This document shows, one piece after another, positions 1 through 64,000 of a stretch of 64,000 bases of DNA. A model generated the notes under the pieces. The model was not told where the DNA came from. It worked only from the letters and a program-made list of their open reading frames with translations, and did no database searches. The stretch is from Alopecurus myosuroides (lineage: Eukaryota; Streptophyta; Magnoliopsida; Poales; Poaceae): assembly GCA_028641055.1 (NCBI GenBank), contig CM054059.1, forward strand, positions 114,487,071 to 114,551,070. Reading direction: 5' to 3'. Positions within the stretch are counted from its first letter, which is position 1. Every line of letters begins with the position of its first letter. The position numbers were made by a program, and so were the translations under genes.

Positions 1-1
1 A

Positions 2-1201
2 TCTCAGAAGGTAATCGATCCAGAAATTCTGACAAGATTACAGAGGGATGTGGTCCAGTGTCTTGTTAGTTTTGAGTTGGTGTTCCCACCATCCTTCTTC
101 AACATTATGACTCATCTCCTTGTTCACCTATGTGAAGAGATTCATATTCTCGGTCCGGTATTTCTACACAATATGTTCCCCTTTGAGAGGTTCATGGGAG
201 TCTTGAAGAAATATGTTCATAACCGTGCTAGGCCAGAAGGAAGCATCTCGAAGGGCTATGGAACAGAGGAGGTCATTGGGTTCTGTGTTGACTTTATTCC
301 TGACCTTAAGACAATTGGTGTTCCTGAATCGCGGCATGAGGGGAGACTGAGGGGAAAAGGAACGCTGGGAAAGAAAACAATGATAACTAGGGACGGGCAT
401 TCTTTGACCAAAGCACACTACACAGTTCTACAAAATTCTATGTTCATGGCTACGTATGTCGAGGAACACAAGAATATTGTACGTTCTGCAAACCCGGGGA
501 GGGATGACTCATGGATTAAACGCGAACACATGGAGACTTTCGGAAGTTGGTTGCAAACACGTCTTATAAATGACACCACTGTTGAAGATCAGCTATACAT
601 GTTGGCAGGGTCACCATCTTCGACTATTGGGAGTTTTCAAGGGTACGAGATAAATGGGAATACATTTTACACGAGCTCCCAAGATAAGAAGAGCACCAAC
701 CAAAACAGCGGTGTCCGCTTTGATACAACAAACGAGAATGGAAAAACTGACACATACTATGGTTACATAGAGGAGATATGGGAACTTGACTATGGACCTT
801 ATTTTAAGGTCCCTTTGTTCAAGTGCAAATGGGTCAACCTGAATGGAGAAGGGGTAAAGGTAGACCCGCTTTATGGAATGACAACAGTGGATCTCAACTG
901 TATTGGTTACGATGACGAACCATTCGTTCTAGCCAATGATGTGGCTCAGGTCTTCTATGTGAAGGACATGTCTTCCAGACCGAAGAAAAGAAAAAATAAG
1001 GGAACAATTTCATCATACGATGAGCCGAAGCGTCACATAGTTCTCTCAGGGAAAAGAAACATCGTGGGAATCGAGGACACGACAGACATGTCAGAAGATT
1101 ATAATAAGTTTGTTGAAATTCCACCCTTCACAGTGAAAGCTTACCCCACCATCCCGTTAAATAATGAAGATGCTCCATGGTTACGGCCGAAGCGATCATA
1201 A
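2..1201 (+). CDS. CACTA transposase, C-terminal part (DUF4218 and DUF4216 regions)
   Basis: The frame is open from base 2, so this is the 3' end of a longer gene that begins left of the window. The first part carries the DUF4218 signature of plant TNP2-type transposases (FPPSFFNIMTHLLVHL, then FERFMGVLKKYVHNRARPEG). The second part matches DUF4216 (YGYIEEIWELDYG, then KVPLFKCKWVN). It aligns by eye with the same two domains in the second CACTA element at 61941-63437 (FPPSFFDICVHLLVHI; YGRIEEIWELDYS). The end is lysine/arginine-rich (RPKKRKNK) and includes GKRNIVGIE, also seen as GKRNIIGMD in the other copy. No stop or frameshift interrupts the visible 400 codons. The TNP2 domain proper would lie upstream, so activity cannot be judged. 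Confidence 0.9.
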   Translation, partial: SQKVIDPEILTRLQRDVVQCLVSFELVFPPSFFNIMTHLLVHLCEEIHILGPVFLHNMFPFERFMGVLKKYVHNRARPEGSISKGYGTEEVIGFCVDFIPDLKTIGVPESRHEGRLRGKGTLGKKTMITRDGHSLTKAHYTVLQNSMFMATYVEEHKNIVRSANPGRDDSWIKREHMETFGSWLQTRLINDTTVEDQLYMLAGSPSSTIGSFQGYEINGNTFYTSSQDKKSTNQNSGVRFDTTNENGKTDTYYGYIEEIWELDYGPYFKVPLFKCKWVNLNGEGVKVDPLYGMTTVDLNCIGYDDEPFVLANDVAQVFYVKDMSSRPKKRKNKGTISSYDEPKRHIVLSGKRNIVGIEDTTDMSEDYNKFVEIPPFTVKAYPTIPLNNEDAPWLRPKRS

Positions 1202-2081
1202 GCAAGGGACACGAAGAAAATTCAGAAGACTAGATAGGGATGTTGTTGGTGATGTGTAATAATAAACGTGGAATACATGATCATAGTTCTTATAACGTAG
1301 TATGAACGAGATTTTGTTAGCCAAAATGATATTTATACATATTATGTGATTATGAATGGAGTAGGTGCAAGTTTGACCAATAATTTGTATTGATCGGTCA
1401 AAAGCTAGCAAGCATTGAGTGCTTGACAACTATGACCAGTCTGACTTCATTATTATTCCAACCAGCGGCACACACCCACCCACTTTTCTGTTTCTCTCTC
1501 CTCCGTATGTTGGTGATGTGTAATAATAAGCGTGGAATATATGATCATATAGTTCTGTTTGATCAGTATTTTGTATTGACCGGTAAAAAGCTGACAACTA
1601 TGACCCATATCCGAGTATGAGATAACTGTAGGCAGATATTGCAGGAACATTTCGAAGTGATAGTACGGATACCATCCTGACAGATATTGCAGGATTATAA
1701 CTACTTTCGAGATGTAGTATGTGTTGACACACGGTATAGAACAAGTGATTATGGCAGGCCTCTATTGTTATTCATTGGAGTTAACCACCATAAACAACCC
1801 AAACTAGGCAGAGGAGAAGTAGAATCAGGTAGACAAACATTAGAGCCGATGAGAAGTACAAATAGCATATGGAGAGAAACAAGGTTTAAAAGATATTGCT
1901 AGGTGCTTCCGGCCAAAAGATTATGAAATCAAAGTTTTGAAATTCTCAAATCAAACCATAAGTTCACAAAGCATACGCAAACATGGACCGTTACCAACCT
2001 GAGCCGCAAGGAGCAGTAGAGCAGAGCAGAGCAGACTCTAGAGGATGGACAAGCAGCCAGGACTGACATCGACTCTAGAGG
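1202..2081. other. Transposon-internal spacer with degenerate direct repeats
   Basis: No coding frame is convincing. Two diverged copies of one block are visible: GTTGGTGATGTGTAATAATA at about 1242 and again at about 1510, each near a TTTGTATTGA(T/C)CGGT motif (about 1385 and 1570). AGATATTGCAGGA also occurs twice (about 1635 and 1683). A short repeat, GACTCTAGAGGATG, occurs at about 2035 and 2071, just before the methyltransferase fragment, and may mark the junction of captured DNA. Confidence 0.5.
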
Positions 2082-3014
2082 ATGAACAAGCCACCCTACT
2101 TCTACTATGAAAATGAGGCCCTAGCTCCAAAAAGTGTATGGGTGGAAATTTCCAGAAATTTGTATGACATAGAGCCGGAGTTTGTGGATTCTAAGCACTT
2201 CTGTGCAGCTGCTCAAGAAAGAGGCTACATCCATAATTTGCCAATTGAGAATAGGTCACGTCTCCTTCCTCTCGCTCCAAAGACCATATTTGAGGCATTC
2301 CCTCATTATGAGAACTGGTGGCCTTCCTGGGATCCTAGAAAGCAGCTCGATTACTTGCAAACCCGTGTGGCAAGTCCAATTCTGATAAAACAGATCGAAC
2401 GTACTCTTGCAGGCTCAAGTAATCCACCACCTCTAACTGTTCAGAGGTATGTTATGGACGAGTGCAGAAGATGGAACCTTGTTTGGGTTGGAAAGAACAA
2501 GGTTGCCCCTCTAGAGCCAGATGAGATGGAATTTTTACTCGGTCTCCCAAGAAACCACACAAGGGGAGTCGCGAAGAGAGAGAGGTACAAATCTCTTGGC
2601 AATTCATTCCAAATTGATACTGTGGGTTGCCACTTGTCGGTGTTGAAGAACATGTTTCCCAATGGTGTTAATGTGGTGTCCTTATTCTCCGGTATTGGAG
2701 GAGGAGAGATAGCTTTGCACAGGCTTGGCATCCACATGAAGACAGTGATTTCAGTTGAGATAGGTGAAGTTAATAGGAGGATTTTGAGGGGTTGGTGGGA
2801 TCAGACACAAACTGGCACTTTAATTGAGATTGCCGACGTGAAGTCTCTCACTAATGATAGCGTACACGGAAGTTACTATGTTTTCAAGCGGGGGTCGGGT
2901 AAAGGGAAAATACGTGTGGATGCGCAGAGTAAAACTTCGAAGGAAAACTATGGTTTTTCTGTTGTAGACGAAGATCTCAAATTCACCGTGTCAATAAGGT
3001 ACAACTCGCTTTGA
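2082..3014 (+). pseudogene. DRM-type DNA cytosine methyltransferase fragment inside the CACTA element
   Basis: The 310-codon frame is uninterrupted. Residues 1 to about 257 match the catalytic half of plant DOMAINS REARRANGED METHYLTRANSFERASE proteins, the RNA-directed de novo DNA methylases. The rearranged motif order is visible: ENRSRLLP (motif VI), EPDEMEFLLGLPRNHTRG (IX), RYKSLGNSFQIDTV (X), then VVSLFSGIGGGEIALHRLG (I, the AdoMet-binding loop), VISVEIGEVNRRIL (II) and GTLIEIADV (III). After motif III the homology ends. The last 50 or so residues are unrelated, so motif IV with the catalytic cysteine and motif V are missing. The protein cannot be an active methylase. It lies between the transposase and the right terminus of the element, which suggests gene capture. 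The UBA domains of full DRM are also absent. Confidence 0.85.
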
Positions 3015-3728
3015 ATTAGGAAGATCACGAGAGAAATCAAAAACTGTAACATTTTTATATTCAAATTATATACAAATGAAAAAATAATTAATAGTTTCAA
3101 TAGTTAGAATAATTATTTAGTTAAACGAAAAATGGATTTAAATTAGTTTTGCAAATTCTAGCATTTTTCATGTTGGAATTTTTGTCAAATTTGAAAGTAT
3201 ATAGAAGTTGTTAATGTGCAAACTTAACCCTTTTCAAATTTTGGCGCTAAAAATTTTTGGGCGCGCAGGGGTGCCACCGAAATTCAAAATTTGTTTTTGG
3301 TCCCGGGCCGTGGTACCAACCGGGACCAAAGGGGCTCTAGTCCCGGTTGGTGGTACGGGCCGGGACTAGAGGACCAGGTGTATAAAAATCGCGGCCCTCT
3401 CTCCAGGCTGAACGAACACCCCAGGGACAGGTACGAGTGGACATGGCTGGGCGAAGCCCTGCCGGCGGCGGGAACGAGTAGACAGATCCCGCCGGCGGTC
3501 CGGGCTAGGGACACGGTAGACTAGGGGGGCACACAACTTATATTAAAAAAAAGGCCAGGGGCCTTGCTTACATAGATAGGGGGCGGCGCGGCCACAGGCG
3601 GCCGGCCGTACTTGCATAAAGGGGCGGCGGCGCGGCCACAGGCGGCCGGCCGTTTTCTTGGGGCGTAGTTAGGGGCCTTGCTTACATAGAATAGGGGGCG
3701 GCGGCGCGGCCACAGGTGACCGGCCGAT
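3015..3728. other. AT-rich stretch, GTCCCGG repeats and GC-rich direct repeats
   Basis: 3015-3290 is AT-rich with no gene. 3297-3380 holds inverted and direct copies of the ACCGGGACCAAAGG / GTCCCGGTTGGTGGTAC motif, typical of CACTA subterminal regions. A TATAAAAA sequence follows at about 3381. 3540-3720 holds three diverged copies of a GC-rich block around GCGCGGCCACAGG, two of them preceded by GGGGCCTTGCTTACATAGA. It forms the 3' flank of the minus-strand ORF that ends at 3729. Confidence 0.5.
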
Positions 3729-4794
3729 CTAGTTGTCCTCCTCGTCGTCGGAGATGCAATGGTAGGCGGGTGGCTGCCACAGGTGGGCAGGCGGCTGGGC
3801 CGGGGGTGCAGGCATCGGGGGCATCGGAGGCGCGTACGGCGGTGGCGGGGGCAGCGACGGTGGCGGGGGCAGCACCTCCTGCGGCGGCGGCGGCGGAGGG
3901 GACAGCTCCTCCTGCTCCGGCGACTCCGGCGCCCAAACGCCGCCGGTCCAGGCCCAGGACATGCCGTACTCCAGCCCGGGGGGGGAGCGGCTGCGGCGGC
4001 GGCTGGTCCTCGGACGCCTCATACTCGGCGTAGAGCGCGTGCCACCAGGGGGTAGGCTCGGGGGGCGGCGGCGGCGGCATGGCGGCGGCGTCGGCGGCGG
4101 CGGCGGCCACGACCCGCTCCCACCGCTTGATTTCGTCCTCGACGAGTGAGCGGCGGGAGGCCTCGCAGGCCTCCTCCATGTCGGCCCGGAGCACGGGGTC
4201 CTCCTCCCCGGAGAAGTCCTCCGGGATGTCCTCGAGGAGCCACAGCTCCCTCTCCCGGCCGGGCGGTGGCGGCGGGTAGTCCGCGACGTCCACCTCGTGG
4301 GGGGCGGGGATGTAGGAGCGCCGGCGCTGCTCGTGCTCCTGCTCGAGCCAGGCGCCCCAGTAGGGGGAGCTGCGCGCGTATGCGCGCTCCCTGCGGACGG
4401 GAGCCGGCAGGAGCTCGCGGCGGCGGTCTATCTCCTCGAGCAGCGCCTGGCCGGTCGGGACCGGCGGCACAGGGATCCGCTGGGGGTTCAGGTGCCAGCC
4501 GTCCGGGAGGTGGACGTCAGCATAGAACACCGGCGTGGCGTTGTTCCAGTGCCACTCGGCCTCGTCCACCCGGACGTACCGGCGGAACCTCTTGCCCTTG
4601 GGCGCGGCGCTGGGCGGCGGGCGTGCAGCCGGAGGTGGCGCGGGGACGCGCGGCGTCCCGCCGAGGCGGACACCTCCAGGGCCGTAGCCGAAGGCCTCCG
4701 CCGGCGGTGGTGGGACGCGGCCGGCGCCGCTCGAGGAGCCTTCGTGGTCGTTCCTGGGGCGCTTGCCGGAGCCGCTGCCGAACCAGCGGGACAT
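3729..4794 (-). pseudogene. Second ORF of the Caspar-like CACTA, proline-rich, frameshifted
   Basis: A likely start is the ATG at 4794, giving MSRWFGSGSGKRPRND, which I recall as the start of a hypothetical protein common in Triticeae CACTA elements. The middle contains a recognisable conserved stretch (YVRVDEAEWHWNNATPVFY, then LPDGWHLNPQRIP), then acidic helices (DIPEDFSGEEDP, EEACEASRRSLVEDEIKRW) and long proline runs. The reading frame breaks at an 8-base G tract (plus strand 3978-3985). Beyond it the conserved tail continues in another frame (LEYGMSWAWTGGVW, ending YHCISDDEEDN at 3729). The simplest reading is a one-base slip in the homopolymer, real or from sequencing. Function is unknown; it lies opposite to the transposase. 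Confidence 0.65.
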
Positions 4795-5074
4795 GGTGGC
4801 TATGGTTGCTCTGCCTTGGGCGCGGCCGGGGTGGATGGGTTGTACGGGCGGCGGGGGGCCTTTAAAAAGGACCCGGGGTGGGCTGGCATGCCAACCGGCG
4901 GCCTGGACGTGGCGGCGGTTGCAGGCGGCCATGAATGCGGGCAGGAGCCGAGGCGTGGGCGGCGGTTGCAGCTGTGGCACACGCGCGTGGGGAAGTGGGG
5001 GCGCGGGAAGCCGAGGCGGGGCGGGAAGACGAGGCGACAGTGGCCCTTTGACCGTCATGTAGTCTTAATTTAAG

Positions 5075-5567
5075 GGACCAGGCGAGCCAGCCAACGGCCG
5101 CTGGCCAGTGGCCCCTTCGAACCGTTGACTGACCATAATAAAAGACGCTGGCCAGTGGGCCCTTCGAACCGTTGACTGACCATAATAAAAGACGCGGGCC
5201 AGTGGGCCCTTTTGACAAAAAAATGTGACCAGTGGGCTTAATAAAAGACGTGGGCCTGGACGCGGTTGGGGAAGGGGAGGCCGGCTCGGGATTGGGAGAC
5301 AGGAGCCCAAAAGACGTGGGCCTGGACGCGGAAACTGAACGATTATATATATTTTTTTGTCAAAAAAGTATCCATCCCGGTCCCTTGAACGAACCGGGAC
5401 GAACTCCCTGGCCCAGGTTCGCCACGTGGCCTATCCTTACCATCCCGGGTCCTGGCACAACCGGGACCAATGGGACGGGCCATTTGTCCCGGCCAGCCCA
5501 TCCCGGTTGCACAACCGGGACAACTGGCCCTTACGACCCGGGACAAAAGGCCCTGTTTCCACTAGTG
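5075..5567. repeat. Subterminal repeat region and right terminus of the Caspar-like CACTA
   Basis: 5095-5225 holds tandem copies of a unit with CCATAATAAAAGACGC and GGCCAGTGGGCCCTT. The AAAAGACGTGGGCCTGGACGCGG phrase then occurs twice (about 5243 and 5308). From 5370 to 5560 come several CCGGGAC / GTCCCGG motifs in both orientations, then the terminus CCACTAGTG ending at 5567. Such arrays are binding sites for the element's own protein in characterised CACTA elements; that role is inferred here. Confidence 0.7.
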
Positions 5568-5955
5568 CCTCCATCTCCTGCTTGACGCGGGCGCGGCGGT
5601 TCTCCGCCCGCATCCTCTCCCCCTCTCTCTCACGGACCCGCTTGATGCTGGCCCGGAAATCCTTCGCCTCCTCCTTCGCCTCCTTCTTCTCCTCCGCCTT
5701 TGACTCCTTCTTCTCCAGCTGCTCCAGATCCTTGAGGTGGCGGTTCGTCTTGGGGGAGAGGTCCAAAGTCTTGGGGACGGTGGACAAAGGGACGGGCTCG
5801 GGGCGGTGGACGAAGGGCGGCGACGGTGATCGCTCCCGTTTGGGAGATTTGACGTCCTCCGGCGTATGATCGACCTCGTACCAAGGCCGATCTTTGGGGT
5901 GGTTGTCCTCGTCGGAGACCGACTCGGGGCTAGAAGGGAGAGAGTAGGAAGACAT
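5568..5955 (-). pseudogene. Charged coiled-coil ORF interrupted by the Caspar-like insertion
   Basis: The ATG at 5955 opens a frame (MSSYSLPSSPESVSDEDN) that runs without stops to the CACTA terminus at 5567, where the homologous frame is cut (ARVKQEMEA, then element sequence). The product is serine/proline-rich and acidic at first, then a strongly charged helix of lysine, glutamate and arginine (EKKESKAEEKKEAKEEAKDF), likely a coiled coil. I do not recognise a function. It resembles the auxiliary ORFs of Triticeae CACTA elements and probably belongs to an older element. The missing 3' part should lie left of the window, beyond the other end of the inserted element. Confidence 0.6.
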
Positions 5956-6864
5956 GGTTCGGGGCTTGAAGGGAGAGAAGGAAAGGGGCTGGAGAGGGAT
6001 GAGAAGATGGAGGACGAGTGAAACGGGCTATTTAAAGACACGATGAGACGTGAGTTAATTGGGGTAGATGAAGCAAACTGTGTGAAAATGTTGGATGCAG
6101 TGTAGAACAGTCGATGCATGGTCAAAGCGGTGTTGAACAGGCATAGGCGTAGGACAGGCGTATGCGGTGATACGGAGTACGAGCGTGTGCATTAGGCAGT
6201 CAAAGTTGATACGACGTTGCATGCGTGTATTAAAGAGGTGATTAGAAGAAATCCAAAGTCTCACGCCAAATCCTGCCTGGCTGCATGCATTGATGCGTAT
6301 CTTCTGAAAACGAGGCATGGAGGGCTGCATCGCTGCAAATGCGACGCGACTCGTGTTTCTGAAATGAGGCGTGCAGGGCTGCAAATGCGACGCAATGTTG
6401 TATACTCTTTTCTTCTTCTGCGACATTGTCTACTCTGAAAAAACGAGGCGTGCAGGGCTGCGTCGAGGGCTGCATGCACCGGGCTGGTGAACGGGGGCCC
6501 ACTAGACAGTGTCCGTTGTTGCATGCAGTTACATTGAGACAAAACACCCAGTCCATGCACCGCATCATTTTCAATCGTTTGATCGTAAGGAACGGTGCAG
6601 ATCGAGTCCATGCATGCAAACTACGGCGGCAACGGCCTGCAGACACCGGGAACGGGATCCTCTGATGTCACCGACAAATGGAGCCCATCACACACCGGAC
6701 CCACGTGTCATGGGGAGAAAGTCAGAGAACATAAGGTGGGCAAAGTAACAGGATCTGGTTCCCTCTGTTTTTAGGGCATGTACGATAGTGTAGAGGGTGC
6801 TTTTTGCACTACTCGGCCATGTCATTTCTAGACAGCTTTAGAGATAGTTGGTACAGTGCGGTCA
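5956..6864. other. Upstream and internal sequence of the older element
   Basis: No gene is supported. The stretch just upstream of the minus-strand ORF at 5955 is its likely promoter side; CTATTTAAAGA at about 6030 is a possible TATA region on that strand. From about 6270 to 6480 the sequence contains diverged repeats of a GCATGGAGGGCTGCAT / GCGTGCAGGGCTGC motif. Frames here are short and look like by-products of these repeats. Confidence 0.4.
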
Positions 6865-8479
6865 CCCCCTAGCTTGTGTTGGGATCCAGACGCTCCGTAT
6901 CCCCCCTCCCGGTGAAACCCTAGACCCGCTGGAGAAATACCGGACTTATACGGAAACACGCGGTAACGGCGTCGAAAGGGGGTAGCAATGTGGAACTATT
7001 TGCTTTGTTGTGTTAGGATGGCCCATAGGAATACAAAACAAAAGGTAGAACCCACCTCTTCGGAAGATTCTCGATGTTTCGTCCGATACTGGAGTTTCAC
7101 CCTATAAGCGCATGCAAACTCACGAGAGAGAAGTGGATGCCGGTGAAGCGGGTCACACCCCGGAGAGAAATCTTTGACATCCAAAGCACACAACACACCT
7201 ATACTAACATGGTATGGCACCCCCTAGCTTGTGTTGGGATCCAGACGCTCCGTAGCCCCCCTCCCGGTGAAACCCTAGACCCGTTGGAGAAATACCGGAC
7301 TTATACGGAAACACGCGGTAACGGCGTGAAAAGGGGCTAGCAATGTGGAACTATTTGCTTGGTTGTGTTAGGATATCCCATAGGAACACAAAACAAAAAG
7401 GTAGAACCAACCTCTTCGGAAGATTCTCGATGTTTCGTTCGATACTGGAATTTCACCCTATAAGCGCTCACGAGAGAGAAGTGGATGCCGGTGAAGCGGG
7501 TCACACCCCGGAGAGAAATCTTTGACATCCAAAGCACACAACACACCTATACTAACATGTTATGGCACCCCCTAGCTTGTGTTGGGATCCATACGCTCCG
7601 TAGCCCCTCTCCCGGTGAAACCCTAGACCCGCTGGAGAAATACCGGACTTATACGGAAACACGCGGTAACCGCGTCGAAATAGGGTATCAATGTGGAACT
7701 ATTTGCTTGGTTGTGCTAGGATAGCCCATAGTAACACAAAACAAAAAGGTAGAACCCACCTCTTTGGAAGATTCACAATGTTTCGTCCGATACAGAAGTT
7801 TCACCCTATAAGCGCTCACGAGAGAGAAGTGGATGCCGATGAAGCGGGTCACACCCCGGAGAGAAATCTTTGACATCCAAAGCACACAAAACACCTATAC
7901 TAACATGGTATGGAACCCCCTATCTTGTGTTGGGATCCAGACGCTCCGTAGCCCCCCTCCCGGTGAAACCCTTGACCCGCTGGAGAAATACCGGACTTAT
8001 ACGGAGACACGCGGTAACGGCGTCGAAACGGGGTAGCAATGTGGAACTATTTGCTTGGTTGTGCTAGGATAGCCCATAGGAACACAAAACAAAAAGGTAG
8101 AACCCACCTCTTTGGAAGATTCACGATGTTTCGTCTGATACAGGAGTTTCACCCTATAAGCGCTCACGAGAGAGAAGTGGATGCCGGTGAAGCGGGCTCA
8201 CACCCCGGAGAGCAATCTTTGACATCCAAAGCACACAAAACACCTATACTAACATGGTATGGCACCCCCTAGCTTGTGTTGGGATCCAGACGCTCCGTAG
8301 CCCCCTCCCGGTGAAACCCTACCCGCTGGAGAAATACCAGACTTATAAGGAAACACGCGGTAACGGCGTCGAAAGGGGCTAGCAATATGGAACTATTTGC
8401 TTGGTTGTGTTAGGATAGCCCATAGGAACACAAAACAAAAAGGTAGAACCCACATCTTCGGAAGATTCACAATGTTTCC
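6865..8479. repeat. Tandem array, about 4.6 copies of a 348-bp unit
   Basis: The anchor CCCCCTAGCTTGTGTTGGGA (or a near match) occurs at 6865, 7220, 7568, 7916 and 8265, giving spacings of 355, 348, 348 and 349 bases. The first unit is longer because it has a short extra stretch (about 7115). Copies differ by scattered substitutions. Short frames of 60-80 codons recur in every unit but shift and mutate without codon-like conservation, so I treat them as non-coding. The array ends within a unit at about 8479. It probably sits inside the older CACTA-like element flanking 5567. Confidence 0.9.
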
Positions 8480-9530
8480 ACCTCATATTCTTTGAAATCT
8501 CTACTACTGTATTCGAGGAATCACATTTTAGTGAAGGCTTTCGTTCTATTGTTTATAAATCCTATTTATATTTTTCCTAGACTTGTATTCGACCTATATA
8601 ATGTAATTCCGAAGCCTGAAAATTTATTGGATGAATATTCGTATTATTTATTTTCTTTTGAATAATAATGGTTTTAATAAAAAATCCTAAATAAAACAAG
8701 TTTAAAACATCAAAATGAAAAAATAACTTTGGATCTTTCTTAGTGACACCAAAATGAAGTTTTGGTGAGATTTTGACCTTATTTCATCTCCAAAGGTTTG
8801 AAACTCATCTCATTTTCTTGAACTCTCTACTAGTCTGTTCAAGATATCACATATTAGACAACGCTTTTTCGTTCCATTCTTTATAAGACAGGTTTATATT
8901 TTTTTTCTCGTTACTATATGACATAACACTACTATGTGCGTCGGATTTATATTTTTTCGATTTTGTTTGAATTATGTATGCTCATTTCAAGCTTGGTCAA
9001 CCCTCTGTTTGACCCAACCAAAAAGCTTCTAGAAGGACACCCAGAGATTCGACCTGGGCTGTTGGATCGACGCCTTCTAGAAGGAATCTTGCATCGGACG
9101 GATGCGCTCGCAGCCACAGCGATCCGCGAGACGCTCGTTCTGTGCTAGGATTGGTTGGTCCGTTGGCCACAGGGATCGATGGTTTCTATCTGTTCTACAT
9201 ATGATTTCTTTTCGATACGGAGGGAGTATTAAGTAGTAAACCATGTTATTTAAATAACAAATATTAAAAATAGAAGAATGATTCAAAACACAGTGAAACT
9301 TCGGATTTTCTATAGCGATGATTTTTATCTGTTTTACATATGATTTTTCTATTAAACCATGTTATTTAAATTAAAAAAATGAAAAAATAGAAGAATTATT
9401 CAAAACATAATGAAACTTCAGATTTACACTATATATGTAGAATAGATGTCTAGAAAATTAATTTGGCTGATATAGACAAGATGCCAAAAAAAAGTTGAAG
9501 CACAAATGGGGGTATTTATCCTAGCTTCGG
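8480..9530. other. AT-rich spacer with a Stowaway-type end
   Basis: No gene is visible. The sequence is AT-rich, with one GC-richer patch at 8990-9170. TACGGAGGGAGTA at about 9218 is the 3' end signature of a Stowaway-type MITE; I could not find a matching left end. Two diverged copies of a block follow (ACCATGTTATTTAAAT at about 9239 and 9355, each with an ATAGAAGAAT(G/T)ATTCAAAAC motif). Confidence 0.45.
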
Positions 9531-10760
9531 ACCTCATTTGAAGCACATTTCTCATGAGAATAGAGCGATGGTTTCAAATGAGCATAAATAATTCAAAAAA
9601 AAATCAAAATGACACGAATCCAACGCACAATGTTGTTATATGTGATATAGTTGCTCCTCAAATTTATTTGGATAATTTTGGCAAAGTCGAATTTTTCATG
9701 AAATTACAAACGGGGGTGTCTACCCTAGCTTCAGACCTCATTTAAAGCACATTTCTCATGAGAATAGAGCGATGGTTTCAAATGAGCATAAATAATTCAA
9801 AAAAAATCAAAATGACATGAATCCAACGCACAATGTTGTTATATGTGATATAGTTGCTACTCAAATTGATTTGGATAATTTTGACAAGGTCGAATTTTTC
9901 ATGAAATTTCAAACGGGATGTCTACCCTAGCTTCAGACCTCATTTGAAACACATTTCTCATGAGAATAGAGCGATGGTTTCAAATGAGCATAAATAATTT
10001 AAAAAAAAACTGACATGAATCCAACGCACAATGTTGTTATATGTGATATAATTGCTCCTCAAATTTATTTGGATAATTTTGGCAAGGTCGAATTTTTCAT
10101 GAAATTACAAACGGGGGTGTCTACCCTAGCTTCAGACCTCATTTGAAGCACATTTCTCATGAGAATAGAGCGATAGTTTCAAATGAGCATAAATAATTCA
10201 AAAAAAAAACAAAATGACATGAATCCAACGCACAATGTTGTTATATGTGATATAGTTGCTCCTCAAATTTATTTGGATAATTCTGGCAAGGTCGAATTTT
10301 TCATGAAATTACAAACGGGGGTGTCTACCCTAGCTTCAGACCTCATTTGAAGCACATTTCTCATGAGAATAGAGCGATGGTTTCAAATGAGCATAAATAA
10401 TTCAAAAAAACAAAATGACATGAATCCAACGCACAATGTTGTTATATGTGATATAGTTGCTCCTCAAATTTATTTGGATAATTTTGACAAGGTCAAATTT
10501 TTCATGAAATTTCAAACAGGGGTGTCTACCCTAGCTTCAGACCTCATTTGAAGCACATTTCTCATGAGAATATAGCGATGGTTTCAAATGAGCATAAATA
10601 ATTTAAAAAAAAATTCAAAATGACATGAATCCAACGAACAATGTTGTTATATGTGATATAGTTGCTCCTCAAATTGTTGGATCGGATAATTTTGACAAGT
10701 TCGAATTTTTCATGATAATTTTGACAATAGTTTCACACCTCATTTGAAGCACGTTTGCCT
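9531..10760. repeat. Tandem array, about six copies of a 202-bp unit
   Basis: The anchor ACCTCATTTGAAGCACA and close variants recur at 9531, 9735, 9937, 10136, 10340, 10541 and 10737, giving spacings of 204, 202, 199, 204, 201 and 196 bases. Each unit contains CACAATGTTGTTATATGTGA and GGGTGTCTACCCTAGCTTC. Most length variation lies in an A-rich run after AATAATT. The last unit is diverged. Frames of about 60 codons beginning MRIERWFQMS recur in phase with the unit but are broken in several copies, so coding is unlikely. Confidence 0.9.
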
Positions 10761-11047
10761 AAAATTTTGGAATGACTTGGTTCAACATCATCCAACATTA
10801 TTCAAACATCATCCAAACTACTCCCTCCGTTCGCTTTTAATCTACATTCTGGCTCGTGATTTTGTTCATAAATACTCAAAATTAATTAAAAACGGCGAAC
10901 TCGTTGAAATAGGCGCAAATTCATAGATTCGACGATATTTTTACAGAAAGACGGCATAATTTAACCAAAAACATTGAAAAAACTTTAAAAAAAACTACGG
11001 CAGGCCGAGGCTCGCCGTGATCACCCGGCCTGGTCGTCGCCCTCCTC
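10761..11047. other. Spacer with a Stowaway-like left end
   Basis: TACTCCCTCCGTTCGCTTTTA at about 10820 is a typical left end of a Stowaway-type MITE. The matching right end is not visible nearby, so it looks like a fragment. The rest is AT-rich and is the 3' flank of the minus-strand decayed ORF ending at 11048. Confidence 0.4.
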
Positions 11048-11706
11048 CTAGACGTCGTCCTCTTCCTCGTCGTCCTCCTCGCAGTCGTCGTAGGCCGGCA
11101 TGTTGGAGGGGCCAGCCTCGTGGTCGTTCTCGGCGAAGGGCGATGGGTTCGCCACCATAGCGAGCAGCGTCGCTCCGCTCTGCCTTGAATCCGCAGCCGG
11201 TGCAACTGCGCCTGCTCGGAGGGATGGCGGTTGCGCCTCTCGCTCTGCAGGACAACCTTGCGCCGCTCGCTCTCGTACCGCGCGACGAGGGCCTACTGCT
11301 CATCCGCCGCCGCGTTTGCGGTGAGCTGCCGGTAGACCTGGCGCTCCGCCTCCTTCCTCTGGTGGGCCTCCAAGGATGCCCGAACAGCGGCAGCCTCGGC
11401 CACTGCCGCTGCCTCCTCGAGGCCAGCGCGGACCCGGTGGAAAGCCTCCTCGTTGCGCCATGTTTCGAACGAGTGGATCGCCGCGTGCTGCTCGGGCCAC
11501 ATTGGCTGCCGCCTCCCCCTGCGCTGTTCGGGCGCCGCCTCCTCCTGCGGCGGCTGCTGCTCGGGCGCCGCCTCCTCCTGCGGCGGCTGCTCGTTCACCT
11601 CGTAGTGGAACTCGTTGTCGCTATCACCGTCACTGTGGCCCCGCGTCGCGGCCGCGGGTCGGCAGTACAACGACGAGTTGCGGCAGGCACGGAGCCGGCG
11701 AGGCAT
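11048..11706 (-). pseudogene. Decayed ORF of a transposon-like protein, alanine/glutamate-rich
   Basis: A start at the ATG at 11706 gives MPRRLRACRNSSLYCRP. The product then has a duplicated QPPQEEAAPEQ segment and a helical charged middle (WPEQHAAIHSFETWRNEEAF; EAHQRKEAERQVYRQLTANA). The frame hits a TAG at about 11293 right after AAADEQ. Beyond the stop the same frame continues sensibly (ALVARYESERRKVVLQSERR), then slips, and the acidic tail (EEDDEEEDDV, stop at 11048) is found in another frame. One stop and one frameshift therefore separate it from an intact gene of about 220 codons. The domain is unknown to me; the style is that of transposon accessory proteins in grasses. Confidence 0.5.
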
Positions 11707-12319
11707 CGTCTCAGGGTGTCTAGGTGAAGTGCGGCGAGGGCGATGAGAGTGAGTGCGGTGAGGGCGAGGAGATGAACGGCGAGAATGGGGAGAGCGGCGA
11801 GCGGCGAGGGGCCTTTTGTAGCCATGGCGGGGCATTTGCTGCTCCGCGCGTGCCGTTACTCCAGCATCCTTTGACCGACGCGGGGGCCCGCGGTTTTCCC
11901 ACGCGTCGCTGAACCCAGCGGGAAGCTTGGGTGTGGACTATTCAGCATAGTCAACTAACTGCGCGGTCCCACCTGTAAGCTCCGGACGGTTTCAACAAAC
12001 TTGGCAGTCCCACCCGGACCCACTTCACGAAACGGAGTCTGACTCCTCGGACCCACTTCGCGAAACGGATTCGACTCCAAACTTACCGTTCCGGCCTCTC
12101 CATACTAGTTGCGCACGGACTAGGGACAAAACTGAGCACCATTCGGCGCTAGGGGTAAAACTGAGTAGTAGTGGACCGCTGTGGGCAATTCGATAAATAG
12201 CCTAATTTGAATTGGTGTTGTTTTTTATCCTTGTGGTAAATTTGGTTTTGGGATATGCCAACTTAGGTTTGTCAAGGTTTTGACTAGCTCAGGTTGTGGT
12301 TGGGATTTCTGTGGAGACG
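11707..12319. other. Upstream region of the decayed ORF
   Basis: I see no gene. The first 200 bases are GC-rich and are the promoter side of the minus-strand ORF starting at 11706. Near-repeats of GACCCACTTC(A/G)CGAAACGGA occur at about 12018 and 12051, and of AGGG(A/G)(C/T)AAAACTGAG at about 12122 and 12152. The right end leads into a LINE target site. Confidence 0.4.
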
Positions 12320-13280
12320 GATGAGGTCCAAGGGCAATCATTGGTACGTGTTGGGCTTGGCTCATTTCCCCCCTTCCCCTTGCCTCACCCCCCGCAACAG
12401 TTGAGAGTCGAGAGAGGTTTCCCGGCGAGCTCCCGCCCGCTCCCCGACGGCGATGCCGGTCGGAGGCGAGTAGGATGCTGCGCGCGGGCTGTACAGAGTA
12501 GGGTTAGGTTAGATTTTCGTTTCCTAGTTGTGCTACTGGTAGGAGTTGACGCGATGTCGTCGAGGTGGTGTTTGCTGTGGCGTCCGAGCCGCTCCAGCGA
12601 GCCTCCGGCCGCGTTTCCCTCTCCAGCGAGGCTCCGGTGGACGGAGAAGCTGCAGATGGTACACGGCGCGACCTCCCCCCCCCCCCCCCCCCCGCATAAG
12701 CTCGAGGACTGGCCTCTGGATCTGGAGGCCAGGGTTATCTTCCTCTTTCGAGCTCCTTCTAGGTTGGAGAGTGGTGAACCCCTGGCCGACCGTGGTGGCG
12801 AGGGGGGGTCTTACTGCTTCCGCTTCGTCGTCAAGTTTCGGAAGAGGAGCCAGGGTTCCGTTGATGCTGTGATCGGGAGTCTCTTCTCGGTGGTCGTGGC
12901 TCGGCCATCGAACCTGCGAGCCGGCGGTCGGCTGCTCCCAGCGCCGAGATCTCGGTGCGATTCAAGCAACCTCCATCATGGGAGGCCCTTCCTAGGCTGT
13001 TTGCTGGCGCTCCACGTCCTCCCTGCGCCAAGTGGCTTGTTCCCCGGCGGCGAGGAAGACGGCCGGCGAAGCAGTCTACATAGAGGTGGTGACCAAGGAC
13101 CTGATCGTGTTTTCGCGATTCTTGTTAGGGTCCTCTGCGCTTATTCCAAGGACTGCGCTGTAATTTCTATTTATTTCGAGGTCCTCTCTGTAATTGCGTC
13201 TGTACCAACCTCAAGTTAATGCAGCATCCAGGCCTCTCGAGGCCTATCCCCTGTTCAAAAAAAAAAGATGAGGTCCAAGG
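12320..13280 (+). mobile_element. Short non-LTR retroposon with 14-bp target duplication
   Basis: GATGAGGTCCAAGG occurs exactly at 12320-12333 and 13267-13280. Between them lies 933 bp ending in a run of ten A. This is the structure of target-primed reverse transcription in the + orientation. A 307-codon frame spans most of the insert, but its composition follows GC-rich 5' LINE sequence and I see no known domain, so I do not call a gene. A 19-base C tract lies at 12675-12693. Confidence 0.85.
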
Positions 13281-13652
13281 CTCAACCAATACCGTCTTCT
13301 AAAAGCTCTGATGAGATCATCAAGTGGATAGTTGTCCCGACCAGCTACTGGCGAAGTGGGACCACGAGTCCACCAAGACGTGACACATTTTCAACAGTAC
13401 AAATACATTGTTACGGTGTCTTACCGTTTTGACCTGCGGGAATAAATCCCCATTTGTACTTCTCACACTTTCCTCCATACAATAGAAGGGAGCAAGCTAG
13501 GAGTAGGAATTCTACCCATGTCGTGGGTCTGAACCTGAACTGAATACCTTCGTGATCTACGAAGAGCTTGCTTGGTGTAGCCTCTAGGAAAATTCGGTGG
13601 AGCGGTAATACTCGTAACGCATTCCACAACTATATCCGGTGAGTCCTACCCG
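13281..13652. other. Unassigned sequence
   Basis: I see no gene, RNA or clear repeat in this stretch between two LINE insertions. Confidence 0.3.
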
Positions 13653-14013
13653 AGAGCATAGAGCTAGATGTAACCCGCTACCACTCTCCTTCGTATACCG
13701 GGAGAAATCTTAGAACTAATCCGGGCTGCAACATCGTCCTTGTCGTAGTCCTTATTAAAGGTGTTGCTTGGTACACGGCACGTCAAAGGCAGCGGAGTGT
13801 GGTGGATTTCTATGGTGGGCGCAGCAGTTGCGGGACCTCTTCGTTTTCGTCGATCTGTCGTCTCTAACATTATTTTCTCTTTTCTTTCTCTTGTGGTTCT
13901 TTTGAGCATGGTTGTGTTGTTTTGCCCCAGCAGAGGTCTCACAATTATATGGTGTGTTTACTATATTAATATAGCGGGGCGTAAGGTTATTTCGGTAGAG
14001 CATAGAGCTAGAT
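13653..14013 (+). mobile_element. Heavily 5'-truncated LINE with 17-bp target duplication
   Basis: AGAGCATAGAGCTAGAT occurs exactly at 13653-13669 and 13997-14013. The 327-bp insert ends with ATATAGCGGGGCGTAAGGTT, the same 3' tail type (AGCGGGGCGAAAGCC) as the insertions at 15287-16865, 34552-36039 and 51025-52572. It has no coding potential. Confidence 0.85.
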
Positions 14014-15273
14014 TGTACATGCGGATATCAAAGACAAAGATGTACAAATGCGGACTGATACCGATAAATAAGTGGAACAACTCTTTATTATTAACTGGGG
14101 GTGTTCTCCCAAAAAAACACTTCTTATTTCCGAGGTTCGGTGCTCCCGGTTTTTAGAAGAAATTGAAAAAAATATTTTTTTGCCTCAAAATATTCTGAAA
14201 AGAAGTATACATGTATATGCATGTGTACTGTATACGACCAAATTTTCAGCAAAATATGTTTTCATATGTGATCTGCACAAAATACAAAAATATAGCAAGT
14301 AAAATGTGTTTTTTTTACCTCTTTGAGAGTCATGATTTTGTGATTTTTATTGTAGCCTACAATACAACATATTGTCGAACAAAACTAGACAAATATGTAG
14401 ATAACATGTATACGTATCCATATAAAAAACTGGGATTCTTTTAAAACTTCAAATACTATTTTTTTTGTTGTTTTAAATAACATGGGCATTGGAGCTCGGA
14501 AGCCAAAAACTCACTCTCGGGTTTTCTTTCAATACAATACATGCTTTATGTATAGAGTGAGAGAGGTAGACGAATAAGAGACCACAAGTGAGAAGCTTAT
14601 CACCCAAAAAAGGTGAAGCCGCGGTGAGCCTGGTTTTCCAATTTGCACCAGGTTCACTCGAATAAAAGAGCATTCTGGCTAAACAAAAGCAAACAGGCAG
14701 CAGAGATGCAGAGTGCACCCAGAAAAAGACTAAAATCTCTTGCAAGCTTTAACTGATAAATAGAGTGCACCCGGCACCCAGACTGGCACCGCAGGATTTC
14801 GAGATTCCTTCGGTCAAAAGAGAGGTCGTTATTTAGGTAGTGTATGGATAACTCGACACTGATCGGCAGCTTTTGTGCCCAAAACAAAAGTTCATCCTTA
14901 ATATTCCTTTCTTGTGTCAGGACACAGGAGCGTCCTTCATTTTGACGAGTCAGGTTGCATCTGGGGCAGTATACATATTTTGTCCGAGAGCAAGATAGCT
15001 GCTCGTTCCCCTTGCACCGGGCGTACGTCGACGAGGGCCTTTCTCCAGGTTAGTAAGTGCTATCGCCATTGCTCTTCTCCCCGTAATTCTGCTACTGCAT
15101 TAACAACCTGTTGGTACTTGGCACCCCCACACTCGGAATTTTCTTGCTTCACCTTGTTTGGAATATCATCCCTTCGATATATAGGGCACTGTGTCTTCCT
15201 CACCGGCGATAGTGGTTTGGCGCCAATGAGCAATGCCGCACATTGCTTAGTGAACAACCCCTGTCTGACGCTC
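14014..15273. other. Unassigned intergenic sequence
   Basis: AT-rich to about 14460, then mixed composition. GAGTGCACCC occurs twice (about 14710 and 14763). I found no frame with recognisable domains, no RNA gene and no clear transposon ends. Confidence 0.3.
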
Positions 15274-16878
15274 TGTCTTATCGGCCTCACTGAGCGAAAA
15301 AACTAACTCCCCTCTCCCCTCTCCCCTCCCGGGTCGCACGCGCGGGCGACTCCGGAGGGTCCAAACCCTAGCAAGCAGCCCTCCGTCCCGAGCTCCACTG
15401 GCCGCTGCCGCCGTCGGCCCTGGCGGTGGTGGCGGCCCCCTGGCCGTCAAAGGCGGCGGGGAGGGGAGCGCGCCGCGCCCTGGAGCGCCGACTTCGCGCG
15501 GAAGGAGGGCTTCGACGGGAGGCGCTCGGTGGCGGCGATGAGCGGCGTCAGGCGGCGCAAGGAGGGGTCGCGGTGAGCGGCGGACCGGCGGGAGACCTGT
15601 AGGCGTTGGAGGCGACGGAGCAGATCTCGAGGCGTCTAGGCGGCGAGGTCGGGGCTGCGGGGTGGCTGAGGCCGCCTGTCCTTCAGGGGCCTTGGAGGCG
15701 TGCCCGCGGTGCTGCGCCAGCCGGTGGTGCGTCCGGGAGGCGGGAGCGTCGCGGAGGAGAGACCACCGGCAACCATGGGGCTGGTGCTGCGGGCGGGATC
15801 TGGGCCCTGCCAGGGCCCGATCTGGGTTGGCGGGCCGGCCGGTACGGCAGCTGTCTGTGACAGCAGCTGTGCGGTGGCTCTCTAACCACGCCGGAGGTCT
15901 TCAAGTCGTGGGTTGCGGGTACTCGACCAGCCGGCGGGGTGAGACCTTAGTGTGGCGTGTGTCGGCGGGGCCGGCGGCGGTTGAACGGTGGCGGTGCGGA
16001 GGCGGAGGTGCGGCGGTGATGGGAGTTCTGCAGGTTGGCAACAGTGACCTCGACGCTGCAGCGTGGCGGCGGTGCCCGTTGGGCCTGATCTGGGCCTGAC
16101 AGGCCTTACTGGGCTAGTCGGGCTGATCCGGGCCTGATAGGCCTGCTGCTGCGTCCGGTCGGTGGCTGCCTATGGCGGCGAAGGACGGTCTCCTTCTATT
16201 GGGTGCGGATGCCGACCTCGCGGGCCTGTTGGTGTCGTCGCTCTATCTCTCCCGTCATGTTGTTCCCGCGGTGATCGGATGCCGACACTGTGGCGCAAGG
16301 TTGTGGACGCCGGGGCGACGGCCCTGGAAGGTGGACTGCACGGGCGCTTCTATGGCAAGCGACGTGGCAGTGGTGGTGGTCTCGATCTTCGGTCATGTGG
16401 GTGGCGTGGAGCGAGCAGCGGGGACCTGGAGTTGGTGGCAGCTTCTCCCAGAGCGTGTTCGGGAGACCTCTCTCGAGACCAGTGGGCGGTCCGTCTGTGC
16501 GAAGTGTGTGTGAAGCGGTTCCCGAGCGAAATCTCTGCGCCCTGGCGCCAATGGCGGCGATGCCTGCGGGTACCGTTATCCTCTTGGGGGCACTGTTGAG
16601 GGTACCTTCGCCATGCTAGTGCTCCGGGTGAAAACCCTTGACCTTCTCGGTCTCGACGGCGGTGACGGATTGCGTCATTACCCTCTTGGGGGCGTCGTTG
16701 TGGAGCTTCGTTCGTCGGGTTCGGCCCGGTTCTCGGTGGCAAGTTTGGATCTCCTTTGTGCTTTTTCCTTTTCTTTCTTTGTTCTGTTTGTAAGGGGTTT
16801 CCCACCACCTTGTATCTGTTCGGCCGTTGGGCTTTATTTATAAAGCGGGGCGAAAGCCTGTTTCGTGTCTTATCGGCC
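15274..16878 (+). mobile_element. Non-autonomous LINE derivative, about 1.6 kb, 13-bp target duplication
   Basis: TGTCTTATCGGCC occurs exactly at 15274-15286 and 16866-16878, flanking an insert of 1579 bp. The insert starts with CT-rich 5' LINE-like leader sequence (including CCAAACCCTAGC) and ends with AAAGCGGGGCGAAAGCCTGT. It contains no endonuclease or reverse transcriptase, only short GC-rich frames on both strands. The 3' half is clearly related to the reverse complement of 34552-36039 (both contain CTCCGGGTGAAAAC and TACCCTCTTGGGGGCGTCGT). I infer a deletion-derived family moved by enzymes from full LINEs. Confidence 0.85.
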
Positions 16879-17317
16879 ACCACGCTACAACCAACTTCAC
16901 CCTTTTTTCGTAGGATCTACATAAAAAAGGAAGATATGGGATAAACTGGGATTAGAGTTTTTCGGTGTATGGAAACTGTAACAGTGTAAATTAAATGACC
17001 CCACCAAAAATAAATTCCATGTGTATTATTACAATCATATATAAGCAAGTAATACAAATTAAGAAGTCCTATAGAGATACAATCTCCCAAAGTTTTTCTG
17101 AAACAGAATGGTATGTGCCTTCCCTAATCTGTTCTACATAATTAAACACGACGGACTCGAGGACCTTTTTTTGTACATTGAGTTGTATATTGTTGGGACT
17201 CATTATATTCTGTCTTGTTTCCCTGGTTATCGTATAAACTGATACAGGCCTGGAGTTTCTATTCTTTTACTTTGGGGACAGGTTTTGCTCATCAGGTTGC
17301 AATAATCTGTATTGACA
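16879..17317. other. Distal upstream region of the BLE2-like gene
   Basis: No gene is visible. This is the sequence that originally preceded the promoter of the BLE2-like gene, before the LINE insertion split it from the rest of the gene. Confidence 0.4.
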
Positions 17318-18096
17318 AGTCTGGCTGCTATGCGGCTTTCCTTTATATTCGAAAAAAGGACTCAAGGAGTTAGGGGAACCTTTACTTCGTTACATATGTA
17401 ACTAGGATTTAACAAATGTTTTCTCGCATCTTAGATTCTACTGAAACTAATAAAGCTAGTACACCATATTTAATTGATGCATCAACCATTATTTCGAAAG
17501 TCCGAACTGATGGAGAGGAGTTAGGCAATATATTTATATTTCAACACACCATGTTTTACGATTTTGAGATACCTACTTGGTGGCAGCTTCTGCTATGCCC
17601 TTGCCGTAAGATGAAGGATTTGGCTACTACTCCCACAAACACTAAATGTGGTACTGATTAAACCATTGTGCAGCTATATACTTCGCGCGACTCGAAGCCG
17701 CTCACTTCTGTAGTCAACGACACGGAAGGAAGAAATGGGTAATAAAAAGGAACAATTGATGGCAAATCTTGAGGATCGGATACTTGCAAGCAGGCCAGAG
17801 ACGTTTCTGAGCAACGACTACGCATTGATCTTCACGATCGCAAAGAAGCTCGCAAACGGTGTAGCATACCTGGCGCTGACGTGGTCCACCGTAGTCCTTC
17901 TTGGCGGCTTTGTCAGTGACCTCAAATACAAAGACTTCTGGTACCTCACCTCCATCAGCATGGTATTTGCAATCGGGTAAGCGCTTTTTTTCTCACCTAT
18001 ATCTCTTGAAATGTACTACATACAATTTTAGTGTTCAAATATTTTGTTTACTATGCAAATAAAATATCAAGGAGAAATTCAAATCAGTAGGCTTTC
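17318..18096 (+). repeat. Left copy of the 779-bp direct repeat flanking the LINE
   Basis: This segment begins AGTCTGGCTGCTATGCGGC and ends CAGTAGGCTTTC. A copy of exactly the same length lies at 22204-22982, offset 4886 bases. I compared the two by eye along their length and found no difference; the translated frames within are identical. It includes 417 bases upstream of the BLE2-like ATG, all of exon 1, and 120 bases of intron 1. The run of 24 T that starts at 18097 is the poly(A) tail of the minus-strand LINE, so this boundary is the initial cleavage side. See the finding on the long target duplication. Confidence 0.95.
17735..17976 (+). pseudogene. Duplicated exon 1 of the BLE2-like gene (left copy)
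   Basis: Identical to the exon at 22621-22862: ATG, 80 codons (MGNKKEQLMANLEDRIL to SISMVFAI), then CGG|GTAAGC as donor site. In this copy the exon is followed by 120 bases of intron and then the LINE. It keeps the original upstream sequence beyond 417 bases. It could still act as an alternative first exon, splicing over the LINE to exon 2 at 40405, or it could make a truncated message. Without transcript data I treat it as a stranded duplicate. Confidence 0.8.
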
Positions 18097-21000
18097 TTTT
18101 TTTTTTTTTTTTTTTTTTTTGCGGTGAAAAGGAATATATTAAGCAGGGGTAGGATTACATTCGCTCCTTACAATGTGAGCAATCTCAGGAGGATAACTCT
18201 TTGCCCAGAAGGCCGTTCTAGCATGTAATCTACCCAGTCTAGCTAATCCATGGCTTGCAGTATTCGATTCCCTGCCAGTCTTAGCAATATCAAAGTTCCT
18301 TTCCTTTAATAATTCTCGTATAGAAGAAATCCTGAATGCATAAATGGAGCTGTTTGGCGTGGATTCCTTAATGAGTGCAATGGCTTCAGCACAATCGGTC
18401 TCAACCATGACATGTGTATTGGACCAAATCAGAGCAAGTTTCAGACCTTCCTCGATTGCGCAAAGTTCTGATTCCGTGGCATCTGAGCAGTGTGGTATAG
18501 ACCTACAGGCAGAAAAGATAACCTCGCCTGTATGGTCTCTCAGTATCATACCAGCACCCGCATTCCCGTTGGGTGAAAAGGCGCCATCCACGTTTAGTTT
18601 TGCTCTGTTGCTGCCTGGTAAGTCCCATTTTTTCCTTACCTTCTGTCTCCCATCCGTTTTAGCTGGTGCTTTCCCAAAACCTTGGTCTATGTTGATCACC
18701 ATCTTCCCTTTTACCGGATCATCACTCGGGGATTGCTTGATCATGAGGAGGGAGTTGAGATAGCTAATCAGGAAGCGCCTCGAGCCTTCAACCGAGGGGC
18801 ATGGTTTTTCATGGGTCATTTCGTTATGTGCATGCCATATTCTCCATATAATCATAATCGTGTAGACCCTCTGATTTTCATCAATGTTATGCAGCAAGTT
18901 GAGGAGCCATTCCGGCCCAGTATCCATCAGCATCCCATCCTCAGGCAGCTTCCAGGCTTCCGACATCGCCTCCCACAGCCTCCTAGCGTGAGGGCATCTA
19001 ATGAAGACATGAAACGTGTTTTCCTCTTCTAACCCACATAACTCACACTTTGCATTAGTGGCTATACCCCTTCTGAAGAGATTTGATTTGGTCGCTAGTG
19101 CGTTGCGGCACACTTTCCAAGCCAGAAGCTTCATCTTGGGAGGTACAGGGCACTTCCAAATTAATTTCCAACTAGGCCTCTCACCATTTGGATATGTACT
19201 GGTAGCACCAATGTCCTGTTCCAGTATCAGATTCGACAGTGCCATTTTGTATGCGCTTTTGACCGAGAACAGACCACGTTTGTCAGGGTGCCACGCGATA
19301 AAGTCTTGGTCCTGCCTCGATGAAGTTTTAATCTTCAGAATATCAACTACATCATCCTGGTTGAAATAAAGGTCCAATCTCTGCCTATTCCATTCACCAG
19401 TCGGTAACATGAAATCAGACACCCATTTGTATCGGCATATCCCCTGCACGGTATTGGGTTTTCGGTTCCTATCCCTGGGAATCCATGGATCTCGCCAAGC
19501 CCGTATTTGGGACCCGTTGCCCACACGCCAAATAACACCTTTCTTCAAAAGCTCAAGACCATACTCAATCGCACTCCATGTCGATGATTTGTTACCAGTA
19601 AAAACAGTATCAATCAGTGATCCATTTGGATAGTATTTCGCCTTCAGTAGACGAGCACATAGGGTGTCTGGGTATTGTAGCAATCGCCAGGCCTGTCGAG
19701 ACAGCAGCGCCTGGTTGAATAGGCGCATATCCCTAAAACCCATCCCTCCAAAGGTTTTGGGTCGGAGCATAATATCCCATGCCACCCAGCACGTTTTCCG
19801 ACGCCCATTCTCGGCCCCCCACCAGTATCGTCTGATCATTTTCGTGAGCTCATCACATAATCCCATTGGAAGCTTGAACACACTCATCACATAGACGGGA
19901 ATGGCCTGGGCAACCGACTTGATGAGGATCTCCTTTGCTGCTTGAGATTTATGATTGTCATCCCAATCAACGAGGCATTTGGCAAGGGTGGCCTGTAGAC
20001 TTTCAAACTTATTCCTAGACATCCGACCATCCGGGGTAGGCAGTCCAAGATAGCGGTTTTCGAAGCTTTCTTGTGTTATGTTCAGAGTATCAATCACCTC
20101 CCGGCGTGCATCCAGAGGGCATGCATCCCCGAACATAATAGAACATTTGCTGGGGTTGATCAATTGCCCGGTACTACTTGCATATTGATCCAATATCACT
20201 TTAATACGTTGAGCTTGATCTCTATTAGCTTTGAAAAATAGGAGACTGTCATCCGCAAAAAGAAGATGAGAAATCCCCGGAGCTTGGCGACATATCTTTA
20301 CAGGTTCAATGGTTCTGTTTGTAACCTCTTGTTGTAGGAGGGTAGACAGGCCATCTGCAACAAAGAGGAAGAGAAAGGGTGAAAGGGGATCGCCTTGTCG
20401 GAGGCCCCGACTAGGTGAAAATGTATCCAGGAGGTTCCCATTTAATTTTACTTTGTACTGTACCGTGGTGACGCATGTCATAATCCAGTCCACCCATCGG
20501 TACGAGAAACCTAGCCTTTGCAACACTTTCTTTAGAAAATCCCAATCCACTCTATCATACGCTTTAGATAAATCCAATTTGTAGGCACAAAAATTCCTAT
20601 CCTGGTGGGTGTTGTGCTCAATGAAATGCAGACATTCAAAGGCCACCAAGGCATTATCAGTGATGAGTCTCCCCGGGATAAAGGCGCTCTGGTTGATAGA
20701 AACCAAATCATGCAAGAAAGGCCTAAGCCGGTTAACTAAACATTTGGAAATTACCTTATAGATCACCGTGCATAAGCTTATGGGTCTGAAATCTTTCAGT
20801 GTCTCTGGCTGGTCCACTTTTGGGATGAGGATGATGGCAGTATCATTCACCCCTTCTGGCATCTTGCCATTAACAAAAAATAATTTGACCGCATTGGTAA
20901 CCTCCTCCTTAATGGTACCCCAATTCCGCTGGTAGAAGCGAGCTGGAAACCCATCAACCCCCGGGGCCTTGAGTGGACCAATTTGGAAGAGGGCATCTGC

Positions 21001-22203
21001 AATTTCATCATCTGTAAATTCTCTACATAGTGCCTCATTAATTTCCGGAGTAACTTTGTCTTGCACTAGAGAGACAATTTTTTCGGGATTGAGAGAAGGG
21101 TCCTTAGTAAACAACTCCTTAAAATAGGAGCGAGCCATTAGTTCCATATCAGTTGGGGTGTCCTTCCATACCCCCTGATCATCTTTTAGCCGCTTGATTT
21201 TGTTCCTTCTAGCTCTCCATTTAGTAGTTTGGTGGAAGAACCTTGTATTACGGTCGCCCTCCTTGAGCCAAGTTATTCTGGATCGCTGCAGCCATAGCAT
21301 TTCCTCCTTATAGAGTAACTCATTTAGGTGATCTGTGGCACCTCTGATTTCCCGTTGGTCTGCATCAGACATTAGCAGCCCCTCAAGGTTTCTCCGTGCT
21401 TTGGACAGCTCCCGTAAAATATTGCCAAATTTCTGCTTACTCCACTTTTGTAGAGATGACATGACATGGTCAAGGCCATTCATGACATCAGAGAGATTTC
21501 GTTTTGTGCCAGCCTCACTCCAGGCTTGTTGTACATACTCTGGTAAAGCATGGTCACGTTCCCATAGTATTTCGTATTGTCTCCGAGGCTGCATCGAATT
21601 GTTCCGGACCTCCTGTGTAATATTCAGCAATATCGGATTATGGTCAGAGACCGATGTGACCAGATGTTGAACTTGTGAATCAGCGAACATGTCCCTCCAA
21701 CTCGGGTTGGCCACGGCCCTATCAAGGCGAACCCGAACGTTGGCCGTGCCCCTTCTCTTGTTATCATATGTATATGGCAGACCTGAAAAGCCAAGATCAG
21801 CCAAGTTACAGTCAGCCAAGACCTCACGAAAAGCATCCATTTGGCCAACAGCTCTAGGGGTATGTGATAAGTGCTCCTCTTGCCAAAGAATTTCGTTGAA
21901 ATCTCCGATGACGACCCAGGGTAAGTCTGATTGTGCTTTTAGGTTGCGAAGCGCATCCCACATCCGATGACGGTTCTCCACTCTAGGTTCTCCATAGACG
22001 CAAGTGAGGCGCCATTGGGGGGCTTGAGGGGAAACACGAACATACACATCAATAAATCTTTCATTAATCTGTTGGACTTCTACAGTAAAACTCTCATGCC
22101 AAAACAGGGCTAAGCCCCCACTCAGACCATCACTACTGTGACCAGCAAAACCTTTTAAACCTAACCTATTACGAAAACGCCTAACTTTATTCTTATTTTG
22201 TCT
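18097..22203 (-). mobile_element. 5'-truncated LINE retrotransposon inserted antisense to the BLE2-like gene
   Basis: The 4107-bp insert has its poly(A) tail at the low-coordinate side (24 T at 18097-18120) and a truncated 5' end at 22203, inside the endonuclease domain. ORF1 is absent. Its ORF2 frame is completely open, which together with the apparently identical flanking repeats indicates a recent event. The flanking duplication is 779 bp instead of the usual 5-20. Confidence 0.95.
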
Positions 22204-22251
22204 AGTCTGGCTGCTATGCGGCTTTCCTTTATATTCGAAAAAAGGACTCAA
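18139..22251 (-). CDS. LINE ORF2 polyprotein: endonuclease (partial), reverse transcriptase, RNase H
   Basis: The frame is open for 1370 codons; the first 16 (MSPFFEYKGKPHSSQT) come from flanking host DNA, and the LINE part starts at RQNKNK. The apurinic-type endonuclease lacks its N-terminal active-site segment but keeps VVIGDFNEIL (about 115) and SDHNPILL (about 205). The reverse transcriptase shows FRPISLCTVIYKVISKCL, KLDLSKAYDRVDW, GLRQGDPLSPFLFLF and the catalytic LLFADDSLLFF (ADD near residue 666). A zf-RVT motif follows (CELCGLEEENTFHVFIRCPH). The C-terminus is a plant LINE RNase H (LNVDGAFSPNGNAGAGMILR; ATESELCAIEEGLKLAL; ETDCAEAI). It cannot support a complete autonomous cycle without the endonuclease start and ORF1. 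Confidence 0.93.
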   Translation of the reverse strand: MSPFFEYKGKPHSSQTRQNKNKVRRFRNRLGLKGFAGHSSDGLSGGLALFWHESFTVEVQQINERFIDVYVRVSPQAPQWRLTCVYGEPRVENRHRMWDALRNLKAQSDLPWVVIGDFNEILWQEEHLSHTPRAVGQMDAFREVLADCNLADLGFSGLPYTYDNKRRGTANVRVRLDRAVANPSWRDMFADSQVQHLVTSVSDHNPILLNITQEVRNNSMQPRRQYEILWERDHALPEYVQQAWSEAGTKRNLSDVMNGLDHVMSSLQKWSKQKFGNILRELSKARRNLEGLLMSDADQREIRGATDHLNELLYKEEMLWLQRSRITWLKEGDRNTRFFHQTTKWRARRNKIKRLKDDQGVWKDTPTDMELMARSYFKELFTKDPSLNPEKIVSLVQDKVTPEINEALCREFTDDEIADALFQIGPLKAPGVDGFPARFYQRNWGTIKEEVTNAVKLFFVNGKMPEGVNDTAIILIPKVDQPETLKDFRPISLCTVIYKVISKCLVNRLRPFLHDLVSINQSAFIPGRLITDNALVAFECLHFIEHNTHQDRNFCAYKLDLSKAYDRVDWDFLKKVLQRLGFSYRWVDWIMTCVTTVQYKVKLNGNLLDTFSPSRGLRQGDPLSPFLFLFVADGLSTLLQQEVTNRTIEPVKICRQAPGISHLLFADDSLLFFKANRDQAQRIKVILDQYASSTGQLINPSKCSIMFGDACPLDARREVIDTLNITQESFENRYLGLPTPDGRMSRNKFESLQATLAKCLVDWDDNHKSQAAKEILIKSVAQAIPVYVMSVFKLPMGLCDELTKMIRRYWWGAENGRRKTCWVAWDIMLRPKTFGGMGFRDMRLFNQALLSRQAWRLLQYPDTLCARLLKAKYYPNGSLIDTVFTGNKSSTWSAIEYGLELLKKGVIWRVGNGSQIRAWRDPWIPRDRNRKPNTVQGICRYKWVSDFMLPTGEWNRQRLDLYFNQDDVVDILKIKTSSRQDQDFIAWHPDKRGLFSVKSAYKMALSNLILEQDIGATSTYPNGERPSWKLIWKCPVPPKMKLLAWKVCRNALATKSNLFRRGIATNAKCELCGLEEENTFHVFIRCPHARRLWEAMSEAWKLPEDGMLMDTGPEWLLNLLHNIDENQRVYTIMIIWRIWHAHNEMTHEKPCPSVEGSRRFLISYLNSLLMIKQSPSDDPVKGKMVINIDQGFGKAPAKTDGRQKVRKKWDLPGSNRAKLNVDGAFSPNGNAGAGMILRDHTGEVIFSACRSIPHCSDATESELCAIEEGLKLALIWSNTHVMVETDCAEAIALIKESTPNSSIYAFRISSIRELLKERNFDIAKTGRESNTASHGLARLGRLHARTAFWAKSYPPEIAHIVRSECNPTPA

Positions 22252-22982
22252 GGAGTTAGGGGAACCTTTACTTCGTTACATATGTAACTAGGATTTAACA
22301 AATGTTTTCTCGCATCTTAGATTCTACTGAAACTAATAAAGCTAGTACACCATATTTAATTGATGCATCAACCATTATTTCGAAAGTCCGAACTGATGGA
22401 GAGGAGTTAGGCAATATATTTATATTTCAACACACCATGTTTTACGATTTTGAGATACCTACTTGGTGGCAGCTTCTGCTATGCCCTTGCCGTAAGATGA
22501 AGGATTTGGCTACTACTCCCACAAACACTAAATGTGGTACTGATTAAACCATTGTGCAGCTATATACTTCGCGCGACTCGAAGCCGCTCACTTCTGTAGT
22601 CAACGACACGGAAGGAAGAAATGGGTAATAAAAAGGAACAATTGATGGCAAATCTTGAGGATCGGATACTTGCAAGCAGGCCAGAGACGTTTCTGAGCAA
22701 CGACTACGCATTGATCTTCACGATCGCAAAGAAGCTCGCAAACGGTGTAGCATACCTGGCGCTGACGTGGTCCACCGTAGTCCTTCTTGGCGGCTTTGTC
22801 AGTGACCTCAAATACAAAGACTTCTGGTACCTCACCTCCATCAGCATGGTATTTGCAATCGGGTAAGCGCTTTTTTTCTCACCTATATCTCTTGAAATGT
22901 ACTACATACAATTTTAGTGTTCAAATATTTTGTTTACTATGCAAATAAAATATCAAGGAGAAATTCAAATCAGTAGGCTTTC
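22204..22982 (+). repeat. Right copy of the 779-bp direct repeat (promoter and exon 1 of the BLE2-like gene)
   Basis: Same start (AGTCTGGCTGCT) and end (GTAGGCTTTC) as 17318-18096 and the same length. This copy is joined to the rest of the gene, so transcription of the intact coding order must start from this 417-base upstream fragment or read through from the left copy. It also contains an 81-codon frame (22302-22547, MFSRILDSTETNKAST) upstream of the TATA-like site. I do not recognise it, and because it lies upstream of the likely transcription start it is probably not translated. Confidence 0.95.
22561..22566 (+). promoter_or_regulatory. TATA-like element of the BLE2-like gene
   Basis: TATATA lies 60 bases before the ATG at 22621, which would place transcription start near 22590 and give a 5' leader of about 30 bases. 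The same element is at 17675-17680 in the left copy, so the long duplication carried a complete core promoter. Assignment rests on position and sequence only. Confidence 0.45.
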
Positions 22983-25900
22983 CACTATAGAGTATCTGTT
23001 AACGTTGTGACTGCTGAACAATGATGTGATGTTTTTGTTTTACAATTTGCGGCGGAAAATTATCTGTAGCAGGTCAAATAAGAATCAAAATAGAGATAAA
23101 AAACTGGTTGGGAAACTTAGGTTATTATAATCCACCTCAATTACAAATACAACCTTAAATAAAATAGTTAGATGGTTGGCATACCTAATATTTACAATAA
23201 TTCAATTTCTGTTCTGAAGGAAAGACAAGATGGAAAATGATACATATAAAATTGGAGAATGCCTATGTCTCTGCCCAGAAAAGTGCAATTGCACTTTTTT
23301 TTGAACTACGGTTGCACTTTTCTTAAAAGTGACTGAGACTTAAGAAAATCGCAGTCGACTGAGACTTAGCAAAACCGATAAAATTGAGCTTCCTTCTCTT
23401 AAAATTCTTGATGGAAAGTATATATTTTCATTCAAAACCTTTCCTTAAGCATGCCTTTTATCCATAAGTTTTAAGCGAATTGTAACATGCATGCGCCCTT
23501 CAACATAATACATATTGTAGCGATTCGTAAAGTAGTAAAAAGATACACAAAACATTAAAGACAAAATGGGCGCACTAATAAAGCAATATGGGAAGTAAAC
23601 TAGAAAAAAATGCAGGACATATATAACAATAGTAATTGTGCACGTGCAATGTACGTGTAACACTAGGACATACTTTATCTATCAAAATTTGGGTGAGAAA
23701 AAGTCAAACGCTTTTACCACCATATGTTTATTTTACTAGGGCAACACTTTTTTAATTCATGAAGTTGCATTTACTGCTTCAATTGATCTATTTGCTTGTT
23801 GTGATGTATGTAGTTATAATTTAATGTTATTTTTTGCAAACAAAAAATTAAATGAGGAATAATAATAATTAATCAAGATGTTACAATGTTGTAAAAAAGG
23901 TGCACACTGCTCTTAACAATTTAAAATGGCATCAGACAGAACTGAAACAAACTCACCGCAACCTATGGCTCGACACAACACAACATAGGGGAAATGACAA
24001 CTACCTCAATTGTCGCCCAAAGACAAGGCGCGAGAGGAGCTTAGTTGGAGAATGGCATGACCCAACTCTCGGCGCAACACGCGAAGAAGCCGAGCACGAC
24101 CAGGAACGGGAGCAAGGGCTGGTTCACCGTAACCTGGTTGAATCTCTCAAACGCATCGTCTGCGTGCAGCTTCTTTATCCGGTTCTTCGCCATATCTGCC
24201 CCCCCCCCCCTTCAACAAGAAGTCACTCTACACAAAAACTCCTTTCAACTGCAATATAGAGCACCCAGAGCATTAGGGAGTAAAGAAACAAGCAAGTGTG
24301 TTAGAAATATGTTTTATGTTGGTTGAATTAGTCGATGAGGACAAGCCTGATTTTCCCTAATCGTGATCCAAAAAAACAGCTTAATTAATGACACACAATT
24401 AACGCTAGCCCAAAATTAAGATGGTGTAGCACACGCCCCCGATCTTAGTCCAGCCCTCGCGGTCGTCCACAGCCGCGACCCCCTCCCCCACCAGCCGTCC
24501 CCCCCTTCGGTCTTCGTCGCCGTCGCCCTATACACCCCTTCGTCCTGCCGCCGTCCTCCTCTACCCGTCATAGTCGCCGCCCTGCTCCAATGCCCTCAGA
24601 CTAATTGTCAATGTGTATGAGAGAAATAGTAGAAAAGGAATGCTCGAAATTTGATAAATTCTAGTTTGACCAATCCAGTTTTAGGGATGGTTGAAAAGAT
24701 GAATTTTTTGGATTGCCAAACCTTCTCGTATATTGCCAAAACCGGTTTGGCAATACTCTTGGAGAAATTCTAATATATCTAACTCAGGTAATAAGAAGGT
24801 GAAAAATTAACATACATGGTTTTAAATTCAACGCTCTGTTTCATCTTTACAGAACATAAAAACCTAAACTCAGATAGACGTTCGTATTTGTTAACGGAAT
24901 AATTTCAAAACATCAAAACCTAAATATAAACAGCCTCCGGGCAATAAATTCAGATAACTGCCAAAAATGTTAATTCGTCAATCAACAGGCATTATTGCCA
25001 GTAAATGATCAAATTAAAAACACTGTTCTAAGAAATGAGAGAGCGAAGACACCACATGGACAGCAACATTTGTTTGTTGACAGTATGTGCAGATCAAACT
25101 TAATTAGAAGAGAAGAGCTGGAGTATGTATACTGTGCAACATATATCACATTTAGATAAATTAATCCAACAGATTCCAATATTTGCGTAGCACAACAATG
25201 AGAAATATTTTACAAGCATACATTGACAACTCCAGCACGCCTATCTCCTAAGATTGATCTAGAGAGTGAAGAGATACCCCCACGTACTAATAAACCTGAT
25301 GACCAATAAATTAGTTGCAACCCGCAACCTACATCACTACCTATAAAAACAATACACTTGAGAACTTCTCTCGTTTGATTCAGGATGCCGTAACACATAC
25401 AACACCATTATATCTGAAGGTTGTCTACATACCGCAGAGGTGCTTGCTGGGCTTAATTGACAAGTGATCATCGGTAGAGCACGAAGATGAACGCCATCGT
25501 GGCCTCCGCGTGTCTTATCTTTGCCGAGAGGTTCGGCAATCAGAAACATGAAGGACATATGGAGACAAAGTAGCGGCTTCCCCGCTGGGAGGATAGGATG
25601 GATGGTAGCGGGTCAGCGGCGCTGACGATGAACTGATTCTGCAGTGGGCCAAGGGGAAAGGGCCAGGCAAGGACACCACACCAAGACTGGAGACGGTGGC
25701 GGTGGATCTCTTCGTCAACGTGGCATCGGACTGGTAGAAAATAGGCCTATAGTCCCGGTGGTTCGCAAAGGCTATTAATCCCGGCCGCGCAACCGGGACT
25801 AAATAGGCGCGACTAAAGGCCCCCCCTTTAGTCGCCCCTCTTACCAACCGCGGCTAAAGGCCCGTCCACGTGGGCGGGTGGCGTGCGCCGGGGGCGGAGG

Positions 25901-28900
25901 ACCTTTAGTCCCGGTTGGCCACACGAACCGGGACCACATGCTATTTCGTTATTTCTTTAATTCATTTGGGTTTCTAATTATTTTTCACTCCAAATTTTCA
26001 CTCCTTTTTTTTCACTCCAATTTTTCACTCCCTTTTTTTTTCAGAATTTTTATTATTTGCTTAGTGTCTAACTACAATTATCTCTAGTCAATTTGGAAAT
26101 TGACTAGAGATAATTGTAGTTACACACTCCAATTTCTTACTCGTGTCTAACTAATTCATTTTAAAATCTTAAAAATACAAATAATATATCAAAATATTCA
26201 GAAAAATAAAACTAATTTATTTTAAAATCTTAAAAATACAAATAATATATTAAAATATTCAGAAAAATAAAACTAATTCATTTTAAAATCTTAAAAATAC
26301 AAATAATATATCAAAATATTCAGAAAAATAAAACTAATTCATTTTCCCCTTTCCTAAATGCAAAATAAAATCTGATAAAATTCATGAACAAAACCATATA
26401 AAATTTGCAGATCCAAGTTTCGACTATTATTTTGGACACAAGAACTTTTTTGGCAATGACTATCTGTGAGAATGATTTGAACCTAACTTTTAAAATACAT
26501 AACCAAAATGGACAAACTAAAATGTTCTGGATAGATATTGAAAAGATCTATCCATAGCAGTTAGCCTCACATCAAGGTCAACAACCAAATTAAAATACCA
26601 TCCTTTTTAATAAAAGACCAGTAGGCTCTTCTATGATTTTTAGAATGAGTTCAAAAATGAATTTTGAAGTAAATCCAACTGGATGAGTTTGGTATTGACT
26701 AGATCTATGTTTTCCTGGTTTAGATTAATTTTTGGAGCTCTAGATTTATTTTTGGTGAACAGATATAGAAACAGTAGTTTTTCTGTTTTGTTTTCTTGAT
26801 GTGTTTTTGATTGTTTTGAAATGTGTGTTTGATCTTATCTTGTTTCCTAGCTTGTATAGAGTGTTAGGACTTGATATTATGTTGTTTGCTTGCAGAACAT
26901 GTACCTTAGAAAGTGTGTGCATGATTGGAAACCCAAATAAAAATGGAACTAGCATTTGTTACTTTCTAGTTTTATTATTTTGGAATTGTGTGTGAGCTAG
27001 ATCTTTGTGTGATTGCTTTAGTAAATTTTGTGCTATGTTTAACCCGTGATTTTATTTGAGCCATTACATAACATAGCGGTACATATATCCATTAATTACA
27101 TAATATAGAAATAATAGTTTTTGGTGAACAGATATAGAAACGGTAGTTTTTCTGTTTTGTTTTCTTGATGTGTTTTTGTTTATTTTCTTGATGTGTTTTT
27201 GTTTGTTTGTTTTGAAATGTGTGTTTAACATAATATAGAAATAATATAGTTAGGAATTAATATAGAAATAATATAGAAATTAATAGAAAGACATATATCC
27301 ATTACATATATCGAACGCAAGATGCGGTACACAAACAACATGTACTCGAGCTCCGAAGAGTAGATACGGAACAACTCGAAGGCAACGTATGCATCTATTG
27401 CTGCATACTCGAGATTGATCCGGTCCAGTGGGTTCTTCCCCCAATACATGTGATTCCTCGAGGGGAAACGAGTCTTCATGGTTTTCTAGTCGGCGTGGAT
27501 GAAGGCAGTTGCCATCGGAGCCATCCCGGTCTTGTGCCCGTACAGCTCATCAAAATGGATAAGGTCCTGAAGATCAATGTAGTGATCTTCAGGTATCTCA
27601 ATACCCAAGCGCATCAACTTCTGCCGGTCTTGAGTGATGTCAATGCTACAGAAGTCGTACCCCTTGTTGCCAAGAAAATCAACAAGTTCTGGAGATTGCT
27701 TTGAACTACTGCAACAACAAAAATAGAACACGTGTTAGATATGTTGCAACACGTGTATTCTTCCAATGCAACAAACAAATCGAAAATGCAACACTATCCT
27801 ACAAGAGAGATTGTACGTGTGCGTTACCTTGCCCATTGGAAGACCAAAACGATCTCCTTGAAGGCAATCTGGATGACGGCAACATCCCGTTGATTCGTCG
27901 TATACTCTAGATCAAGCCCGAAGAACTTATGGTGTTCATCGGCTTCTTCATAGAGATTGCTCAAATGCTTAAGAGCATCGGGGAGCCTCTCGCACATATT
28001 GGTGTAGGCCACGTCGAGAATCTTGCGGCATGGTGTGGGCACACGGAGAAGGTTCCAAACGGGAGAATCCATGGGTGCTTGGTGGAGGAAGAAGAAAGGA
28101 AGAAGAGAAGAGAGGAAGAAGAAACAGAGAGTCTCGGGTGCGCACTGTAGCAATGGCCTTCTGCCTCTCGCTCGCGAAATAAAACCGCCGCACGGGAGGC
28201 GAGCAGTTTGGATCTTTAGTCCCGGTTGGTCTGGCCAACCGGGACTAAAGACAGGGAGGCCAACAGTTTGGATCATTAGTCGCGGGTGGCCAGGCCAACC
28301 GGAATTAAAGCCCTCCACGCGCTTCCCAAACCGCGACGCATGGCCTTCAGTCGCGGGTCGCCTCCCGAACCGGGACTAAAACCCCTTTAGTCACGGTGCG
28401 CATAATTTGGGGACTGATGGGGGCGTATGGAAGGCCTTTTTTCTACCAGTGATCATTGGGGAATTGTCGAGCGTGAGATGTAAGCGATCTTACAGTTCAT
28501 GTTATTTGGATCGGACCCTCTGTGTCTTTTTATATTAATAGGCTAGTACAAACCGAAACTCTAGCCATATTTCAAAATGCTCACCGGTAACAGAGAATGA
28601 GTGTGTGTGTCCCGACTCTATCACAAATATGAACATGGTACTAAATTCTAGTAGAGATTTTTCTTTTGTCCATTACCGATGTTAGTACCTAACTGGTAAC
28701 AAATTTATATCATATTAGAAATACAAATTAGTCATTTTCTTAAACTGATTTCTTCCACCTCTCAATTACACAATCTACATCGAATTTAAATATTTTCACA
28801 TCACAAGCAGAAGGATAATTAACAAAAATTTCATTCATAACTATACAAATGTCATGTCGACAAAACTAATATCTCACTGAAGCCACATACTAAAAGTAAC

Positions 28901-31900
28901 TAGCTATAGAATTGATGAGCACACGGATGCCATATCAACACCATGAACCTAACCACACTCTTCCAAGCTCCGCACATAATTATCATCAACGTGATCATAT
29001 ATATGTAAAGGAAGGTAGCTAGATTAAGCAAATATCGGTGAAATTAGTGTGAATTTCAAATTTGCAAAGGAAGGTCAAAATGTACATCTCTTGTGATGTC
29101 CTCCAAGACCATGGATGACCCATTTACATATGGTGGATCCTGAATTTTTTTTATTGTGGTGTATCTTGTCATTCAATTGTTCATCACATTCTTGTTTTTT
29201 TGTATGGTATCACCAAAATCTAATATAGTCTCCCGCGTGAAATTTCGGTAACATTCTCTTGGAGTGCAAAAACCATCACAATAGAGACACGGTGAAATAC
29301 ATATGACTATGTCATGATATCTATGTTTACATACAAATAAAAAAAATCAGTTGTATGTTAACATTGTATCTCAATTTATATATATATATATATTAATTAT
29401 CACATGAAGCTATACATGACCAACTTAGCAAGGAAAAACTAGGATAACTACCTGAACTACTTAAGCCGACAGAAGAAGTCAATAATAAAGTAAAGATAAG
29501 ATTATACCTAAATCTAAGATCACAAAAGTATGAATCGTGCTAAGATAATTGTTCCTCGGCTTGTGTGATGACATAGCGAGGGGATGACTTGTGCAATGCC
29601 TCGGCATTAGACAAGTACCTTGATATTCCCTCCTTCAAGGAAAGAACAAACCTTAGATTATAGGAGTATTGCCACAAGGAATGTCACGATGATATGTCTC
29701 TATTGTTCCTCCAACACTTCAATTTCTTGTGCATTGTCAGCAAAATGGATTCTTTCGCATATCCTCATGAATGGATTCTTTCGGCCATGAGTTAACTTAT
29801 ACTCATGGAATTTTTATAAGGTAAGGAATTTCTCCAAAACCTCGATGGAACTAATATAACTTAATGAGTTAAGGAATTTCCGTTCTTCCTTAGCAGTACA
29901 TCCAATGTTATACAAAAACAATGGTGTGCTAACTATATAATAGTTACGACTAATAGCACAATCAAGAGCCAAATATAGTTAAAATAACACACATGAATAA
30001 CATAATAGTACCAAATAGAAGGTAATTTTGCATCCATAACAGATCAATAGCAAATAGCAAGTAAGTATGCATGCATAGTAGACCAATTCCCAATAAACAA
30101 CAAGTGATAAACATGTTATGACTTTAAACATAGTAGACAAAATACGCATAAACATGTCCATTATAACCTTCCAACAGTCACAAAAACAGGAAAATATATA
30201 ATCCTAGCTAGCTATGTACACTAGTAGGAAAAGGCATGTTGGAAGCGTGTGGAAAACCTCATCGGAAACGTGCCCCCACACACTGCTGATATCTCGCTGC
30301 TGGTATTTGTACTGGAAGCGTATAAGTTGACACGCTTCCAGTAACTTGTTACCGGAAGCGTGCAAAGGAATAACACGCTTCTGATATGGGCATATACCAG
30401 CAGCTTGTGCGAATAAGCACACGCTTCTAATACTGTTTTTCAAATGAAAATGATAATACTTCTCCATTTGAACACAACAAGTTCTACATATAGTTTTAGG
30501 AGGAGCAGGTTGCGCAAACCATTATGGTCTGCGCCGCCGAGACTATCCTCGTTGATGTTGCATTCTTCATAAATATTGGTCGCGAGAGAGTTGTTGTACT
30601 GACGTACGACGTGTAGCGGGCTAGTGGGAACACCATACTCTTCTTCCACCCCATTAACCTCAACCTTTTCAACCATCTACAGACAAAACAATTTGTGGTA
30701 GCCACAATCAACACATAAAAACAAGATAGATCATGAAACACGTACATTTCAACCAACCTAAATTTGCAAAACTAGTAACTCAAATATCTTCTTTTAAATA
30801 TCTCATCTCTCGTATCGTCAAAGTCAAAATAAGAAAAATAATTCCAAGATCCATATAGCTTGGCCATGACAGTGCTAGTTGATTCAAAAAAGAATCAGAC
30901 TGTGCCGTAAAGATAGACTACAAAAATAGTTAGGATCCACAAGAGTTTGTTGCTGGAACCTGATTCTTTTTGTAACCTTTTTCTATGACCCAATACACAA
31001 ATTTTGGAATCAACTAACTAAGCCCCAGCCATGATATATGAATCGTGAACTTATTTATCCCCTCTCGGCTTTGAGGCTACGAGATGAGATAATTAGGATA
31101 TCTGTAAATAGACCATGAAACACGTCCATTTAGGATATCAATAATCAATGAAATATCCTAATTAACATTCATAATGCGGTATGAGGGAGCATGCAACATT
31201 GACAGTCATAAAAGTTGTCCGGTCTAGGATCTCATTCTTGCGGTCTGGGAAAACATGTTCCGAGACCAAAGGAAAATATTAGAATTCAAGTGTAACAAAC
31301 TGTAACTAGAAGGAATACAATTTTTTCTGCATGAATCCAAATACTTTCCCCAGATCTAAGAGTGTAATATCCCAGATGACATGAATGAGATCCCCTCACC
31401 GGGAAACTTCTGTGACCGGCAATACAACATGCTCCTTATACCCATTGGTAAATGTTAATTAGAACATCATTAATATTGATCCTATATATGCAACACCATC
31501 GATAAATCTACAACAAACTAGTGGCAAACTATACTAAATTAATCTAACACTAACAGTACATTATCTAAATCCACTAACATCCTTAATTGGATTCATCCAC
31601 TAATAAATCTAACACTAACATTAGATTATCTAAATACACTAACATCATTAACCGAATTCATCCACTAACACTATATAGAAAATCTAAATCTAAATGTGTT
31701 GGCATACAACTAAGTTGCACTAACACTAGGTGTTGGCATACAACCCAAATGTTAACTAAATTGCAGCAATAGCAACTCATGGCGGCCCTGACGTGCGGAG
31801 AGGGCGACGGAGCTCGGGGCGGCGGCGTCGGGGCGGGGGGAGGGGGGAGCGGAGGGGGTGCTTGGGACGGGGCCGACGCGTGGGGAGGACGACGGAGCTC

Positions 31901-34900
31901 GAGGCTGCGGCGGCCGGGGCTCTGTCCAGAGAGGATGTTTCGATCTGAGATATGAGGGATCGGGCTCTTGATGCCCTAAATAAATAGATCGAGACATACT
32001 GGCAACATGCGATCGTGCGAGCTCGCTGATAGTGGACACGTTATCGGAAGCGTGTCTAGGACGGTACATACTTCTACTAGTGTCTGCCTCGCCCACGGGA
32101 CTTGGCGAGCTAGCAGCGTGCTTCTGGAAACACACGGTGCCAATAAGTTTTGCTGGAAGCGTGCACAATTGATCATGCGCTGCTACTAATTACTAGAGGC
32201 GTGTATCGTGACGGGCTCACTGCTAGCAGGTTTGCCCCTATAAGGTTTTTCCTACTAGTAATATTAACACTAGTTCATCGACAAGACAATGGGGTAACAT
32301 AAAGACTTATACCCTCTAGTCGGCAAGAGGTCAATATTGTCATCCAATCCAACCGGTTCTGAGGTGGTAGCGCCAACCACGGATCAACTCCCTTCAGAGC
32401 TCCTCCAACACATATTGGCGGTGCTAAGGACTCCTACGCTCCTCCCGGGAGGTCTTGCCCCGTATTTTCTCACCCTAGCCTATCGGGCCACATCCTTCTT
32501 AGAGCCAACTGATCTAGCCGATGAGGAGTGGGGGAGGAGGATCTGTTGTACCCTGGCATAGTGGATTCACTCTCTTGTGCTGACAGATGATGAGGCACAA
32601 GAGATATGTATCTTCGAGCGCCGCCTCCGAGACGCACATAGGTGGGGAGGGGGGTGAGAGGGTAGGGGTCTTCAAAGGATTACATGTCAATATATATATA
32701 TAAAGTCGTTTAAATATCGACAACGAATATTTATGGCTCTCTGATTACCTTGAAATCCATATCAGAGACGGACTATAATTCCAACCATTGCCAAATAATT
32801 TGGCAACAAAATATTTTGGAATCTCTTTTGCTAAATTTAGTATCCCGCCAATCATGGGAGACCTCATAATCCACATGTGAACATATTGACCCATTGGTGT
32901 TATGGATTCCGTTGCCGATAAGGGTATCCTAAGTATAATTTTGTACTAGTGTAGGATGTGTTACATAAATAAAATTAAACATGCAATTGTTTCTACCTAT
33001 CACTATCCAATATGAGTACAAATTACAAACAATAAATTTTAGAATGCACATCGCAACTAAGATAGGAGTACATATTTGTGTAAAATATTATAAGTTAGTG
33101 TCCTAGTGAAGATAAAGCTATCTTACTACCAGCATATCAAGTTACTTTTAGATTATTTATAGGTGTATCACGAAATAGTAATAAATACCAAATCCTAAAA
33201 CACCCCCCTCGAGCCAAAGCGTGTACACTATACTTTTCTGGGGGGGGGGGGGGGGGGGGGGGGGACTATTTTCCTTAGTACATTTGTTAGAACAGGTTTA
33301 TTAAATCAACATAATTGGAACAAATTATAAATTATCTCATTGTTTTGACATGTCTACAACTCTCCCACAACTATCTCTATCATCACAACTCTATTGCGAC
33401 GAACTCATGAACCAAACAAACAAGGTACATTAACTATACATGGGAGGTTGAATCTATGACTCCCCACTTCCCGATCCCCGACTAGTTACCTAATGCGAGG
33501 GAAATGGGCAGAGGTTGAATCAGATGATGACTCAGTAGGATGTATGCCTTTTTCATGAAAGAATTTTTTTGAATGTTCCACACCGACTTACCAAAAAAAA
33601 CCTTACAAATTGCCATGTTAATACGAAATCACGAACGTCTAGTTGTCTATTTTTGCATATATGAGTATGATCCATATGGTGACATACTTAGCAAACTTAT
33701 TATTTCTAGAGAGAATAGTTAGAAATTAGCGCATTAATCTATAAATACCTAGAAACTCTTACATCCTTCTATTACATATTAAAACCACGTACAATCAAGA
33801 TTTTGGTTATATGTAAGAAAATTTTCCCCAGGGGTTAGGATTTCCAGTTACCGTAAAATCCAGACGATTACCAGGCGAATTTGAAAAGAAAAATTCGGAA
33901 ATTCAACTTTCTTGTGTTCCCAGCATGATTATGTACCAAGAGTTTTGTTAAAATTAAAAAAAAATTAAAAATTCAGATTTTTTTACCCGGTGCGACCATT
34001 TTTCGGAGGTGATCTGGATATAAAGTTACTGGTAACTAGGAATCCCCGTACAATAGAGTCTAAAAAATATATGTGTAATTTTAGAAGTTCTCACGAAAAT
34101 AAACATCCAAAGTTATTTGGTTGCACAACTGAAAAGAATGCATGAATTCCTACAGGAATCGAGTACATATCATTGTTTTTATAGGCACACAGGATTTTTT
34201 TAAGAGGTCTAACATCTTATAAAAATCGTATGGAATTATAGTGTAGAAAAGCAATCCATAAAACTTTGGTTGGATCCATCTCTTTGAGTCAAATGGTCTC
34301 TATTGGAACAAATTGCAATGGACCGGAACCCTAGAAAGTTCCTCAAAACCCTTTTAACCAAAGTGGCCCATATTTAAAGAAAATATATAAATTCTTATTT
34401 ATATTTTATTTTACGAAAATAAATACTTTTATATTCAGTACGGAATATTATCATAAAAATCGCTTGGTCATTGCTCAAAGTAACCCAAGTTATTAGTTCA
34501 CAACAACATATAATCGTTTTGTAACTTAGTATTCAATAGCAACAACCAAGACCAAAATAGACTTTCGCCCCGCTTTAGAAATAAGGCCCAAACGGCTGAA
34601 CGAATACAAAGTGATGAAGGAAACCTCTTAAAACGCAAAAGGATCAAAGATAGAGAAAATAAAAAAGAAGGAGACCTAAATTTGTCACCGAGGCCACTAG
34701 AACGAGCCCAAGGGACGAGGCTCCACGACGACGCCCACAAGAGGATAACGACGTATCATGTCACCGACATCGAGACCTGAATGGTCAAGAGTTTTCACCC
34801 GGAGCCAGATGATACTCCACGACGACGCCCCCAAGAGGGTAACGATGTAAGACGTCACCGATGTCGAGACCGGAATGGTCAAGGGTTTTCACCCGGAGAT

Positions 34901-37900
34901 ATAACGTGGCGAAGGTAGCCACAACAGAGCCTCCAAGAGGGTAAAGATACCCACAGGTATCACCGCCATTGACGCCAAAGCGCAGAGGTTTCGCTCAGAA
35001 AAACCTTCGCACAACGTTCGTCCACCTGGATCGCCCACTAAACCCGAGAATGGACTCCAGAACAAGATCTGCGAGTTGCCGCCACCAACGCTAGGAGTCC
35101 CCACCGCCCATTCCTTGCCATCCATACGGCCATAGGATGAAGCCATCACCACCGTCACGTCTCTCGCCGTAAGAGACGCCCGTGCCATCCTCCTTCCAGG
35201 GCCGCCGCCCCGGCGTCCGCGACATCAGGCCAAGCGACCAACCGGCTGCGAGGCCAACATGGCAGGTGATTGGGGCCATCGACAGATCGAGGCCCACGAG
35301 GGTAACATCCGCATCCAATGGGAGGAGGTCCGCCGCCCGAAGCGGCTGCCGACCGAACGCAGTAGACGTTTCGGTCAGGCCCAGATCAGCCCCATCAGGG
35401 CCAGAACAAACCCGACTATCCCCGCCACCGTGCTGCAGCGCCAAGCTCACAGTTTCCCTGTAGATCGGGTCCTAGACGTGGGCACCAGCCTGGGCCCGTA
35501 GAACCCAGATCCGACCCATAGGTCCTAGATATGGGCCGAACAACTAAATCCATGGCCACAGCCAGACGCCACCCTTCGTGTCGCCGTGCTGCCCCCAACC
35601 GCCGCCATCTTGGAATCACCGCCGCCGAGGTCATCACCGTCGAGTGCCAGTCCCTGGCACCAGTTGGCTTGCCACCGGGAATAAATCGTTGCCCCGCCCG
35701 AGCAAGCACCGCTGCCGCCCAAGCGCGCTCGACCAACGCAGAGCCGCCACGCCGCCGCCAGCCGCACCGTCGAGCCCCCTGTCAAGCTCGACGCTCCAAA
35801 GAGCCACCATGACCCGCGCCGTCGGTGCCACGAAGGAGGGAGGAGACGTCCCGCCGCCGCCGCCTATGCCCGGGCTTAGCCCGGCGACGCCGTCCGGCGG
35901 CTGCGAGGAGGAGGGGAAGGGAGGAAGGGTACCGGAGTAGAGGGGTTAGGTTTTCCCTCCTGCGCCGCCCACGGGAGCGACAAGGAGGGACGAAGCTGGA
36001 GAGTGATGACAGAGTTAGTTGCACCACACGAGTGTCCTCAGCGACAACCAAGATCCTCAAGCTTAATCTCGCATACGCGAGAACTATTGGCTAGACCGCG
36101 GTCTAAGATAGCTCGATATGTATACTGATGTAATATAATATACAAATGACACATATGGTCACGGATAATTTTTGGAAAATCTTAATAGTATTATCCCTCA
36201 AAACAAATATGACTTTAAAATGTTTTGCCCGCTCCTTGGTCTGAAAAAAAACCCTAGCCGCATCCGGGTCGCTCCCAGGTGACCCTGAGGCGTCCACGCC
36301 GCTGCCGCCAAACAACACGCGGCGGCGGGGGTTCTCCCACGGTCGTTTCCCTCCCAAAATCCGCCCCCCCTTCAAAAATCCCATCCCAATCTTGACCTTA
36401 GACGCGTGATGCTCAAGATCCGGTCGTTGCTCTGCCCCGCCTGGGCGTCCCGTGGGCGCACGGCCTGGCCTCCATGCCCCCAGCCCCGGCCGACGGCGCA
36501 CCGTCGTGCTCCGCCACGAACGCCCCTGCTGCTACCATGACGTTGGTTATGTGCCAGCGCCGCTCCCGGAGGGCGGACCTTAGGACCTGTGGGTGTGTGG
36601 CTCGTCCACCTGAGCCTCCGCGCTGGCAACGCACTGCTCCTCTGACGTGTGCAGATGTGCCACTATGGCCTTCGCGTCGTGGGCGTGCGTGTGTTTGCTG
36701 CCTGTTCCCGGGGAAACCCGTGCTCAAGCTTTGTGCCTGAGCAGACCACGACAGTGTCTCCCGGCATCGCTAACCTCGCTGGGGGTGTGGTTTTGGAGCT
36801 GCTCCAAGCACCTGGCATGGTACTTGGTGGAAGTGGTGGATGTGCTGTTGAGGTCCAAGGCTATGGGTGGACGCTCTGCGACAACTGCGTCTGTGGGCGT
36901 CGTCCCCCTTCCTGAAGGTGTCGCGAGAGACCCCTTCCCGATCAACTGCCTTGATGTTTTTGGGATGTATCCGGCGGCGAGGTGTCTGACTTCGCGGTGC
37001 TGCCATCTGGTGCTTTTTATTACCTATTCTTGCTCTGTTGTGAACGCTCATGCGGCTGTGCTTGACTTCATGCTAGTTGCCGTCCAAGTTGCTCCATCCG
37101 ATGGCTATGGCGGCTGCCCTCATGCTGACCTTCGTGACTCTGACGCGGTCTCGGTTGATCGGTCCCCTTCGACGGTGTAAGTGCCTTTCATCTCCTCGCC
37201 AGTGCTCTCTGTTGTCCCTATGGCATATCTTCCAGTTAAGGTCCGTGAAGTTTTGTAGAATATCGGTCTTGTAATGCCCTTCGAAGGCGTTGGCAGAAAC
37301 TCCTCGCACCTGGCGAGCGTCGTGTCTGCAATGTCATCTCGGCGGAGCAAGGCCCTTCGACGAAGCCGACGACACTCGTTGACTCGCTTTTTCTCTAGAT
37401 AGCCAACTCGTGGATGACTGCTTCTATGTTAATGGTGATGCGTTTGCAAGGTCTCGGTATTGTGATACCCTTTGATGGCGTCCAGTAGCACTCCTTAGTC
37501 TAGTGCATGTGTGCTCTCTCTTGGTGATGGTCGCCATGCTAGTAGGCTCCTTAGTATTGTTCAAGTATGTCGTACTCCCTTTCCATTTTCTGTTGTAACA
37601 AAGTCATCTATCCTGACCAATGTCAAATTACCGCAAGGGTGGACAAGAGCCTGGTCTTGTAACGCTCTTTTGAAGCAATATATTCAGGTGGGGATTCTCC
37701 CCCTCCCCCCTCCCTCCCTCGTTGACAGCCTCAAAAAGAAAAAATGTTTTACCCGAATGCAATGTTTATTTAGTGTATATATATATATGAAAAATGGTTC
37801 CATACACCTGGGTGTATGTACACTCAGCGTTCAATATACCACATAGATGAATCAAATATACCTCTTTATTATTTTTTAAATACTTCATTATTCGATACTA

Positions 37901-40900
37901 GATACCCCAAATTGAGTTATGTGAAAATTTTCATTTCAATCTTCATATTTTATATTATTTGCACATATACTGCTTTTATGTACGCGAAAAAAAGTATATT
38001 TAAAAGCTGAGTATGTTGATGATATTTTTTTTCTCAAAACTTATATTGAGGTATCTTAGAATAATTAACTAGGTATATAAAAAACAATAAAGAGGTATAA
38101 TATGATCGTATGTGAGGTATATTCAATATGAGAGTATCTACACCGGAGTATATAATAGGAGTATATATATATATAACAATTAGTGTGGCTAAATAACGCT
38201 GTAATTTTCTAGATTATATACTTGAACCATCCATTTCTCAGTCACTTTCATTCCATTAAATTCAAGACAATGTACTCGCATGGTGCTACTAGTTAGTTTA
38301 CCGGCCAACACGAGAAATTAATATTGATTTTTTTCGAAACGTGGGCCTGGCCTCTCCATTGATCGGTTCATGCAACCTTTATTGAAAATAAATTAATAGT
38401 GTGAGACCAAAATGAGTTTTAATATTGAAAATCTATTATATACTAAAAGCAATATACAGAACTTAAATGGAGAAACCACGTTAATCCACATCATGCTAAT
38501 TATTTAGACACTTGGATCTATATTGAGTGGCTGAGATTTAACGTGAGATATGTTCAGATTTATAAAAAATGTTACGTAAAACATAATAGTGTACAACCTG
38601 TCACGTTGGCTAAGATTTAATGCAAAAGAGAAAGCTACGTGAACTATATAGTCGTGTACAAACGTATCGCGTAGGTACAAAACTGATCATGCACGTACAA
38701 TATCAGAACCGGTATGGTGCGCGAGTGGACGGCCCTGGTGCAGGCAGCCGGCTGGCCTCTCAGTCGTTCCACATGACACGAGTGCAAACGTAGATTTCTC
38801 CATCATCTTCCTTTAGGTACCATCGGCATGCATCCGTCAATCAGCCGTATACATGAAGCAATTTGAGGTCCTCCGCGGTTAGCCTAGCTTCCCAGCTAAT
38901 TCACTTGGCAGAAAGAAAAAAAAAATCATGCTCGGCTTTGAGGGTCAACCAGGTTAATGTATTATTATATTTGGACATATTGATCGTGTGTGGTAGTTCT
39001 CCTTGCAAAACAACTCAATTTAATTTGGTAAAATCAAAATCCATTTGGTGCCTGCAAGATTGTCAACAAAAAAGCTTCATAATATTCGTACATATTAGCT
39101 GGTCATGTTAAGTAATAAGTTATTGCTACCACCGTCTCAGAGTACAATTTATATTTAAAAGCCCCAGTCAATATCTTATATTTTCACGACTAAGAATAAC
39201 ATAATATTCATGTTTGTTTGGTGGAATTGGATCATTATGGTTATTTGTCATCCTATGAAAATACATTTAGTTAAATAGTTAAACACGAGTGGGAGCGACC
39301 TGGTAAGCCAAGAAAAATAAGGATTTATTTGCGGCAATACATGTATTTCACATAAAAACAGACAAAACTAAATATGGATTCTATTCAAAGGGATCTCGCC
39401 ACAACTCAATAAGAAATTTGATCCATATCAATAAGTTTATGCTATCTTACACAATGCACATTTGCCAATCAATTGTTAGCAAAGAACCGATTCAAGATTT
39501 CTTGGACATTCACTTGACCAACTTTTGTCAAGAGTTGTAAAGGCAATGTGGTTTATGTGCGAGAATTTGCAAAGGAAACCAAAAAAATACTACCAAAAAA
39601 GAAAGTGCAATCCCAGGCTGAAAAATGTTTTGGCGGGACACAGTTGTGAGCCCAAAAAAAAAATACCCCATGCGCAACCAACATATTTTCCTTCTTCATA
39701 CAATTCTAATGTCTCCATCGATAGTTTTATAACCATCCACTATTCCACAAAGAGAAATGTCCAAGCACGTCTGAATGGCAATATGAAAAAATATCCAGAA
39801 GACAAAAATCACCTATATGTCAAAGAGAGTTGAATGTTCAGTATTTTCTTGGCATTGAATACTGTATTTGTTGACCATAACAACTTATGTACAATTGAAC
39901 AAGCTTCACAGTTCCAAAATAATTCGTGGCAGCTTTCAATGTGCATGAAATAAAATCAGGATCTCAATGAATTATTCATTTCAATATTTTATCATTCATT
40001 ACAATTAGTGGACAATGAATGTTACAGGCAATGATAAAGTGGTCCAAACAAACATCACACCTTGAAAATAACATAGTTGAAGAATCTATCTTTTGAAAAG
40101 CTAATGAACTATGTAAATTGTGTTAGTTATTATACTTCTAAGGACTCAAATATTTTGTGAATGCTGCCAACATGAACATACTATGTTAAAAAATAAACAT
40201 AAAATGTTCTTTATACTATTACAACAATAAAGTTTTCTCTTCATATGAAGACATAACTTTTACTTTATAAAAAAGAAATGAACATGTTTAGAATATTGAA
40301 CATATAAAAGATGTTTTCTAGACATTTTTGGATACTTCCCTCGCATCTGCGAGGGCCACCATGCTAGTTTGGATTAAAAAAAATCCGTGTGGCTCCTACA
40401 ACAGGATTCTGCCCTTTATGGAGTCAGAGAGTGGTATGGATTCCACGGCGCGGTGCTATATCGCATTGCATCATAAACTGGAAGTGATGGAACGAGGGTA
40501 TTCCCATGGTTTTTCGATTTTGTGCGTGAGGCTATTGTCAGCATGCCTGGGGGCATTTTCGGCGATGGTGTGGCTCGTACAGATGGGTGCGGTAATGATC
40601 CTTCTTTGGGCGCCGGCAGTGTCAATGGCGATATCGCTGATGCGGCTGAAACAGAGGGATTACAATGGCGATATCGATGGGGCCAACAGAGAGAAGCTGA
40701 CGGCGGCCCTGGACATCTTCTACTCCCTTGCCGTGGTTCAAGGCCTACTTTTGTACACCTGCATCCTATTTAGGGCCGGTGAGTGGGTTTTGGCAGTGTG
40801 CATTGCAAGCAAATGTGGATTCGGGCGATGGGGCTCCGGCGTTGCTATGCGATATATCCGAGAAACTAGAAAAATGTGTTCGAGGGATGGATTCATACCT

Positions 40901-42860
40901 GAAGAAAGGAACTTAATCACGTACGCTGTTGGCTTATTGGAGAACACTCATGCAACTCCAGATGAGTATCTTGACGGAGCTAGGATACTGGACACGTTGG
41001 TTAGAGACAAGATACCGATTGAGGATGCAGTGTCCAAGCTTGCCATCCAGAATCTGATCCAAGTGCTAGGGTGGAGGGGCCAACGACGGGACGGGAGAGA
41101 GATGAAGGAGAGAGCCGCGAGGATCGTGACGCATCTCGCCGGCAACCTCCACACGGACGAGTTCCCGGGAGCGCTACGATGCATAGCGTCCCTGCTGGAA
41201 ACACCAGTAGTACAACCCAACACACAGGCCGCCACAGGGAAGCTCAAGGGGAAAGGGCCAGTATACTGGTGCATTTTATCCAATAGGGGGAGCCATTCTA
41301 GCCCCACCGTCGTCGCGTACACAGACGACCTCGTCTTACAGGGCCTGCTGCTTCTCCAGAGGCTCACCCAGCACCAAGACAACTGCAAGGAGATATGCCA
41401 GAACGAACGTCTGCTCTCAATGATCATGTCACCATTGAATTGGCTCCTCACCGTTGACCGTGACGCTGAGGCTGAGATACTGATCGGGACACTCAGAGTG
41501 GTCACCGGGCTTGTCAGTGCTCCGGCGGAATCCACAACAAAACTCCGTCAAGAGATCTCAAGCAACTTCCCCCTTGTCGCTGACATGCAAAGGGTTTTGG
41601 AGGATGACAATGCCGCTGCACCAGGCCTAAAGACAGCGACCGTGGAGATTCTCACGGTGTTGGCCTCAGACTTGTCCATGAGCCATCCGAGCAGAGAGCG
41701 GTTCATTCTTATAGCCAAGAACATCTTCCTTGGTGACATGGCTCGGAGCAGTACCCAAGCAGACCAAGAGGCCAGCTGCAGGTTGATGAAGAGAGCAGGG
41801 GAAGCACTAGTAAAAATGCTATCAGTTCGGGGTGTGACAAGCTCCAGTGTATTCATGAGTATGCTCCCGCAAGATAACGCCTCCGGTATAGTATGCAGCT
41901 CTGATAATAAACTCACTGAAATACTTGTTGAATCCAAGGTGTGGCAGTGCCAAACAAGCGCAGCACAAATCTTGGAGCATTTTTGTCTCCAGTGGACTGA
42001 ACAGAAAAAGATCAGCTTATTAGAAACGGTAACCTCTGTGCACCTGCATACATACATATATGTAGCTCAGTCGTCTTATTCACGTATAGCAAAATATTTA
42101 TTCCCATCTGATAAATAATTAATCAGTTTACTTACTTTTCATGTCGATCTCATGAGCTAATCAGTAGGGCTGACGTTTTGCTATTTGCATTATATATTGA
42201 TCTTGTGCATGGCATGATTATAAGAATGTTATACCTTTCTGTTCCTGTCAACTAAAATATGTTCTTACATTTATCCATTAATTTCAGGCTCTTGCCCTGA
42301 TACTGCGTACTCAAACTGAATCAAATGATGAGGCAGGCACATCGCCAAGGAGTACCCCTGCAGTAGAAGACTTAGAAAACCAATCTGGGAATGATGCTGT
42401 TCCAAACGAGCCCTCTAGTGAGCACAGTGATGATCAATTGGCGGAACAGAAATTGCTAGCAGCCCTTCTATCTCTCACAGTTACGGTATGGGACAACTTG
42501 CTCCAGAAAGATAACCTTTTTAGTCTTGCTTCTGCCGATTACAGACTGATCAAGAAGCTCAAGGAGATAATAGCGAAAAACAATGATGCCACAGCTGATT
42601 GTCTACGAGTAGTGAAGCTTACCTGTCAAGTGGTTATAGTAATGGTTCGGCACGAACCAAGCTGGATCAAATGCTTTGAGGAATGTGAGCTCATGGAATC
42701 ACTATCTGAGGCTCTGAAGACAATGGGAGAAGTCGACAAATGCATGCTCTTTGCTCGTGAAGCCATGAAACCTGCGAGGCCACTTTCTTCCCTTTTGACA
42801 GAAGCACGTCGGTTTCTGGAGAAGAGGAACCACTCAACCACCTCAGTCAATAAGAATTAA
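22621..42860 (+). CDS. BLE2-like multipass membrane protein with C-terminal helical repeat region (three exons)
   Basis: Exons join(22621..22862, 40405..42028, 42288..42860) give 812 residues. Junctions are in phase: CGG|GTAAGC to CAACAG|G, which completes a glycine codon (FAIG, then ILPFMESESG), and ACG|GTAACC to TTTCAG|GCT. The N-terminus (LEDRILASRPETFLSNDYALIF, then YLALTWSTVVLLGGFVSDL) is the hallmark of a large grass family related to rice BLE2, a brassinolide-responsive protein. Exon 2 adds hydrophobic segments (LCVRLLSACLGAFSAMVWLV; LDIFYSLAVVQGLLLYTCIL). The rest is helical, armadillo-like (RAARIVTHLAGNLHTDEFPG; AIQNLIQVLGW). The biochemical role of the family is not settled. The start is fixed by conservation; exon 1 exists in two identical copies. 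Intron 1 is about 17.5 kb of transposons, so expression may be impaired. The family call comes from memory of related proteins. Confidence 0.82.
22983..25727. other. Intron 1, proximal part
   Basis: Mostly AT-rich sequence without genes. A GC-rich patch at 24420-24600 has no clear frame. A 12-base C tract lies at 24199-24210, just upstream of the small gene fragment described separately. I see no intact transposon ends here. Confidence 0.35.
24041..24193 (-). pseudogene. Fragment resembling the N-terminus of a plant synaptotagmin-like SMP/C2 protein
   Basis: A 50-codon frame starts MAKNRIKKLHADDAFERFNQ, continues VNQPLLPFLVVLGFFA and ends ESWVMPFSN before a TAA. The pattern of a short basic/acidic start, RFN, then KPLLPFL-type membrane segment and SFSN resembles, from memory, the first exon of NTMC2T3-type proteins (Arabidopsis At3g18370 group), which anchor in the ER at membrane contact sites. 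In those proteins the segment continues with a second hydrophobic stretch, which is missing here. I read it as a captured or decayed exon fragment in the antisense strand of the intron. A short independent peptide cannot be excluded. Confidence 0.4.
26069..26122. repeat. Perfect inverted repeat, 26-bp arms, 2-bp loop
   Basis: The arm at 26069-26094 (starting TAACTACAATTATCTCTAGT) is followed by GG and then by its exact reverse complement at 26097-26122. The centre reads CAATTTGGAAATTG. It lies inside the exonuclease-bearing element, on the far side from its gene, next to the 61-bp tandem repeat. Confidence 0.95.
26151..26333. repeat. Three tandem copies of a 61-bp unit
   Basis: CTAATT(C/T)ATTTTAAAATC recurs at 26151, 26212 and 26273, with a fourth partial start at 26334. 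Spacing is exactly 61 bases. The units differ at only a few positions (for example ATATATC versus ATATATT). Confidence 0.95.
27225..28072 (-). pseudogene. WRN-like DEDDy 3'-5' exonuclease, spliced, with one in-frame stop
   Basis: ATG at 28072 opens exon 1 (27828-28072), with donor CAAG|GTAACG. The acceptor TTGCAG|T starts exon 2 at 27708, and the joint codon is in phase. Residues of a DEDDy exonuclease of the Werner type are visible: FGLDLEYT (Asp54, Glu56, Exo I), ITQDRQKL (Asp109, Exo II) and YAAIDAYVAFELF (Tyr183, Asp187, Exo III). The spacing and the PELVDFLGNKGYDF segment fit the family. A single TAG at 27486-27488 after AFIHAD cuts the frame before Exo III, but the same frame resumes without shift (KTMKTRFPS) to a stop at 27225. 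So it is either a pseudogene with one nonsense change or a sequencing error. Lying inside CACTA ends, it is an apparent captured gene. Confidence 0.8.
28455..30215. other. Intron 1, middle part
   Basis: AT-rich, with a TA run at about 29375-29393. I see no gene, RNA or transposon terminus. Confidence 0.3.
30219..32260. mobile_element. Non-autonomous CACTA derivative, about 2.0 kb
   Basis: The left end is CACTAGTAGGAAAAGGCATG at 30219; the right end is GGTTTTTCCTACTAGTA at 32244-32260, whose last base differs from the expected G. Subterminal repeats of GGAAGCGTG / CACGCTTCC type occur at both ends (30241-30430 and about 32040-32220). The interior is AT-rich and has no transposase. The target duplication is not clear: GTA before the left end and ATA after the right. 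Confidence 0.8.
32261..34537. other. Intron 1, with a 25-base poly(G) tract
   Basis: A frame at 32337-32561 (MSSNPTGSEVV) has no recognisable domain. The tract at 33240-33264 is 25 consecutive G, a possible quadruplex or a sequencing-sensitive spot. The rest is AT-rich with no visible gene. Confidence 0.35.
34538..36053 (-). mobile_element. Non-autonomous LINE derivative, about 1.5 kb, antisense
   Basis: AGC(A/G)ACAACCAAGA at 34538-34551 and 36040-36053 forms a 14-bp target duplication with one mismatch. The insert (34552-36039) reads 5' to 3' on the minus strand and ends AAAGCGGGGCGAAAGTCTA. Its 3' part is homologous to 15287-16865, including GGGTGAAAAC and TACCCTCTTGGGGGCGTC. It has no ORF2 domains. 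It lies in intron 1 of the BLE2-like gene. Confidence 0.85.
36217..37755 (+). mobile_element. Second-type short LINE derivative with 15-bp target duplication
   Basis: AAAATGTTTT(G/A)CCCG occurs at 36217-36231 and 37741-37755 with one difference. The insert of 1509 bp begins with GC-rich leader sequence and ends CAGGTGGGGATTCTCCCC, a tail unlike the AGCGGGGCGAAAGCC type, then an A-rich end. Frames such as the 177-codon one at 36647-37180 show no known domain. It is non-autonomous. Confidence 0.75.
37787..38165. mobile_element. Possible MITE with imperfect inverted ends
   Basis: The left end (CCATACACCTGGGTGTATGTACACTC, only partly matched) and the right end (GAGTATCTACACCGGAGTAT) are imperfectly complementary. 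Both sides are flanked by TATATATA runs, and the interior is AT-rich. The family is not identified. Confidence 0.35.
38432..40367 (+). mobile_element. Non-autonomous Helitron, 1.9 kb, ending next to the exon 2 acceptor
   Basis: The left end is TCTATTATATACTAAAAGC at 38432, after an A. The right end is CTAG at 40364-40367, before a T, giving the A|T target typical of Helitrons. A perfect hairpin precedes it: CCCTCGCA at 38-45 and TGCGAGGG at 48-55 of the 403xx block (40338-40355), 8 bases before CTAG. No Rep/helicase gene is present. The element ends only 37 bases before exon 2 of the BLE2-like gene (40405). Confidence 0.8.
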
Positions 42861-43489
42861 TGTTTTTTAACTGAAACGTACAAATAAGCACTAGATGTCT
42901 TAAATTTTCAGTGTGTTTCTAACTATTGAAAAACTTTTCCTGAAAATCCGTATTATTCGTCTGTACTGTGATCCTCCTTTCACCAGAAATAATAAGATTT
43001 TTCGACGCATATTTGATTGAAAAAACGTTATTTATGTTTTTCGAAGAATTCTAAATCTGAATTTTGGTACCTCTACAGTCTCATAATGTTATATATAGAA
43101 CAGCCCAGTTTTAAATTGTTATTTTGTGGTGATCCAAATTCATATAAAGATAAAGGTAAGTTCGGACGGAGCGAAGCGAGACCCGTCGCCGGAGGCTTAG
43201 GGCCGAAAATAGTGAAGTTCTGCCTTGTCTTAGAGCCCAGCTCATGGTCGTATGGTACGAGCTGTCCACGAGTTGAATCCGAATTCTACCCTGCCTAGCG
43301 TTTACTCCTTTATATACCTCATGTGACCTGCTGATTGGGATAAGTCGCAAGCTGTAAATCACCGACATTTGTAACACACCCAAAAATAGTGAAATTCTGT
43401 TGGCTTGCGTCCGTGGTTTTTTCTCTTTCTCATTGGAAACGTTTTCCACGCTAAAAATCTCGTGCCCCCGTGTGTCGATCATCGCTTAT
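42861..43489. other. 3' flank of the BLE2-like gene
   Basis: AATAATAAGA at about 42988 is a possible polyadenylation region. A block at about 43117-43200 (GTGATCCAAATTCATA, then GGAGGCTTAGG) recurs in diverged form at about 48338-48420, so both flanks contain copies of one unidentified repeat. No gene is seen. Confidence 0.35.
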
Positions 43490-44098
43490 TTGTGCTATCG
43501 TTTATAATATAAATTAATAAAGCCTGACGAGTTCACATGATTACATGGTTACAAGCGATTTGAGTTCACGGTTTCATTACAATAAGCAATTAACACGGGA
43601 CTGCCAAATGCAGAGGTATAGAACCTCGAAACAAGAAAGGAAGATTTCAGCAAAAAAAAACTAGGTGGATCTTGGCGCTAGGGGAGGTATGTCCGCCTAT
43701 AGATAGCTTGCAGTTTCGAGATGATGCGATCCAAGCCGTCATGGTCCTTAGGCTTGAGCAGCGGTCTCCATTGTTGCAGAAGGATGCCAGTTTTAAATAT
43801 GCAGTCACGAGTGTGCTTAGACAAAATAGCTTCAATAGAAAATTTGTTCCGAATATTCCACAAAGCCCAGCATTGGGCCGCAAACAGGAGCCACACTGGC
43901 TTTCTGTTTATGGCGTTAAGATTTAGCATAATCCCCCAAAAATGCTTGGAAGACTCAGGATTCCAAGGGACGGACAAAACTTTACGAGTAACACTCCACA
44001 CTACAGAGGCGAGCACGCCGCTAAAGAAGATATGATCAACGTTTTCGGGTTTTCCACACAAAGCACATGAACCGTCATAAAGTTCGTAGTGCTGGACT
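43490..44098 (-). pseudogene. C-terminal remnant of a LINE ORF2, split by the hAT element
   Basis: The minus-strand frame ending at 43678 encodes a zf-RVT end: LYDGSCALCGKPENVDHIFF, then VWSVTRKVL, and CWALWNIRNKF, ending RTYLP. Upstream the frame runs to the hAT terminus at 44099 and, when the hAT is ignored, resumes at 47638 for a short distance (DQLVQ). 43490-43677 is the probable 3' UTR. Reverse transcriptase is absent, so it is a strongly 5'-truncated copy. Confidence 0.75.
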
Positions 44099-47000
44099 CA
44101 GGGACGAATCTCAAGTAGAAGACCTGGGTGCAGCTGACCCCAATGAAGGCCAAGTTACTACGAATACTCCTTTATAATTTTTTTGGCTGACCCCAGCCCA
44201 AAATCTATTCTGACCCCAGTCCGTACAAGATTAGTGGGCTTAAGAAAAAAGTAAAGCCTTTTTCTTAGAAGAATTAGCTTAGGGCCTGACCGTATGTACA
44301 CAAACTCGAAGTCTGTTCGTGCCCAGGGCCTGTTCGTGCCTAGATCGCTCGTCCGTGTCACGTACGTGACTATAGCCCAGGCTTGTGCGGTTGCACTTGC
44401 ACCTAACCCTATGATCGGCCGGTTCCAAAATTCCTCACGATTTCCCACGAACGTAGGACCCAACGGCGGCCGGCGGCAGCAGCCCTCTCATCTCTGATCT
44501 CTCTTTCAGCTCTCACAGGTTAACAGAACAGACCAACGACCGCCGGCCGGCCAGCGAGGCAGTCACAGCGAGCAGCAATTGGACCTTGGACGCTGCACAA
44601 CAGGGATCGACTTGGTTAATCGCATCAGATAAAAACTGCAGATCCCGGTAATCGATACTCCACATAAAAACTAAAGCCCAATGCAGTCAATTGCTTATAC
44701 AATCCTCATGTACCGTATTATTTAAAACATATTATTTTTCTAGCACCATAATTTGAACCGTATTATTTTTCTTGTTTTTTGTAGGCCATGGATAGGTTTG
44801 TGACGAAAAGGAAGCGATCAGATGTTGATGTAGGGACCTCTAGGCGGCCTGGTCCCGCGATTGGGCAAAATGATGCATCAGGTTCTGCTAGTCTCCCGAG
44901 AGAGATTAACTTGGATGAGCTTCCTTATGATCCGGCCGATCGAAAAAGGATTCCTGAGTATACTAAGAATCCGAGGAAGCAAGATGAGATAAGGCGAATA
45001 TATTTAACCAGGGGACCTTACAGACCGCCGCATGGGTTTAAATATCCCCAGAAGCTCATTGCAGATGCACCACGGAGATTTAATCCAGATTGGTTTAAAG
45101 ACTATGGTGGTTGGCTAGAATATAGTGAGAAGGCGGACAAAGCGTTTTGTTTGTGTTGTTATCTGTTTAGAGATTGCATTGTTGGACAAGCTGGGAATGA
45201 CGCCTTTGTAGTTGATGGTTGGTCTGGTTGGAACAAGAAAAAAAGACTTGACACTCATGTAGGTCTTATTAATAGTTTTCATAATGTGGCTGTTAAGAGA
45301 TGTGATGCCCTTATGAATCAAGACCAATCAATCCAAGTTGCTCTCAATAGGCAAAGTGATCTTACAAAAAAGGAGAATCGAGTTCGGCTGAGTACGTCAA
45401 TTGCCTCGGTAAGGTACTTACTAAAACAAGGCTTAGCGTTTCGTGGTAATGATGAATCAAAGGAATCAAAAAATAGGGGAAACTTTCGAGAGTTGGTAGA
45501 TACTTTAGCGGATGAGAATGATGTTACAAAGAAGGCAATTAAGAATGCTCCACAAAATTGTCAATGGATTTGTCCGGACATTCAAAAAGAAATTGCTAAC
45601 ATCTATGCAAAGGTAATGAAAAGAGCAATTCTTGTTTTCTATCTGACTAATCTATAGCTAGACTAAAAATAATGTTTACTGTTTTACGCATGCAGATAAC
45701 ATTAAATTCTATTCTAGAAGATATTGGTGGTGATGTCTTCAGTTTGTTGATTGACGAGGCTTCTGATGTGTCCGACAAAGAACAAATGGCTGTTGTGCTA
45801 AGGTATGTTGACAAGCGTGGACTAATCCTAGAACGATTAGTTGGAATTGTCCATGTAAAGGAAACATCCGCAGCATGCCTCAAGTCTGCTCTTCAGAAAT
45901 TATTTGTTGATATTGGGTTAAGCTTAAAGCAGGTTAGAGGCCAGTGTTACGATGGAGCAAGCAATATGAGGGGTGAGTTCAATGGTTTGAAAGCTAAAAT
46001 TCTAGAAGAGAATAGCTCGGCATATTATGTGCACTGTTTTGCTCACCAACTACAACTAGTTATTGTGGCAGTGGCAAAGAAGAATGATGATATTTCTGAT
46101 TTCTTTTACATGATATCAACATTGACCAATGTTGTTGGAGGTTCTTGCAAAAGAAAAGACATGATTAGAGAGAGACAAAGAGAGGTTATACAAGCAGCCA
46201 TATGCAGTGGTAAAATTGGTACGGGAACAGGGTTACATCAAGATCAATCTCTTCAGAGAGCCGGGGACACTCGCTGGGGTTCTCATTTTAGAACCCTCTC
46301 AAGTCTAGTTAATTTGTTCCCAGTTCTTGTTGCTGTTCTTAAATATGTTGCGAAAGAAGGAAAAAAGGATGGAAAGAAAAGTCAAGCACGTGGACTCTTA
46401 TCATATTTTGCAACCTTTGATTTTGTGTTTTATTTGCACATGATGTTGCATATATTAGGAAGTGCAGATACTCTGTCACGTTGCTTGCAACAGAAGGACC
46501 TGGACATCCTCAATGCCATGTCAAATGTCAAGTCAACAAGGAATGAACTACAACGACTAAGAGATGATGGGTGGGAATCACTTCTTGAAAAGGTACATTT
46601 ATTTTGTGAAGAACATGATATTCCTAGGCTTAACATGTCAGATGAATATGTGGATCGACATAGACCACGTCAAAGAACTAATATCACAAACATTCAGCAT
46701 TACCGGACAGATTGTCTTAACTCTGTTATTGATTGGCAACTTCAAGAGTTTGATGACCGTTTCAATGAGGTAAATTCTACATTGCTGATTCACATGGCCT
46801 CTTTTGAACCAAAAGACTCGTTTGCTGCATTTAATTTGGAGAGCTTAGTGAAGTTAGCCGAGTTTTATCCGGATGATTTTGATCCAACGCAATTGGTTGC
46901 TCTTCGTCACCAGCTTAGCATATACATTGACAATGTGAGGGCAGACGAAAGATTTAGTGATTTGAATGACATTGGTGATCTTTCCAAATCATTGGTCGAC

Positions 47001-47637
47001 ACAAATAAGCATGTATCTTTTCCTCTAGTCTATCAACTGCTGAAGAGAGTGCTAATTTTGCCGGTTGCCACGGCGTCAGTGGAGAGATGCTTCTCGGCAA
47101 TGAATATTGTGAAGAGTGTATTGCGGAATAAAATGGGCGAGCAATATATGAGTGATTGTCTCATTTGCTTTGTGGAGAAAGATATTTTTTCCACTATTAA
47201 AAAGGATGAAGTGATTGATCGCTTTAAGAAAGTAAAAAATCGAGAAGGAAAATTATAAAATGTGAGTAAGTCTAGCCTCATGTTTCTATTATAAATACTC
47301 ATATTTTATTATATGCCTGCAATTTATTTTTGTATAACTTTGTTTTTCAGGATTCTACTAGCGAGCAGCGAGGCGTTGGAATAAATTTTTGCGAGTACCG
47401 TCTTTAGTTTCCTATTTATATTTGTAATGAGTGGATTTAAAACGTCAACAAAGTGGTATGTTGTGTCTTTACCTATTATTCTATCATTGCACACCTCAGT
47501 CAACTATATTGTCTTTTATAAGTTATAACTATATTATGGTTAGGACATGACATGGTATAAACTCCATTAAATTGGTTTGTCGTGCATAGCTCTCTAGTAG
47601 CCGACCCCATCGTCCTTTGTTTCTAGATTCGCCCCTG
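44099..47637 (+). mobile_element. Complete hAT DNA transposon with exact 8-bp target duplication
   Basis: The terminal inverted repeats are CAGGGACGAATCT at the left and AGATTCGCCCCTG at the right (12 of 13 paired). GCTGGACT lies immediately outside both ends (44091-44098 and 47638-47645). Total length is 3539 bp. Its only gene is the intact spliced transposase at 44788-47258. Both termini and an unbroken transposase make this a candidate autonomous element. It is inserted in a LINE remnant. Confidence 0.95.
44788..47258 (+). CDS. hAT family transposase (ZMYM/TTF-type zinc finger, DUF4371, dimerisation domain)
   Basis: Exons join(44788..45612, 45696..47258) give 795 residues. The intron has donor GCAAAG|GTAATG and acceptor CATGCAG|ATAACA, phase 0. 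The N-terminus is a basic nuclear-type segment (RFVTKRKRSD). A TTF-type finger lies near residues 95-150 (WLEYSEKADKAFCLCCYLF). DUF4371 and the catalytic core show LLIDEASDVSDKEQ (first Asp), GQCYDGASNMRG (second Asp), HCFAHQLQL and AGDTRWGSH. The C-terminal hAT dimerisation region is LLKRVLILPVATASVERCFS, then LRNKMGEQYMSDCL. No stop or shift is seen. The start Met at 44788 is the first in frame after the AT-rich leader. It acts in the nucleus, cutting and pasting the element. Confidence 0.93.
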
Positions 47638-48439
47638 GCTGGACTAATTGATCACCCGTGGGGAGTCTCCCTGTAGCCAATTTTCATAAGAAGATCTTGA
47701 CATTTAAAGGGCATTTAGCTACCCAGAAGAATATCGGAATAAGGCAATGCAAAGAATGGAGGATTTTCTTATGCAGCGAAGAAACGGAGAAGATCACCAA
47801 CTGTTCCGGCGACCAAGAGATGTTATCAGGACTTGCGGAAGGTGTCAGATCAACCAAGTAAACGTTTGTACTTTACAACCAAAAGAACCGGTGATCTAGC
47901 ATTCTACAACTGGTTTTAGATTGGACGAGTTGTCATATTGTCATCAAAGACACATTGTATAAGTTGATTTATGTTAATTCGAAAGCAACATGTGTGTTTC
48001 TCTGTGTCTTAGAACTACTCCCTTTCAATATATTTAATATTTAGAAATTTACTTAGTCCATGTACTCCCTCCGGTCTCGGAATAATTGTCGTTGAGATCG
48101 ATGCGTCTACATGTATTTAAGTCTAGATACATCCATTTCATCCAATTTCAACGAAAATTATTTTAAGACAAAGAGAGTAGTTTAATTTGTTTCAGGTGTT
48201 ATATCTGACGCACACTAAAACTGAAAATTATTCAGATAATAATTTGACTTGGCTAATTAGCCTTCCCAAATTGTGCTTCATATTCGTATGTAGTCATGTA
48301 AACTTTCCTTAGTAGAAGATTGTTAATTGTTGAATTGTGATCCAAATTCATAAGAAGCCAATGAAGACAAAGGCTAACTTCTGCCGGAGCAGAGCGATTC
48401 CCCTGACCAAGAGGCTTAGGCTAAACCGTAGCAGAAAAC
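47638..48439. other. Spacer between hAT and Copia remnant
   Basis: 47646-47870 has a 67-codon frame (MGSLPVANFHKK) without a known domain. It may be the continuation of the split LINE or its host sequence. A Stowaway-like MITE lies at 48065-48177, described separately. Confidence 0.35.
48065..48177. mobile_element. Stowaway-type MITE, 113 bp
   Basis: It starts CTCCCTCCGGTCTCGGAATA after TA (48063-48064) and ends AAGACAAAGAGAG before TA (48178-48179). The right end has drifted from CGGAGGGAG. TA target and length fit Stowaway (Tc1/mariner) MITEs of Triticeae. Confidence 0.65.
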
Positions 48440-49960
48440 AAAGAGTAGAAATTTTGACCGATGATGAGAAGAAGTGATGCAGGGGGATTTGCGGCATGCA
48501 TGTGGCTCGAGTTGGATTTGATCTGCATGTCCAAGGATCTAACCAGTAATATGCGGGTGAAGATAAAGTTGTTTTCACACAAGTTGGAAGAAGGTGGTTT
48601 TGTGATGGATCACATATTGATTTTTACGGACAATGTTTCCGTCCTAGTTTGAGGTAAAGTATGCCGAGGGAGATTTAGGTCTTCTAATTTTATCTCCACT
48701 GCCTAGTTCCTTCGCAAACTATGGAGATACCATATTATTAGGTTGTGATAAGGTAAACCTCGCGGAAGTATATGCGTCCCTCCTTTAGATGGAAAATATG
48801 AAGGTTATGTTATAGTTTGAGAAATCGTCCTCCAAGGTGAAGCATTGCAGTTCGAGACATGACTGAGTAGAAAAATTATAACAACAACAACAAAAATAGA
48901 GACAAGAGCAAGAATGTCAGAGGTCGCTAAAAGTCGAGATGAATGGATAATTTTTTTCAGGTATTGTAAGAAAATAATCACCCCATTAAGCATTGTTGGA
49001 ACTTGGAAGCTACAGAATAAAATAAAATAAATAGTACTTATCAACTGAAAAATAAATGTGATGATGATGATAAGTCATCTGTTGTTCCTAATGGTGAAAG
49101 TTTTGGTTCAGGTCACAGTCTTGTTGCTTTTGCTAGTTGTGTTTCTGGTAATGATAAGTGCATACTTGATCCTACCTGTCCGTTTCATATATGTTGTAAT
49201 AGAGATTGGTTCAGTTCTTATAAGTTTGTCATGCGTAAGGGAGTTAAAAACCACATGATATTGTGGGAATTGGCTACGTTTAGATCGGTACACATGCATG
49301 CTGAAATATGTGACACACATACCGGGCGTGTCCAGGAACCTCATCCTACTTGGTACCCTTGATTATGAGGGGTACAAGCACTCCAGTTCACGTGTAGTGT
49401 TGAAGGTATCAAAAGGTTCTCTCATTCACATGATAAGTGATTTAAATCCTTGCAATTTATATGTTCTTAAATGAAGCAGTTTATCTGGTACCATTGTTGC
49501 TGCAATTACTAATGATGAACCTAGTAAAACTAAGTTATGGCATATGCGCTTTGGGCATATGACGCGACCTTGGCATGAGTGAATTGATCAATAGAGAACT
49601 CCTTCATGGTTGTAACATGAGTAAGTTGAAGTTATATGATCAGTGCATTTTTGGCAAGCATAAGATGGTAAAATTTAACACTTATGTTCATATCACAAAA
49701 GGTATTATAGATTATGCACATGCTAATTTCTGTGGACCTTCCCCTAAACCGCCGTATGGTGGTGCTCGTTGCATGCTAATTAATGATGGTTGCTTCAAAA
49801 AAAAAGTGTGGCCTTATTTGCTAAATATGATGCTTTTAAAGAGCGAAAATTACTGATAGAAATGCAAACTCAGAGACAGTGCTAAAAAAATTCCATGACA
49901 AGAGGGTTGAGTAATATTTACGAGTATCTCTTGGTATATTTCCAAGAGGTTTATGTGTTC
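48440..49960 (+). pseudogene. Decayed Copia retrotransposon gag-pol segment
   Basis: Translation in shifting + frames gives Copia features in order. Gag: LDLICMSKDLTSNMRVKIKL, then FSHKLEEGGFVMDH (about 48500-48620). An Asn/Arg-rich linker and a knuckle remnant follow (about 48860-48970). Protease region: CILDPTCPFHICCNRDWFSS (about 49160), where DPT replaces the expected DSA/DTG-type active site. Then HIPGVSRNLILLGTL (about 49318), GAG pre-integrase LWHMRFGHM (about 49536), and integrase start FGKHKMVKFNTYVH, then GPSPKPPYGGARCML (about 49650-49780). Several frameshifts and stops are present, and no LTRs, reverse transcriptase or primer site are visible. It is a relic. Confidence 0.8.
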
Positions 49961-51008
49961 AAGAAAGTATGAAAATTGCCCCTACTCCTCGTTTTTTCAA
50001 AAAGGGTTTAATAAGAGCTTAAACTCTTTGTAACAATGTGAGCTTTGAAATAGAGTGGGGTGTGTGTGGGGGGGGGGGGGTATAGTAACCTATGGATCTT
50101 CATAGGTTCAGAAATGTTTCATTTTAAAAATACTTGTTCTTCTTGAAAACAATGTCTTTGGGCTTTTGCTAAATCAAAACATTTTAAAGTTAGGTTTGGC
50201 CAAAATAAGGTTTTCGAAAATATATGGAGTATTTTATGATCATGACTTGATCACAAGAAGCACATTACATTTGGGTTGACCTATGTTATGACAATTCATC
50301 GAGTTATCAGCACACTCAACAACCCACACAAACTCAAATCGAATAATGGAGGGTCAACTTTTAAATACTACCCATCGATTCAAAAAAAATGTTGGTTTCG
50401 AAATTTGGCTACTTGGAACTACATATTCCTAGTTCCATATTTTGGTATGTGACAAAGACCCGGCAAGCAGGACGAGGTCGCGACCGAGCCAGGTGGGAGA
50501 GGGGCGGATCATGACGTCGATCAGATTGCAATGTTGCCGGGGAGAGAGTAAGCAAAGTCACAATCTTCTTAAATTAGTTAGATTAACAAAACACAGTTTT
50601 CAGTTGTTAGACTCTGAAACGTGTTCGGGAAATTTTGGTTTAACAAACTTCACGCAAGTCACTACATCACGGCTGATTTTCAAAGACACAAATAACGCCC
50701 TAAAAAATACCTAAATTGACTCAAATAATCATAAAAGGCAATTTATAAAAGAGCCGTCTCAAATTTATAGGAAAAGATGGTTTAAGGTACTAGTAGATAG
50801 GCACTTTTGACTTTTAGATGCATTTTAGAGGCGTTTTAAAGGCATTAAAGAAAAATGTCTCAAAAAATCGATTTGTAGAGCCTCTCTTGAAACAATGCCA
50901 CCGTACATGATTTTTCGTAGCGTTTTAAGAAAATGCATCTAACATGGTGCCTGCAATAATAGCTGTGACATAGTGACTGATGATGATTAAATTAGTAGCT
51001 TCTGTGAA
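49961..51008. other. Unassigned sequence upstream of a LINE insertion
   Basis: It begins with leftover Copia sequence. A 13-base G tract lies at 50068-50080. An 90-codon frame (50442-50714) has no known domain. I see no other gene. Confidence 0.35.
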
Positions 51009-52588
51009 CCTGAAGGAGCACTTCTCGAAATAGGCTTTCGCCCCGCTATATTAATAGCAACCACCCGATACAAGTAATGAGACCACTGCTGGGGCAAAAA
51101 CAGCACATTCATGCCCAAAAGAAAGAGAGAGAAAAAGAAAAGAAAACAAAGCCGACATAGGTGGATCAACGAAAACACAAGGGGCTCGCCTCCGATGCGC
51201 TCTCTCCGGCAAAGTCCCACCACTATCCTAGCACTCTGATAAGTCGCGTACCAAAACAACACCTCCAATAAGGAAAAACAACGGCGACGTTGCTGCTGTC
51301 CGGACGGGTCCTAGGATTTCTCCCGGCACGCTACAGGAAGTGGGGAAGAGGTACACCCGACGCCCTTCAGGAAGGAAAGGCGACACTCACAAGCACCACC
51401 GCGTCGGTGTCAAGAAGACAAGGATTTCTCCCGACCTCGACACCCACCTCCTGGACAATCCGACATGCTCCACCCAACTTGCCACCCACCAACAAACGCC
51501 ACCACGGAATTGAAGCCCCCGATGTCGTATCACTAGGAGAGCACCACACGACCGGCCGAACCGAGGAGAACCCGCCGTAGACAGGACGGCAGTAGCACAA
51601 CCATGTGGGAGGGATCTACCTCCACCGCCATAGACGGTAACCGACCGGACGCAACACACAGGAGCACACCACGCCACATTGGGGCCGGAGGGCGGCTGCA
51701 GCACAGCCACCTGGAGGACACCTCCACCGCCATCGGCGAGTGCCGACCGGACGCGGTAGCAGAGACACACCAGGTTGGGCAAGCCCGGCCGGTCCCGGAG
51801 CGGGACCGTGAAGTCTCCGCCACCACGCTGCTGCACGTAGGCCGACGCCGCTGCTACCCTCATGATCAGCCCCAGAGGCCCGGCCGGACCCAACCGGGTC
51901 CGTGAAGCTCCCGGCGCCACGCTGCAGAAGACATGTCGTCGCCACCGCCGCTCCGTCGCAGGCAACCTCAATCTCAGTCAAACCGGGTAGCCGGGTCGAA
52001 CTTGGGCCCGCACTAACCCAGATTGGACCCCTAGGGTCCACATCTGAGCCTACCGGGCCCGGCCGAACCCTAGCCACCTGCACCACCAAGTGGTGGCGCC
52101 GCCGCTGCGCTCACCTCCGGCAGCCGGAGAGGGACAGAGGCGGCGCCGCTGCGCCGTCCGCCGTCCGCCGCCGCTGCGCCGTCCGCCGTCCGCCGCCGCT
52201 GCGCCGTCCGCCGCCGCCAAGTCCTCCTCCGGCCTAGCCCGAGCCGCCGCCGACCGGAGAGCACCGATGCCAGACGGGTGGAGCCCCGCCTCCACCCATC
52301 CTGGCGCGGGGAGGGTCATGCCGCCGCCGGCGCCGCCAGGGCCTCGCCCGGCGGGCTCCGCCGACGGCGGCGACGGGAGAGGGAGACCGAGGCGGCGGGG
52401 AAGGGAGGAGCCGGGTGCGCGCGCCGCCGCCGCGGGGGGCGACGGCCACGCGCGAGCGGGGAGAGGGGCGGGGACGGGGCTGGCCGCCCGCCGGCGGCGG
52501 CCGGAACCCTAGGAAGAGGTTGGGGTCGCGGGTCGCCTATGGGGTCGCCTCTGGGGTCGCTCGACTAGATCCCCTGAAGGAGCACTTC
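51009..52588 (-). mobile_element. Non-autonomous LINE derivative, about 1.5 kb, 16-bp target duplication
   Basis: CCTGAAGGAGCACTTC occurs exactly at 51009-51024 and 52573-52588. The insert (51025-52572, 1548 bp) reads on the minus strand, ending TATAGCGGGGCGAAAGCC and beginning with GC-rich leader that includes CCTAGGGTTCCGG. A short triplet-like tandem of CCGTCCGCCGCCGCTGCG lies at about 52150-52215. Frames of up to 194 codons are GC-driven with no domains. It sits about 320 bases beyond the stop codon of the FLS2-type gene. Confidence 0.88.
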
Positions 52589-52909
52589 AGTTTTGTGAAA
52601 CGCGTGCAGTAGCCAAGCAGGTGTAAAATTTGGCATGTTCAGTTAGTTAAGCTGTACGGAAGAAATGTTATACAGTATTCTCAAATTTTCTTGCGTCCAA
52701 GCCGACGGCTTAGCCAGACGTGCCTTAGTGTTGCAGATTTTCTGATTTTAACATATGGTTGAGTTCAAACTCCAAGGACTTTGTTCTAGAAAAGACGCAG
52801 AGGGACAGAGAAACAAAAAGCATCTCTATTCCGAACATACATTGTTGGTCAAACAACTCGAAGAGATTAATTCCTATTGGATTGAGCAAATGCTCGAAGC
52901 CTGCAAGCT
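52589..52909. other. 3' flank of the FLS2-type gene
   Basis: This is the probable 3' untranslated region and polyadenylation zone on the minus strand. No other gene is seen. Confidence 0.4.
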
Positions 52910-56760
<3,851 letters not shown>

Positions 56761-57048
56761 AGAGGAGGAGGGGTGGACGAAACGGGACCATGCGTGATAT
56801 GGACGGACCTACATTCCGGCCGGCCGTGCCGACATGGTCGCAAGGAAATGATTAGCAACAAGATGGTTTCGTGCCAAATGGCCACATGCATCCATCGGTC
56901 CATCGTGCCATGCATTTGCCCGCCCGCCCGCCGCTTTCTGACCAGGGCCACGGATAACGGAATCCCAAGCACTTTCAAGCAAGGTGTAAACACAACTCTC
57001 TTTCTTTTTCGAATTATAAAAACTCTACGTTTGGGTGATAACATAGTA

Positions 57049-57840
57049 CTCCCTCTGTAATGTTTTAGCGTTTTCTAGACAACACGTATCTAGACCTGTT
57101 TTAGCTACAGATTCATGTGTATATTGCACTAAAACATGTCTAGATATATTTTGTCCAGCAAACGGTGACGGACGCGTCACTACCTTGTTGGAGGCGTCGC
57201 CTTGGAGCTCTTGGCCCTCGCGGTGCGTCGGTCTCGCGACGGTTGGACACGATGGCTTTGTTGCGGGGAAGGCGTTGCCAGGGCGGCGGTCCCAGACGGT
57301 GGAGGTACGCCGAGGCGGCGGCCTTGGTCTCCTCGTCAACGACGGTCCTATGGGGCAGAACCTTAGCCTTGCGAGGTTTGGGTGGCGACCTGGTGCTGCG
57401 CAGGCAGCAAGTTAGTCGACCCGGCTGGTTCGGCTCCGGGCAATGCGGAGTTTGTCCTGGTAGCTACGTCGGTACGGCGGCCCTGAACTTTGGCGCGACA
57501 TTGAGGTCTACGGGCGATTGTCTTAGTGAGGGCAGCGAGGGCTACGAGACGGCTGGGTCGTGCGGTGTTGCGACTCGTGTGCGGTTTTGGTGCCGAGTGG
57601 TGTACGTCGGGGCAACGGCTCTGAGACTGGAGGTGTGTGTTTGTGGCGTGGCTGAAGCGGCGTCGTGTGTACGACGGGTTCACTTGTTTGTGCGGTTTTT
57701 TGGCCCTGTTTTTCTTATAAACAGGGCGCATGTACGGTTTTTGGACCCGGTTTTTCTTATAAATTGGGTTAACTCTATTCTTCTAATCGAGCGGTGGATA
57801 CGACCACCTTAAACTTTTAAAAAAAATTGTCTAGCAAACG
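57049..57840 (+). mobile_element. LINE-like insertion (57165-57826) in a CTCCCTCTGT MITE
   Basis: CTCCCTCTGTAATGTTTTAG at 57049 starts a MITE-like sequence with TCTAGACA motifs. It is interrupted by a 662-bp insert flanked by TTGTC(C/T)AGCAAACG (57151-57164 and 57827-57840, one mismatch of 14). The insert ends in an A-rich tail (TTAAAAAAAA) and has two TTTTTCTTATAAA phrases at 57709 and 57750. A 215-codon frame across it has no known domain. The right part of the MITE is unclear. Confidence 0.7.
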
Positions 57841-58463
57841 ATAAAATATATTACATTTTGATATGCATGAGTAGATGACATTGAGATCTTGAACTTTCAA
57901 TGCATTTGCAAGTTTTAGACTGTTTATTTGATTCGGTTGGCTCGGTTCTTGTCCGAAGAAAAACATGGTCGACATGTCAGTCAAGTTGACTCTTAATCCA
58001 GCGTGCCGCTGTCCTAGGTTTTGTCACAATATTGAGTAATTTTGGCTATCCGTGACCAATTTTGTTGGTTGCATGAATTTGGATTGGGGGAAAGTGTGCA
58101 TGCATCTTCCACGCAGACAGCACGTGGACTTAGCAAAAATACTACAGTACAAGTCGATATGTATCGATCGTTGGACCGCGCAGAACTTGGGATCAATGCA
58201 TGTGTAGCTAGAAACCAGGGCCGCGAGTTGGCCTCATGATCCGCTTCCGTACCAATTCGCCAAGGGAATGTTAGGTGGCCCCCACCAAACGTATATTTCA
58301 ATGATTTTATTTTCAAATGCTTTTTTTTGAACGATTGTCATATTCAACAATTTTGTTTCTATGTGGTTTTTTTTCATTCTTGTAGGAATTCAGTCCATAT
58401 GGAATTGACAAGCATCCTTCGAATTAATAATATATTTTTGACATATCCGTGGATCGAGATATA
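57841..58463. other. Unassigned sequence
   Basis: No gene or transposon terminus is visible; composition is AT-rich. Confidence 0.3.
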
Positions 58464-59097
58464 TCTATACTTTTTATAAAGCAAAACCCCACTAAGTGCA
58501 ATTAATATATATCTATCGCAACATGCAAGTTGTCCACATCACTTGCTTTTTTAGCCATTCAATTATCCACATCATCCTACTTATATTAAATTGTATATCT
58601 CTAAATGCAAGTATACATATCATATTTTTTATTTTAGCCATCAAATTTCCCATGCAATTCTTTTTCTCTGTTCTACCGATAAGATCACACCATCCCGCCG
58701 CTACGTAATCGCGCAGTTAAATCATATGTACAACACCGGAATTAGCTTCATGAACCAAGTGAATTTTTCCAATTATTTTCAATTGTGCAAATCATACAAA
58801 CGATATTCAAGATTATGTGATCTTCTTATGTTACCAACTGCTGAAAATTTTCTAGAAAACCATGCGAAAATCTTCATGTAAACTATTCACATCATTCATT
58901 TATTCAACCCGTTGATTTCAACTTATCTATATCAATCAGGTACGTCCTTGAAACATAATGAACTTTAAACCGTAAAATGCACATTTATACATTTTTTATG
59001 TCATTTTAATTTAGCACCTCGAATGATATGATCAACTAAATCTTGCATATTTCTATAGACAATTCATACCGCTGCAACGCGCGGGGCATTGTTCTAG
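58464..59097 (+). mobile_element. Small non-autonomous Helitron, 634 bp
   Basis: The left end is TCTATACTTTTTATAAAGC at 58464 after A; the right end is GTTCTAG, ending at 59097 before T. The tail GCAACGCGCGGGGCATTGTT is the common wheat-type Helitron 3' end, with a short CCGC/GCGG stem about 10 bases before CTAG. The interior is AT-rich and non-coding. Confidence 0.75.
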
Positions 59098-59759
59098 TTT
59101 TTTTTCAAACAAGCTAACCCTCTTTCCATTAATTTCTTAACGGAAATACATTTTTCATAAAAGCAAATAAACAAAAAGGGGGCATGAAAGTGAAAACCCC
59201 ACACACTAATAGGAAACTCGATGTTGAATGATATGCATCGAGCGTCGACTATGAGGCAAAAACCTATTAGCACTATGGGCTAGACTACAAAGTAGCAACC
59301 ATATTGTCAAACATCCATCAATTGAACTATATTACAACCAACAAATCACAACAACAAGCAACAACCTTAGGGGCCCTCAATCATCATTAGAGCTACTCCC
59401 TCTATTTCAAAATAGACAACTTTCATTTGTCTAAATATAAATGTATAGACAAGTTGGCTTTTTATGTGGGGAGGGCAACCGCTCAGCCTAGCCTCCTAGG
59501 TCACCCGAGGCGACTCCGGAGGCGCCGCCGCCCAACCTAGCAAAGCTCCCCCACACACCATCCCAGCAACCCCGCCTCACCGGAGGAAGCCGCCCGACGG
59601 CGGATGGTGGTGGTGAGGCAGCGTGCTTTCGTTTTTTCTTGGCCCTCGCACCCCTTGTCACCGCCATGTGTGTTCTCTACTAGCCCTGATCCAATCTGAT
59701 CGTCGCCACCTTCTGATCTGGAGTTGGTCGCCGGCCAGGCGGAATCCAGGCGTGGCCTA
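59098..59759. other. Remnants: MITE end and LINE 5' leader cut by a CACTA
   Basis: ACTCCCTCTATTTCAAAATA at about 59394 is a MITE-like end. 59460-59759 is GC-rich and resembles the leader of the short LINE family (GGCGACTCCGGAGG, also at 15347), cut at 59759 by the CACTA insertion. Confidence 0.45.
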
Positions 59760-59799
59760 CACTAGTAGGAAACAGCCTATAGCCACCCCTATACTGCTA

Positions 59800-60065
59800 G
59801 CGAACAAGATTAAATCTTTGCCAGCGCTATTACCGCTGGCGAACAGCATTTTCAGTTCGCCAGCGCTCTTCCTATAACCGCTGGCGAACAAGCCAGTGCG
59901 TTCGCCAGCGCTAAGGGTGGGACCCCCTGCGCGCGCACCCGCCCCTCCCTGGAACTACCGCTGGCGAACAGGCTCCTTTGTTCGCCAGCGCTACGTGGGC
60001 TACCGCTGGCGAATAGCTCTGTCTGTTCGCGCTGGCGAACAGGCAGAGCTGTTCGCTAGCGGTAA
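59800..60065. repeat. CACTA subterminal repeats
   Basis: About a dozen copies of CGCTGGCGAACA or its complement TGTTCGCCAGCG occur in both orientations, several as tight inverted pairs (for example 59865-59915 and 59957-60060). This is the usual CACTA pattern of transposase-accessory binding sites. Confidence 0.85.
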
Positions 60066-60763
60066 CCCACAGATCTGCCATAAAGTGACACCCCCCTCCA
60101 CCCACTTTCCCCTCCTCCACTCTCTTCTCAACCTTGTCCCCTAACTTCTCTCTCTAGCTCGAATTAATGCCAATTTCCCCACCCTCCTACTCTCTTTTGA
60201 ACCAACTAAAATTATTTTAGTTGGTATATCTAGGTTTATCTCCCTCCCAACACCCTTTCTACCCAAAGTTTTCCCTTCCTAGGCATCTAGATCTAGAATT
60301 ACCCCCTCTCTGTCCAAAGCTCCAAAATTCTCCGGATATCATCTCGTGTAGCCATCTAACCATTTGAGATGGGATGAATGCTAATATATAATTAAATGAG
60401 TTTGTATATGAATTTTGTCCGGATACACGCGATATGCAATATGTGTGAAATTTCACCGGATTCAAATATGGTCGTGTGATGGAGACGTTAAATGTGTGCA
60501 ATTTGTTGTGGAATGAAATTGAGTAGCCAACTATTGCCAGAATGTTGATTCATTTCCGTCTCGGCATAGTTTGGCACTCCCTAATAACCCTATTTGTAGG
60601 AAGGTCATGCCGAATTTTTTCGTGAATACGACATGAAGTGAAATTTTGGATATGAAAATGAGTTGCCACTTTGCCGGAATGTTGATTCATTTCCGTCTCC
60701 GCAAAGTTTGGCACTCCTCTAACCTCCAATTTGTAGGAAGGTCATGCCGATTTTTTCGTGAAT

Positions 60764-60804
<41 letters not shown>

Positions 60805-60871
60805 ACCTATATATATATATTATGTTTGGTTCTAATATTATATTGGCGCGCTCTCGTGCAGGCGACAAATA
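60066..60871. other. Leader of the second CACTA element
   Basis: It contains a diverged direct repeat of a block with AATGTTGATTCATTTCCGTC (60541 and 60678, spacing 137) and a TA microsatellite at about 60770-60801. It is the likely promoter and 5' leader of the transposase; no gene is seen. Confidence 0.5.
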
Positions 60872-63437
60872 ATGGTGGTCGTTAAGAGTGAATGTGTCGT
60901 GAATAGTTACTTGAGACACGCGACAGAAGACATGTTACAAAATGGCCGCAAGGAGATACGATGTCCATGTCGAAAGTGCAAACTAGGTGGCTTGCTTAAC
61001 CCCTTTACCGGAGACTTGCTCAGTCACCTCCTCAGGTATGGTTTCATGGATGGGTATAACAGTCAGTGGATAAGTGATGATGAAGATGATGAAGTCCATG
61101 GGGGCGGCGGTGCTAGGAAATGATGTGCAACAGGAGAATAACAATGACCGACAAGAACTACAACATGACCAAGATCAGCCTCATGATCCCGCACATGATC
61201 ATGGAGAAGATGCTGAACAAGACGTGGAAGAAGACGAGGACATAGGGACACCACTAACGGAGAGTTGTCTTACTCTGTACGGTTCACGACCTACTCGGCT
61301 ACGCATATGTGGTGGGCCAGGTGTGCCATGGACATAACGGCTGCGTGAGGTGCATGGATAACCCCACGTTTATGCAAGTTCCGAAAGATCCTGGGTCTTC
61401 GAAAACAGTTTTCGTTGGCCATCGAAGTTGGCTACCCAACAAAGACCCGTGGAGAAGGCGAGGAGACCTTTTTAACGGTGAAGATGAGCTCTGGGGACCT
61501 CCACGTAAGAGGTGCGGCGAAGAAATCAACAAGTTGTTGAATGATTGGAAGGAATGCCCAGAGCCGGGAAAGAAGCAAAAAGCGCCAAAACCGCTTCTGG
61601 ATGTATGGAAAACAAGGTCGGTGTTTTGGGACTTGCCATACTGGCCCATTCGCGATACGCCTCACTGCCTTGATCTGATGCATATCACGAAGAATGTGTT
61701 TGAAATTTTGTTTGGCACGCTGCTCAACATGCGGGAGAGGACCAAAGACGGGGTGAAAGCAAGAAACGACCTGAAATATTTTGGTATTAGGGTAGATCTT
61801 CAGGGGGGACGCCCGGATGATGACGACGACAATCAATCGTGTGATGAAGAGACGGAGGGTCGCAAGGCCAAAAGGGTTAAGAGGAATGACTATTACTTCC
61901 CCCCTCCTGCTTCACTCTTAGTCTGGACGAGATCACAAAATTGATGATGTGCCTTCTCGGAGTCAAAGTCCCTAGCGGTTACTCAGGGCTAATAAGCAGA
62001 TTCCTAGACGCGCAGAAACAAAAGTTTAGCGGGATGAAGTCTCATGAATGTTACATGATGATGACGCAGATACTTCCGGTTGCGATCCGCGGGATAATGG
62101 ACAAGCACGTCCGGGAAACCCTGTTTGGCATGTGTAAATTCTTCGACGTGATACCTCGAAAGTCTGTCACGGGGAAGCAGATCTCAAGGCTGCAGGAAGA
62201 GATTGTCGTGATACTATGCGAGCTTGAGATGTACTTTCCACCATCATTCTTTGACATATGTGTTCATCTGTTGGTCCATATCGTGGACGATATCATCGAT
62301 CTCGGGTCGTTGTTCCTGCATAACATGATGTCGTTTGAAAGGATGAATGGGGTCATCAAAGGACTTGTTCGCAACAGAGCCCGTCCGGATGGAAGCATCG
62401 TTCAGGGCTTTCTCACCGAAGAGTGCATCTCTTTCTGCACGGATCATATTGACGTGGAGGACCCTGTTGGTCTGCCCAGAAACAAGCACATTGGCAAGCT
62501 CGATGGAGTAAGTCACAAAAATGGACGTAGAGAAGTGCATGTGAATCGGGCTTGTCGACGCACCGACTTTAACATGGCAAAATTAGTAGCTCTCCAACAC
62601 ATTGACATGGTCGATACTTGGGTGGAAAAACACAAGAGCTCGATTAAGAAAAAGTACACTGAACAAGGCAAGCGGAGGACCGAAGGAGAAATAATCATAG
62701 AGCATAACTCCACTTTCTTGCGTTGGTTTAAAGATGAGATCGTCGCTAATCCACCGCCAAGGGATTGTGCGAAAAATAAACTTTTGTACGCCTTGGCACA
62801 TGGCCCCGCTCCCAACCTAGCGATGTTTCAAGCATATGGTATCAACGGGTTCACTTTCTACACGGAGGAGAAAGACAAAACTTCTGATTATCAAAACTCA
62901 GTGGTAACGATGGAATCCTACACCGGTGACAAAAAGTTAAGATACTACGGAAGGATCGAGGAGATATGGGAGCTTGACTACTCTGGAGAGAAGGTGCCTA
63001 TGTTCCGCGTCAGATTGGCTTGGGTGTCGACCATCAGAAAAGAAGACCAATACTTTACAACAATGGTTATTCCCGAAGCCGGAACTTCATCAAGCGCGAA
63101 TGTCACAGCGCAAAATGAGCCATGGGTATTGGCTAAGCATGTGTCCCAATGCTTCTTCATAACAGACCCCGCAAGGCCTAGCCGTGTTGTCGTGAGGAGA
63201 GGGAAAAGAAATATCATCGGAATGGATGGAGTCGTTGACGAGGACGAGTTCGACACGTTCGGCGACCCAAATATTGACGATGATCAAGAAGATGATGATG
63301 ATAGTCAAGCAACATACACCACAAGAAGAAGCAGAAAAACGCTACCTAGGCATGGTCTTACATTCAAAAGAAGAAGTCATGATGTGGGGCTAAATTATGC
63401 AACTGCGACCAAAAAAGGCAAACAGATCAAACGCTGA
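60872..63437 (+). pseudogene. CACTA TNP2-type transposase, internally deleted and frameshifted
   Basis: Three pieces are visible. Piece 1 (60872-61123) is the N-terminal transposase-associated domain (RKEIRCPCRKCKLGG, LLSHLLRYGFMDGY). A frame change leads to an acidic linker (61100-61260). Piece 2 (about 61270-61944) starts inside TNP2 (TVHDLLGYAYVVGQVCHG, HNGCVRCM, then DLPYWPIRDTPHCLDLMHI and KNVFEILFGTLLNM). Most of the TNP2 N-terminal half is missing. Piece 3 (61941-63437) is in another frame after a C-run near 61902: CLLGVKVPSGYSGLI, DUF4218 (FPPSFFDICVHLLVHI), DUF4216 (YGRIEEIWELDYS) and a basic tail (KKGKQIKR). At least two frameshifts and one large deletion make it inactive. Confidence 0.85.
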
Positions 63438-63540
63438 GAAACTATGTATATATATGTCTGCCTTGTATGCGACGAAACTATGTATATGCGACGAAATTTA
63501 ATGTACCTTGTTCTGTATTTGAAATGTGGACTTATTATTT

Positions 63541-64000
63541 TAAACATAAAGGAAATAATGGAAAACATAAAGGAAACAAAGGAAAACATAAAGGAAACAA
63601 TGGAAAACATAAAGGAAACAATGGAAAACATAAAGAAAATAATGGAAAACAAAAAGGGAATAATGGAAAACATAATAAAACAATAGAAAACAAAAAGGAA
63701 ATAATGGAAAAATAAAGGAAACAATGGAAAACATAAAGGAAACAATGGAAAACATAAAGGAAATAATGGAAAACATAAAGGAAATAATGGATAACATAAA
63801 GAAAACAATGGAAAACGTAAAGGAAATAATGGAAAACAAAATAAAACAATAGATAACAAAAAGGGAATAATGGAAAACATAATAAAACAATAGAAAACAA
63901 AAAGGAAATAATGGAAAACATAAAGGAAATAATGGAAAACATAAAGGAAATAATGGGAAACATAAAGGAAATAATGGAAAACAAAATAAAACAATAGAAA
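63541..64000. repeat. 21-bp minisatellite, about 22 copies, running off the window
   Basis: The unit is GGAAAACATAAAGGAAATAAT with A/C and A/T variants; a few units are shortened or changed (for example AACAAAATAAAACAATAG). Because 21 is a multiple of three, open frames extend through it on both strands; these are by-products. It starts about 100 bases after the transposase stop. Confidence 0.95.

Follow-up and report, generated by a model that had tools for sequence, protein, structure and literature searches.

A LINE insertion in Alopecurus myosuroides bounded by 779-bp direct repeats, most likely a long target-site duplication that copied the first coding exon of a gene

The window analyzed here, a 64,000-nucleotide stretch of the Alopecurus myosuroides genome, contains a predicted gene on the + strand with an antisense LINE in its first intron. 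On both sides of this element lie the gene's start region and its first coding exon, within two direct repeats that we treat as copies of a target-site duplication (TSD). The features, by window position, are as follows.

17318..18096, + strand: TSD copy 1, with upstream region, exon 1, and intron 1 start of the host gene; identical to copy 2
17735..17976, + strand: exon 1 copy a (exon 1a), coding part of 242 nt, splice donor GT at 17977
18097..18120, - strand: poly(A) tail (24 T on the + strand), adjoining TSD copy 1
18097..22203, - strand: 5'-truncated L1-type LINE, antisense to the host gene (from its open reading frame and Pfam)
18238..18594, - strand: RNase H-like domain (RVT_3; PF13456, 4.1e-20)
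18973..19269, - strand: zf-RVT domain (PF13966, 1.3e-21)
20041..20826, - strand: reverse transcriptase domain (PF00078, 4.3e-36)
21640..22137, - strand: endonuclease domain, partial, profile positions 65-225 of 225 (PF03372, 7.1e-11)
22201..22206, - strand: 5' LINE junction with ACT microhomology (AGT at 22204-22206 on the + strand), read against four full-length relatives
22204..22982, + strand: TSD copy 2
22561..22566, + strand: TATATA, 60 bp upstream of the copy-b ATG (motif only); copy-a equivalent at 17675
22621..22862, + strand: exon 1 copy b (exon 1b), identical to copy a, splice donor GT at 22863
40354..42028, + strand: predicted exon 2 (hand-chosen, phase-compatible acceptor and donor)
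42288..42860, + strand: predicted exon 3 with stop (hand-chosen, phase-compatible splice sites)

Judged by its domains and tail, the insert (18097-22203, 4107 bp) is a plant L1-type LINE, 5' truncated and with a 3' poly(A). It has a single open frame of 1354 codons on the - strand, uninterrupted between the 5' end and the stop codon at 18139-18141, encoding APE-type endonuclease, reverse transcriptase, zf-RVT, and RNase H-like domains in that order (all above the Pfam cut-off; PF03372 partial). The N-terminal part of the endonuclease domain is missing because of the 5' truncation, and relatives of the LINE continue upstream of the truncation point within this domain. Measured between stop codons, the frame extends into copy 2 by another 24 codons. 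The closest named protein relatives of the LINE are from grasses, with dicots further down the list (120 listed of 584 matches), and Rfam gave no match anywhere in the window. A preliminary description had reported an antisense LINE of 4107 bp with a poly(A) tail and an open reading frame, and the coordinates, the 24-nt tail, the L1-type domains, and the 1354 codons bear this out.

The same description had placed the element between two undiverged repeats of equal length and had proposed aligning them base by base. That alignment (17318-18096 against 22204-22982) gave 779 of 779 positions identical, with 0 differences rather than many, and identity extends 0 bases past either end; the pair was also recovered independently by repeat search (family D7). 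Chance matching is ruled out as the origin of a perfect 779-bp repeat. Both ends of the duplication coincide with both ends of the LINE, whose 5' end adjoins copy 2. Because the 5' join has a 3-nt microhomology, the TSD length is 776 to 779 bp. Within the 3.57-Gb host assembly the segment had two full-length matches, both in the window, and neither a third full copy nor an empty-site copy was found among the scored matches (40 scored of 549 candidates, 66 rows). Of the other 64 rows among these scored matches, 63 were partial and fell inside segment bases 132-246, a dispersed repeat with 75 to 88% identity, and the one remaining partial row was an exon-1 paralogue on C4 (79%). Elsewhere in the window there are tandem arrays at 6764-8478 and 9502-10725.

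The duplicated segment comprises exon 1, the 417 bp upstream of the ATG (with TATATA at -60), and the first 120 bp of the intron. The next predicted exon after exon 1b starts at 40354, 17.5 kb away, and joining 22621-22862, 40354-42028, and 42288-42860 gives an uninterrupted predicted open reading frame of 829 codons (829 amino acids). Exon 1 had 29 protein matches (45 to 74% identity) in a search confined to short proteins, and the exon-2 open reading frame (40322-42115) had two among 7998 candidates scored. Exon 1 and this frame align in order to one Eragrostis protein, P0030 (residues 33-87 and 186-728), annotated as "hypothetical protein"; the exon-2 frame has 26% identity to it over 82%. 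The protein relatives of exons 1 and 2 that have a species name are from grasses (for exon 1, most matches lack one). Neither exon 1 nor the exon-2 frame had a match in Pfam. The preliminary description called the host gene BLE2-like; we use this name for the gene and the P0030 family tentatively, after rice OsBLE2.

At the 5' join, the LINE is collinear with its relatives to the last base, with no filler, and the 3-nt microhomology (ACT) would be expected by chance about once in 64. All four full-length relatives fetched from the host genome read GAAACT|AGACAAAATAAG, and the target DNA at the join studied here reads CAGACT|. The residues ET stand just before the truncation point in 27 of the 30 protein relatives with an alignment that begins within the first three residues (120 listed of 584 matches). 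According to the excerpted text of PMC4245944, microhomology is frequent at the 5' joins of 5'-truncated L1 insertions. No separate short TSD was found at the LINE ends, in that there was no exact repeat of at least 5 bp and no 80% match of 8 to 20 bp within 5 bp of the ends. The search returned a single 4-bp match. An 8-bp word is common to copy 1 and the LINE 5' end; its distance from the junction, about 50 bp, is unlike the placement of a TSD. The priming site (GGCTTTC/CACTAT) is T-rich, but has a C at its 3' end, adjoining the poly(T). In seven of nine relatives tabulated (those with a resolved TSD, apart from L029 and L036), an A borders the TSD on its tail side, corresponding to T on the nicked strand, so the nick site here is not typical.

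Relatives were collected from the host assembly with the LINE 3' part (40 scored of 70 candidates); one matched at 90% and the others at no more than 84%. Ten of the 40 rows gave no locus, and 29 other loci were returned, of which 24 were examined, with L016 (match pattern the same as that of L015), L031, L033, L034, and L037 outside the TSD count. TSDs were resolved in 11 of the 24 copies, ten of them at most 19 bp long and one about 145 bp; the ranges below reflect bases common to the TSD and the tail or element start.

L012: TSD of 18 bp
L013: TSD of about 145 bp
L014: TSD of 14-16 bp
L017: TSD of 17-19 bp
L018: TSD of 13-15 bp
L019: TSD of 15-19 bp
L021: TSD of 12-13 bp
L024: TSD of 16 bp
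L029: TSD of 6-13 bp
L035: TSD of 11-14 bp
L036: TSD of 13-14 bp

For L012, L014, and L024, at most some tens of bases lie between the TSD and the start common to other copies. No TSD was resolved in the other 13 (L011, L015, L020, L022, L023, L025-L028, L030, L032, L038, and L039), in several of which the 5' end was not located, and L023, L025, and L027 had no shared 6-mer at their estimated 5' ends; TSD-less insertions may therefore occur in this LINE family. The 779-bp TSD is outside the ordinary range set by ten of the 11 resolved relatives. The exception, L013 (C7, near 47.75 Mb), is a full-length element whose repeats match in 142 of 147 columns, with one gap; they adjoin the poly(A) at one end and come within 2 bases of the element start at the other. 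This is the layout of the 779-bp case, a long TSD adjoining both the poly(A) and the 5' end, although the TSD there is shorter, its copies differ, and the element is not 5' truncated, whereas the insertion studied here is truncated and has identical copies. Taken together, the two suggest that a long stagger arose at least twice in this family, and finding another such copy was a modest surprise.

LINE TSDs of 0.1 to 5 kb are known in cultured animal cells (PMC2666801 and PMC5223499, in excerpt), so an event of 779 bp is rare but not unprecedented. The range of 5 to 20 bp that the preliminary description gave as normal for LINEs fits ten of the 11 resolved relatives, but is too narrow for these cell-culture insertions. 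As excerpted, the first of these sources gives a 1228-bp TSD in 1 of 25 ZfL2-2 insertions in wild-type DT40 cells; it resembles our case in its long TSD and arose in cells without a repair defect, but the element is from zebrafish, belongs to another LINE family, and was assayed in cell culture, unlike the grass L1-type LINE here (PMC2666801). Engineered human L1 in nucleotide excision repair (NER)-deficient cells was likewise flanked by direct repeats, with TSDs of 5 bp to 5.3 kb (median, 1495 bp), and in HeLa cells TSDs longer than 100 bp made up at most 10% of events; the authors suggested exon duplication by long TSDs as possible, and their repair-defective cultured human cells contrast with a natural grass insertion that has a coding exon inside the repeat (PMC5223499, in excerpt). 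Extremely long TSDs are recounted among 5'-truncated L1 insertions in HeLa cells (PMC2912911, in excerpt), and canonical insertions in 1,019 humans had a median TSD of 21 bp (PMC12350158, in excerpt). A cancer genome carries an L1-bounded tandem duplication, alike in having one L1 insertion at the duplication junction, but somatic, 22.6 Mb long against 779 bp here, and explained by a sister-chromatid model (PMC7058536, in excerpt). Maize Cin4, also a LINE of a grass, resembles our element in its 5' truncation, its poly(A), and the sequence overlaps at its 5' joins, but 25 copies in Table 3 of the excerpted report have TSDs of 7 to 18 bp, against 779 bp; 30 of 53 B73 insertions are without a complete TSD (PMC10490952), and these could hide long TSDs. 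A literature search over titles and abstract starts, mostly of papers with open-access full texts, found no plant LINE with a TSD longer than 100 bp.

The whole structure was very probably made by one LINE retrotransposition (target-primed insertion), with the second strand end about 779 bp from the first nick. This is supported by the coincidence of the duplication ends with the LINE ends, the absence of a separate short TSD, the ACT microhomology, and the TSD of about 145 bp in L013. We infer a nick in the + strand of intron 1 that followed ...GGCTTTC (before CACTATAG) and left a 3' end that would have primed reverse transcription of the LINE poly(A). The cDNA synthesis would then have stopped within the endonuclease domain, and the cDNA end, aided by ACT/ACT pairing, may have joined the other-strand 3' end about 779 bp upstream in the gene, versus the usual distance of about 15 bp, so that fill-in would leave 779 bp on each side of the LINE. 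The second 3' end may have been supplied by the same chromatid, through a distant nick, or by the sister chromatid. A break in the sister chromatid would make the structure a small LINE-bridged tandem duplication, as proposed for the L1-bounded duplication in cancer (PMC7058536, in excerpt); the sequence does not distinguish this from a second, distant nick in the same chromatid, and 779 bp falls inside the TSD range seen in culture (PMC5223499, in excerpt), and we hold this version to be a possible but rather unlikely one.

Histories of two events fit less well. If the 779-bp segment had been tandemly duplicated and a LINE had later landed exactly on the junction, the insertion would have had to take place at one particular bond without a TSD of its own, and the older duplication would still have to be undiverged (0 of 779). 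LINE insertion into a tandem pair already in place would normally create a further short TSD and so break the register, and with no such TSD at the LINE ends this history requires a TSD-less insertion at the exact junction. The tandem arrays elsewhere in the window (6764-8478 and 9502-10725) speak for duplication as a first step, and with 13 of 24 relatives lacking a resolved TSD, the TSD-less insertion that this history needs may occur in the family; given the coincidence required, we do not favor this history and consider it highly improbable. The reverse order, in which the LINE first inserted with an ordinary short TSD and break repair or conversion starting from its 5' junction then lengthened this to 779 bp, would result in the same sequence if the copied tract ended exactly at the LINE 5' end, but needs a second break exactly at that junction and a microhomology that fits the far end of the segment by chance, and appears very unlikely. 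A false duplication of the 779-bp stretch beside the LINE during assembly would explain why the copies are identical, but both breakpoints coincide with LINE ends, and the similar layout of L013, with copies that differ (142 of 147 columns), is unexpected for a false duplication; we find an artefact scarcely credible.

With 0 differences in 779 positions, the 95% upper bound on divergence is 0.0038 per site. At substitution rates of 1.3e-8 to 6.5e-9 per site per year, the age of the insertion is less than about 0.15 to 0.30 million years, and conversion between the copies could make the pair look younger.

We conclude that the locus holds a true long-TSD LINE insertion, and that a gene's start region was duplicated together with its first coding exon, most likely in one event. 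It represents a natural, sequence-level plant case of a known rare outcome, the earlier long LINE TSDs cited here being from cultured animal cells. A second long-TSD copy in the same family lets one assembly be counted for the frequency of such events in a plant LINE, and counting could also address what determines where the second strand end is taken. A further proposal, which we regard as improbable, is that long-stagger insertions of this family are frequent enough to duplicate promoter and first-exon units naturally, with copy 2 a working alternative promoter beyond the antisense LINE.

The preliminary description had suggested that one event gave the gene two promoters and two first exons. 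The single event is supported by the coincident ends, the lack of a short TSD, and the ACT, and the duplication of exon 1 stands (242 coding nt, both copies with a donor GT). The copied 417-bp upstream region with its TATATA motif is a putative promoter, and for copy 2 promoter activity is predicted at most. A TATA-like stretch near 17528 was set aside as a promoter element; it sits in the dispersed repeat, so weight is given only to TATATA at -60. Exon 1a is predicted to splice across the antisense LINE through a 22.4-kb intron, and exon 1b would be used only if the copied upstream region acts as a promoter. A coarse scan (YAG preceded by 20 bases of which at least 70% are pyrimidines) found no acceptor-like site in 22204-22700. 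Splicing of exon 1b as an internal exon is therefore improbable, and its use would depend on a separate transcription start. The two copies of exon 1 do not differ, so the same protein would result from either.

A full-length relative of the LINE, matched in the host assembly on sequence C7 (about 47748097-47754620; loci L048/L013), is flanked by a target-site duplication (TSD) of ~145 bp, with 142 of 147 columns identical. This is a second long-stagger insertion. Among the matches scored (40 of 70 candidates), the nearest relative of the LINE (90%) lies on C2 at about 512.53 Mb (L011/L040), where 12 bp lying some 860 bp upstream of the LINE part match the beginning of the 3' flank, the sequence between these 12 bp and the LINE part being non-LINE. 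This layout is reminiscent of maize Cin4 and its 5' extra sequences (PMC10490952).

The host assembly was also searched with the 779-bp duplicated segment, and a partial paralogue of exon 1 was identified (C4:325879289-325879396; 79% over 108 bp). Segment bases 132 to 246 (17449-17563 and 22335-22449) are a dispersed repeat, which makes up 63 rows among the assembly matches listed for the segment (40 of 549 candidates scored); its other copies show 75 to 88% identity and are frequently spaced about 200 bp apart.

Other repeats (repeat search of the window) and coding frames (Pfam) were as follows.

Further features of the window
6764-8478, tandem array, units of about 348 bp
9502-10725, tandem array, units of about 202 bp
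63500-63997, array of 21-bp units close to the window end
16425-16705 and 34815-35095, inverted pair, 281 nt, 78% complementary
53295-56585, minus strand, LRR receptor kinase-like ORF, 1097 codons
44785-47255, plus strand, hAT-type reading (DUF4371 and hAT dimerisation region) divided between two overlapping ORFs
2-1198, ORFs with DUF4218 and DUF4216, close to the window start
61258-63434, ORFs with Transposase_21 and DUF4218, close to the window end

The ORFs at 2-1198 and 61258-63434 are presumably CACTA-like. Within intron 1, a minus-strand frame (27225-27485) gave a weak Pfam match to the 3'-5' exonuclease family PF01612 (E value, 0.0069), under the cut-off.
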